Assembly: GCA_003024785.1 (NCBI GenBank)
Contig: PUQB01000456.1
Coordinates: 81,001 to 145,000, forward strand
Direction: 5' to 3'
Source: Selaginella tamariscina
Taxonomy: Eukaryota > Streptophyta > Lycopodiopsida > Selaginellales > Selaginellaceae
Length of the DNA: 64,000 nt
Within the stretch, counting starts at the first letter, position 1; each line of letters starts with the position of its first letter. A program made the translations under genes and the position numbers. The notes under the pieces were generated by a model. It had not been told where the DNA came from, ran no database searches, and worked only from the letters and a program-made list of their open reading frames with translations. Below, in pieces: positions 1-64,000 of this stretch.

Positions 1-1536
1 CCCAATCGATTTCAGCTTGTGGCATTACAGGTTCATTAGGCTCTAGCAAATTCAACATTTCTACAAGACATCCGTTCGCAATTGGCTATAGACGACTTGG
101 CAAAGAATGTGTTCTCACACATTAGTCCTGACATCGCAAGCTCCTCTTCCTCCAGTTCCCATACAGACTACAAGTTGTTCGCCATACAAGACGAACTCAT
201 GTATCAGGAAGGTCTCTAGTACATTCATGTTGGTGTTTACAGGACTTGTGTGGTACATGATTGTCATGATACCTCGACTACAGGACATATTGGTGTGGCC
301 AAGACAGTTGAATTGGTGGCTTGCAACTATTGGTGGCCTGGGTTGCGAGGTTTTGTGAAAAAGTTTGTACGAAGTTATGACACTTGCAACAAGTCAAAAA
401 TGTCTCGTCACGCACCCTCTGGTCTTTTTCATCCTCTTCCTGTTCCCTCTGCTCCTTGGAGATCCATTTCTATGGATTTCCTCACAGATCTTCCTCCTCG
501 TGGATTTGATGTACTTCTTGTGGTGGTTAACCGTTTTACCAAACATGTTCATTTCCTATCATGTAATAAGACAGCTACATGCCAGCCAACTACTGAGTTG
601 GTGATCCGCGAAGTGTTCTGACATCATAGTCTTCCTGAGAGCATTGTTTCTGATCAAGGCCCACAATTCATATCTAGATTTTAGCGAGAGCTTCTCCGGA
701 GTTTACAAGTTAAAGCGGATCTTTCTTCAGGATATCATTTGCAAACTGATGGGCAGTCAGAACGCACAATTCAGACCTTGGAGCAGTATCTTCGTTGCTT
801 CATCAGTTACCAACAGAACAACTGGTTAGACCTTCTTCCTATGGCGAAGTTTGCTTATAACAACTCTGTTCACACATTTACAGGCCATACACCTTTCTTC
901 GCTCTTACAGACTACCATCCACATTTTGACTTTGCTCTTCATGCTTCTCCTTTTTCCACTCCTATAGTACAAGATCGTCTCCAGCATCTTCATCAAGTAT
1001 AAGATGATATCCAAATTCATCTTCAGCAGACACAGGAACGGTACAAGCGTCATGTTGATGCTCATCGTCAACTGGCACCTGCATACAAGATTGGTGATCT
1101 CGTGTGTCTTCTTCATCGGCATATTCGCACCAACATGCCTTCTTCTAAGTTAAATTTTCAACAATTGGACCTTTATAAGATTGCGGCTAAGGTCAATCTT
1201 GTAGCTTTCCGACTATAACTATCATTTATTGTGAAACTTCATCTTGTGTTTTACACCTCTTTGTTAGAACCTTATCATCCTTCTTCTCTTCCTGGTTGTG
1301 CTTCTTCTCCTTCCCCTCTTGTGGTCATTAACGATGAACCTGAGTACGAAATTGCAACCATCCTTGATTCTCGTCTTCATCGCTGCCAACTTCAATACTT
1401 AGTGAATTGGAAAGGTTATTTGCTTATCGATCGCACTTGAGAACCTACATTTAATTTACTCAATGCTTTTTCCAAGGAAGTTATCCTACTAAATCAGGTC
1501 CCAAGACTCGTGGAGCTCGTCTTATGGAGGAGGTGC
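1..1536 (+). pseudogene. Ty3/gypsy chromovirus pol remnant (integrase + chromodomain)
   Basis: Decayed 3' part of a Ty3/gypsy polyprotein, entering from the left edge. About 250-420 encodes the integrase zinc-binding region (HDTSTTGH, then CDTC; H2C2 type). About 460-570 encodes the start of the integrase core (MDFLTDLPPRGFD). The second catalytic Asp lies in an SDQGPQF stretch near 650. The third acidic residue lies in QSERTIQTLEQYLR at 757-798. From about 1330 a chromodomain follows (EYEIATILDSR, then YLVNWKGY), which places the element among chromoviruses; this domain is thought to target insertion to modified chromatin. In-frame stops and frame changes near 620, 685, 1000 and 1438 show it is inactive. 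Reverse transcriptase would lie left of the window. The pol end runs straight into an LTR at 1537. Confidence 0.88.
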
Positions 1537-1920
1537 TGTCACGACTCAATACAAGATACAAGATGCGGGATACATGATATGTCTATAGGATATGCCCATG
1601 ATATAGTTACAGGATAAGGGACACTATTTTAGCTCATGGCTAGATTAGCTCTTGAGTATATTTTTATATTTTTAACTCATGCCTAGATTAGCTCTTGGAG
1701 TATATTTTTAGCTCATGCCTAGATTAGCTCTTGGAGTTATGAGCATAAAAGCTCCGACATAATTGTCATACAATCAGTTATTATTAACATCAGTCATTCT
1801 ACGATCGTTCTTATCTTGTTTTTGTCTTGCTCCTTGCCTCTTGTTTTTGGTCTTGTTCATAGTTCTTGTGATGCTTTTGAGTCAAGCCTCCTTGCTCTTG
1901 AATCGTGGCTTGATAACTAG
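1537..1920 (+). repeat. 3' LTR of the chromovirus (right end uncertain)
   Basis: It begins with TGTCACGAC directly after a purine-rich stretch (tggaggaggtgc, 1525-1536) that can serve as polypurine tract. About 1630-1737 holds three roughly 40-bp subrepeats around 'ctcatgcctagattagctc', as is common in U3 enhancers. A TATA-like 'gcataaaagctcc' lies near 1743. I could not find a second LTR or a clear CA end, so the right boundary is a guess. Confidence 0.55.
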
Positions 1921-2039
1921 GGACCAAGGAATTCCATCCCAGGGTGAGGGAATCCGCCTAGGTGCACAAGACCGTATTGACCATGCGAGAGAATTCTGCA
2001 AGGTTGTACAACACATATGCGATAACCAAGAGATAAGGG

Positions 2040-2640
2040 GATATTATCTCAGGGCAAGGAGAATCCCCCATGCAATCTAGGTCATCAACAATCATGCAAA
2101 AAGATTATAAAAGGTTGCATGGTCCTACCAAGACAACCATTGGACGAGAGGATACGGTCTAGGTAGGGACCACCTTGCCACCAACAAATAAGCCAGCCTT
2201 GTGAAGGGAGTTTTGAGGGACAAATGGGAGGAGCCCATCAAGTCACTAGCCTCAATAGGAAGGGTGGGTGTGCGAAGGAAGGACAAGGTGCCTCGTGGCA
2301 CCAAGACATTGACTCCAACACGTTTTAAAGCTAAGGAGTCAGCTCTAGGAGTTTCTCGAGAGCACCGAAAAGCTGGAGCAAAGGATCCAATAGCCTTTCT
2401 AGTCCTTGCACTAATAAGATGTAGGAAAACACAATGGCAGTGCCCTTACCTACATTCCAAGGAGCAAAGGGCGAAGATACCGACCAACACGTACACAAGT
2501 TCAAACATGTGTGCAAGCTGAGAAGCGTGACCAATAACCATAGAAAACTAAGTGCATTGTGTGCACCTAAACAAGAAGGTGCATGCATGGTGGATGCGGT
2601 TCTAGGAGGCCAACAAAGGAGCTAGGTGGGACATTGCTTG
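2040..2640 (+). pseudogene. Retroelement leader and start of a gag gene (truncated)
   Basis: From 2434 a reading frame opens with MAVPLPTFQGAKGEDTDQHV, the usual form of a Ty3/gypsy gag N-terminus (a 'F-x-G-x-x-GED' motif before a helical capsid-like region). It ends after 63 codons, so the gag is truncated. The roughly 400 bp upstream resemble 46240-46420 in order and wording (gcaaggagaatc..., ...gcatcaagacgttgac...), so both come from one repeat family. The open frame at 2201-2521 overlaps this and has no recognisable product. Confidence 0.5.
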
Positions 2641-3499
2641 AAGAGTGTTCTTGAACACCTTCTGCAAGAAGAAGAGTGAGCAAGAGGTAATCCATAATTA
2701 ATTAGCCTGAAGTAGAAAGTAAGGGATCGTTAATGACTACATGATCTGCATGTTGGAATATATCACTCGACTAAGAGACCCATCAGTCAATCTAACCAAA
2801 AGATGCGATATCGGAAGGGATTGTGACCAAAAATTTGCAATAGATCAGGTTGGACAATGGAAAAAACAAAACAAGTCGGAAGTGAAGGTTTGTTAGTGGT
2901 TATGGGAAGATCTCTTTTTAACCATGTGAAAAAACATTTTTTCCCTTCATACTTACTTTATCAATAATTGCATACCATGTCTCCTTCTGCTCACCATAAA
3001 TTTGAACAACATTTCCTAGTAATTGTTAATATGGGGACTTATTCTTCTTCAAGATGCCAAGAAATTGTTTTAAAAAAATCACTACAATAATTTCCAAAGC
3101 AAATCTATGCCTTGGCCTCAAATTATCATGAATAAATAGAACAGCAAATGAAGCCCCTATACTTTCATCACCTTTTAAATTTGCATAAAAAAGGACCTAT
3201 GCACGTGCACCTATAGTTGCAAAAATAAAAGGAGCATTAATTTAAAATACATTTCATATCATATTAATACATTTATTTTTTTTACAATGTTGGTATCTTT
3301 ATCTCTCTCTCACACACATTTGATTATAATATTTGATTAAAAAAAAGTTTTAAATAATATTAATATAATAATAATTATAAATTTAGTGAATAATTTTTTT
3401 AATAAGATATATGAAATAATATGGATATTCCTAAGTTACCCCAAAATCCTAACTCTAAATGCAATAGCCACCATGAATTTTAACTCCTTCTATAGCATA
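2641..3499. other. No gene seen; AT-rich
   Basis: AT-rich intergenic DNA with short homopolymers. No coding similarity, LTR terminus or RNA gene was recognised. Confidence 0.6.
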
Positions 3500-3610
3500 T
3501 GGTGGTGCCTTCTTCCAAGGTATGGCAATGCCTTCTTCCAGGGTATGGCAATGCCTTCTTCCAGGGTATGGCAATGTCTTCTTCCAGGTTATGGCAACAC
3601 CTTCTTTTAT
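3500..3610. repeat. 23-bp tandem repeat, four full copies
   Basis: Units start at 3519, 3542, 3565 and 3588 (core ggtatggcaatgccttcttc), with a partial unit at 3500-3518. The first two full copies are identical, the third has one change, and the fourth differs at several positions. The 23-bp period is not a multiple of three, so the open frame across it (3386-3736) is not evidence of a protein. Confidence 0.9.
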
Positions 3611-5029
3611 ATTTTACACATTTCAAGCATTGTGTGTGTTATAAATACTATGAGTAACATGTATGTATGCTTATATAGATGGAATTCCTTTCATTTTGTT
3701 GTACATATACATATAAAATATGATTGCTTTATATGAATATACATGACATGTATCTTTTACACACACACATAGTGCAATTTTATAAGGGAATTAATGTACT
3801 TATTTGATTGTCTCTTCATGTTATGTATCATTTCAAATATATATATATTACCTTTTTTTATTTATGTAGTTGTGAAGGCCTTGAAATACTTAAATCATTT
3901 ATCTTTTGTGTATGTAATTTATTTATGCACAAGATATATATATATATATATAAGATTTCTATGTGCTGCTAAATTTAAAGAGATAACAAAAATTTATGGA
4001 TCTCAAATGATACATAATTGGCTAAGAACAATCTTTTGAGTTGTTGATGGGAGAGTGTCTTCTAAATTTAAAGTTCATGAACTTATTTTTATTAAGTCCT
4101 TTTCATGTGTGTGTGAGAGAGAGAAAGCAAAAGAGAGAGAAGAGAAGATTATGCATATTTGTCCCAAACATAAATCAAGCAAACAACAAGAGAGCACTCA
4201 TAATAATAAGAAAAGTAATGTTAGTGTGAGCAACAATAAGAAGAGTATGAACAAATTGAAACTACCTCCTTATATGTGTCATAGAATTATATCAAATATG
4301 TTGATATTGTTTAAAGTATTTATAATGTAATTATTATCAATAATCTTTAGTTAATTATTAATTCATTATATCATTAATTAATATATGTATTATCATTATT
4401 AAATAACTATATTTTTAACTATCATAAATGATTTAAGTAATTACTTATATCATTGTTTCTATCCTAATATTTTATGTCATTTATTAGCATAATAAATTAT
4501 ATGCAATTTTTATGCATTTATAACCAAGTTTATCAAAATAAACTATATTAACAAATTGGTATTTAAATTATGGATATAAATTTTTATTTAATTAATTTGA
4601 AGAACAATGGTTATACTTTGCTCCGTTCTAATCCCAATTAAGATTAATTTAGATTTCCATTAGAAATAAACTTGTGTAATTTATAAATTAAGTATAAATA
4701 TAATGTCCTATTACTTTTCATGTGCTTTGGAAAAAAATAAAATTGTAATGTCTTATCATTAGGTTTTATGTGCTTTGAAATAAAAGAAGTAATGAACTTG
4801 AAATCATAATAATTGCTAATGTAAAATTTATTTTTAACCCTAGTTTACACATTGAACTTGCTAGTATTACTTAAGGATATAAACAAAGGGGGGAAATTTT
4901 CAAAAAATACGTTCAATTTTTATGTCATTTTTTTAATGTATGACAACTAATCAATTAAATCCTTTTTAAAGACTTAAGTGCACTAAAAAGTGGAAAATAT
5001 ACACAAGAACATCCACTTTCATAATAAAG
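3611..5029. other. No gene seen; very AT-rich
   Basis: Low-complexity AT-rich DNA with a (TA)n tract near 3940-3952 and purine-rich gagaga runs near 4110-4145. Short open frames are chance products. The sequence becomes recognisable again at about 5030, where the retroelement copy begins. Confidence 0.6.
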
Positions 5030-8000
5030 TAGTGAGTATTTCAAACCAATGTGGAAACCAAAAATTCAACCCATCTCTAATGCCTCAATCGACAACCTTT
5101 ATATAGCTCGTATCTTAATTATCACTCTTATTATACTCATTCCCCAAAGAGCACATCATATTAAATGCTATTCAATAATTTCTAACTCTTTATCTCACTA
5201 AGTTTAAAATATCAAATTTAAAACTTAGTTTCCACGATAAGAGTCTTCTTGAACTCGTAATATTGCAAGCCTCCGTAATATTATATTTATTTTCAACTCT
5301 TAAACTGATTTTGTAAATATTTCTCAACACTTATACTGAAGTATAGCATTTCCACTAATTTGAGTAATTAATGTTTTTGATAAACATCTTTTTTTTTAAA
5401 CTAATCATTATTTCATAAACAGTTGCAATTTCGATATTGATACTTTCAAACTAATAATAATTGTCTTAATGTTCAAATCCCAAGTTTACTAACTAGTTGT
5501 TACATTAGCGGATATACCCTTACAATCGTATTAATTTATCGAAATGCTATATTTATAATATGGACATTGACTTAGTTGATAAGAAATCTTGAGATGGAAG
5601 TATAATGCTACTTCAGTATTCCGAAGAAATGTTTAAAGACTAAGAAGAATTATGAACTAGTGTTTGGTTCATCTAACTGATTTAGTAAGATATTATCTTC
5701 CACACTAATGTTATCATGACATTGAAGTGCCACACTAACTTCATATTTCAGTTATATATCATTTTAGCAGATCTCAGATATTTAGTTCATTACGTTAAAC
5801 TAAGATACACTATTTATTTTAAACACTTAGCAATCCACAAAGTACCTTAAGCAATGTATTGAGAAACGCCTCATTTTCTTAACTAACTTAAAAACATGTT
5901 TCAAGTTACAATACTAAGGTACTGCCTTACCAAAGTGTCAGACTCAAGTCCACTTAAATTAAATTCATGATTATGGCGATCATAACCAAATTTTAATATT
6001 GAGCACTCTAAACTCAATATTCAAAAGATATTATTCCATACTTTGCCAAGTCATTTATAACAAATCTTTGAAAGACCGTCACAAATACTTTCAAAGTGTA
6101 GTAGAATATAAATATCTCAATACATGAGGTGATAGAAAACTTCATATTCTCAAACCGAAGACCATAACCCTAAGAACATGAACCATAATAAGGGAGATCA
6201 TTTTTATAAGCTAATCTAACCACTGGATATCTCACTTTCAAGGATATTAAACCAAACTCAAGGAACACCATCAAACCTTGAGTCAAAAAAGTTTTACTTT
6301 TCCATATTTTAAAGGACTGACAATACATACTTTGTATGTTCTCTGAGTGCTCACATTTGTGACCATGATGCAAAGTCAAGAAATTGTCTTTTGAATAATC
6401 GTATTCGACTCTAAAATGAGATTGATATTGAAAACAAATACCAACTTCTAATGCCCACTGAATATAGACTATCTAAGGAGATACATGCACTTAAACCTCC
6501 CCAATGTATATCTAACCAGGTTCCGGCTCATTAACATCACCAAACATAACTTATTAAACTCAGTAAGTTTCCTTACTTAGTCAATAAGCAAAGTGGAGAA
6601 TCCCAATCATGCTTTTCTTAAGCAAGCAATCACCCTTATTTAAGAGCTTATCCCCACATTACAAACAATGTTACAAATTTGAAGTTTAAAGAGTTAATAA
6701 TGAAAATGCACAAGTGTGCACCGACCCCCCTCATTATGCAAGTCCTTCAATATTCAATAAACTAAAAAGTGTAAACATATGTTTTCAACATTTTCATTTC
6801 TGGTAGATCATGCCATCTACCTTGAACTATATCAATAAGAAAACAAAATCCTCAAGCTATTATCACAAGTCTCTCTCATGATTTCATATGAGACAACATC
6901 ATAATCAAGTTAGTCGAGCTAACTAACTTGAATATAAAGTGCACACTTACAACTAACTGAAGTTTCAAATTGTACATATTCAAATTAAGTGACTTGAACT
7001 TAGTAAACTATTTCACCTAATGTTACTTGTACCTAGCGTCATCAAAATTAAGTGAACATTAGACAATACTTTGATTACATTGGATCTTTAAACCAACTGC
7101 TTAACATATTCATCATATGTTAATATCCGACTTTTTATCGTTCCATAAGTTCATCACCATAGCCCACTTCTTGAGTTACACTCTTAAAGACATGCACTAT
7201 AGTGGGAACTTATTCTGCATTTTCTTTCAAAATGTAATGCTCATTCTTATATTTGAATATGCTCTATTTTTCGAAGTCAAAGACGCACATTTAAATATAA
7301 GTCTTTCCCACTTGAACACTACTGCCAAAACCGATATCGAATTTGACATAAGTCAAAACTCAATGGATGTTGTCACGTTCTTAATCATGTGTTATCCAAC
7401 TTTATACACCTTAAAGAAAAAGAAAAAATTTCAATAATGTGTAGACTTAGGATATCACAAGACCCACCTCACAAGACTTAGTTTGTAAGCCAGAACAAAT
7501 TAACATGCCATGTCTTGTGGAAATATATGATAAAATAACTTGGACAACCATAAGGTAAAATAACCTGGCATACAACTTGAAAGTTAACTTTCAAGTGCTA
7601 CTTTTAACATTCGAGTCCATAACCCCACCCACTTATGAAGTAGGTGTACTCTGAAGAGTTATAATCTTAGGACCAACTCTCCGCGCAAAATTCAAACATC
7701 AGCCAAAAGTGATAAAGTATTTCAAAAATTTAGAACTAACTAGACCTTAAACATACTACAACTTTAGGTAGTTCTACTGTCCACAGAGAATAGGCCCTGA
7801 TATCAATTGTCAGAGTTTTAATTTGAAGGACCAACACGTGGCTGCCAAGTGGCCTTCCGGCGTCATCACCATGTGTGAGCAACGCTAAATTTTTCAAGAT
7901 GACCCCAAGAGTTTAACTTAGATGCCCAATTAAGCATAAGACTTAAAGTCCTATCCTAGAATGACCATCCTCTAAACCCCGAGTAGACTTTAGGAGTTCT

Positions 8001-9455
8001 GTCACAATAAACCTAGACATGCTCATGCTATAACCCCATAAAGAGATGTGTCTCAACATACCCTCATGACAAAGCTAAGGCATTGTCACTTTCCCCTTGA
8101 GAATCACCCTCATTTTGGGAATACAACCCCTTTAGGGCTATATAGGTACCCTGAACCGCGATTAACCCCTAAGGGTTTTGAGTGGCCAAGTCATACCCTA
8201 GACCTAGGGCTAGTATTTAGTGAGGACACGAGTGTTTTGCTAAGCAAACTCCCTAAGGCTAGGTTTGAATAATCCTAAGTACATGACCTTGCAAGTGTCT
8301 CATGACATGACTTCTGCTAATGGGCTTAAGTTGTTCAACCTTAGATCCTAAGGAGAACACCCCCTAACCAGGTGTGCCAAAGCACACCTAGTTACAAGAC
8401 CTAACCTCCCTTGAGTGGATGCTAAGGTTTAGCACCCTAGTGTCCAGCCCTTGGCAACAAACCCATGACACGACCCCAAAGGGCGTGCCTAAAGCGTTGT
8501 ATCGTGTGACGTCTAGCCCAGTGTCACATCTCCATGTGAACTACCTTCCACGATGTGGGTTATCATGTCATAGCCCTTAGATTTAAGAGTTGCACCAAGT
8601 GCCACAAGCGTGGCTCCTAAATGCCAACTCTAGAATCCCTTAGTGAACCCTCAGGAATTGGGTAACGTGAACCGGTCAAACAAGATCCCACACCCATAAT
8701 TGAACAAGGACACAAATGTGCCTTGCTTGGCCATGAGTGCCTACACCTAGCTTGATATGGAGGAGGAGGCTGAAGACAAGCCTCAACCTCTACCTCTTGT
8801 AACGTGCAGTCTGACAATATCTCCATGCACATATTTGCCAATGTTAAGGGTAAGCTACCCCAAGGTGATACTTACCTTTATCTAGAAGTTAGGGTGGCAC
8901 AACAAAGGGTTGTACCTTAATGACATAAGCTAAAGCTTGCACTGGTAAAAGAGCAACGAACTCAGTCATGAACCCAGGAGCTCTCCCACTACATACTCTA
9001 CCTTATTTATGTGACAAAGCCCCCCCCTGTTTCCTATATGTGTAATTGGGCTGGCACGAAATTCCAGTCCTTAGTTATGAGACGAGTTTAACTAACCTAA
9101 ACTCCCACCCCTAAACCCTACCCAAGGGGGTGGGGATTTAAGGGCGTGTGTTAGGGCAGCCCTAGGGTTAGGTCAACCCTAGGGGTGTTCCTAACCCTAC
9201 TTGACACGCCGAACTCATCTTCATTAATTAATCATCTTAACTAGAACATTAAAATCAAGGGTGGATTTTCTAAAAGTTAAAGTTTAGCTTTGCCTAAAGT
9301 TTCTTATAAATATCTAATGACACCTGGCCGGAACATCACAATACCCAAGTGCACTAAGTGGACATGTTTCCTATTACATATGGGTCCATCAACATAGTAC
9401 AATAAGTAATAACAGTTATGTCCAAAGTAAAAAAGAGTCATAGTAAAACTATGTA
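5030..9455 (-). mobile_element. Truncated copy of a non-coding (LARD-type) LTR retrotransposon
   Basis: Read on the minus strand this is a 5' LTR (9455 to 7808), a primer-binding region (7806 to about 7790) and about 2.8 kb of internal DNA ending near 5030. The internal part matches 30336 to about 33290 of the complete element at 28704-35867 over its whole length. For example, 7117-7437 on the plus strand corresponds to 31063-30746 on the minus strand. Neither copy has gag or pol, so the internal sequence is kept between copies without coding. The 3' end and 3' LTR are missing. The copy abuts a Ty3/gypsy reverse-transcriptase fragment at 9456. Confidence 0.82.
7808..9455 (-). repeat. 5' LTR of the truncated LARD-type copy
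   Basis: Matches the reverse complement of the LTRs at 28704-30335 and 34201-35867. It begins at plus-strand TGTCAGAGTTTTAAT (LTR 3' end) and finishes near ctatgta at 9455 (LTR 5' end, slightly decayed). The family's poly-C/poly-G tract is present at 9020-9027 (8 C). Confidence 0.85.
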
Positions 9456-11941
9456 TCATTCATCATTGTGCAAAAAGTTGTTGAAGCATTGCACAATTCA
9501 AATGGCAAGACTAGAAACTTGAATGATTCATAACATGTTCAAAAAGTGGTCTTCTCAATGTCATTATGTACTAACCAAATCTGATGATACCTAAATCTCA
9601 AATTTATTCTTGAAAAATACTTTATTTTCAATAATTTATCAAACAAGTCATCCACTTGCGAAAGAGGATACTCATTTTTTATAGTTATTACATTCAACAC
9701 TTGATAATTCACACACATCCATAGCGTATCATCTTTTTTCATTATAAACATAATTGATGCACCATACGGTGATTGGCTAGGCCAATATGTTCTAACTAAC
9801 CAACTTTGTTAAATGTCTCTTCAATTTCATCAACTCTTAAGGATTTAACAAATAAGGGGATCTTGCTAAAGGAGATGAACCTGGAGAATCTTTTTTTTAT
9901 GATCCACACCTCGATGATAGCTCAAGTGGTAAGTCTTCTGACAACACGTCTTTAAATATGTTTAAGACTTCCAAAATAGGATTAGGAATAGGTTCTTAAC
10001 CCACTTCTATCTTAACTTCATTGGTATCTAAAACCATCATAAGAAAATACATGTTATTTACATTTAACCACTTTATGCAACTTTGTCAAGGTAAGGAACA
10101 TAAGATTCCAATCAGTGTCTTCATCTTGATTGTCGTTTTCTTGCAACCCTTCTTTGTTTCGAGTATAATCCGATTATCATTTGATTCCCTCATCTCGACC
10201 ACATGCTTGTTAAACCAATCCATGCCCCACAAAGTCAAACCCTGTTATATTCAAGACAACTAAGTTTTTTTACCTTCCAATAATTTGGATAGGAAATGCC
10301 CTCACTATATTGTTAATATTTTAAGAGCCTTTACCAAATTTGATTTTTATTTTATTACATTTAAATTCAATCAACGAGCTAAATTAGTTGATATAAAGTT
10401 GTATGTTACTTTTGTGTCGATCATTATTCAAACTCGGTCCCCTCGTAATTTTCCTATCATATATAACAAATGGTTAGTCTTGTCTTGAATAGAAAACAAG
10501 TCAGGTTGTGTTTGATACAACAATACCTTTTTTGATTCTTTTTTTGAATCTTCAAGTGTTTTAGGTTCAACAACTTTCTCTTCTACCATCGCCTTCAACT
10601 ATCCCAACATTCTTTAGTAAAATGACCAAACTTATTGTAATTATAGCATTTTTGAGCTCTGCTTGCAATTGTAGGGAGCAAACTTTGAGGTCAAGTCCTT
10701 AGCTTGCTGAGGTGGTGGTAAGGCTAACGGTTTTTGAGATCCGTTGGGCTTGTTAACATGTCCAAAAATTTTGAACTGCCACAAAGGATTTGCACTTCAA
10801 ACTAATGGTGACCGAGTGAATCGTTTATCAAACCTCCTTCACTTGAGATGTTGGAGGATAACTCCATGGTTTAGGTTTTGGTTTATGCCTTTATTGTACA
10901 AGTTTTTTAACTACATGCTATTATCATTCAAGTTAGCCATTAAGCAACTTCGAGCTTCATTATCACTCATGTTTGGGACCAATCGCCATACACTTTCAAA
11001 TAGATAAACACAGTCCATTGGGCTTCCGAAGTCCTTGTTTATAAATTAAAAATCAACACACAATCACAATCCAAGATCATCCGACATATATTGCTTTTTG
11101 ATCTTCTTTTTCATGAGTCTCAACTATTTGGTATCCTTGCTCACCTTTAACAATTCTCCCACCAAGTTTTTGCTTCTCTTTGAGAAAACTGCTTGACACA
11201 TGTAACATTTTTTGTCTTTTTCACAAAAGTGGCCTCAAATACTTTCTATATCATACACATCAATACCAGAACTTTTTAATCTTTTGAACACACAAATTCA
11301 AGGCTTGACCAGTTTGAACTTATTGGGACACCACCATCTTCGTCTATTGAAGAATCTGATTTAAAGGAATCTAACTCTGAATCATGCTTTTTCCTTTTTT
11401 TGTGTATCTGGATGCGGAACAAACGGTACTGCAAATTTGAACGGCAACATTATTGATTCGATCGTTCAACCATAAACATCCCTCATCATTATTTCTCACC
11501 AACCAAATTGTGGTCTAACCCTTGAGGGTCAACCTAGGTTAGCTTCATCCATTCTCATTTTGAGTCTTTGTGACAACCCTTTTACCTTAGGCTCGGTTGC
11601 TTTCTCTTGCTCATCGTATTGAACCTTAGCTTCAAACACTTAGAAATATGTTTGGAATATCCCAATACAAGTTGGAAATACCCTGCACAGGTTGTACCCA
11701 CACCATTAGCTTAAATTAGCATAAGACTTTTGGACATACATAAAATCTCTCGCCAACTTGCTGAGAAGTGTTCTCCAAAGATTAATACTCAACATGATTA
11801 AACTCTCTATACAGAATACATACATGTCAACCAAAAGTGATAGAGTAATTCAAGAATTTAGAGTTTATCTAAACACTAAAACACCTTATGACTTTAGGCA
11901 GTCTTATTAACTATAGAGAACTTTCTCTAATACCAATTATT
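9456..11941 (-). pseudogene. Ty3/gypsy gag-pol remnant (zinc knuckle, protease, reverse transcriptase)
   Basis: On the minus strand the order is gag to RT. 10648-10601 reads as a retroviral zinc knuckle, CYNYNKFGHFTKEC, with the second Cys of CCHC replaced by Tyr. About 10490-10020 is the protease/linker region (NFIS, then GMDWFNKH, then NIFKDVL). 9751-9539 is the first part of reverse transcriptase (FIMKKDDTLWMCVNYQVLN, then NEYPLSQVDDLFD). The leader at 11940-11810 contains a primer-binding-like TGGTATTAGAG and aligns with the leader of the LARD-type element at 30336-30465. Stops and frameshifts abound. Pol is cut off at 9455 by the LARD-type LTR, so RT palm, RNase H and integrase are absent here. 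Confidence 0.8.
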
Positions 11942-12030
11942 AAGTTTTTACTTGGTGCCATGAAGATGGCTTTGCCAAATGCCAACCCTGGAATTCCTCT
12001 CTAGAAACCCCAAATGATGGCACACAATAC
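11942..12030 (-). repeat. LTR fragment, 3' end of the gypsy 5' LTR
   Basis: Adjoins the primer-binding region at 11922-11937 and resembles the LTR starts at 14679 and 24481 (tacttggtgccatgaag; 'gccaaccctggaa'). Only about 90 bp remain before an opposite-strand LTR piece begins. Confidence 0.6.
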
Positions 12031-12709
12031 ATCTCTTGAGGTTAACGTCAAGGGGTTGGATACTCTAGTAGGCAGGCATACTTGTGCTCACATCAAGGTG
12101 CTAAACTTTGAGCATCGACTCAAGGAGGTTAGGTTTTTAATTAGGTGTGCTAATGGCACACTTGGCTAGGGGGGGTTTCTCCTTGGGATTAAGCTCATTG
12201 GTAGGCCCTTTTGTAAGGCACTTGTGGGGTTGTGTTTAGGGTTATCCAAAACTTACCCTTGGTGAGTTTGCTTAGTAAAACACTCATGTTTGCCTATGGT
12301 GCACACTTGTGTCCTTAAGGTATGACTTATTACTAAAACCTTAGGGGTTATTCGTGGTATAAGCACCCTTGTCACCTTAAAGAGGTTACTCCTGAGGATG
12401 ATTCTCAAGGAGTAAGTCACGATGTCTCGGCTCAGTTGTGGGGTATGTGCAAGGCATGATGGGAGTCCTTGCTGGTGAAAAATGTGACTTTTCCTTGAGT
12501 GTAACGCCCGCTTTAGCGAAAACTAGGTATGCTTGAAGGATAGTCATTCTAGGGGGACTTAGGGCTAGGACCCTATGTCTTGTGCCTAATTTAGCATATG
12601 AGTCATGCTCTAGGGGTTGTCTTAGAAGACTTGGCATTGTTTCACACATAGAATTGCGCTGGAAGGCTATGTTTGCCAAGTGTTAACCCTCTGGGTTAAA
12701 ATTATGACA
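12031..12709 (+). repeat. LTR fragment, 3' half, LARD/gypsy family
   Basis: Plus-strand match to about 29650-30335, including 'caaggggttggatac', 'ggcacacttggctaggg' and the family end ttaaaattatgaca at 12709. It lies head to head with the minus-strand LTR piece at 11942-12030, so a rearrangement joined two LTRs. Confidence 0.75.
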
Positions 12710-12847
12710 CTAATGGATTCCTAAACCTATAAGTATTATGCATTTATACAGAAATGTAACTTTGCTTATGTAAACCTTAAATTTTGATTTTGCGAGAAAG
12801 TGTTATAAGTTGTTTTAAATTTGTTTATAACTTGTAAAATAGCATAG

Positions 12848-14620
12848 GGGGCGCACCATACTTTTTTATAAACGATAACACCCAATTTAATGTCGCTCCT
12901 AATGTAAACATTATATAGGAAAGTGAAGATTTGAAGACAAGGGTTTCTTCATTTGTATCATTTTATCTGAAAGATACAGATCTAGATTTGAGTGGGAAAT
13001 TAAAAGCATTTTTAATTTTAACATGTTAGACTAATAATACTTATGTTAAAATTTTAAATTTTATATGATAAAAAATTCAAGATGAGTTGACACAAGTGAC
13101 TGACTCTCTAACAATATTGCACACGATTCTAATGCTTTTTAAAATTGCATTTAATGCATTTAACATTAGCAATTGATTCAAATTATATAATTATATGAAA
13201 TTCGAATAATTATTCTACATTTGTTTATAATAGGATTTTCTTAATATTTTCTTATTATTCTAAGAATATTTTAATATTAAACCTTATTATCAATATTAAA
13301 TCAATATATATTATTTAACTTTATATAATTATACAATAGATAATATGATATATTATTATGTATCATTTAAAATATATCTAGTGTGTAATTAATATTATTT
13401 CACTTTATTTCAATGTTTCTTTACACACTATATAGACACAATACAAATTTTACATATACATGCACACCCATTAAAAACACCCATAGAGACTATGCACACA
13501 CATACACATGCGATGAGTGGATAACAATATAAATAATGTTTAGGATCTAGCATCTAGCTTTGTGTTTAGGGTTTAGGGTTTAAACCCCAAATCAAGCATT
13601 TATCGTTACACACACTCTACACTGGGTTTACATATACACACACAAATATTTGTAGACTTCCACATGCATACAACACACATGTTAAAAAACATCCAATTGT
13701 GGGGCTTAGTGTTTAGGGTTTAAACCCTAAATCGAGTGTGAATAGGGTCTAAAGTAAATGTAATTAAATATTTATATAAATGTGCATGGATTTAGTTTGT
13801 ATGTCTTAAAGATTATACACTATACATTATATATATTATGTGCTACAATTGCATTAAACTATGTTTTAATATCACTTTGTCATTTTAAATTATAATAAGG
13901 TAAAATTCAAATATATGTATACAATTTTAATATATGGGCAAATTATAATTTATATTTTAAAAAATGATTGTGATATTAATAGCTACTTGACTATAATCAA
14001 TTTTTTATATGTGTTTTCTTATGCATTTTTATATGAATAATAGACTTTTATACATATATTAAAATTTAATAATAAAATACTTGCATTAGGTTTAAATCCT
14101 AAATTCAACATTTATATATATATACATTAATTGTAGGGTTTAAACATATATTGGGGTGTAGGGCTTAGTGTATAAGCTCAAGGGACTACAGTAAAGAATT
14201 TAAATCATAAATCAAACAATTAATAATATGTGATTGTGATCATATATTTAGTGTTGATAATGTTCACACAATTTTAAAATTGGCTTATTGCCCATGTGGC
14301 ATACTGAGATAAATAATTGATTGGAAATGAACCACGAGGCCTAGCTGGGGAGATCTATTACTTCTCAAAAGCATCATGTTAAACGCATGTATGATTCATA
14401 TATATTGTGCGTATGTGTGTCTCACAAATGTAATATGTATGTATGTGTGTGTATATATATATGTGTGTGTACTATGTATGTATGTCTATGTATATGTGTG
14501 TGTTGTGTGTACGTGAAAACTTAACATTTCACAAACACACATATGTTAAACCCTGCATAATCCATATTTTTGTGTATGTGATACACTCACACATTTACAC
14601 ACCCACACACCCCAAAACAC
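12848..14620. mobile_element. Third copy of the palindrome-element terminal region
   Basis: Same orientation as 62160-64000. Shared landmarks in order are 'acccaatttaatgtcgctcct' (12885 vs 62218), 'gtgggaaattaaa' (12992 vs 62328), 'gcatttaatg', the AT-rich stretch with 'tgtatcatttaaaatatat', TTTAGGG-like motifs (13560 and 13710 vs 63595) and the end 'gttaaaccctgcat' (14547 vs 63960). It is strongly diverged and carries neither the palindrome array nor the gene. About 13560-13740 contains telomere-like tttagggtttagggtttaaa blocks. Confidence 0.72.
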
Positions 14621-14678
14621 AGTAAACTTATTAAAGATTATGATAATATAACAGAGAATATCTGTTTAGGATTAATAT

Positions 14679-15045
14679 TGTTAAAATTTTTACTTGGTGC
14701 CACAAAGGCGACTTGTCAGGTGCCAACCCTAGAACCCCTCTCTTAAAACCCCACGAAATCTGATAAAGTAACATGTATTAAAAACCTAACCCTTAAGAAC
14801 TTAAGCCCCTAACTAACCAAGTCCATAAACAAGGCTCACCTTATGAATCAAGATATGCAGACTAACGACACTTAGCTTTGCGTGGTTGAGGTGGCCAAAG
14901 CAAGGCCTCAACCACTAATTCTACATAACGTGGACTCAGGCAATGCCTTTGAGTTTGCGAGCAAGTTTTCAGCCCAAGAATTTGACTCACTCCTTGAAGT
15001 AACACACCCTTGTCACAAAGGCAAGATCCTGCCCACGATAGGTGC
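14679..15045 (-). repeat. LTR fragment (gypsy family B), cut by a LINE
   Basis: Starts TGTTAAAATTTTTACTTGGT and follows the LTR at 24481-25421 ('caccttatgaatcaagatatg', then 'gcgtggttgaggtggcc'). The match stops near 15045, where base composition changes and LINE-like sequence starts. Confidence 0.7.
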
Positions 15046-17010
15046 CTTAGCACCTTATGTTCGCTAAAAACTCTCAGCTCGTTGTTGAAACTTTTGCGTC
15101 TGCAGACCATGTCCCATAGCTGGAACTGATGGAGTGATACCGTCTCCAGAGCTCCAGGGGTGCACTCCGTAACCATTAAACGGGTTATATGCCGGTTATC
15201 CGCCATGGCCGACCGGATCAGGAATATTCTGATGTGGTGCGGCAGAGATGGGCATCAACGGCAAACCCAGGAAAGCTCGGGTTCCTCCCCAGTTAGCCCG
15301 AAAACCGGAGTGACAACTGGTAACAGCTTTGCAGCGCTCACGGCGGATGAGGGGAAGGACACACCAGCTATCGGCGGCTAGGCCGATAAAGCTGAACCGT
15401 CAGAGACGTACGACTTCAAGGGTGCCGCCGAGAATAAAGTGGGAGGAGACATGATGGTCGAACAGTGTCGGAGCCCACACCAGGAGAGAAGAGCAAATTG
15501 GTGGCCGAGGACAAAGAAACAAGTACTGCTTTGAAGCGGGTATACCCGAGAGGGTGGTGCCCGTGATGTATGGCTAATTGCTCCGGCTTTTCAGAAGAGC
15601 GTGAATTATTTATAACGAAGGTGATGGTTGCGGACACATGGCTCCCGGCTCCTCATCGTTTTGATGATTAGCTAACTTGGAACGCGAATGGCAAGCAACC
15701 AGAAATATCGTTCGACCTTCCCTACGTTGACTGCTGACACGTGGTGTTACTGCATTCGACGTAAGGAAGGTCGAAGATTTCCACTGGACCCGTAAGGAGA
15801 AGTTAACGAATGTGAGACGGCATTAAGACTAGCACTGGGAGTGTGCGATACGTGCCTAATTGCCCACGGTTTATTTGGGCTGGCGTCTTGCGGGGTGGAA
15901 GAGAATCAGCAAGCGGTTGGAACAACTGCACCTATCGGGATGGTTCTGAACACGGACACGCAAGATGGCAAGGGTTCAGTGTGTCTGACCACGCTCCTTG
16001 TCGGTGTGAATCACCAACCGTCAGCTGTGCGTAGACCGTCAGCAATCACGGGGATTTGTGAGGTGATGATTCACTTGGAGGAAGAAGAAGTACCTTCCCT
16101 GGGTATGTGTCGAGATACTGCCGGCGGATTCGAGCGGTGAGGAGCCAAGCGTGTGAAAGACTGCGGAGTAAGCACCCTGGTTAGTGGTAAGACAGGAAGC
16201 CCTTTCTCATTCCAGCTTTTGAAGGGGACTGTTTGATCTCCGGTGGTACAGGAGTGAGCGTAAGCTAGATGCAGAATTCTATTGGGTGATTCGCCCAGCG
16301 ATCAAGGGTAAGCCGATCTTTGGACTGGGCAATGCGGACGGAACGCTTCGGGAGGATGTGGATGGGATGTTGGAGCATGCAAGCATGGAGATGGTTGGAA
16401 AATGTGGTGCTGACCGATGGGAACACCATCACTTCCTGTCGCAGCCCTGGGAAAGGATTCACGGATGGCTTGATTACACTGATATCCAAGGAAGTAGGAT
16501 CCGGCGATCCATATCTATTCTGGACGCGAAAGCTCTAACCAACCGCATGCAGCTCATCATGCGGGTGACGCTCAGAATGGCTTCCTGAAGGGGAGACAGC
16601 TGTACGGACGATGATACTGGCGAGTGAGATGGTGGCAGCGGCTGCAAGACCGAGAGTTCAGGGAGGCAGCACGAGCGTTGATGACAATCATCAATGATGG
16701 TAGATCCTGTTCTGCTCCCACAGTGCAATGGGCTGAAGATCCAAGCATACCGCCCGTTCAGGGTACCTCTTTCAGCGGAACCCAGATCGGCTGTTTCTAC
16801 ATGAGCTGCATTGGAATCTCTCTCAGCGACACAGGGAGTCAAAAATGCTGTTCAGCGACACAGGGAGTCAAAATGCTGTTCAGGAGGTGGCAGGGGAAGG
16901 GGTTACGGACGGTAGGCTTGGATCGTCAGAAAAGCTTAAGATGCGTTAGGAGAGCAGGGCAGGTGACTTGGTTCGAGTCGAAGAAAAATTAAAAAATAAA
17001 AAACTTTTTG
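15046..17010 (+). pseudogene. Decayed LINE (L1-like) retrotransposon
   Basis: Non-LTR element with three recognisable parts. 15160-15380 resembles a LINE ORF1 piece (GNSFAALTADEG). 15860-16040 carries the end of an APE-type endonuclease, with FIWAGVLRGG and the SDHAP motif. 16440-16640 carries a reverse-transcriptase piece: DGLITLISK, then ISILDAKALTNRMQ, then, in another frame, the 'NGFLKGRQL' type motif. The frames are broken many times. A 28/29-bp direct duplication lies at 16823-16879 (tcagcgacacagggagtc). The 3' end is A-rich (16983-17003), as expected for target-primed reverse transcription. GC content is higher than in the surrounding DNA. It cuts the LTR on its left and stops about 75 bp before the GGCT gene start. 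Confidence 0.75.
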
Positions 17011-17084
17011 ACGAGAAATAGATAGGAGGATTAGGTTTCGGTCATGTGGGAAATGCAAATATTCTAGTATATCCTGAGGTTTTC

Positions 17085-17664
17085 ATGGTGGTCGCAGGAG
17101 CGAAGGAATCCTTAAACACATTAGTCTTTGTGTACGGCACATTGAAGAGAGGACTCGGCAACGCATGGCTTATGCAAGAGCTTGAACAAGAGGATCATGT
17201 CTGCTTCATGGGGAGCGCAAGCACCGAACGTGAATACCCGCTGATTTGCGGACCTTTCCAGGTCCCCTTCCTTCTCAATTTCCCTTGCACGGGCCATCGG
17301 GTGCAAGGTGAAGTTTACATGGTCGATAACTTTGCTCTCGCCAAGCTGGATGAGCTGGAAGGGGTGAGCAAAGGCCACTATGAACGACGACCCCTTGTTC
17401 TTCACAACAATGACGACTTGTGAGAAATCTAAATCATCCTCTTATGTTTCTAATAAAACATGTTCTGCAGCTTTATGGCCGATGCTTACTTTGCTGCTTC
17501 CGGATATGCTGCAAAGCTTCTGAAAGCTCCTCATTTAACAAATCTACAGCACCAAGGAGGCAGCCAGGTATGTTAAGCGCGGGGATCGACCCCAAGGTGT
17601 CACATTTCTGGAGCATGTGCAGGATTTCATTTGCAGCCTAGACTCTACCGCTCATCTTCTATGA
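17085..17664 (+). CDS. AIG2-like / gamma-glutamylcyclotransferase-family protein, two exons, one frameshift
   Basis: Plant GGCT-like fold protein of the At3g02910 type, a small cytosolic enzyme family that releases 5-oxoproline from gamma-glutamyl compounds; the exact substrate of this plant group is not settled. Exon 1 (17085-17419) starts at ATG and gives VFVYGTLKRGLGNAWLMQ (glycine-rich substrate loop), YPLICGPFQVPFLLN, and LDELEGVSKGHYERR, whose Glu is the usual catalytic acid. A 51-nt intron (17420-17470, GTGAG...CAG) follows. Exon 2 starts FFMADAYFAASGYA and must change frame by one base near 17536-17545 to reach the conserved KEAARYVKRGDRP and FLEHVQDFICSL, ending at TGA 17662-17664. 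Length and order fit the family. The frameshift means either a recent pseudogene or a sequencing error. The LINE upstream and the Harbinger element downstream leave it isolated. Confidence 0.85.
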
Positions 17665-18032
17665 GTGCATACATACTTCATTACACTCTTTCAATACATC
17701 ATCCTTGAAAGTTGATTATACTTTTATGTAGCTATCTGTTACCCCGTGACAAGAATATTTATTCGTGGCAGGTTTAGCTATATATATATATATGAAAAGC
17801 TTTATAAAAATTACTATTTAATATGCTCTATATTATTTACATATTATTAGTTCTTTATATTATTTATATTTTATTTATTTGTACATATTTATATATAGTG
17901 ATTAAATTTGATTGTAGGTGCACACGTATGTAAAGTAACTACATGTATACATTTGTACACCCAAAGTGACATGTGGACGGTGATTTGGTATTATGTGTCC
18001 ATGTCATGACTTCGTGGCTAGTAGAAGACTTT
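17665..18032. other. No gene seen; 3' flank of the GGCT gene
   Basis: AT-rich, with a short (TA)n at 17780-17791. No feature recognised up to the transposon terminus at 18033. Confidence 0.6.
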
Positions 18033-18227
18033 AGGGGCCTCCGCACCCACTTTTTTTGACACTTTTTGGCTAAAAAAGTGCAAAAGTTGGTTCTGCACCA
18101 TGCAGAGTTAAAAGAAAAGCTTATTTTTCTGCTAAAAAAATAAAAGGAATCTTACATTTAGGGCTGGTTTTGCATTTATTTCTGGCATATACTCAAGCAT
18201 ATGCCAAAAAAATAAAAGATTCCCCTC

Positions 18228-18263
18228 AAAAAATAAACGTCCTCTGGAGGACGTTTATTTTTT
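18228..18263. repeat. 36-bp palindrome in the Harbinger 5' region
   Basis: Two perfect 16-bp arms (AAAAAATAAACGTCCT and its complement) around a 4-nt centre CTGG. It lies about 195 bp inside the left terminus and about 110 bp before the region where ORF1 starts. It could be a subterminal transposase site or a hairpin in the leader. Confidence 0.9.
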
Positions 18264-18375
18264 AAAAGTCACTTTTTTCCTGCCACGCTGGCGACACATC
18301 AGCTTTTTTTTTTTAGGGTTCTTGAGAAATGGGGTCGGGCCACATCTCGCCCATCTCCAGATTGATTCAGGGAGG

Positions 18376-20095
18376 ATGGAGCGACGATTAGATGCCGGAT
18401 CCATGGATCTTACAGGCTTCTCCGGCTACTCGAGTTCTCCGGCATCACCGGCATCATCAGGTTTGGGGTTTCCAGCAGCTCCATTCCCGGGATACAATCC
18501 CGGGAGCCCTACTGGAGGTGCTGCTCCAGCTCCAGCAGCAGGCGGGGCATTCCCGCCTGGGGCATTCCCGCCACCTCAAGGTGGCGCTCCAGCAGGTGGC
18601 GGGGCATTCCCGCCCGGGGCATTCCCGAGCTACAATCCGGGGAGCCCGAGTGGAGGCGGGGCATTCCCGGGAGCTCCAAGTGGAGCATTCCCGGGTACCA
18701 ATGGTTTCCCGGGAGCTTCTCGGCTTCCCAGGCTTCCCATTCGGGAGCTCCAAGTGTGCCTCATCCGGGAGCAACGGGCGGATCCCAATGGAGTCGGGAT
18801 GCAGCATTGAGTGTGGAAGCGGAAGTGGCAAGGAGGATGCAGCAGCGGCAGGCTGGTGGTGATGATCCGGACGTGATCATGCTTGATCAAACAGGTATGA
18901 ACTTCAACTTGCTGATCAATCAGGTTCATATTTTTTGGTTTCTTTCATTCCAGCTCCCACTGCAGCTGGACGCCGAAGAAAAGCACCAGCTGGAACTCGT
19001 GGACGTCGCAAGAGAGGCAGAGCTGATCAACCGCCACCGGAGCAGAACGATGACGAGGTATGTATCTCTCTCTCTTTCCATTAGTAGCTTAGCTGCATGC
19101 AAGAACAGGACGATGGCGACGATGACTCTACTCGGGGCAAGAACTGGACCACCAAGGAGACCATCACCCTTGTCCGGTTGAAGAAAGAGCAGGAGCAGCG
19201 ATACCGAGACGACAAGATGGCAGCTCTCACCTCCGGGAATGCAACCAAGCGCTGGGCTGAGTTGGCTGCTACACTCGCTCAGGAGACCGGTGTGCCGCGG
19301 GACGGGCCTCAAGTCAACGGCAAGTGGGATCGAACTATCTGCCACTACAGGGAGATCAAGGATTACCATGCCAAGCACACCGGAGGAGGCCCGAGCTACT
19401 GGATGATGACAGCGGAGGAGAAGAAGGCCTCCAACGCCAAGCTGCCCAAGGTGTTCAAGTACGAGGTGTTTGAGGCCTTTGATGAGTGGATGGCGGATCG
19501 AGCCGTCATCACGCCCCGCAGCATCTTCAACTCTTCATCAGCTCGGCAATCTGGAGCACCAACAAGCAACTCGGGAACCCCTGAAACCGGGGAACCCGAG
19601 TCCAACCTCCCAGATCAGACCGAGCCGGAAGCTTCCCGAGAGGAGCCTGCACACCTGAGCTCGGAATCTCAGCCTGCAGACCCGAGTTTGGAATCCCGAG
19701 CTGCAAACCCGAGTGCAGGATCCGGGGCTGCAAACCCGAGCTCAAAAACCCAGGCTGGTGGTGATGGAGACTCAGTGGCCGGGAGCACGGGGAAGAAGAA
19801 AGGAAAGAAGACAAAGGACACGGTGGCGGATGCCTTGCAAAGCAGCAGCGAGATGCTGAGCAAGAACATGAAGAAGAACCGGGAGATGAAGATGCAGCAG
19901 TTCGAGAGGACGTTGGAAATTGCTCAAAAGACCGCAGATGCCACCTTGCTCTTTGCTCAGTCATTCTCGAAGTTGGGGGATGTGTTTGGCCAGCTGATGC
20001 AAGGTAGAGCAGCTCCTCCTCCGCCTCCTCCACCCTCGGCTCCTGCAGAAGATGCTACAGCTCCGGAAGATGAAGACTCGAGTGACAAAGAGTAG
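18376..20095 (+). CDS. Harbinger ORF1: Myb/SANT-like DNA-binding protein
   Basis: Accessory protein that, in this superfamily, binds subterminal DNA and helps bring the transposase to the nucleus. The ATG at 18376 opens a Pro/Gly/Ala-rich segment with GGAFPPGAFP-type repeats. A one-base frame change near 18720 is needed to reach VEAEVARRMQQRQAGGDD. Intron 1 is 18895-18953 (59 nt). Exon 2 encodes a basic patch, GRRRKAPAGTRGRRKRGR, a likely nuclear signal. Intron 2 is about 19058-19108 (51 nt). Exon 3 holds the Myb/trihelix-like domain (KNWTTKETITLVRLKKEQ, then RWAELAATL, then GKWDRTICHYREIKDYH), an acidic Ser/Pro linker with repeated 'NPS' motifs, and a C-terminal helical region (SKNMKKNREMKMQQFERTLE) before a Pro-rich, acidic tail. 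Stop at 20093-20095. Exon joins are inferred from frame and GT-AG sites. Confidence 0.8.
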
Positions 20096-20217
20096 AAGAG
20101 TGGAGCATGTACTTGCATTTAGAAAAGCTGGTTTCTAAGAGATGAATGTTTTTGTTGTTATTTCAGCTGTTGATGTTCATCTTGTCGCTCATATTGACCG
20201 GCCTTCAAGTGTTCAAC

Positions 20218-21529
20218 ATGCTTGTCGAGTCCTTGAGCGCCCAACTCCGAGAACTACAAGACGATGACAACGAGGAGGACGAGGAGATGCCGCTGTACCA
20301 GCAACATCTGGACCAGATTGGAGCAGCCGCAAGGACAATGTTGATGAAGGAGGGTGAGTGGTGGGTGAAGCCGAGATCGATCACCTGGTTCCGGATCTTC
20401 ATGTGCGAGTTCTACGACGACAAGAGGTGGTACGAGATGCTGATGATGTCTCGTAGCAGCTTCGACTTTCTGTGCGAGAAACTAGCACCGGTGATCCAGC
20501 GACAGAATACCCACTACCGGTCTGCTATTCCGGTCCGAGTTCGAGTTGCAGCGACTCTCCACAAGTTGATCCACAGCTCAGACGTGAAGACCATCTCCGA
20601 GTTGTACGCGATCGGGAAGTCCACTTTCACCGAGATCTTGTTGGACACTTGCGCGGCAATCACAGAGGTCTTCGCGTATGTGATCAAGCTTCCGGAGACT
20701 GAGGAGGAGATTGTGAGTGCAGCAACCGAGTTTCAGAGGGTGACGAGGACGACACTTCCGAATGTGGTCGGGGCTCTCGATTGCACTCACTTTCTGATCA
20801 ACCAGCCGGAGGGCAGCGGCATGGACTACTACGACAAGAAAAACGACTACTCAATTGTCATGCAAGCGATTGTTGATGCTCGCAAGAGGTTCATCGATGT
20901 TTATGCTGGGTGGCCAGGTACTTGTTTTATTTGCTGCATTCGTCTTTACTTATTTGTGTGTATGAAGGGAGCTTGCATGACATGAGGGTCTGGAGGAATA
21001 GCTCCATCAGCGGCCAGCTTCAGCATGGAGAAGTTTTACAGGAGCCCGAGGTGATTCTTTTCGACCAGAGGGTGAAGCCGTACTTTGTCGCAGACCAGGG
21101 ATACGAGCTCCGACCACAGATCATGACGCCATACAAAGGTATAGTTGTGTGAATCTTCATTTTCAATATTCAGTTTGGTGTATTTCAGATGGAGCCGGAT
21201 CAACCGCGATCATGGTGAACTACAACAAGGAACACAGGAAGGCTCGCGTCGTCGTGGAGAATGCTTTCGGCCTGCTCAAGCAGAAGTTCAGGTTCGTAGA
21301 TTACAAACAGGCGATGAGCGTGGAAAACATGCCCAACATTTGGGCAAGTTGTTGCATTTTGCACAACTTGCTCATTGATTTCAAGGACACCGATGCAGAG
21401 GCTTTGCTTGCGGAGCGAGAGAGGATGCTGGGGAGGACTGAGGAGGAGGATGTAGAGAGAGCACCCGAGACGGATGAGGGGAAGGTGGTGCAAAATGCAA
21501 TTGCTCAGTGGATTGCTTGCCGCTCTTGA
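20218..21529 (+). CDS. Harbinger DDE transposase (DDE_Tnp_4 type)
   Basis: Nuclease-type transposase that cuts at the terminal repeats. An acceptor (TTTCAG) at about 20166 precedes it. I take ATG 20218 as start because the codons upstream read like intron; ATG 20173 is possible. An acidic N-terminus (DDDNEEDEEMP) leads to the helical region WYEMLMMSRSSFDFLCEKL. The catalytic core shows the first Asp in GALDCTHF, the second in the FVADQGYELRP stretch, and Glu in the VVVENAFGLLKQKFR helix. Introns at 20918-20967 (50 nt) and 21139-21188 (50 nt) restore frame exactly, joining GWPG to SLHDMRVWRN and MTPYK to DGAGST. Stop TGA 21527-21529. No disabling mutation is visible in the spliced frame. Confidence 0.88.
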
Positions 21530-21824
21530 GCTTGAGTTTGAATATAAATTTGAAATTTGAATTTGAATTTTCAATCCAAAAATTTTAACTTAAAAGGGGT
21601 TGTGTGCAGAGAGGCACTTTTATAGAGAATCTTTTAATTTAAGTGCAGATTGAAATCTTTTTTGGTACCTTTTAACTTTTCTTTTAAAAGAATATACTTA
21701 AAAAGTAAACTCAAAAAGATACTGGTATATTCCACTTTTTTGACCGGTGCAGAATGAATATTAAAACCCAAAAAACTTTTTGAAAAGTTCCATTCAAAAA
21801 TAAAAAGTGAGTGCGGAGGCCCCT

Positions 21825-23022
21825 TTTGTATACAAAATTTAATAATATTTCCAAGTGACACATATAATGTGAGAAGTGGTGATTTGGTTGTTATGTGTTA
21901 CATATACCACCACTATCACGTGGCCTTTTTATCTTCTTTTCATAAATTTAAGATAAGTTGTTTATAAGATTTAAAAAAAAATATTTACATATTTACATAG
22001 TCTTGAAGAATATTTTATAACTTAAATATGCTTTGGTGGTTTGTAAAAATATATATTCTTCGACTTAAATATGTCTTAGTTTATTAAAAAAAAAAAAAAT
22101 CATACTGTGGTTCAATATTGAATAATATAATATTAAAATAAATTAAAAAATTATGTTAAACATAAGTGAATTTGTATTGTAGGACAATGATGACAACTCT
22201 ATAATACAGCAACACTAGTTCATTGTAGTATTTCAAATGTAAGCTAATATATTTAATTTTAATTTAATATTTAAATTAGCCATGGGATTGCCACTATTAA
22301 ATTAAAATATTTTAATTTATAATTTATAAATCAACTTAACATTTAATAATGTGATTTTAATTATATGTAATATGTAATATAATGTTAAATTGAATTATGT
22401 ATATAATAGATACACTCTTTCTAAGTTTGAAATTGCATAAATAAATTTCTTTACTTGAACATGGCATATCTGAATTATTCATATTAAAGTTCATTAACCC
22501 ATAATAAACCTAGATTGATAAGTGGATAAGTTGGATAAATGTTTCTGTTTTTCATTTTCTTACTCAAAAGAGGCCAACATGGCTATTAAGTGGCTATTTG
22601 ATGTCATCACTATGTAAGAATAGTATTAAGTCTCTAAAAATAATGGGTATGTATTTTATGAACCCATTGAAAACCAATAAAACTAAGGATACTCACCTTT
22701 AACTCATTCAAGCCTATATTAACTTATTGTTTCTTAGCCATGATAAGTTTTCCTACTTATTCACTAGTAAGTGTAAATAAATTTCATGTTGAGTTACATG
22801 TAATCAATCCCACCTTATGACAAAAGAGTGCTCTTCTTAAGGGGCTCCAACACATGGGCTAATCTATTCGTCTAGTGGACCTATCACTCTTCCCAAGAAA
22901 GCTCAATAGACTAATCTTTTCTTATACCATGAAAAAGACTATTGAAACAAACCCATAAAATCTATATGACAACTCTTTAACCACTCACAAGTTAGACTGT
23001 AGCCTAAGGCCGAGTCATTGTT
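21825..23022. other. No gene seen; AT-rich flank
   Basis: AT-rich DNA with poly-A runs (for example 22086-22098). No coding or transposon terminus recognised. Confidence 0.6.
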
Positions 23023-23832
23023 TGTCATAGTTTTTATTATGACTTGACCATTTATTTTGAAGATTGATTGTTGTTACTTATCAAGTTGTGTAACGAACCC
23101 TATATGTAATAGGAAATAGGTTTGCTTAGTGCACTTGGGTATTTGGTGATGGTCTAACTGGGTTCATTAGGTATTTACAAGAAAAATTCTAGGTAAAATT
23201 AAAACTTACCTTTTAGAAAACTCTCCTCCAGTTTAATGTTATCAGTTACTCAATTAGGAAAACGGGGGGGGGGGGGGGGGGGGGGGGGGGAGGCTCTATC
23301 ACATAAATAAGGTAAAGTATATATAGTGAGACTTCCTAGGTTAAAAGAGAGTTTATTATTCTCTTACTGATGCAAGCTAAGCAAGGCACAACTCTCTGTT
23401 GTGCCACCCTAACTTCCACACGATAGAAGTACATCCCACCTTTGGGTTAGCCTACCCTTATCGTTAACAGGATTTTGCCCTTGTGACTGGGTACATCACA
23501 TCCAAGAAGCTAGTCAATTCTTGGGACTAATAACCCGCTCACAAGCTTGGAAGGATGCTCGAGTTCACGTTCCGTAAGACTAGTGGATGAGGCCTTGCTC
23601 CAGCTACCTCATCCACGCCAAGCTAGGAATGATACTTGCAGCTCAGCTAGCTCACACATCCTAACTCACAAGGTGAGCCTTGACCTTGAACTTGGCCAAC
23701 TGGGGTATGAGTTCCTAAGTGGCAGGTTCTTAACATGGGTACTTTACTAAATAATGTGGGGGTTTCTAGAAAGGGATTCCAAGGTTGGCATTTGGCAAGC
23801 CGCCTTTGTGGCACTAGGTAAAAACTATGACA
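23023..23832 (+). repeat. Solo LTR, gypsy/LARD family
   Basis: Begins TGTCATAGTTTTTATTATGA and ends ggtaaaaactatgaca, with the same internal order as the LARD LTRs but shorter (810 bp). Flanks are ttgtt (23018-23022) and ttgct (23833-23837), a 5-bp duplication with one mismatch, which supports a solo LTR left by recombination. It holds the longest G tract of the window (27 G, 23264-23290). Confidence 0.8.
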
Positions 23833-24480
23833 TTGCTCATATCTTCCCACATCATTTGGTCCATTAACTTCTATTTGAACAATGGTATCTATCATAGTTT
23901 CTATTGTCACTCAGTCTAGGTGTTAGTGAAGTAAATTTTACTTGGATCCATTATTATGTGTAGTGTAACATTCTGAATTAAGAGTTGAAACCACTACAAC
24001 ATCTCATTGGAACAATGTTGAAATATCAACTCAATGTGTTTGCATGTACAGTAGCTCTATCAATCCTTCCTACATTTTTTAAACATGGAATATCGTGCAG
24101 CATAGGGTACATCACAAATAGACACTAGGTCAACCTATAACTTTAGCCCTTACTAACGTCACATGCTTGCTCTAACACATAGTTGGGTGTGAATTCATGT
24201 CCCAAACCGTTAGTAGCTAAGGCATTTGCTATGGTTGTCTTGGTTACGCCACGTTAGAAAAATACCTGAGCACCTACCAACTCGTGAACACATGTGTTCT
24301 TGAGAGTGGGTGCTCAATGCTAGATCCTTGGGGTGGCCCAAACTACCAAGATTGATTCCTTGTTCATTATCTAACTTGAGCTTTTGGGAAGTGATACAAC
24401 TATGGGTTCATGATGAATTCCAAATGAAAGAGCACTGAAGGGAGCAATGCAATAGAGAGCGAAGACATGTTAGTGCTAGT
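23833..24480. other. No gene seen
   Basis: Unique-looking DNA between two oppositely oriented LTRs. Nothing recognised. Confidence 0.5.
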
Positions 24481-25421
24481 TGTTAGAGTTTTAATCTGGT
24501 GCCACAAATGTGGCTCACCAGATGCCAACCTTGGAAACCCCACGAGATCTGGTAAAGTAACTTATGTTAGGAACTCACATCCCTATCCATGGAGAATGCT
24601 CACCTCATAAGTCAAGATGTGTGGGCTAGTTGAGTTACAAGTATCGTTCCTAGCTTGGCGTGGATGAGGCAGCTGAAGTAAGGCCTCAACCATTATTCAT
24701 AAAAAACGTGGGCAACAACTTTAAGAGAAGAGGAGTTAGCTAACTCTTTGGATGTGATGTACCCAATCACAAGGGTGTAATCATGCCAATGTTAAGGGTA
24801 GGCTAACTCGAAGGTGGGACGTACCCCTACCGTATGAAAGTTAAGGCGGCACAACAAAAGGTTGTGCTTTGATGACACAAGCTAAGCTTGCACCGTTAAA
24901 GAATAGTGAGCTCTTTTTTGAACCCACAACTTTCACTACATATACTCTACCTTATTTATGTAATGGAGCCCCTCCCCCCTTGTTTTTCTGTTTGACGTCC
25001 ATGGCCAGCCGAGGACATTAAGTACATGTCTCCTTTCCTTGGGAAGCTAAGGACTTAGAATCCATGGCTCCTTAATGTTTATACTTAGACTATGGGACTT
25101 CTAAACCCTACCCAAGGGGGTTAGGGCGAGGGGTTAAGTCAACCCTAAAGGTGTTCCTAACCCATACCGACATGCCAAACTTGCTAGAGTTAATTAGAAA
25201 AGCTATAAGAACTTAACTGGGACAAAAGAGTTTTTAGAAGATAAGTGTTACTTTTGCCTAGAGTTTCTTAAGGTATTTAGTGACAGTCAATTGGACTACC
25301 CTTAAACACCTAAGTGCATTAAGCGGAGTTGTTTCTCACTACATCTAAGGTTCATCACATAATTCAGTAAGTAACAATAGTCAACTCTAAAGTAAAAATA
25401 AAGGTCATAATAAACATAACA
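24481..25421 (-). repeat. LTR of a Ty3/gypsy element (probable 3' LTR)
   Basis: On the minus strand it runs from TGTTATGTTTATTATGACC (25421) to CCAGATTAAAACTCTAACA (24481). It lies directly downstream (minus sense) of pol sequence at 25490-26800, as a 3' LTR should. The adjoining polypurine tract is weak. Confidence 0.72.
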
Positions 25422-26800
25422 TTTTATATCACTTATTGTATTACTGCTATATCTTTCTTATTCTGCAATTATCATTTGATGAGAAGCATCCCATGCATGA
25501 TACATTTAGAGGGAACTCACTAGTCTCTTCCTTTGGTAACTTGTGGAATACCGCCTTTATTGCAAGTTAACACTTCCATTGGACTACACTTAATCGACAT
25601 GTCTATTGAGTCATTATAACATACCTCAGCCATACCCAAATGTTCAGCCCAATCGAGTTGAACATCTTGAACATAGCATTTGAGATAGTCCTCGATTTGA
25701 TGATTTACCTTCTCTATTTGACCATCTGTTTATGGATGGTAAGCCATGCTAAACTTCAACATCATACCATATTATTTGAACAATGTTTCTCAGAACTTGC
25801 TCATAAATTGAGGATCCTGATTTGAAATAATCATTTCTAGTACATCGTGCACTCTTATGATCTCATGAAAGAACAACATTGGCGTTTCTTTTGCATTTAC
25901 TATCTCTATTATCATATGAAACGAGCGACTTTTGAAAATTAATCACCAATCACCATGAGGGAATCAAAACCATGAGACTTTAATAATCTCATGATGAAGT
26001 CCAAAGTAACACTTTGGAATGACCATTATGGAATTGGTATACATTGCAACTTCTCAGATTGTTGATGAGACTGACTCTTCATTTATTGACATGTGGAGCA
26101 CGTCTTAACATACTCAACAACATCATTTAGCATTCTTGGCTAGTAAAATCCATTTTTCAATAAAGCTAATGTTTTGTCCACCGTGCCTTGTCAAGAAACA
26201 TTGTGATAATTTTTGCCTCCATGGTCCCTTTTGAAACATAGAGTCTCTTCTCTTTAAAATAGAGAACCCCATTTTGCACCACAAAATGCACTTGCCTGAG
26301 TGCATCCATCATCTTTCCATTTTTGTTAAAATAACACCATTCCTTTGTAATTGATGAACATGCTTCCTTTTTACTACTAGGTCAAAGGCCTTTATAGCAA
26401 ACTCATCTTATGTCACAAATTCATTACTAAAGTTGACACTTGTACCAACATAATATGAAGATGACATTTCTTATTGAGTGCATCAGCTATCACATTATCT
26501 TTTCTTGCCTTATGTTTGATTTCAAGTTGAAATTGAGTTAGCTTTTGCTACCATCTAACATACTTTGGTGATAGCTTGGCTGCGTCCCAAAGTATTTCAA
26601 AGTTGTGTACTATATGTCCAAACACAGTGCTATGACTTGAAAGATAATGGCACCAATACTGTAAAGAAGTAACAATAACAAACTTTTTTTTTTTTTTTTT
26701 TGAATAAACCATTAAACTTGTATTATATTTAACTTCTTCGAGAAAAAGAACGTTGGATGTCCTTCTTACTGCAATACACACTAATTACAAAGTCAAATGC
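25422..26800 (-). pseudogene. Ty3/gypsy pol remnant (RNase H, integrase)
   Basis: Minus-strand pol, heavily mutated. About 26580-26400 reads as the end of RNase H (AAKLSPKYVRW, then a frame with IKHKARKDNVIADAL). About 26305-26123 is the linker before integrase. Near 25985-25920 the integrase core shows GFDSLMVIGD, a stop, then FSKVARFI. A 19-bp T run (26682-26700) interrupts the RNase H region. It is followed (minus sense) by the LTR at 24481-25421. Gag, protease and most RT are missing or past recognition. Confidence 0.75.
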
Positions 26801-27223
26801 ATCACATTCCCCTCAAATGGATCTTTGAAAATTGACAATTGCTATACATATGCACGTTGTAACTAAAGTGGGCATGATACGTGAAAATGGAATATAAAAT
26901 AAATTACTAATTAATACTTAAGTTTTAATTATTAATTAATCATTTAATTAATATGTAATTAAGCCTTAAATATTAATTAATTAATTAATTAATCCTTCAA
27001 TAACCTTACTTAGTAAGGAATATTCCTAAAATATCTTAGAATATTCATATTATTCTAAAAATAGTTTACAATAATTAAGAAATACTATCAAACATAATTA
27101 CAAATGAAATCATTTCCTTATCAACATGTTAATTTATTTATAAATACTTTCTTCCTAACCATACAGAGAAATCTCCTCATTTTGTCTAAATCATCACTCT
27201 CCGGATTAATCAAATCATTTTGG
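26801..27223. other. No gene seen; AT-rich
   Basis: AT-rich, rich in TTAATTAA steps (26930-27000). 26850-26875 resembles the start of the tandem repeats at 57087 and 57371 ('gttgtaactaaagtgggcatg'). Confidence 0.55.
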
Positions 27224-28330
27224 TCAATATCTTGATGTTGTTGCCACCACCTTAACACTCTCACGAATGCAATTGGGAGTTGCCATCCTTGTTAATACAT
27301 AAGATGTAATAAGACCAGGTCTGCATAAAGGCTCATCTAAAAAATGACGTTCCTTAAGAATAATATTATAAAGCGCCCGGTTGCTATCCTTCATTTTATA
27401 AAATTCAAAATCACGAGAAAGAAAAGCTTCAGGAAATGTTTGATACGGTGGATACTGCTCACAAAATTTTCGAGATTCTTCTTTCTGAGGCACGTATCCA
27501 AGTAGTTCACTAGCTCATCCATGATATCGGTATCAGAATATGGATCGAAAGTGATTGGATGAATACAAGCAATGTTTTGGTTGAGCATAGCCTTCTGAGG
27601 AGAGTCGTCTACCACTAAGATATGTGCATTCTTCATTATCCTTAAGCGACTGATCTCCCCATGAGCCCAATTAATTCTTTCATTCTTGAAGAAGTATGGC
27701 TTGCTTTCCTTTCTTATATTGTGAAATTCGAGAGGTTTATAACACATTCGCTGGTCAAAAATCCAATCTTTACGAATCACCTCTTCTGCAACACTACAAT
27801 GTTTCTTAAGCAAATTCAACAGCGGTGTTAAGTTGTGAATCTGCATGCATGACCAAATCCCCACAAGCGCACCCATCTCCTTAAGCTTTTGAAAGAGACG
27901 ATCCAACCCTGGACGAAAAATAATATCATATCGAAATTTACCATGACAAGGAATGAAATCTCCTTGTTTGATTTCTTTTTTCTATCCTGGGCCTTTGTCG
28001 ATGAAGCAGAACACCATTGACATCCAACAACACAATATGGCCATGAGTAACATGGGATAGCGTTGCCTCTTGAATACTTTGCAAATCACTTGTTTGCTCC
28101 CTTTCACATTTATCGTTGACACTATCTCGTTGCCTATCCCTTATCATTTAATTGTACATCATCCTTACAAGATTCAGATATTGCATGCGCTGAAGAAATT
28201 GATTTCGGAACTGAAGCCAATAAAAATGATGATGAAAAAACTGAAGTGGCCCCCATGGTAACGATGTTTTGAGCTGCATTATTATCCATTTCCTGCATGA
28301 ACTCTGTCATTCTGACATGTGGCACAAGAA
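27224..28330 (-). pseudogene. FCP1-homology (HAD/NIF-type) phosphatase gene, frameshifted
   Basis: Plant FCP1-like protein, a HAD-fold phosphatase family that includes RNA polymerase II CTD phosphatases. The minus strand from 28325 gives a Ser/Asn-rich N-terminus. HIVLLDVNGVLLHRQRP at 28040-27990 is the HAD motif I. It reads D-V-N-G-V rather than D-x-D; Asn at this place is common in the plant subgroup, so the nucleophile Asp is present but the general acid is not. KQGDFIPCHGKFRYDI and FRPGLDRLFQKLKEMGALVG follow, then WSCMQIHN and motif IV ILVVDDSPQKAMLNQN (about 27624-27577). A C-terminal tail (CEQYPPYQTFPEAFLSRDFE) ends at 27224. Frame changes near 28150, 27980 and 27480 must be bridged, two of them in or beside A-rich runs. 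The gene lies downstream of, and on the same strand as, the ParB-like gene, and could be its neighbour within one element. Confidence 0.72.
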
Positions 28331-28589
28331 ATTGTCGCCAAACCCCTCTCTTACCTCATGGCAATGCTGAAAATCCATGTTCTCAATTGTTTCATTACAT
28401 CTGCAAAATGATAATTAGCTGACCTTAAAATTATCAAGGTATATTATTTACCTTGTTAATGTGTGACCCATGTTTGAACTAAAAGCTTCATTAATCCTTG
28501 AGAATTTATTTTCTGTACAAATATAAACGAAATATACAAAAATGCCTTATGTTACACTCATTTACAACTATTCGTCACTCTAAGAATTC

Positions 28590-28698
28590 ATTAACAATTC
28601 TTCTTCGCTATTACCTTCTGAGTGAGGCGAAGAAGGTCTAGCCGCTTGTGAGATGGTTCAAGATCTTCCGTATCTTCTGTTGATGTTTTTCCATAGGT
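28590..28698 (-). pseudogene. C-terminal remainder of the split ParB-like gene
   Basis: When the LARD and one copy of AATGG are removed, the minus-strand frame can continue into KTSTEDTEDLEPSHKR and LDLLRLTQKV and stop near 28590. The acidic, Ser/Thr-rich composition continues that on the other side of the insertion. One frame change is needed, so the continuity is likely but not proven. Confidence 0.45.
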
Positions 28699-28703
28699 AA
28701 TGG
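28699..28703. repeat. Target-site duplication AATGG (left)
   Basis: AATGG here and AATGG at 35868-35872 directly flank the two LTR ends. This is a perfect 5-bp duplication of the size integrases of Ty3/gypsy elements make. Confidence 0.95.
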
Positions 28704-30335
28704 TGTCATAGTTTTTACTATGACTCCTCTTTACTTTGGACGTTGACTGTTGTTACCTACTGTACTATGTTGATAAGCCCTAGGTGTAGAAGAAACAGGC
28801 CCGCTTAGTGCACTTGGATATCTAGTGATGGTTCGGCCGGGTGTCATTAGGTATTTGCAAGAAACTCTAGGCGAAGCTAGCACTTCCATCTAGAAAACTC
28901 TTACCTTGGTTTTCTGTGTCCCAGTTGGATTAATGGCTAGTTTCGGTGAGTTTGGCATGTCGGATATGCTTAGAAATACCCCTAGGTTTGACAGGTTAGG
29001 GTTTAGGGGTCGATGGATAACTCACCAAGTATATTTCCTCTGGGAATGAGATTTCAGTGCTAGCCCACTTATGTAAACAGGAAAACAGGGGGGGGGGGGG
29101 GTCTCTGTCACATAAATAAGGTAGTATATGGAGTGAGGGTTCCTGGGTTCATGACTGAGCTCGTTACTCTTCTCCCGGTGCAAGCTCTAGCTTGTGTCAT
29201 CAAGGCACAACCCTCTGTTGTGCCCTAACTTCCAGATGCTAGGGGTACGTCCCACCTTTGGGGTAGCTTACCCTTAACGTTGGCGAATCCATGCCTGGGA
29301 GGTCTTGTCGGAATGCACGTTCCAAGAGGCAAAGGTTGAGGCTTGTCTCCAGCCTCCTCCTCCACGTCAAGCTAGGTGTAGCACTCACGGCCAAGCAAGG
29401 CACATCCGTGTCCTTGTCCAACTGTGGGCGTGGATCTTCTTTGACAGGTTCACGTTACTTGGTTCCTGAGGGTTCATAGAGGGGTTCTAGAGTTGGCATT
29501 TAGGAGCCACGTTTGTGGTACTTGGTGCAACTCTTGAATCTAAGGGCTATGGCATGATAGCCCACATCAGGGAAGGTAATGTCACATAGAGATGTGACAC
29601 TGGGCTAAACATCACATGGTACAACGCCTGAGGCACGCCCTTTGGGATTATGTCATGGGCTTGTCGCCAAGGGGTTGGATACTTTAGCAAAACAGACATG
29701 CTTGTGCTTGCACTAGGGTGTTTAAGCCTTGGGCATCCGCTCAAGAGAGGTTAGGTCTCATAACTAGGTGTGCTTTTCACACTTGGCTAGGGGAGTGTTC
29801 TCCTTGGAATTCAAGGGTTGAACAACCTAAACATGTGGTTATCCCAAACCTAGCCTTGGGAGTTTGCTTAGCAGAACACTCGTGTCCTCACTAAGTACTA
29901 GCCCTAGGTCTAGGGTATAACTTGGCCACTCAAACCTTTAGGGGTTAGTCGTGGTTCAGGGTACCCCTTGTCGCCCTAAAGGGGCTGTACTCCTGGATGA
30001 GGGTGATTCCTCAAGAGGTAAGTGACGATGCCTTAGCTCTGTCCAGGGGTATGTGTGGAACACATGTCTCCTTAATGGGGTTAGGACATGAGCCTGTCTA
30101 GGTCTTCTAGGGCAAGACCCTAAGTCAACTAGGGTTATCCTTCAAGGGTTTTGGGGGTAGACACTCTAGGGAGACTTGGGCTAAACCCTAAGTCTCCTGT
30201 CCACTTGGGCATTAGAGTCTAACCCTAGGGGTTGTTGGGGTTGTTCTGGGAAACTTAGCGTTGCTCACACAGGGTGATGACACCAAATGGCCACCTGGCA
30301 GCCACGTGTTGGCCCTTTGGATTAAAACTCTGACA
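28704..30335 (+). repeat. 5' LTR of the LARD-type element
   Basis: TGTCATAGTTTTTACTATGA...TTAAAACTCTGACA. A 15-G tract lies at 29087-29101, just before 'tctgtcacataaataaggtag', whose 'ataaata' could be the TATA box. Relative to the 3' LTR it lacks about 46 bp near 29838, where the 3' LTR has two 'catgt' direct repeats, which looks like a repeat-mediated deletion. Confidence 0.95.
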
Positions 30336-30337
30336 AT

Positions 30338-30350
30338 TGGTAGCAGAGCC
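30338..30350 (+). promoter_or_regulatory. Primer-binding site (initiator tRNA-Met type)
   Basis: TGGTAGCAGAGCC begins 2 bp after the LTR. The complement of the plant initiator tRNA-Met 3' end is TGGTATCAGAGCC, so there is one mismatch. It primes minus-strand DNA synthesis. Confidence 0.88.
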
Positions 30351-33300
30351 ATTCTCTGCGGTCAGCAGGACTACCTAAAGTTGTAGTGTGTTTCAGGGTT
30401 TAGTTAATTCTAAATTTTTGAAGTACTCTATCACTTTCGGCTAACGTCTAAATTTCTGCGCGGAGAGATGGTCTTGAGATCTATAACTCTTCAAAGAACA
30501 TCTACTTAATAAGTGGGTGTGGGTTATGGACTCCAATATCGAAGGTGACACTCGGAAGGCAACTTCAAAGTTGCATGCCAGGTTACGTTTCTCTAGGTTA
30601 CTTAACCTTAAGGTTGTCTAGGTTACTTTACCATATACTTCCAGAAGACGTGGCATGTTAGTTTGTTCTGGCTTACAAACTAAGTCTTGGAAGTGGGTCT
30701 TGTGACATCCTAAGTTTACACATTATTGAAAATTTTTTTTTTTCTTTAAGGTGTTTGAATTTGGGATAACATATGATTTGGAAATAGACAGTGTCCATTG
30801 AGTTTTGGCTTAGGGCAAGATTCAATATCAGGTTCAACAATAGTGTTCAATGGGGAAAGACTTATGTTCGAAAGTGCGTATTTGACTTCGGAAGAAGGGG
30901 CATATTCAAACATAAGAGTGAACACTACATTTTGACATAAAAGTGTAAATAAGCTCTCATTATAGTGCATGTAATACAACAAAATGTCAAATATTAACAT
31001 GATAAATATGTTAAGCAGTTGGTTTGAACATCCAATGTAATCAAAGTATTGTCCGATGTTCACAATATTTTGATGACGCTAGCTACAAGTAACATTAGGT
31101 GAAATAGTTTACTAAGTTCAAGTTACTAATTTGAACATGTACAACTTGAAACCTTAGTTAGTTGTAAGCGCGCACTCTGTATTCAAGTTAGCTAGCTTCG
31201 GCTAACTTGATTATGAAATTATCTCATATGGGATCATAAGAATGAGATAAAATAATAGATTTTGGCAGTAGATGGATTTAATATTGCATCCCTATCAATG
31301 CAGTTTTTTGGATGGATGGCGTGATCTATCACAAAGAGTAATGTTGGAAACATACGTTTACATTTTCAGTTTACTGAGTAATGAAGGACTTGCATAGTGA
31401 AGGCGTTCGGCACACACTTGTGCATTTTTCATTGTTAACTTTTTAATCTTGAAATGTGTAACGTTGTTTGCAATGTGGCATAAGCTCTTGAATAAGGGTG
31501 ATTCCTTGGTTAAGAAGAGCATGATTTGAGGTTCTCCAGTTTGTTTATCAATTAAGTAAAGGAAACTTGCTAAGTTTGATAACTTATGTTGAGAATTAAA
31601 ATGAGCTAGTAACAGTTGGATTTCCATTGGAGGTTTAAGTGCAGTGCCTCCTCAGAGAGTCGGTGTTTGATGAGAATTAGAAGTTGATATTGATTTTCAA
31701 TATCAATTTCATTTTAAAGTCGAATACGATTATTCAAAAGACGGTTTCTTGACTCTGCATCATGGTGCAAATGTGGGCACTTAAAGAACAAATAAAGTAT
31801 GTATCTTCAATCTTTCAGAATATTGAAAAATAGAACTGCTCTTGACTCAAGGTTTGATTGTATTCCTTGGGTTAGTTGTTAGTTCTATCTCAAGGTTTGA
31901 TGGTGTTCCTTGAGTTGGTTCAATATTCTTGTAAGTATATATTGTGTAGCGGGATTAGCTCAAGAAGATGGTGTCCCTTCTTGATGATCGTAGTTCAAGG
32001 TTTAACGTATGGTCCAATATCCAATTCGAAAATATGAGGTTTCCTATCACCTCATTCATTGAGATATTCATATCTTAGACTTTGAAAGTATTTATGACAG
32101 TCTTTTAAGATTGATTATAAATGACTTGTCAAAGTAAAGTATGTATCTCTTTAATATTGAGTTTGGAGCGCTCAATATCGAAACTTGGTTATGATCACAT
32201 GAGGTGGCCATAATCATATAATAGAAAGACTCAAGACTTGAGTTTAACACTTTGGTAAGGCACTACCTTAGTGTTATAACTTGAAACATATTTTCAAGTT
32301 ATTTGAGAAATGAGGTGTTTCTCAATACATTGCTTGAGGGGCAATGTAGTACTTTGTGGATGGCTAGGTGTTTAAATGGATAATGTATTTTAGTTCAACG
32401 TATTGAACTAAATATCTTATTCATGTTTGGGGAGATCTGCTGAATTATGAGATATAACTGAAACATGAAGTTAGTGTGATACTTTGGTGTCATGATAACA
32501 TTAGTGTGGAAAATAATATCTTACTAAATCAGTTAGATGAACCAAACACTGAGTCATGATTCCTCTTGGTCCCTGAACTGTTGCTTGATGCATTATAGCA
32601 TTATATTTCCGTCTTGAAACTGAAGTTCGGGTAATATCAAGAACTAAGTCCTCATTCCATAATAACTACCGCGTTTTGATATTTTGATAGTTCATGTAGT
32701 TATGTTTGATAATGTAACTATATGCGTTCACGAGAGCAAAGCACTTGAGTATGCGAAGTATTTAACAAACCCATCACTTGTTAAATTCTGAACTTCAAGG
32801 TTAGTCGATGATCACGGGAACAAAATATTATCAATATCAAGAATGCAAAGGTTATATGAAATAGGGTTGTCTGAAGGTATTTCACGAACACTAATTGAAT
32901 CAGACGATAAAGCATTACTTTTGATAAATTCAAATAGTTAATTGAATGATTCAAATTAGTGACACTGTTGTGTTTCAATATTAGCTTATTGAAATCTTGT
33001 GTAATCAGTTTTACGAGTTGGAAAAGTATAATATTATAATGATTTGGTATTCGAGTTTAGGGAGACTCTTATCATAAAGCCAGTTCTCTTAACTTAATTC
33101 TAGGATTAAGTTATGTGGCCTTAGCGAGATTAAGAGTTAGGAATTATTGAATGCATCTAGTATGTTGTGCTCTTTGGGGAATGAGTACAATGAGAGTGTT
33201 AGTTAAGACATGTGTATTAAAGATTGTGTTTGAAAGCACTAGAGATGGGTTGAATTTCCTGGTTTCCACATTGGTTTATAAGAAAGGTATGTTAGCTTAT

Positions 33301-34187
33301 CTGATCCTGAACTGGTCGGTGTTATGAAAGAGTACAAAGTTGATTGCAAAGACAAATGGTAGTGCTATCACACTTGGTCAGATTTGACTGAATTTGATTC
33401 CTATCAGGAATAAATTTATGTTAATAACACACCAAGTGAATGGCAGTTGGTAGATTGGCAAGACCTTGTTGTATACATGTGTACAGCCATGCGCCTCTGT
33501 GATCGCCTCTGCCAGATTGACATGTTTACAAAGAACAGGGTTTTACGACTTGTACTCTTATATCGGAAAAGAGCTTGATTCCGATAAAGTCTCATACTTA
33601 GTCTGGCGTAGCTATATACTAATGAGAGATAGGTATAGTAGCAGACCCTTATGAAAAGGGTAATGAGAAGCACCGAGGGATGCAGAGATGTAAGCTATAA
33701 TATCGTAACATGTGAAGATGTGGGACCATTGGAAAATCAAAAGAAATGCGAAGGTGTTTGGTCAAGCATTTGAGAAGTGCTTGTTGTGTAGACGACAAGG
33801 TCGTCAACAGCATTTAATATTAAGGAATAAAGCAAGTCTTTATTTCTTGTTAACCAAGGGGCCGGCAACAACACTAACTAGAGGCCTCCAATATAAATTC
33901 TAGTTAAGTAAAGAAATTAACCAGTGTTGTGTGCGTCGGGTGACAGACTTTGCAGACGTGCAAAAGGTCTCCAAGTGACTTCATGTCGCAGGTGGTGCCT
34001 CCGGCAGCTGGGTTTACGACTCAGTGAACGACGGTTCTGAAGTACTTGGTTTCGCGTAATGCAAGGGGGTAATAAAACTTATGTGAACTTTTGGCTGACT
34101 CTGCATAGAGTGATATGTTAGTTTTGGTTAATTTTCTCTAACATTATCTAGTCTTGGAGTTGGACGTCAACGGACGTTGACATTTTC
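30351..34187 (+). other. Non-coding internal region of the LARD-type element
   Basis: About 3.8 kb with no recognisable protein. The part 30351-33290 is conserved in the truncated copy at 5030-7790. The part 33300-34187 is seen only here and is slightly richer in G and C. It may carry packaging or dimerisation structures. Confidence 0.75.
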
Positions 34188-34200
34188 AAAGGCGGGAGTG
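34188..34200 (+). promoter_or_regulatory. Polypurine tract of the LARD-type element
   Basis: AAAGGCGGGAGTG immediately before the 3' LTR; the expected site for plus-strand priming, interrupted by one C and one T. Confidence 0.75.
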
Positions 34201-35867
34201 TGTCATAGTTTTTACTATGACTCCTCTTTACTTTGGACGTTGACTGTTGTTACCTACTGTACTATGTTGATAAGCCCTAGGTAGAAGAAACAGGCCCGCT
34301 TAGTGCACTTGGATATCTAGTGATGGTCGGCCGGGTGTCATTAGGTATTTGCAAGAAACTCTAGGCGAAGCTAGCACTTCCATCTAGAAAACTCTTACCT
34401 TGGTTTTCGTGTCCCAGTTGGATTAATGGCTAGTTCCAGGTGAGTTCGGCATGTCGGATATGCTTAGAAATACCCCTAGGTTTGACAGGTTAGGGTTTAG
34501 GGGTCGATGATAACTCACCAAGTATATTTCCTTTGGGAATGAGATTTCAGTGCTAGCCCACATGTAAACAGGAAAACAGGGGGGGACCTCTGTCACATAA
34601 ATAAGGTAGTATATAGGAGTGAGGGTTCCTGGGTTCATGACTGAGCTCGTTACTCTTCTCCCGGTGCAAGCTCTAGCTTGTGTCGTCAAGGCACAACCCT
34701 CTGTTGTGCCGCCCTAACTTCCAGATGCCAGGGGTACGTCCCACCTTTGGGTAGCTTACCCTTAACGTTGGCGAATCCATGCCTGGGAGATCTTGTCGGA
34801 ATGCACGTTCCAAGAGCAGAGGTTGAGGCTTGTCTCCAGCCTCCTCCTCCACGTCAAGCTAGGTGTAGCACTCACGACCAAGCAAGGCACATCCGTGTCC
34901 TTGTCCAACTGTGGGCGTGGGATCTTGTTTGACAGGTTCACGTTACTTGGTTCCTGAGGGTTCATAGAGGGGTTCTAGAGTTGGTATTTAGGAGCCACGT
35001 TTGTGGTACTTGGTGCAACTCTTGAATCTAAGGGCTATGGCATGATAGCCCACATCGGGGAAGGCAGTGTCACATGGAGATGTGACACTAGGCTAAACGT
35101 CACATGGTACAATGCCTGAGGCACGCCCTTTGGGATTATGTCATGGGCTTGTCGCCAAGGGGTTGGATACTTTAGCAAACAAACATGCTTGTGCTTACAC
35201 TAGGGTGCTAAGCTTTGGGCATCCGCTCAAGGAAGGTTAGGTCTCATAACTAGGTGTGCTTTGGCACACTTGGCTAGGGGAGTGTTCTCCTTGGAATTCA
35301 AGGGTTGAACAACCTAAACATGTTAACAGGAGCCCTTTCGTGAGGCACTCGCAAGGTCATGTGCTTAGGGTTATCCCAAACCTAGCCTTGGGGAGTTTGC
35401 TTAGTAGAACACTCGTGTCCTCACTAAGTACTAGCCCTAGGTCTAGGGTATAACTTAGCCACTCAAACCTTTAGGGGTTAGTCGTGGTTCAGGGTACCCC
35501 TTGTCGCCCTAAAGGGGTGTACTCCCGGATGAGGGTGATTCCTCAAGAGGTAAGTGACGATGCCTTAGCTCTGTCCAGAGGGTATGTGTGGAACACATGT
35601 CTCCTTGATGGGGGTTAGGGCATGAGCCTGTCTAGGTCTTCTAGGGCAAGACCTTAAGTCAACTAGGGTTATCCCTCAAGGGTTTTGGGGTAGACACTCT
35701 AGGGAGACTTGGGCTAAACCCTAAGTCTCCTGTCCACTTGGGCATTAGAGTCTAACCCTAGGGGTCGTTGGGGTTGTTCTGGGAAACTTAGCGTTGCTCA
35801 CACAGGATGATGACGCCAAATGGCCACTGGTAGCCACGTGTTGGCTCTTTGGGTTAAAACTCTGACA
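34201..35867 (+). repeat. 3' LTR of the LARD-type element
   Basis: Matches the 5' LTR throughout. Differences are mostly 1-3-bp indels (for example ctaggtgtagaag vs ctaggtagaag), the length of the G tract (7 G at 34579-34585 vs 15), and one extra block of about 46 bp near 35325-35370. Confidence 0.95.
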
Positions 35868-35872
35868 AATGG
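35868..35872. repeat. Target-site duplication AATGG (right)
   Basis: Partner of 28699-28703. Confidence 0.95.
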
Positions 35873-38800
35873 AGTGTGTGAATGTTCTGTACTCCTTGAG
35901 ATAACTTCCAGTCTAATATCTAATTGAAGTTCGTCTTCAGACTCCGACATTGAACCAAATTCGTCTTCAGAACTATCACACTTATCGGGGGAACTTTCTC
36001 AAATACTCCTGTATGGGTTTGTTGGGGTAGTCAGTTGAGAACCTCTCTATCCACTTGTTCAGGTCCTCAACCATGGTCTTATCCTTTTCAACGGCAAACA
36101 CACATGTATCCGAAGGTAACACTCCTTCAAGACGGACCCCCTAGTGCAGTAGTCAAAAACCCACGCATCACTGTGAGGACCCCTGATCAAGTTGACGATG
36201 CTCCGTGCCGCTTGACTTGTAATGTTTGGATAACGTACATTGCCGAATACGTCACTCTCAGCTATCGGTGTATCGGATGGAGGTTCAGGGCCGTTGGAGT
36301 GCAAACAGATGCCTGGCCAGTCATTTGGAAGTTTGAAATTGTTTGGCGCATTCCTAACAACCAAGTGAACAACCGAATCAATGCACTTCGGATCAGCATC
36401 ATTCATATAAAATCCTGTCCAACGATGTTTATTCCTCTTGGCAAAGGCGAAGGCAAAGGTATCGGTGACATGAGCAAGAATCAAGAAATAAATACCTGAA
36501 AACGTAGATATCAGTCAAGAGTGCAAGTATGAATTCAATAATAAATACCTTCTTTGTACATGCTTGCACGGCTAAGTTTCTCCACCAAATCCTCTAGTGT
36601 CCTGTCTGTCGAAGGATTTTTTGACACCCGCCGATCCATCACGAACAATTGAAACGGTTTCCTACAAGCAGTGATGGTACCCCATAAAGTCTCCGAATCC
36701 AACAAAAACATCTGTAGGGCTTGTCGTGATTCGTAGCATCCTCCTTTATAAGGTTCAACTCGGTTCTCCGCTGCTGAAGGACTGCCATAAGAGAAGGCGT
36801 CATCGCAATGTTCTCCTTTTTGGCGTTGGCGTGCAATAGATTCTTGCCCAGATCTTCCGATTGATTCACCCATTCGACAAGCATATCATCATTTGTCACA
36901 TGCAAATATTTGCTGACCTCTTCGTATGTTGAAGCCGAAATCCAACCCAGTTTGTGGCAGTGTATTCCCAACCACTCCTTGAAGTGCCTGACCGTCTTCA
37001 ACTCCATTGCCTTGAGATGAAAAGGAGAGGTGGGCTGCTGTTGTTAATCTGTAATTTGCCATCAATCACCAAATCAGCCAAGACTTCCATCTCCTCCATC
37101 GTTGTTCCATTTAAAGGCTTCAACCATGTGAGCTTGAAATCGTTGTCTACATCCTTTATAGATTGAACAGACTTAGCCTTCGGCGTCTTACTGGGTTTCT
37201 TTGCAGACTTCTCTGAGGGCTCCTTCACTTGTCTGCTTCTTCTTCAGTGTTCCTTTTGCAAAGGATTCCATAATCCCCAACCATTTGCAAAGATCCTATC
37301 CTCGGGACAAGAAATCAACATCATCAAAAAGGATGTTTCCTTCCCGCCCACCTGGGCAAAATCAACTGCTACAATTTCTTCAACTCTCTGAGAAAAAAGA
37401 CAGATTAATATACCGGCGAGATAAATCCCGCCCAAACAATTTGCTTACCCGGTAGTCCGCAGATTGTGTATTCCCTGCGGTAGCTCTTTGTGGTCGCTGA
37501 AGAGATTCCCACACGGCTCGCGTGTGTTTGAACTTCTCCCATATTTTGCTGTTGTAGTGGTTGGTGTCTGCAGCGTCCCATTCCGCCGATAACTTATGGT
37601 ACTGCTCGATTGTGAGATTCGGCTTCGCTAAAAACGATCTTTTTGTCAGCTTCTCACGGGTATGCTCGGAAAGTTTTGTTGCCATCGTTCCTTTGTTGTG
37701 TTCGTCGAGAAGTCGTTGGGCTGCCGTTATTGTGTGCTGGCCACTAATGATGTAGTACTTATGATTTTCTATTCTCCGTCTGAACCTTCCTCATTTGTTC
37801 CGGTGTTGTGATCCACACTTTGTCAGCGCCTTTGTTTTCTCGTAGTATGGCACAAAACAGCATTATGTGGAACGGTGTAAGAATTGTCGTCTTCATCTTC
37901 TCCATGAGCTCAGCTACACGTTCCTGTTGAGTGGCCTGTAATTGAAGTTTGGGTTGACGCTGCAATACTTAACCCTACACTGTAAATCCTATCATCCAAC
38001 ATCATTTCCTTGTGGCTTATTGCAGCATGGGATGCCACAGGTGCAGCTGACAAAACGATAGATTTTCTTCTACGATCCGAATCAACATGTGTGATCCCCG
38101 ATTGATGCTGTTCTAATGTTCTCGGCACACTCTTCCAGCTCCCGAAATTTTAAGCAAATTGAACGTGATCTGTAAAGAACCTGAGACCAAGCCACCCTCT
38201 CAATCTCCTTATGATGTCGCTGTGTTCTTCTTCAATGTGAAGAGGGACGATTGCTCCACTTGTGATTTTCTGTATTGTGAAGCAATATCTCTGAGAATAC
38301 ACCTACTCGATGAGTCTGAAGATCTTCGAAGTAGACATCCAGTTGGATCCCCTCCATAGATGGGCTTTCGTTGAGTTGAAGAAGAACTCCACGGTCAACA
38401 TCATTAGTGAACACGTGAACGTCATTATCCACAAGTCGACAAAAACCACCCGAAATTAATGTTGTAACTGGCGACCTCTGGATCCGAGAACGTGACATTG
38501 GATGGAACAAGGCATATGTGTCGAGCATCGTTCAATCTGGGTTCGCAGCATGCTTTCGGATGCTTGACTAGCACACCCACTTTCCATTGTTTTGCTTGTC
38601 CATGCGATGTGACAGAGGTTAGTTTGACAGCAACCATGGTTGTTCCAATGCGCTTCCCGTTTAGTTTGAAATATGGCCAAGTTGATTCCAGAATCCCCCT
38701 GCCCATCTCTTCTCCTGCTCTCGTCTTTAATGTCACCTCAATTCCACATCTGAATACAAAAATGATTAGTTCAAGCACATATCCGAGTATAACAGATTTT

Positions 38801-38877
38801 ATTTTAATTCTTACCCAGAATTTGACGACGACTCCATACTAATGACTCGATCTCCTTGTTTAATTAAATCGTCCTTC
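35873..38877 (-). pseudogene. ParB-like / methyltransferase-like gene, split by the LARD insertion
   Basis: Minus strand, several short exons and frameshifts. A splice acceptor (TTTTGCAG, 38878) starts an exon with KQGDRVISMESSS. A 65-nt intron (38814-38750) follows, then a small beta-rich domain (CGIEVTLKTRAGEEMGRG, then LNGKRIGTTMVAVKLTS). About 37960-37660 resembles a ParB N-terminal domain: TQQERVAELMEKMK, then YYIISGQHTITAAQRLLDEH, close to the 'GxHR..A' nucleotide-binding loop. The rest reads like a permuted (beta-class) N4/N6 DNA methyltransferase: KPFQLFVMDRR at the DPPY position, then LILAHVTDTFAFAFAK, YPNITSQAARSIVNLI and AWVFDYCTRG at the FxGxG position, ending in EKD near 36075. 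The DPPY and FxGxG residues are not kept, so it would probably be inactive as a methylase. The C-terminus is acidic (SSEDEFGSMSESEDE) and is cut by the LARD; its last codons probably resume at 28698-28590. Domain calls are inference from motif order. Confidence 0.5.
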
Positions 38878-38977
38878 TGCAAAATAATACACTATGAATA
38901 CAAATCATATAAAAACGCACACACACTTGTATAAACCCGAATATACAAAAAAATACACAGAGAGAAGTGACGGAATT

Positions 38978-39064
38978 AACTGTCCAAAGCTCACATTTGT
39001 GCTAGTGCAAAAGAAAGATAACATTTCGTTTTAGAACCACCACAAATGTGAGCTCTGGACAGTT
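38978..39064. repeat. 24-bp inverted repeat, 39-nt loop
   Basis: Left arm 38978-39001 (aactgtccaaagctcacatt...) and right arm 39041-39064 are complementary at 23 of 24 positions. It lies between the palindrome array and the ParB-like gene, about 100 bp upstream of the first visible exon. It could be a stem-loop in the transcript, a MITE remnant or a protein site. Confidence 0.88.
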
Positions 39065-39169
39065 TTACATAGATTCCTAGCTTTTACTCGAAATATTATG
39101 ATAAGATGATAAAAGTAAATAAAATGAGATATGCAACTTATATATACTAATACACATATATATTCACAT

Positions 39170-40382
39170 GGAAGGTGCGGCGGGATTAATCTCGCCACCC
39201 CTTCAATGCCTCCTGAAAGAGTGGGCGGGATTAATCTCGCCACCTTTCTGGAGGCCTTGAACGGGAGTGCGGAATTAATCTTGCCACCCTTCTCGGTCTC
39301 AGAGAGAACTGGCAGGATTTATTTACACCCCTTCAGTGACTCCAGAAAGGGGCGGGATTAATCTCGCCCACCATGTAAGGGATGGTTAAATGAATTCGCC
39401 ACCCTTCCCAGTTCTCTCCATTGGTATGTTGTAAACCTTCTACGTCTCAGACAGAAACGTTTGGGATTGACTCACGGAGAAAAAAGGAAGGGTGGCGGAT
39501 TCATCCTCCAACAGGCATTGAAGGCTCGGCGGGATTAATCCCGGCCCAGGCCTTCACTCGGTCCCTATGCGGCGGGATTAATCCCGCCGGACGCCAATTC
39601 CCTCGCGGAATCGGGCGGGATTAATCCCGCCGCCTAGGCCCTTCAGGCAGGCCTTTGGCGGCGGGATAAATCCCGCCCGATTCCGCGCAGGATGCGTACG
39701 CGGGGATTAATCCCCGCCGGCCCTTCACTCGGGCCTAGGCGGCGGGATTAATCCCGAACGCCAATGCCCTGTGCGAATCGCGGGATTAATCCCGCGCCTA
39801 GGCCCTTCAGGCAGGCCAATGGCGGCGGGATAAATCCCGCCCGATTCCGCAGGGCATGCGTACGCGGCGGGATTAATCCCGCTGCCTAGGCCCTGAAGGG
39901 CCTAGTGGCGAGATTAATCCCGTCAGACGCCAATGCCCTGTGCGAATCCGGCGGGATTAATCCCGCTGCCTAGGCCCTTTCAGACAGGCCAATGGCGGCG
40001 GGATAAATCCCACCGGATTCCGCACAAGGCATGCGTAGGAGGCGGATTAATCCCGCCGCTCTTCGATTAGCCTTATGGGCGGCGGGATTAATCGCTGCTC
40101 ATGAGGCTAACTGAATAACCTACCTGAAATGGCGGCGGGATTAATCCGCCGTTATTCGATTAGCCTTATGGGCGGCGGGATTAATCCCGCTACTCATGAG
40201 GCTAACCAAATAACCTGTCTGAAATGGCGCCGGGATTAATCTCGGCGCTCATGAGGCTAACCAAATAGCCTGCATGAAGGGCGGCAGGATTAATCCCGCC
40301 GCTGAAGGGCTAACCATATAACAGCGGGATTAATCCCGCCGCCGAGGGGCTAACCATATAGCGGCGGGATTAATCCCGCTGC
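39170..40382. repeat. Palindrome array III (about 25 copies of GGCGGGATTAATCCCGCC)
   Basis: About 25 exact or decayed copies of an 18-bp palindrome, spaced about 40-50 bp. A variant with ATAAAT in the centre recurs near 39666, 39829 and 40001, so a higher-order unit of about 165-170 bp with four palindromes is present. Spacers are themselves paired as inverted versions (gattccgcagggcatgcg vs cgccaatgccctgtgcgaat). The copies at 39170-39400 are the most decayed. It lies upstream of the ParB-like gene. Open frames across it are products of the repeat and not genes. Confidence 0.95.
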
Positions 40383-40850
40383 TACACACACACACACACA
40401 AAAATAATATATATATATATATATGTATATGTGTGTGTAGGAGAGTGCGTGTGTGTGCTAAAGATAGACAAATCAGATAAAATTATACTGACACACACAC
40501 ACATATGTATATGTATATGTATATTGTATGTGTGTGCTAAATAATTAAATTATACAGATACACACACACACACACATGTATATGTATATACAGGAGTGTG
40601 CGGGTGTGTGCGAGAGATAGATAAATAAATAAAATTATACAGATACTGGTACATATAATATATGTATGTATATATGTACATAGGTGTATATATATGTGTG
40701 TATATGTATATCATGTGTATGCGTGTGTGAAACAAATAAAATCATATAGATAAACAAACACACACACACACACACATATACAGGAGTGTGCGTGTGTGTG
40801 CGAGAGATACAATTAACAAATCAATAAAATTATACAGATACAACACACAC

Positions 40851-40896
<46 letters not shown>

Positions 40897-41034
40897 GTAT
40901 GTATAGGGGTGTGTGTGTGTGCGAGAAATAAATAAATAAATAGAATTATACAGGAGTGTGCGTGCGTGTGCAAGAGATAAAATTAATATAATTATACAGA
41001 TACACAAACATAAACACACACACACACATATATA

Positions 41035-41065
<31 letters not shown>

Positions 41066-41190
41066 CGAGTGTGCGTGTGTGCGCGAGAGATAGAGATCTA
41101 ATTAATTTATTAAGATGCACACATATATAAATATATATGTGAATAAAATAAATAAATAAACTCAGGAGTGTGCGTGAGAGAGAGAGAGAG
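40383..41190. repeat. CA/TG/TA minisatellite
   Basis: About six degenerate copies of a 110-190-bp block: (CA)n, tatatgtatat, 'caggagtgtgcgtgtgtg', 'cgagagatagataaataaat', 'aaattatacagatac'. It continues from palindrome array III on the side away from the gene. Confidence 0.88.
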
Positions 41191-41579
41191 AGATCTCACC
41201 TGTGTGTGAGAGAGAGAAGGAGATTTCACAGCCGTCGCCTCCGCCGCCTTACTTCTTGAAACCCTAAGAATATACTAAAACCTTAAAAGGAATAGATATA
41301 TATTAACCCTAATCGAATATTCCTTCTAAGAATATACTTAAACCCTAAAAAGAATAAACTATAAATTTGCCCTAAACAAATATTCTTTGATTATATTTCA
41401 GCGTGTGCATGTGCGTGGGTGTATCACATACACCCCAAGAATAAAAATCATGCAGGGGTTTAACATGTGTGTGTCCATGAGAGTGTTAAAGTTTCACATG
41501 CAGCGATACATATATACACACATAGTATATACACATAGACATACATACATATTAGTACATATTAATATTAAAGAGACAA

Positions 41580-42090
41580 AGTACAGGATCATGCATGGTG
41601 TGTATGTATGAGAGAAGAGTGACAATACATATTATGGATCATGCATGGTGTGTATGTTTGAGAGAAGAGAGACAGTACATATTAATATGGATCATGCATG
41701 GTGTGTATATATGAGAGAAGAGAAAGAGTGTTAACAAATTAAATTCATACACATTGTATATATTAGTACACACATATACATACACATGTGTATGCACACA
41801 GACATATATACATATTAGATGTGTAAATTCAATGTGTTACATAGGGTTTAGGGTTTAGGGTTTAGGGTTAGGATGGATCATGCATGGTGTTTATGTATGA
41901 GAGGAGTGAGTGTTATACACAGATATACATTATACATATTAATATAATATTGTAACATCAGTACATATTATGGATCATGCATGATGTGTATGAATGAGAG
42001 AAGAGAAACAGGCTACATATTATGGATCATGATCATGCATGGTGTGTATGTATAAAAGAAGGGATTATGCATGGTAACACTGTGTATGCA
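41580..42090. repeat. Minisatellite with 'ggatcatgcatggtgtgtatg' core
   Basis: Six or more units of roughly 50-100 bp containing 'atcatgcatggtgtgtatg', then 'gagagaagaga', then 'acatatta'. The same family occurs on the opposite strand at 63370-63860. About four TTTAGGG units sit inside at 41845-41875. Confidence 0.85.
41845..41875. repeat. Interstitial plant telomere repeat
   Basis: tagggtttagggtttaggg and one degenerate unit. Related blocks occur at 13560-13585 and 63590-63605 in the other element copies, so it belongs to the element and is no chromosome end. Confidence 0.9.
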
Positions 42091-42492
42091 TGAGAGAAGA
42101 GATATAATGTTAACAAATGAAAATCGTACACATTCCATATATTAGTACACATATATGCATACACATGCGTATACACACAGACATACATTATATTACATAT
42201 GTAAATCAATGTGTTTACATACATACAGACTGAGTACATATAAATCATACATGCGTTGAACATGATGTTTTTCGATAAAAAAGTAACATATAATTTCTTA
42301 AGTTTGGTTTAGGGCAATGTGCATGTGTGTGCATATGTGTCTCTATAAGTGCTTCTAATGTGTGTGCACGTGTATATATAAATTTATGATTGTGTTTATA
42401 TATGTGTGTAAAACAAACATAGAAAATAATATTAATAAAAACACTATGAACATATTTTAAATTATACATAATAATACATCATTTATCTAATA

Positions 42493-43340
42493 ATAGTCAT
42501 ATATAGTTTTAATATATATTAATTTAATATTGATAATAAGGTTTAACATTAGAATATTCTTGAAATAATAAGAAATTAATTGAGAAAATCTCATTAATAT
42601 ATACAAATGTAGATCAATACTAAAATAATTAACTAAATTAATTATGATAATCATGTTTAATATTGAAATATTCTTGGAATAATAAGAAAATAATAAAGAA
42701 TATCGCATTAATATAAACAAGATTAATTACTCAAGTAATTAAGAAAATGATATTAATATACACACTATGAACATAATTTAAATTATACATAATAATACAT
42801 CATTTTATCTAATATATAGTCATATATGTTTTAATAATATATATTAATTTAATATTGATAATAAGGTTTAACATTAGAATATTCTTGAAATAATAAGAAT
42901 TAATTGAGAAAATCTCATTAATATATACAAATGTAGATCAAGTACTGAAATAATTAACTAAATTAATTATGATAATCATGTTTAATATTGAAATATTCTT
43001 GGAATAATAAGAAAATAATAAAGATATCGCATTAATATAAACAAGATTAATTACTCAAGTAATTAAGAAAATGATATTAATATACACACTATGAACATAA
43101 TTTAAATTATACATAATAATACATCATTTATCTAATATATAGTCATATATAGTTTTAATAATATATATTAATTTAATATTGATAATAAGGTTTAACATTA
43201 GAATATTCTTAAAATAATAACAAATTAATTAAGAATATCCCATTAATATTAGGAAATGTAAATTAATTACTCGAGTAATTAAGAAAATAATAATAATAAA
43301 CAAATTATGAATATATTTTAAATGATACATAATAATATAT
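42493..43340. repeat. About 320-bp tandem repeat, 2.6 copies
   Basis: AT-rich units starting near 42497, 42818 and 43140, each with 'tagtcatatat...ttttaat', 'aatattgataataaggttta' and 'ttaattactcaagtaattaa'. The unit occurs once in element II (about 62690-62960, reverse), so it was amplified in this copy. Confidence 0.85.
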
Positions 43341-43786
43341 CAATTTATTTATTGTATTAGTGTGTGTGTGTGTATATATATATATAATAAACTTAATAAT
43401 ATATACTTGAATATTAAGAATGTAAAACAATTACAAAATTTTGTAATATTAAACAGCTTGAAGCACTTGAATGATGTTAAATGCAATTTTAAAGCACTCA
43501 TTGGAATTGGAGAGTATATATGTCAGACTGTCGGTTATTTGTTTCAACTCATCTTAAATTTTCTTTTTCTGTTATTTCAAAAATTTTGAATTTCTAACAT
43601 AAGTATTATCGGTCTGACATGTAAATTTGAAAATGCATTTAATTTCCCACTCAAATTCAGATTTGATTTTTTCTCCGACAAGGGTTTTTTATTTTTTTAT
43701 TTTTCACTCTTCAGATTTTCTTTTTTCTTCTTAGTGATCAGCTCAGGAGTGATATTAAACTGGGTGCGCTATTGTTTATAGGAAGC

Positions 43787-43811
43787 ATGGCGCCTTCAGT
43801 GCTGTTTACAA
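43787..43811 (+). other. Candidate first exon and splice donor of palindrome element I
   Basis: ATGGCGCCTTCAGTGCTGTT then a strong donor, ACAA|GTAAGT, at 43812. The matching acceptor TTGTGCAG ends at 44970. If spliced, the palindrome array would lie in a first intron of about 1.16 kb. In element II the ATG is ACG. The open frame does not continue across the join, so this would be 5' untranslated or a short upstream frame. Confidence 0.4.
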
Positions 43812-43979
43812 GTAAGTATTATAAACAAATTTAAATATATTTATAAAGATTCATTCTCTTACATTCTCTCTTAAATTTTTAGAATTTAGGGATTTAGGAA
43901 TGTATTAGGATTACAATATATGATGTTAGGGATTTATCCCATTTAAATATACTTCTAACTTAATATTCTCAGTTAGACG

Positions 43980-44822
43980 GGGCGACGGGATTAATCCGAC
44001 CATTTTTTTTTGCCTCTTCAAAGAGGTGGTGGGATTAATCCCGCCACCATCTCTTTGATAGTTATGGCAGAATTAATCCGGGCAATGCTTCTCCGCCTCT
44101 TAAAAAGAGCGCGGGATTAATCCCACCGATAACTTTCTCAACTGATAAAGAGTTACTTGAATTTATTAAAAAGAGTTATTTACGGGATTAATCTCGCTAA
44201 CCATTTTAGGAGGCAGAGAAGGGGTGGCGGGATTAATTTCACCACCACTTTCCTGTTTTAAATATTTATGGGCAGGATTTATCCCGAATCTCTTTCAAAT
44301 CATAGTTCGGAGAGAGTTGTGGGCGGGATTAATCCCGCCGCTTATTCCCCGTCGTTAGAGTTGTGACGGGATTAATCCCGCCGCTTATTCCCTGTCGTCA
44401 GAGTTGTGGGCGGGATTAATCCCGCCGCCTATTCTTCATCGTCAGTGTTGTGCGAGATTAATCCCGCCGCCTATTCTCGGTCGTCAGTGTTGTGGGCGGG
44501 ATTAATCCGCCCCCTCTTCCTCGTCGGAGGGATTTGCGGCGGGATTAATCCTGTCGACTCTCACCGACAAGGAAGATCCGGTGGCGGGATTAATCCCGCA
44601 TGTACTTCCTCGTTGAAGGGAGTCTGCGGCGGGATTAATCCCGCCACCTCTCTCCAACGAGGAAGTACCGGCGGCGAGATTATCCCGCCAATTCTTCCTC
44701 ACGGGAGGGAATCGACGGCAGGATTAATCTCGCCGACTCACTCCGAAGGGGTAGAGTTTGCGGCGGGATTAATCCCGCCCATTGTTCCTCGTCGGATGGA
44801 GTCGTGGGCGGGATTAATCAAT
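43980..44822. repeat. Palindrome array I (about 19 copies)
   Basis: GGCGGGATTAATCCCGCC and variants at about 43-bp intervals. Spacers such as 'tcttcctcgtcggaggga' and 'tattccccgtcgtcagagt' match, inverted, those of array II. Copies near 43980-44280 (far from the gene) are the most decayed. Confidence 0.95.
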
Positions 44823-44970
44823 ACCATAAGTTGTATTAATAAAGCATGAGATATTATCTTTATACATAATTATGTATTATTGCACATGCATATTATTAAG
44901 CAACTGCAGTTATGATTTCTTAGAAATATTGCATAAATAGATATCATAAATAACATAATTATTTGTGCAG

Positions 44971-45590
44971 GACAATATGTATAATACTAAAAATAAAGTA
45001 TGTCTTCTTCGGAACAACGAGATAGTTGGCACTGGAACTGTGAAGTTCGAGATGATAATGCATCATGTCACAATATTGCCCAAGGATCTTGGTGTACGTA
45101 TGGGTGAACACCATTTTCAAGCATGTTGAGGTTCCGGAAATGGAATTTGAGAGGGTTCTCCTGTATTGTGGAATTTGGATGAAGTCAAGGCTGACACAGA
45201 ATAGAGTCACAAACAAACAGTAGCACGAGTTTTCCAGATGATGGCTTGCATGCTGTGATGGATGAGGTGATTCTCTTTCTTCATGAGATTAAGGTTGGGA
45301 GAGGCATCATCATAGCTATAAATCCAATGGAAGCAGTGTCAGAAGAGAAACTAGGGGTCCGACTTTGTGGGTGTAGTTGTGACAGAGGTTTCACTAATGG
45401 CACTTTGCATCCTGGATCCCTCGTGAGGTGGCGAACATATGAATTAAGGGCAAGATGGTTCAACATATTCTGGGTGGATTTCAATAATAAAAACCTGAAA
45501 GAATAACTCATATTTGAAGAGGTTCCTTGCATTGGTCCTATTGTAAGAAAAAAGGCGATTATGGGTTGCAAATCTTCCCTGTAAGTTGGT
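44971..45590 (+). pseudogene. Truncated first exon of the DUF7869-like gene (element I)
   Basis: Plus-strand copy of 60993-60380: LRNNEIVGTGT, VMDEVILFLHEIKVGRGI, then INPMEAVSEEKLG and VRWRTYELRA are still readable. The GDK motif has become lost by mutation (aatactaaaaataaag). Frameshifts at several points and loss of everything after about 45590 make it a dead fragment. Confidence 0.85.
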
Positions 45591-47560
45591 CCCAAAGATC
45601 TCAAGCCACAAAAAAAGAAAGGTATGAAGAACCCCCAACAAAACCTTAGAGGAGACTGGGACTTGAGATGAAGAAAGTCCATCACTGATGTAGGAGAAAG
45701 TGACAATTATGATGAGTTGCCACATGACATGGTTGCACTCGAATTCAAGGAGTAGCCCGGGAGAAGACCTCACATAAAAGGACCCAAGGGATGGGAAGCA
45801 TGCATTGGAGGCAAAAACTTAAAGCGACAATGATAGCAAATGGAGTGATGGAGGATGTGACATAGTAAACCTAGGGTTGCTATCACTAAGGAGGGTGAGG
45901 CAGACCAATTGTGGATCCCCGAAAAGAGGGAGGAAGAGCCTTGTCTAGATGGCCCTTGCGGGGAGAGGCAACAACCACTGAAGAGAAGACCTTCACATAA
46001 AGAGTCTAGCAAATCAGATGATGTAGCATGGTAAGTAATAGGACAACTACTTGAGGCTCTACAAGGTCAGCAACACATCGGAAGGCCACTTGCAATAAGG
46101 CGACTAGATGTTGATGAACTGATTGACTAGGAGGAGTGTTGGTGAGGGCGGCCACATAGTGGCCATCCTAGACTAAGATGAAGATTATGCAAGGTCAACA
46201 ACACAACCTCAACAACTAAGAGATGACGCTGTCTCATGGCAAGGAGAATCTGCCCAATGTAAGGGATTTTGCAAGGTCATACAGTCTTGCCAGGACAATT
46301 GTGGGACTAGGGATACCGTCCAAGTGAGAAGCGCCACATGGCATCAAGACGTTGACCTCAGCACTTCTAAAGTGGAGGAATTGGCTCTAGAGACTCCCTA
46401 GGAACACATGGGACCGGAATAGAAGACCTAATGCAATGTCCGAGGATCCCACCCACCACTGAGTGTTTATAAGTTGGCAAATCCATCAATAAGGCCCCAC
46501 CACAAGTGGTTGTAATGATGGTCGAATGGAAGCTAAAGATGGAAGCAATTGACCACCAAGACCAAGATGATAGCATGGAGAAAGGCAGACCACCCTCGTA
46601 GGTGATTGTGCTCCCTAGAGCATTGGTGCTGATTGCAATCTTGGGAGTCATAGGCTAGTAGTCATACAGATAGAGGGGGTGACGACTGGGACATACAGCC
46701 AAAACACAAGGAGATGATTTATGGACTATGTAATGGACACCATCCATTGTATCATTGCTCATGCCATGATCAAGTTGATGCTTGAAGCACATGCACCAAA
46801 CTAGGGAACACGTCCAATGGTGCAAGCACCTCCATTGGTGCACCTGCCCTTGCACCACTTGCCAATCAAATGTCTATCGTGTTGTTGAGCCAATAGTGCG
46901 GAGTGGTCATGATGTCACAAGCTTGCCACAAAGGCCACCACTCAACCAATCAACTTGGAGGAGGAAGATGCAGGGGAGTCTAGCAAGGAAGAGGTCATGG
47001 ACCTACCCACAAGTCATGGAAATGGGCCAGAAGGCAAACAAAAGTGGAGGCAGCTGTGTGACTTATCTAGCTAAGGAACCATGGACTAATGGAAAACACC
47101 ACAACAAAGGTATGGGAAACTCAAGTGTTCCTCAATGTAGGAGAACTACTATGATTATCACTTGGTTTGTACGATATATTAGCTCATGAGTTGCACCCGC
47201 ATGCCAAAAAACTCCTAGTGGTCTCAACCATAACAATAGACCTCATGGACAACATACAGCCATCCCAATCTAGATTATAAGATACACCATCCATAATGTC
47301 ATTGTAGACGGCAGATTGAGCGTAAATGTCATGTAATGGAACTCCATCAAGGATTGGGAATGCAAACCCTAGACCATCATCGTTCCGGTATGCATGGCAG
47401 ACTAGACAAAGGTGGCACCCAAGGGGCATCATGAGAGGAGTGCGAAATTCCATATCAACATCATTGTCCCAACATGTATTCAAATGGGGGATTCAACTTG
47501 TTGCTCAGCGACCTTGGCTTAGGAGTGTGAAGGTGCAACATGATTGGGAGTGCTAGCAGG
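45591..47560. repeat. Decayed retroelement-like DNA
   Basis: 46240-46420 is related to the leader before gag at 2040-2400 (same order of short matches). No domain could be read in any frame; the longest open frames (46782-47189 and 47184-47483) have no recognisable product. Confidence 0.45.
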
Positions 47561-49107
47561 TACACTTCCCTACAAAAGATAGATTAATATATGTAGCTAC
47601 AGAACAAGTTTGGGCACCCCAACCCCATGAATACCACGTATTACTATTTAATATATAACTTACTACTAAATATATATATATATATATCTTAAACTTGTAT
47701 AACATAAACGTCAAATATGTGGACTTCCTCCATGAGGTAAGGGAACTACAACATCATACCAAGTGACGACCATGAAGGAAGAGACAAAGAGGTGAGGCCA
47801 AGTCCCACAGTGGCTGATAATGTGGAAGGATCTATTGCACAACGCCCCACCAACCCCAAAAATATCGCAACAAATCCACCTACAGATGGAATGTAGCTCC
47901 TATATAGGGCTAACCTAATTAATACTTATTAAAGAAATGGTTAGTGATTTAGGGTTAACAAGCCCACATTCTAAGACATGATTTTAGGGGGGAAATAAGG
48001 TAGAGTATATGGGGAAGAAGCACATAAAAGAGCCTGATGGGTATTTTGCTCCCTTGGCATAAGCCCACCTTATGTTGTTAAGATACTAGTTATGCTACCC
48101 ATGCTTCACTCACTCGTAGAGTACGGGTAACCGTTATCATCATGATGTTGCCAAGTTGGACACACACAAGTATCCAACCAAACATGAATACTAACACTAT
48201 GAGCATTGTTTGTGCCCTTCATTAAGTATGTGTGTGGGTTCTTGAGTCAAGTTTCCAAGTGGGCTTCTTGGGGTATTTGGAGAGCACGTCCATGGACCCT
48301 TGGCCCTAATCTTAGGAATATTCCAAACTCTACCCCAAAACCTACCAAAGGGTCATGGCAAGGGCTTAGGGCAAACCTAGAGAAACCCAAAGGGCAAACC
48401 TAACATACTAACCTACAAGGGCAAATGCAATACAAGCACACGTGATTCATTGTGCACTAACATACGTTCTAGTTAGTAACTCTAGGGTTAGGTCAAAACA
48501 AGGGGTGTTCTTAACATTATTCGACACACCGAACTCACCAAGACTTAAGGGAAGAGCTTTATAGAAGGTAACTTCTACTTTCGCTCAAAGTTTTCTCAAG
48601 GTGTATAAGGACATTCGATTGGACTACCTCCAAATACCTAAATGCACTTATTGAGTTGTTTCTTACTACATCTAAAAGTTTGGCCACAAACTCGATAAGT
48701 AACAATAATAACTTTCAAAATAATGACTTAATGTTGGAAAAAATCTTCTCAATGTTAGGTTTTATAAATGACATTCTATTTTATCTATAAGAACAAGGGA
48801 AGCAATATAACTCAATAGAGCTATAACCAGAGCAACAATGACCATAAACCACTTGTTTCCCTTATGGCTTGAACATTTGTCAAATCACACAAATATAATA
48901 ATATGCTAATGATGATTTCTATTTTGTTAATACATTAACATAATGATATAAGTGTTAAAGGAAAATAGGCATTTATTTATTGTTGATGGTCATGGTTCAC
49001 ATTATGCTTTGGAAGCATTAGGAAAGCAAAAGAGCTTATAATTAATATCATTCTTTTGCCACCACACTTTAATCATAAATGCAATGTTAATCAATGTTAA
49101 TTGCTTT
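47561..49107. repeat. Degenerate LTR pieces and unassigned DNA
   Basis: 47985-48250 resembles the plus-strand LTR region around the G tract ('aggggggaaataaggtagag'). 48480-48725 is a minus-strand piece of an LTR 5' region ('ttaggtcaaaacaaggggtg', then 'cacaccgaactcacc'). The rest, 47561-47980 and 48726-49107, holds nothing I can name. Confidence 0.45.
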
Positions 49108-50223
49108 GGACCAAATCATACCCTAGACCTAGGGCTAGTACTTAATGAGGACATGAATGTGCGTTGTAGGCGGACATGAATGTTTACTAAGCAAACTCCC
49201 TAAGGCTAGGTTTGAATAACCCTAAGTACATGACCTTGGGAGTGCTTCACGAAAGGGTTCTTGCTAACAAACTTAGGTTGTTCAACCTCTGGATTCCAAG
49301 AAGAACACTCCCCTAGCCAAGTGTGCCAAAGCACACATAGTTACGAGACCTAACCTCCATGCCTTCCATGTGTGGGTTTTCACTTAGATTCGAGAGTTGC
49401 ACCAAGTGCCACAAATGTGGCTCTTAAATGCCAACTCTAGAACCCGTTAGTGAACCCTCAATGAACCCTCAAGAACTAGGTAACGTGAACCTGTCAAATA
49501 AGATCCCACATCCATAGTTGGACAAGGACATGGTTGTGCCTTGCTTGGCCGTGAAGGCTACACCTGGCTTGACGTGGAGGAGGAGGCTGGAGACACGCCT
49601 CTACCTCTGGCTCTTGGAACATGCATTTTGACAAGACCTTCTAAGCATGGATTTGCCGACGTTAACCCTGAAGGTGAGACGTACCCCTATCATCTAGAAG
49701 TTAGGGCGGCACAATAGAGGGTTGTGCCTTAACAACACAAGCTAGAGCTTGCACCAGAGAAAAGTAACGAGCTCAATCATGAACCTATGAATCCTCACTC
49801 CTACATACTCTACCTTATATGTGACAAAGCCCCCCCCCCCCCATTTTCCTGTTTACTTAAGTGGGCTGGCACGAAATCTCATTCCCAGGGGGAACATACT
49901 TGGTGAGTTATCCATCGACCCCTAAACCCTAACCTATCAAATCTAAGATATTTTTAAACATATTTGACATGCCGAACTCACCAGAACTAACCATTAATAC
50001 AATCGGGACATGGAAAACGAGGATAAGAATTTTCAAAAAGGTAAATGCTACCTTCACTTAGAGTTTCTCGCAATATCTAAGGACAATTAATCGAACTACC
50101 CCTAAACACCTAAGTGCACTAAGTGGAGTTGTTTCTCACTACATTTAAGACTTGTCAACATAGTACAGTAGTAACAACAATCAACGTCCAAAGTAAAGAG
50201 GAATCATAGTAAAAACTATGACA
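49108..50223 (-). repeat. LTR fragment, LARD family, 5' part
   Basis: On the minus strand it starts TGTCATAGTTTTTACTATGA at 50223 and follows the LARD LTR, with an internal deletion near 49365 and loss of the 3' part. The family C/G tract is 13 bases long here (49830-49842). Confidence 0.8.
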
Positions 50224-50931
50224 ATGGCCCCTTTTAAAGAAGTTATGGATGGTAGAGGAAGGAAAATTGATTAAAGCAAAAGGAGGGAACAAAAGTAAGT
50301 AAATGCATAAAAGAAGAAGGTTAAGAAGTTAGACAAGTTACTAAACACACAAAAGAATGAATTAACAAGCAATTGGAACCAGCATTAACTAGTAGCTTCA
50401 TGTAGTTAAAGTGCATGCAACAACTTGATCAAGTGACAAGCTCTAGTTTGAAAAAACATGTAATAAGAGCTTATAGAGCATTGGTTCTATAAGAACGAAG
50501 AAGTAAGCTTGGTGGTGCACAGGTAACATAAAGATGACAAAGATAACGCAAAAACTCTTGTTTTTGATGAAGCCAACTTATATTTATGTAAATATTAAAT
50601 TCTACTTGTTTGACAATAAATAATAAAATTTAAAAAACATTATTAAAATTATTTATATAATAATTTTTATACAAATCAAAGTTGTTTCATTTAAAAATTT
50701 AGTTTGTAATATGAATTTGCTCTGCCAGCTTTTAATGGACTAATCAAATTTAATTAAAGATATAGTTAAATTTTTTATATAAACACTAAATCAATCACTG
50801 TTGTACAATCAAAAATTATTTTAAATGGTACTTCCGTGCACGTTCGAACGTCATGTGTTAGTATATCTACCTTACATCATCTTTCTCGGTAAATTTAAGA
50901 GTACAACATTATTAGGATTGCCCTACAATCA
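50224..50931. other. No gene seen
   Basis: AT-rich 3' flank of the PPR gene. Nothing recognised. Confidence 0.55.
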
Positions 50932-53576
50932 TCACAGCACATCATCCTCAAAATCTGGAATCGCTATAAACAATCTGCCGGTGTTTATCATCTCAATGGC
51001 ACCACAACAATCTTTACAGACTCTTGAGTTCTTAATAATCGTTGGGATCTTCGCTAACGCACAGCTAACCAACCTCTCAGAAAATGCCTCCTCATTTTCT
51101 GGGTCTGACATGTTGCACAAACTACTTGCTATTAACTCCTGAAGTTTGACCGACACTTCCTCGTCAGTCTTATCTCCGGCTTTGAACTTGTGAACTACCG
51201 CGTCACTGTCTGTCCATGCCAGTGTCTTGCAAGTTTTGCATCTTTTTGCTGCACAAAACTTGAGACTGCTCTTCCCACATTCCCAGGCTTCCGTAAATTT
51301 TTGCCATTGTTAGATAAGTTGATGCTTGCTTGCCATCTAATTTGACCAGTGACTCATATGCAAGTCTCCCTATTTCTACGTTCTTCCACTTGTGGCAGGC
51401 CCCCAGTAACTGAATAGATAGAAAATGTGAGACTTACTACACTCTCATATGTGTGATATTAGTACCGAGTTCCAAGTAATGACGTTTGGCTCGTAAGGCA
51501 TAGACTTGACCAGTTGAAGGGCATCGTCAAGGCGATTGCCACGTCCAAAAAGATCAATCATGCAGTCATAGTGTTGGATGTCAAGTTTGCTGCCTGACTT
51601 CGCTGCCGCTGTGTAATATTTATTGCCCTGCTCCACCAAACCTGCGTGGCTGCACGCAGTGAGAACCGCCAGCAGTGTGATGCTGCGACCATAACAATGT
51701 TTAGTTTAACATGTTAAACTGTCTGGTTCTGGGGTCCATAAAACTAAAGAGGTAAAACCTAAAATGATCACAAGCAAACATGGAAAGCATTTCCTTGCTA
51801 GTAACCTTTATGACATGCGACATGTGTTATCTAAAGTTTGCTTTACCTACCTGTCAGGTGTCATGCCTTCCATCTGCATTGAATCAAACAATCGGAAGAC
51901 AAGTTGGGCTTCACCATGACGACTGTAGCCTCCTATCAAAGTGCTCCAGGTCACTATGTTGGTGGAAAAGATGGAGTCAAAAACGTGCTGGGCTACAAAC
52001 ATGCATCCACATTTGGAGTAGAAATCTACGAGAGCGTTTGCAACAAAAGTGTTGGTCTCATCAAGCTGATTGCGGCATATGCGAGCATGGATGCCCTTGC
52101 CGATGTCAAGTGTAACCAGTTCGGCACACGCAATTAAGGCTGCAAGGTAGGCGCGAACGTCTTCTTCCGGAGCAAATGCTTGAGCTTTCATGCAAAAGAA
52201 AAGATCCAATGTCACCTCTGCTTCACCATTGTTGGCGTATCCAAGTAAGAGAGCATTCCAGGAAACCATGCTTTGGTGATGCATACAATCAAAGACTTTG
52301 CGAGCATCCAACATGCTGCCGCACTTAGCATACAAGTCCACCAGGCTTGTCGCAACAAATATATTAGCTGCATGGTTGGAAGTGACAGCTTGCTTGTGCA
52401 GATGAAACGCCTTGTCTAGGCTTTTCATCTTCACGGCCGGACAACTATCGACTTGCCTGACCACTTCCTTGGATGCTATATCCGCAATGCTCGTACAGCT
52501 GCCACATAAGTCCAAGCATCAGGAAGCATTCCTTTGCCTTCCATGCGGGAGAACAGCTTAAGAGCTTCAGCGCCTTGGCCGTTTTCTGCGTAAGCCAGCA
52601 CCAGAGTCGTCCAGGAAACAACATCTCGATCGACCATTCCATCAAACACTGCCCTTGCCTCTGCCACACTTTCACATTTGGCATAAAAGTTCACCAAGGC
52701 ACTGTCAAAGAATACATTCAACAGTCCCGACTCTGCGGCTTGACGGTGAAATTCCCTTCCCTTGTCAAGCACATTTGGATCGTCCGTTAGATTTGTCAAT
52801 GCACCCACAGCAGCTAGAAAAGTCCGGGCATCGGGCTTAAGCTCCGGCTTCATGTGCGAAAAGAGCTGCAGTGCCAGTTCCGCCTTGTTGTTGTCCGTGC
52901 ATCCTGTTAACAAGGCGTTCCACGACACTGTGTTATGCCATGGAAACCTATCAAACACCAGCCGAGAGTCATACAAGCTACCGCATTTTGCGTACACACT
53001 GATCAGAGTGTTGGCAAGTGAAACAGCTTCATGCTGTTCGGCAGTGTCAGTGGTGCTGCCTAGTTGGCCTGAGTGGATTGCTTGGGAGTGAATAAGCATG
53101 GCACGCTCAAGCGACCTGATTCTAACATTCATACCGTCAATGATCCGGCCCTGTTCGTAACCAGCCAGCTTGCCGCAAGCAACAAGTGCAGCAACATAGC
53201 AGGGTCCGTCGAGAAGAGTGGGATGGACGCCGTCAAACAGCTCCAGTGCCTGGGAGCTTTGACCATTCTGGACGTAACCAAGCATGAGTGCAGTGTAAGA
53301 AGCAGCATTATGACAGGGGATCCTGCGGAAAGTCTCCAAACCATCCGCCATGTTGCTGCAGCTGGCATGCATGTCAATAAGGCTCGTGGCTACATACAAG
53401 TTGGAGGCGTGGCCGCTCCTCACAGCGTCTAAATGGACTGCACTAGAGCTTACCGGGTCTTTCACGGTGCTGCACGCCTTGGATGCCACCAGCAAGTCCC
53501 TGATGCTGCTGTGCACCTCCTCAAAGGAACAGAATGCCATTTGGACGAGGGAGACTGGCTTCGTGCATACTTTCAT
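50932..53576 (-). CDS. PLS-class PPR protein with degenerate DYW-like tail, frameshifted
   Basis: Pentatricopeptide-repeat protein, a family that binds organellar RNA one repeat per base. Members with a DYW domain edit C to U. ATG at 53576. Exon 1 carries many P/L/S repeats (NLYVATSLIDMHASC, VSWNALLTGCTDN, FFDSALVNFYAKC, VSWTTLVLAYAENG, IFVATSLVDLYAKCG, IVTWSTLIGGYSRHG), with one frame change near 52500. Intron 51850-51683 (168 nt) leads to the usual ITLLAVLTACSHAGLVEQG. Intron 51465-51410 (56 nt) leads to the E domain (LLGACHKWKNVEIG). After another frame change in an A run, a DYW-like part reads AVVHKFKAGDK, IIKNSRVCKDCCGAIEMI and stops at 50932. The deaminase HxE is FSE, and CxDCH is CKDCC. 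The HHF...CSCxDYW end is missing, so it cannot be a normal editing enzyme. No targeting peptide was identified with confidence. Confidence 0.85.
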
Positions 53577-53899
53577 TCATTCGACATTGCCCTAATTATC
53601 CAGAGAGGGCAATAGGGTTTTTTCAGCAAGTGGCGGCTCTGCGTCGTTGGAGTTAAAGCGAAGCTCCTTCCATGCTGTTTGCTCCAGCACATTTTTCTTT
53701 TCTGCATTCCAGACAGACGACGAGGTGCTTCATAGCCAGATGGCTTAGAGCCAAGAATCATATGTAATAAAATAGACGCACAAACTTAAGATGTCACACA
53801 TTTTGCGTACAAATGGAAGACATGAATCAGGCACGCACTATACATCTGTTCAGCCGACCGAGGTTTGGCTGTTTATATTTTGTAACTACTTACGTATTG
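53577..53899. other. Short spacer between divergent genes
   Basis: Separates the PPR gene (minus) from the PTB-type pseudogene (plus). No promoter motif can be named. Confidence 0.5.
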
Positions 53900-55180
53900 A
53901 GGATGACATCGGCAGGGGAAGAAATGTTTACGTTCAATTCTTGTCGCATCAGGAATTAACAACTTCAGAGCAAACAAACACAGCCTCGACACTCTTCGGC
54001 TGGTGATCAGGTTTTTTTTTACTTTTTTTACTTCTTTGTTTTGCCTTTCTTGTTCCCTTCACTCTCCTGGTCAATTAGGCTACGGGTCTTCTTCAGGACA
54101 ACCGAATTTTCTTAGTTACTATTCACAACCCCATCACTGTGGATGTACTGCACCACTATGTTGAGAAGACCGTCGCGTTCTAAAAGTCATCTGGTCAACT
54201 TCTCCTTTTCTACTCTCTTTTCATTTTTTTCCTTTGTCTGGGTGATCATTATTTTACTGACTCTCTATTCAATGTGATCACATTATTATCTCGTGATTTC
54301 AGGTCTCCAAGTGCTTATTCAGTACGGTGCTGTCTTTGCTAAATCGGCTTTGCAAGGTCGTAACATTGGACAGCCAGTTTTCCAAGTACGCTTTGGATTA
54401 TTTAAGACTTCTGTATCTGAGCTCGTGTGCTTTTTACCACTTTCGATCCTCCCGGAGCTTCAAGTAAACTTCAACAACGATTGCTCGAGCTGATGGCTGG
54501 CTCCTTTTCTGTGTACAATAAACAATACTCCAATTCTACAGGATTCTCTAATAAATTTTTGCCAACTGGCTCCGAACAACAGTATAATGGTGTGCGTTAA
54601 ATCTTGTCTAAATATATTTTGACCAATACACTGGTTCAACAATATTCTGAGAATATTTACGCTATGACACCACCTCCCGGGCAAATTGTTTAGTGTCAAC
54701 TTAGCCTTGTTCAGAACCTCTTGGCACTTCCAGCAGGGTCCCGGAGCTCAGCCACTTGGTTACCAGATATGTGTCTTTCACATCGTAAAGAATTGAACTC
54801 ATGTTTTAACTTCAGGCGATGACAGCCGCAGCAACTGCTGCAGCTACAGCTTCGGGTGGAACTCTTCCTGGTACAAACGAGCGATGCACAATCCTTTCAT
54901 CCAACCTGCCTTCCGAGGTATGATTGTTGTATTTTAATCGAGTAGTAATTCTTGTAGTTCATTTCATGTAATAATTCGCTTTTGCAGAAGATTGATGGAA
55001 ATATTTTACATAATAAAACCGGACCATGGTTTCAAGAGGGTATGTAGGAAAGAATCATAATCCATGGATCCAGTTCTGAATGATTTTGTAAGCTAAGGGT
55101 TAGATTTTCCGGCTAAGCAGTTTCTGACAGGGGGCTGTGCTCTTTGGAAAGCGAATGGAACTCGAAGCATGCACAGATCA
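53900..55180 (+). pseudogene. Polypyrimidine-tract-binding protein (PTB/PTBP3-type) pseudogene
   Basis: Remnant of a plant PTB-type splicing regulator with RRM domains. Readable pieces in order: RNVYVQFLSHQELTTSEQT (end of RRM1), intron with a donor at about 54009 and acceptor near 54080, FLVTIHNPITVDVLH then VEKTVAF (RRM2 start), intron ending TTTCAG at about 54302, VLIQYGAVFAKSALQGRNIG (RRM2 end), LPELQVNFNND, AMTAAATAAATASGGTLPGT then ERCTILSSNLPSE (RRM3 start), an intron near 54920-54988, KIDGN, and GAVLFGKRMELE (RRM3 end). Segments are missing within RRM2 ('MLY' and the loop before VEK) and RRM3, and stops are frequent. Introns are retained, so it came from a DNA copy or decayed in place and is not a retro-copy. 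Confidence 0.72.
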
Positions 55181-55743
55181 ACCCTTCCACAGCACATGAT
55201 CCAATTTGAATAGGTTCCGATTTAACGCCATGAAGTATTGCTCTCCTACAAAGATAATTCACGTTTCCAGCCTGCAACGGAAGTTACGGAGTAGACCTGT
55301 CGAAGCACCTCACGGTTTGTTTCTCCCGTTACTGAATGTGCAGGTGAATGGCAAGAAATGAGGAGCAGACAATTCCGAAAAGGTTCACATTGCGGCTTGC
55401 CTTCGCAAAGCTTAGAGAGGTTTAAACGGCAAGACATTAGCTAATCCTCATGGCTAGAAAGTGGACTGATCCTCACACGATTAGTGGAGGGCATGGGTTT
55501 CCTTTGTTTTTATGCCCAGGTCTTATGAATTAATTTAAGAGGAGAAGGATACTATGTAATGTGAATATGTTAATTTTATTTTTTTCATTCAAACATATAA
55601 TGTAATATGTTATTTTTAAAAATTTATATTTTAAATTCAACTTTTAATCACCATCTGAATTGTGATAATTTGAATTTACGCCACTTGCATGTTGATAAAA
55701 AGTTATAGTGTTTTTGTATACAAAATTTAAAAAGAATTAGTGA
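55181..55743. other. No gene seen
   Basis: Decayed flank of the PTB pseudogene turning AT-rich. Nothing recognised. Confidence 0.5.
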
Positions 55744-56156
55744 GGCCCACTTTCCACTAGCGGATGGTTATTGGCTCATATCATTAATTATTACTACCAC
55801 TGTGCTTTTTCATTAGTGGTTAATTAAATTAAAAAATAAATTAGTAGTGCATAATTTTTATTTAATTAGTTATTATAAACATATATATATTACACATACA
55901 TATGTAATTGTGCACCTACTTAATATTTTTAATTAAAAATATATATTAAAATCTAATTTTTCATTATTATTTTCTCATATAAGAATCATTAATTATAATT
56001 TACTGTCTCTCTTTATATATATGTGTGTTGTATAACAATGTACACACACACACACATATTACACACAAACATGTGAGTGTGTTGAGAGAAAGAGAGAGAT
56101 TTGCATATTATCTGTAATAACTTATATTCTTTCTGCAAAATAAGTATATGAAATAA

Positions 56157-56199
<43 letters not shown>

Positions 56200-56524
56200 T
56201 TATATGTAAATGAGTAATATTTTGCTGAATCTTATGTTCACTCTTTATTTTAAAGTTTTAATTTATCCACTTTTCATTGATTTTTTTGAAATCTCAAAAA
56301 ATGAAAACCTAATTTATTAATTTTGATACACGTGTCATTCAATTATGCCCAGTGGGCAAAATTGCCCGGTTATTAAACTACCACCAAAAAAGCCACATAG
56401 GTGCCATGTAGATTATAAATTATAAATAACTAGCAAGTGGAAAACCAAACGCATGGTAAAATAAATAATTTCTTTTATTTTGATTGGTTGAGGCAATTAA
56501 CCACCCGCTAGTGAAAAGTGGGCC
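55744..56524. mobile_element. MITE with about 26-bp terminal inverted repeats
   Basis: Left end GGCCCACTTTCCACTAGCGG and right end (reverse) GGCCCACTTTTCACTAGCGG, with pairing continuing several bases (GRTGGTTA). Length 781 bp, AT-rich, non-coding, with (TA)n at 56164-56197. Flanking triplets are TGA (left) and TAA (right), possibly a mutated 3-bp duplication. Superfamily is undecided; PIF/Harbinger-like is one option. Confidence 0.82.
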
Positions 56525-56527
56525 TAA

Positions 56528-57085
56528 GACTCTTTCTTATTTTGAACGTAGATTGTGATTACTTATTAAACAATTCCACTTCATACAATTAAGTGTTCGA
56601 CCGATTGTCTTGAATATTTGAAAAACTCTAGGCAAATGTAACACTTGACAATGTTTTTTAAAAAATATTTACTTTTATTTTTTGTATCTAATTGTGTTAC
56701 TGATTAATTTTTGGTGAGTTCCAGATAAAAACACCTTAGGGGTTGCCCTAAACCCTTGGGTTAGGGTTTAGAGTTAATGAGTCTTTAGGTTAAACTCATA
56801 TTGGGAATGATATTCTTTAGTAACCAACTTTACAAAAAGAGATTAATTAACAAGGGGAGCCTTTATTACATATATTAAATAAAATATGTAGTGAGAGTTC
56901 ATGAGTTCATATTTGAGTTTGTTATGTTTTTACTGGTACAAGTTCTTATGTTATTAAGGCATAACCCTTTATTATACCGCCTCAACTTTTAAACAATAGG
57001 GGTTCATCCCACCTTTTGTGTAGCATACCCTTAACATTAATAAATTTGCAATGGAGGTCTTGCCAAAGTGCATGTTCCAAAGATG
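56528..57085 (+). repeat. Highly decayed LTR, LARD/gypsy family
   Basis: Follows the plus-strand LTR order: 'gattgtgattacttattaa', 'aaaaactctaggcaaatgta', 'tattacatatattaaataaa', then 'ggttcatcccaccttttgtg' and 'gtagcatacccttaac'. The G tract is absent. Ends are not defined. Confidence 0.65.
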
Positions 57086-57720
57086 CATGTTGTAACTAAA
57101 ATGGGCATGTTTATAGTCCCATTTCTTAATAATTAACAATTTTAATTATTTAATTAATATTTTCTTATATTAAAGGAATATTCTTTAAAATATATGTTTG
57201 AAGATAGAATATTATATTTTGTAATCGACCTTTAATAAATTATAGCATTCATGACCAAAAATTAATAACATATAAAAGTAAAAGGTATTAAGTTATATAA
57301 TATATATATTTAAGATTGTATAGGTCTAATATAAAAATTAAGGAAGAGCATAGAAGTAAATTATATAATATGCAAGTTGTAACTAAAATGGGCATGGCTA
57401 TAGTCCCATTTCCTAATAATTAGCAATTTTAGCTATTTAATTAGCATTTTCTAATATTAAAGGAATATTCTTTAGAATATATGTTTGAAAATAGAATATT
57501 CTTTAGAATATTCTATTTTGTATTCTACCCTTTAATAAATTATAGCATTCATTGAACAAAAATTAATAACATTATAAAAGTAGAAGGTATTAAATTATAT
57601 AATATATTGCCTAATATAACAATTAAGGAAGAGCATAAGAGGTACATTATATAAATATTGATGTTGTTATTAAAATATTAATATTTAAATATAACATTAT
57701 TAATTAAAAATTTGTAGTAG
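57086..57720. repeat. About 284-bp tandem duplication, AT-rich
   Basis: Units begin at about 57087 and 57371 with 'gttgtaactaaaatgggcat' and run in parallel (aaggaatattctttaaaata vs aaggaatattctttagaata). The second unit carries an extra tagaatattct stretch. Confidence 0.85.
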
Positions 57721-57874
57721 TAATAATATAATATAAAATCCTATAATAATATAGTCAATCTTCCATATCATTTTTTAAATTTATATAGTTAAGTAAACAA
57801 TTTGGTACTATTATTAAAGAGTTTATAATAATTATGAATATTAAATATATGATATTTATAATTTTGTAATTGCT
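57721..57874. other. AT-rich spacer
   Basis: No feature; the left end of palindrome element II may lie here but no terminus was recognised. Confidence 0.4.
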
Positions 57875-60800
57875 TTAAGCTTCAGAAAACATACATTCCC
57901 TTGCAGTTTTGTTAATCGTGACTTTATCAACGCTTCTTGACATCCACCCATATCGAATGGATTTAACATTTATAAAACATGCTGGGTCTTTTTGATTGGG
58001 AGACCATGTTTTCTCTAGGCATCCATTATATCTTTCGCTCTCCTTCTCGTGTCGCCTTTTTTGTGGTTTGAACCATGCAACCTTAACAATACTATTTTTT
58101 GTGATTACTTCAGGTGTGTCGATAATTTGACCCATCCAAATAGGCTGATTATATGACGCATCTGGAGTAATGAGAACCATCATTAGTTTTTGAAGATCCT
58201 GCAGCAATCAAAGTATGCTTTAGGTTTTTGGTTCCTTTGTCCAACAAAGTGTGGGGTTTGCACTTCCACATCACTACTGGCTTCTATGTCGTCTGTGCTC
58301 AGTGATGTCATTTCAATCTCCTCTCGCCACCTTTTTTAGGCCAAAAAGGGTGTTGCAATTCTGTACTTGTGAGTAGGCCCTTCCAACTCTCGAACAACAG
58401 TCTCCCAATAGTCAACCACATGCTTATATAGTTCTGAGTAACCAGTTGCCTTATCAGAATTCTTTGGCATCGATTTTTGAACCCATGCCACATATTTTTT
58501 GATGCCATCAATAATAACCTCTTGTTCCTTGAGCTGGGCACTCAATGGAATAGGGTCTGGTTGTCCTTCTGGGAGAAGTGGCTTTCCATTCTCTCCACTT
58601 TTGAAGAGCATTAACCCCTCTTTCGGTAACCACTCCTGCTCTGATGGCCGTAACTTGTACTGCATAATAGGTATACCATCTCGTATGGAGAAAAAGAATT
58701 GTAGCGGCACAAGGTGACCAACTAAAGAATCACTCCCTCTTTTATATACTCCTTGAGAAATTTTTTGAAGTCTGGCACCTCAGTCACAAGCAAAGCACAA
58801 CTTTTTTTGGAGATGCAATTTTCAAAAAGATTCATCATATGCGGTAAGGTAAGTGCACTTGTCCTTTTTGTAGAGTTGGAGACCTTGCTGAAGAACGCAT
58901 CAATATCTTCATGAGTGTGACCAACCATAAGAAAACTGAGCGTGATTGTTTCAAACACACCTTTGGCAACAAGCATTGACAAGTATGCTAGCACATATCT
59001 AGAAAATAAAAGTAAGTATGAGCTTGAGAAACCCTTAAGTAAAATGATTTACCTATTTTTGTTCTCGCCTGCACAATTATCCATCTGTAAAAGCAAATGA
59101 CGAGGAAGCTTATTTGATGTTGAGGACACATGTACACTATTTGAGCTAGATCCCTCCACTGAACCTGAACTCTCAACAGGGCCATCTGTTTTTTGTGCAG
59201 GTTGCTGACAATGCCTCTCATATTCCCAAGTAGCCTCAAGTGCAGACGTGTTCATGAGAGCATTATGTAAAGGTTGAAGGTGTTGTTTCTTCACTTTGAG
59301 ATCACGATAGGACTTGTCTGTGAGTGGGCTTCAAGGTTTCTGAAACACATGGCCAACGACCCAATAGTGAAATTGGAGTCGCTAGACCAATGTGGAAGTG
59401 AAAAGTGTCCATATGATTCACAACCGTGTCCATGTGTTAGCACACTGTCAATGAAATCGGAAGTTTCATGACATTTCCAAGGCACTTTGGTGTTGCAACG
59501 AGCTTTGGAATGCTGGTCTTTGAATGATCCATCTTGTCATGGATCAAGCACAGGTACTCTGATGGGCGTGACACAGAAAGCATGCGGTGTGCATAGTACT
59601 GAGACCGGCAAGTTTGTTGCGCAATCATGTGGGCCTCCATCTTCTTTTGAATGGCAGTGATCTCCACCAAGGTTTTTGCACAAGCCTCTGCAGCCTTCAA
59701 TGATGTACAAGTGTCACACTTGGAAAAGCTAGAGTGTTTTGCAATCTCCACATCCTTAAAATGAGTATTCCATATGTTGTTGAAGGTACCAGTGCAGATT
59801 GCTTGCAGCCCCATCAAGCTGAGGCACTTGTTCACATGTTCACACAGCTTCAATTGAGTGTAGATCGAAGGCAAAACCTTGAGATTTTCCCTGACCCCTG
59901 CATTTGTGGTTCGGCATTTGTGAGGCATCCTGTCTGCATTTGCTTCCACAAAAGCCTTGAGTATCTCTATGGCTGCCATAATGTGAGAGCGGGTTTTGAC
60001 CAAGCCAGTGTTCCCATGTACTGAGGTTCGCGCTCCATCTAACCACTCATCCCTCCGACGGTAGAACGTGGTCTTTGGGATCCCATATATACTGTACCAA
60101 GCTTTGAAGCAGATGGCCACCTTATTAAATACCATGGATGTACTCTGATAACCTGTGTCCGAAGCCATTCCATCAATACACCCAGTTAGTGCAGCATATA
60201 CAAACTCATGCCTTTGCTTTTGGGTGAGCGTACGAAAGACATGTCTACATTGGGTAATTTCATTCCGGTCTGCCATCTGACAACACTTCTTCTTGCAGCA
60301 GTCAATCGTGGAAATGCTCGTAACACTTTCGGAAGATGTAGGATCCATCTTCATCCTCTTGCTGAAACATGTAGGGGAAGATCTGCAACCCATGAATCGC
60401 CTTTTTCTTACAATAGGACCAATGCAAGGAACCTCTTCAAATATGAGTTGTTCTTCCGGGTTGTTATTATTGAAATCCAACCCAGAATATGTTGAACCAT
60501 CTTGCCGTCTTAATTCAGATGTTCGCCACCTCACGAGGGATCCAGGATGCAAAGTGCCATTAGGTGAAACCTCTGTCACAACTACACCCACGAAGTCGGA
60601 CCCTAGTTTCTCTTCTGACACTGCTTCCATTGGATTTATAGCTGTGATGATGCCTCTCCCAACCTCAATCTCATGAAGAAAGAGAATCACCTCATCCATC
60701 ACAGCAGGCAAGCCATCATCTGGAAAACTCGTGCTACTGTTTGTTTGTGACTCTGTATATTCTGTGTCAGCCTTGACTTCATCCAAATTCCACAATACAG

Positions 60801-60987
60801 GAGAACCCTCCTCAAATTCCATTCCAGGAACCTCAACATGCTTGAAAATGGTGTTCACCCATACGTACACACAAGATCCTTGGGCAATATTGTGACATGA
60901 TGCATTATCATCTCGAACTTCCACAGTTCCAGTGCCAACTATCTCGTTGTTCCGAAGAAGACATACTTTATCTCCAGTATTATACAT
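57875..60987 (-). pseudogene. DUF7869-type putative transposase, frameshifted
   Basis: Minus strand. A splice acceptor (TATGTGCAG) precedes the exon; first ATG at 60987. The N-terminus has GDKVCLLRNNEIVGTG and a second beta-rich unit (DEVILFLHEIEVGRGI, then GSLVRWRTSEL). A Cys-rich patch (DCCKKKCCQM) leads to the family's helical region (YGIPKTTFYRRRDEWLDG, then HKCRTTNAGVRENLKVLPS, FSKCDTCTSLKAA). The core looks like an RNase H fold with three acidic positions: CLIHDKMDHSKT (Asp, 59536-59538), LLLQMDNCAGENKN (Asp, 59079-59081) and FLMVGHTHEDIDAFF (Glu, 58908-58910). A roughly 52-nt intron (about 59052-59001) joins NKNR to YVLAYLSML. Frame changes near 59450, 59310, 58740 and 58200 mark it as broken or badly sequenced. 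The C-terminal frame reads IWMGQIIDTPEV and ends at 57875. The family is known mainly as 'unknown function'; the transposase role is inference. Confidence 0.72.
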
Positions 60988-61139
60988 ATTGTCCTGCACA
61001 TAAATAATTGTGTTATTTATGATATCTGTTTATGCAATATTTGTAAGAAATCATAACTGCAGTTGCTTAATAATATGCATGTGCAATAATACATAATTAT
61101 ATAAAAATAATATCTCATGCTTTATTAATATAACTGATG

Positions 61140-62060
61140 GGCGGGATTAATCCCGCAGACTCTACCCCTTCAGAGTGAGTCGGCGGGATTAATCCCGCCC
61201 CGACTCTACCCCATCGGAGAGAGTCGGCGGGATTAATCCCGCCGCGCTCCCTCCGAGGAAACGGCGGGATTAATCCCGCCGGTCCTCGACGAGGAAGTAC
61301 CGGCGGGATTAATCCCGCGCGACTCCCTCCGACGAGGAAGTACGGCGGGATTAATCCCGCCCGCTCCCTCCGACGAGGAAGTCGGCGGGATTAATCCCGC
61401 CGGGCTCCCTCCGACGAGGAAGTAGCGGCGGGATTAATCCCGCCGCGGGCTCCCTCCGACTAGGAAGTACCGGCGGGATTAATCCCGCCGCCGGATCTTC
61501 CTCGTCTGTGAGAGTCGGCGGGATTAATCCCGCCCAAATTCCTCCGACGAGGAAGAGGGGCGGGATTAATCCCGCCCACAACACTGACGACGGAGAATAG
61601 GCGGCGGATTAATCCCGCCCACAACTCTGACGACGGGGAATAAGCGGGATTAATCCCGCCCACAACTCTCTCCGAAACTATGATTTCAAAGAGATTCGGG
61701 ATGAATTCTGCCCACAAATATTTAAAACAGGGAAGTAGTGGCGAGATTAATCCCGCCACCCCTTCTCTGCCTCCTAAAATGGTTGGCGAGATTAATCCCG
61801 CCGACAACTCTTTCTAATAAATTCAAGTAAATCATTATCAGTTGAGAGAGTTATCGGCGGGATTAATCTCGCCGCTCTTTTTAAGAGGCGGAGAAGCATT
61901 GCCCGAACTAATTCTGCCATAGCTATAAAGAGATGGTGGCGGGATTAATCCCGCCACCTCTTCAAAGAGGCGAAAAAAAATGGCCGGATTAATCCCGCCG
62001 CCCCGGCTAACCGAGAATACTAAGTTAAAAGTATATTTAAACGGGATAAATCCCTAACAG
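61140..62060. repeat. Palindrome array II (about 20 copies)
   Basis: Regular copies at about 40-45-bp spacing, near-perfect from 61180 to 61640 (many extend to CGGCGGGATTAATCCCGCCG) and decaying from 61690 to 62060. Typical spacer: 'ctccctccgacgaggaagta'. The array ends about 150 bp before the first visible exon of the DUF7869-like gene. Confidence 0.97.
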
Positions 62061-62159
62061 AATATATTGTAATCCTAATGCATTCCTAAATCCCTAAATT
62101 CTAAAATTTAAGAGAGAATGTAAGAGAGTGAATCTTTATAAATATATCTAAATTTGTTT

Positions 62160-64000
62160 ATAATACTTACTTGTAAACAGCACTGAAGGCGCCGTGCTTT
62201 CCTATAAACAATAGCGCACCCAATTTAATGTCGCTCCTGAGCTGATCACTAAGAAGAAAAAAGAAAATCTGAAGAGTGAAAATGAAGAAACCCTTGCCGG
62301 AGAAAGAACCAGATCTGAATTTGAGTGGGAAATTAAATGTATTTTCAAATTTACATGTCAGACTGATAATACTTATGTCAGAAATTCAAAATTTTTGAAA
62401 TAACAGAAAAAGAAAATTTAAGATGAGTTGAAACAAATAACCGACAGTCTGACATATATACTCTCCAATTCCAATGAGTGTTTTAAAATTGCATTTAATG
62501 TCATTCAAGTGCTTCAAGCTGTTTAATATTACGAAATTTTTGTAATTATTCTACATTCTTAATATTCAAGTATATATTATTAAGTTTATATTATATATAT
62601 ATATACACTAATACAATAAATAAATTGATATATTATTATGTATCATTTAAAATATATTCATAGTCTGTTTATTATTATTATTTTCTTAATTACTCGAGTA
62701 ATTAATTTACATTTCCTACTATTAATGGGATATTCTTTGTTATTTTCTTAATATTCAAAGAATATTCCAATATTAAACTGATTATCATAATTAAATTAGT
62801 CTTATTCTTAATTATCTCAGTAATTATTCTACATTTGTATATATTAATGGGATTTTCTCAATTAATTTGTTATTATTTCAAGAATATTCTAGTGTTAAAC
62901 CTTATTATCAATATTAAATTAATATATATTATTAAAACTATATATGGCTATATATTAGATAAAATATATATTAATGTATAATTTAAAATATGTTCATAGT
63001 GTGTATATTAATATTATTTTCTTAATTATTCGATGTTTGTTTTGCACATATTATATATAAACACAATCATAAATTTATATATACATGTGCACACGCATTA
63101 GAAGCACTTACAGAGACACATATGCACACACATGCACATTGCCCTAAACCAAACTTGAGAAATTATATGTTGCTTCTTTATTGAAAAACATCATGTTCAA
63201 CGCATGTATGATCTATATGTACTCAGTGTGTGTGTATGTAACACATTGAATTTACACATGTAATATATATGTATGTCTGTGTGTATACACGTGTGTATGT
63301 ATATATGTGTACTAATATAATATATGCAATGTGTACGATTTTCATTTGTTAACACTCTATCTCTTCTCTCATACCCTCTCTCTACCATGCATAATCCCTT
63401 CTCTCATACATACACACCATGCATGATCATGATCCATAATATGTAGCATGTCTCTTCTCTCATACATACACACCATGCATGATCCATAATATGTACTGAT
63501 GTTACAATATTATGTAATATGTATAATGTATATCTGTGTATAACACTCACTCCTCTCATACATAAACACCATGCATGATCCATCCTAACTAAACCCTAAA
63601 CCCTACATTGAATTTACACATGTAATATGTATGTATGTCTGTGTGTATACACGTGTGTATGTATATGTGTGTACTAATATATCCAATGTGTATGAATTTA
63701 ATTTGTTAACACTCTCACTCTTCTCTCATACATACACACCATGCATGATCCATGTAAATATGTACTGTCTCTCTTTTCTCAAACATACACACCATGCATG
63801 ATCCATAATATGTATTGTCACTCTTCTCTCATACATACACACCATACATGATCCTGTACTCTGTCTCTCTAATATTAATATATACTAATATGTATGTGTT
63901 ATGTGTATAATACTATGTATGTATCGCTGCATGTGAAACTTTAACACTTTCATACACGTGTTAAACCCTTGCATGATATTTATTCTTGGGTGTATGTGAT
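62160..64000. repeat. Conserved terminal region of the palindrome elements
   Basis: Shared with 12848-14620 (same strand) and 41401-43811 (reverse). Non-coding. Contains AT-rich DNA, a TTTAGGG-like block (63590-63605) and the minisatellite 'catacatacacaccatgcat' (63370-63860). No open frame above 63 codons. Confidence 0.85.

Follow-up and report, generated by a model that had tools for sequence, protein, structure and literature searches.

Arrays of an 18-bp, fully self-complementary palindrome, GGCGGGATTAATCCCGCC, occur in a multi-copy DNA transposon on the upstream sides of its two divergent genes, A and C, within candidate leader introns. With a probability that we put at roughly 0.55, these arrays are binding sites for a protein, probably encoded by the element itself, that controls both genes. 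The window, i.e., the whole stretch of 64,000 nucleotides that was analysed, contains parts of two copies of this element.

Palindrome arrays in the window

At three or fewer mismatches, GGCGGGATTAATCCCGCC is matched 55 times in the window, whereas 100 shuffles gave 0.01 matches on average. The matches form three arrays (A, B and C) and one single unit at 37415–37432.

61140–61999, no strand: array A, 18–19 palindrome units, 10 exact
43984–44824, no strand: array B, 18 units, 4 exact; gene-A side of the second element copy
39179–40380, no strand: array C, 24 units, 2 exact; upstream of gene C

Array A comprises 19 units at up to five mismatches and 18 at up to four, with a median spacing of 43.5 bp, in good agreement with the original prediction of about 20 copies spaced 40–45 bp apart. 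The self-complementarity noted there extends over the full length of GGCGGGATTAATCCCGCC, and the distance of about 150 bp from the array to the first visible exon corresponds to about 145 bp between the array edge and 60994, where the first coding exon of gene A has its candidate acceptor. Between 61999 and 62060, a degenerate half-unit, acgggataaatccc, is the sole remnant. Arrays A and B belong to two copies of one sequence in opposite orientation (41423–45579 versus reversed 64000–60375; 86.6–87.8% alike in the main pieces), and the spacers of array C bear no relation to theirs.

A spacing of four helical turns, placing dimeric proteins on one face of the DNA, had also been proposed. Spacings below 60 bp average 44.0 bp on the gene-A side (sd 2.7, n=119) and 43.0 bp on the gene-C side (sd 4.4, n=123), and a test for a 10.5-bp phase among the units of the three arrays was negative (p about 0.79, 0.66 and 0.21). 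Strict helical phasing of the arrays is thus not supported. The original prediction makes no mention of the second gene and its array, the inverted-repeat ends, the leader introns proposed here or the number of copies, because all of these fall outside the span that it covered.

Element architecture and copy number

The 300.7-Mb genome assembly contains 27,128 exact copies of GGCGGGATTAATCCCGCC, where base composition predicts about 7e-4, and 0 copies of the same word read backwards, which served as control. The first 100 exact places among the matches listed, all on contig C1, were all retrieved, and 100 of these 100 sit in arrays belonging to a single DNA transposon, represented by 11 copies or fragments (r1, r2, r3a, r3b, r4, r5, L029, L030, L031, plus the older relatives L032 and a second one within r5), which bears out the suggested tie between palindrome clusters and element genes. 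The six full copies carry 12.8 exact units on average, and by rough extrapolation from this one contig the 27,128 exact units would amount to about 2,100 copy-equivalents, or 29 Mb. Among 84 stretches of viral contigs matched by tblastn, a relative of protein A is absent. As a separate observation, the palindrome is present in one viral contig, L033.

The full copies measure 13.6–14.8 kb and share one layout: left end TGCACGTTGTAACTAAAGTGGGCATG, leftward gene C, array C, an AT-rich middle, array A, rightward gene A, and right end TGCAAGTTGTAACTAAAATGGGCATG, which is the inverse of the left-end word, so that the element has inverted-repeat ends. The right end was found in six of six full copies and the left end in five of six; the left border of r3a was placed by eye, and r5 is without the outer TGCA on the left. 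The ends read TGCA[A/C/T]GTTGTAACTAAA in the retrieved copies. The copy flanks show no clear target-site duplication, which in CACTA elements is 3 bp long; r1 could have ATATA, the others none. In the window, the following parts of the element were recognized in addition to the arrays.

26851–26880, plus strand: left inverted-repeat end of the element of arrays C and B
41423–43700, no strand: AT-rich middle between the divergent genes of the array C/B element
57371–57400, plus strand: right inverted-repeat end of the array-A element; a second such end at about 57084
62345–64000, no strand: AT-rich middle upstream of gene A; the array-A element extends beyond the window end

The gene C of the array-A element is located beyond the window end, at 66662–68548 when numbered from the window start.

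The confinement of the exact copies bears on the possibility that a host transcription factor, e.g., E2F or a WUSCHEL-type homeodomain protein, reads the sites and drives element expression in dividing or germ-line cells. The core contains TTAATCC on both strands, GGCGGGAT resembles an E2F half-site, from which it differs by one mismatch, and TTAATSS is reportedly a term in a WOX paper (PMC9274204). The likeness to E2F and K50-homeodomain sites is one of sequence. The A-side arrays are moreover rich in CpG, as are active control regions, with observed/expected ratios of 1.14–1.30 compared with 0.35–0.39 in gene-A coding sequence; the ratio is 0.80–1.08 in A-side spacers, and 0.54–0.83 in C-side spacers, which is not above that of gene-C coding sequence (0.74–0.78). 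However, an 18-bp palindrome is longer than E2F or homeodomain sites, and since all 100 exact copies among the matches listed belong to this element, no host-gene array was seen. We therefore regard control by a host factor as unlikely.

Genes A and C and their candidate leader introns

60994–62170, minus strand: candidate leader intron of gene A, TTTACAA/GTAAGTATT ... TGTGCAG/GACAATATG; contains array A
59437–60993, minus strand: gene A, first coding exon with its start codon at 60987; frame shifts break the frame further on in this copy
58339–59440, minus strand: DUF7869 part of gene A, including a small candidate intron
43812–44970, plus strand: candidate leader intron of gene-A copy B; contains array B
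44971–45579, plus strand: gene A of copy B, truncated and decayed

Gene A shares its domain with DUF7869 (Pfam PF25273) proteins. A 180-aa piece joined across the small candidate intron passes the Pfam cut-off (E 8e-40; 136.9 bits versus a cut-off of 26), and array A thus adjoins a DUF7869-type gene, as had been anticipated. Identity between gene A and its relatives P0001–P0008 is 20–37%, and of the 81 gene-A copies scored, at least 79 keep the matched frame free of interruptions. No paper naming DUF7869 or DUF8039 was found in the collection searched.

The gene-A array is located between a candidate donor and a candidate acceptor. The donor word GCTGTTTACAAGTAAGTATTATAAAC is present in ten of ten copies, although one carries a 1-bp gap. 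The acceptor, GTGCAG/GACAATATG, is seen in nine of ten; the donor region (32 columns) shows 0.6% pairwise change compared with 4.6% in the next 120 columns. If these candidate sites are indeed spliced, array A would lie inside a leader intron of gene A. An analogous position is suggested for array C, which would be contained in a leader intron of gene C.

35873–38876, minus strand: gene C, start codon at 38837; interrupted by an LTR retrotransposon and, in this copy, by frame shifts
38877–41199, minus strand: candidate leader intron of gene C, CACACAG/GTGAGATCT ... TTTTGCAG/AAGGACG; contains array C
37388–37448, minus strand: small candidate intron of gene C, 61 nt; removal keeps the frame, read-through hits a stop
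37415–37432, no strand: single palindrome-like unit within the 61-nt candidate intron of gene C
27391–27981, minus strand: NIF-type phosphatase domain (PF03031, E 4.7e-9), inside the element

The gene-C leader acceptor is found in nine of nine copies and the donor in five of nine, and for the latter reason the gene-C leader intron is less certain. The unit in the small gene-C intron is present in all nine copies that cover the site. A relative that is 78–80% identical has three GATTTATCC-type copies in this intron, and a second relative (L032; 77–79%) has one variant copy.

The gene C product has no match in Pfam, PHROGs, the protein collection or the PDB, one search giving only staphylococcal nuclease at E 0.32 or worse. 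Motifs recognized by eye had suggested a ParB-like protein with a methyltransferase-like part; this assignment was rejected as the same four collections gave it no support. Among the matches listed by a literature search for a transposon with ParB and methyltransferase in a fern, none was on the topic. The NIF-type phosphatase domain belongs either to the 3' portion of gene C or to a third gene.

Turnover of the arrays

In 250-bp windows, pairwise substitution between copies is 0.7–5.1% in gene C, 0.6–4.3% in gene A, and 2.9–20.5% between the genes, where the values of the array windows are inflated by misaligned repeats. When the palindromes are masked, A-side arrays match one another, and no match between A-side and C-side array spacers is obtained at E 0.01. 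Some spacers of the older relatives still match the edges of young C-side arrays. Strong constraint is argued against by orthologous edge units from ten copies, in which divergence amounts to 6.0% in the palindrome (3.1% in the core and 8.3% in the arms) and to 8.8% in the spacers.

Arrays comprise 12 to 28 units in copies that differ by a few percent in their coding parts, and the edge units decay, both of which would be expected of a selfish minisatellite in which palindromes spread and homogenize by slippage or unequal exchange, and serve no function. Such an origin does not readily account for a motif that is common to two arrays and a coding-region intron with different spacers around it, or for a core that is kept while arms and spacers vary, and we consider it quite unlikely.

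C-to-T-type changes in the palindrome amount to 9.3% at CHG, 4.3% at CG and 2.9% at CHH positions; because the units share descent, we do not read a methylation footprint from these figures.

Conservation within the palindrome

The set of units analysed comprises 311 units from 18 arrays, of which 263 are distinct. Among the distinct units, the core GATTAATC is kept at 93–100% and the arms at 85–95%, with one core position on the gene-C side down to 88%. The core is kept at 94–100% when units are picked by their arms alone (264 units), and the arms at 83–96% when units are picked by ATTAAT alone (293 units). ATTAAT is also kept in 34 of 35 units, chosen by similarity among the matches listed, in the two older relatives. 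No paper was found for the 18-mer, and those returned for GGATTAATCC bear unrelated titles.

In these older relatives (L032, 700–3300, and L023, 6604–8485), 5 of the 35 units among the matches listed have the symmetric variant GGCCGGATTAATCCGGCC. Their units occur in blocks about 500 bp apart with like starts, and the blocks probably go back to few origins by descent.

Compensatory double changes are not in excess (7 observed versus 7.3 expected), and one-sided changes leave G-U in 68 cases, A-C in 70, and other combinations in 160. On the A side, G-U and A-C number 40 and 28, with 0 compensatory changes versus 2.7 expected; on the C side the corresponding figures are 28 and 42, with 7 versus 4.1 expected. 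Compensatory changes at the expected level lend no support to selection for pairing. Although the 18-mer folds at -12.6 kcal/mol and the sense array at a z of -23 versus 20 shuffles, a role as RNA or DNA hairpins, either as folded leader-intron RNA (for splicing, or as a small-RNA source) or as cruciforms, appears highly improbable in view of these counts and of the presumed loop, TTAA, being among the best kept positions (93–99%) while the arms vary. Of the roles originally listed, transposase or repressor binding sites are the best, putative reading, and hairpins are disfavoured by the lack of excess covariation.

Proposed role of the arrays

Arrays A and C, in the candidate leader introns of the divergent genes, may constitute rows of protein-binding sites. 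A dimeric DNA-binding protein, most likely the product of gene A or gene C, would read the palindrome and control both genes from both sides of the shared control region, acting as activator, repressor or anti-silencing factor. A protein of the element is favoured as binder because the listed copies are restricted to the element, and by the VANC and TnpA precedents. Anti-silencing action would be a bolder step; it fits the CpG content of the A-side arrays, but not clearly that of the C-side arrays.

More tentatively, a DUF7869-type transposon might have evolved sequence-specific self-activation or anti-silencing independently, through paired leader-intron arrays read by one element protein. 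If true, this could help explain the roughly two thousand extrapolated copy-equivalents in 300.7 Mb. Motif-array escape from silencing is known in detail for few plant transposon families, and the present element would then add a second, unrelated case in which the site is far longer and fully symmetric. With many copies and older relatives at hand, co-evolution of site and protein should be testable within one genome, and a two-gene element whose control region is flanked on both sides by a motif array offers a simple test object for such regulation.

Comparison with VANDAL and CACTA elements

The original prediction held that no transposon family had been described with such a leader array. 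This was too strong, since repeats of the VANC21 motif are present in VANC21 and VANB21 introns as well as upstream of VANA21 in Arabidopsis VANDAL21 (PMC5735166). As with the VANC21 and VANC6 target repeats of VANDAL elements (PMC5735166, PMC10398659), a short tandem motif occurs here in candidate introns or upstream of several genes of a multi-gene DNA transposon, with the arrays lying between candidate donor and acceptor. In those accounts, VANC target repeats gain and lose units between related copies, such that, as here, the repeats turn over fast and the coding parts remain alike. The VANDAL motifs, as given in these sources, are 8–9 bp long and non-palindromic (YAGTATTAY; AGTTGTCC/AGTTGTAC), whereas the present motif is an 18-bp palindrome, and VANDAL belongs to a different superfamily with VANA, VANB and VANC genes. 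Furthermore, binding and loss of methylation have been demonstrated for VANDAL (PMC5735166, PMC10398659), whereas for the palindrome binding is a prediction and a loss of methylation conjectural.

En/Spm and other CACTA elements, including soybean Tgmt*, resemble the present element in carrying many copies of short motifs, some of them capable of forming stem-loops. In those elements such motifs, the TnpA-type sites, are recognized by a DNA-binding protein that the element encodes and that also controls it (PMC2613891). The repeats of CACTA elements have a subterminal position, and CACTA is the sequence of the ends (PMC2613891), whereas the arrays here occupy an internal position within candidate leader introns, between ends that read TGCA...GTTGTAACTAAA. 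Ends reading CACTA were not seen in the retrieved copies, and neither the 530-aa frame nor the DDE piece gave a Pfam match to a tnp2-type transposase. On our best reading of these comparisons, the element would be unrelated to VANDAL and Spm, yet regulated alike, and the array system would represent a variant of the motif-array regulation known in plant transposons.

Other features of the window

Two right-end inverted repeats are located about 290 bp apart (57084–57400), and segments 57080–57305 and 57367–57607 are partly duplicated (86%). The element middle contains four TAGGGTT copies, a plant telomere-type repeat, at 41842–41869. Fragments of the middle region, 77–84% alike to 42317–43671 and 62302–63139, lie at 12969–13509 with no array beside them. 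The LTR retrotransposon within gene C of the array-C element spans 28703–35872, and its LTRs (28703–30340 and 34200–35872) are about 1.6 kb long and 95.6–96.1% alike. DDE_Tnp_4 (PIF/Harbinger-like) transposase frames are found at 20146–21529, the first with a PF13359 match at E 3.4e-8, and frames of a PPR gene occupy 51847–53576 on the minus strand, with matches to PF01535 and others at 51847–52518.
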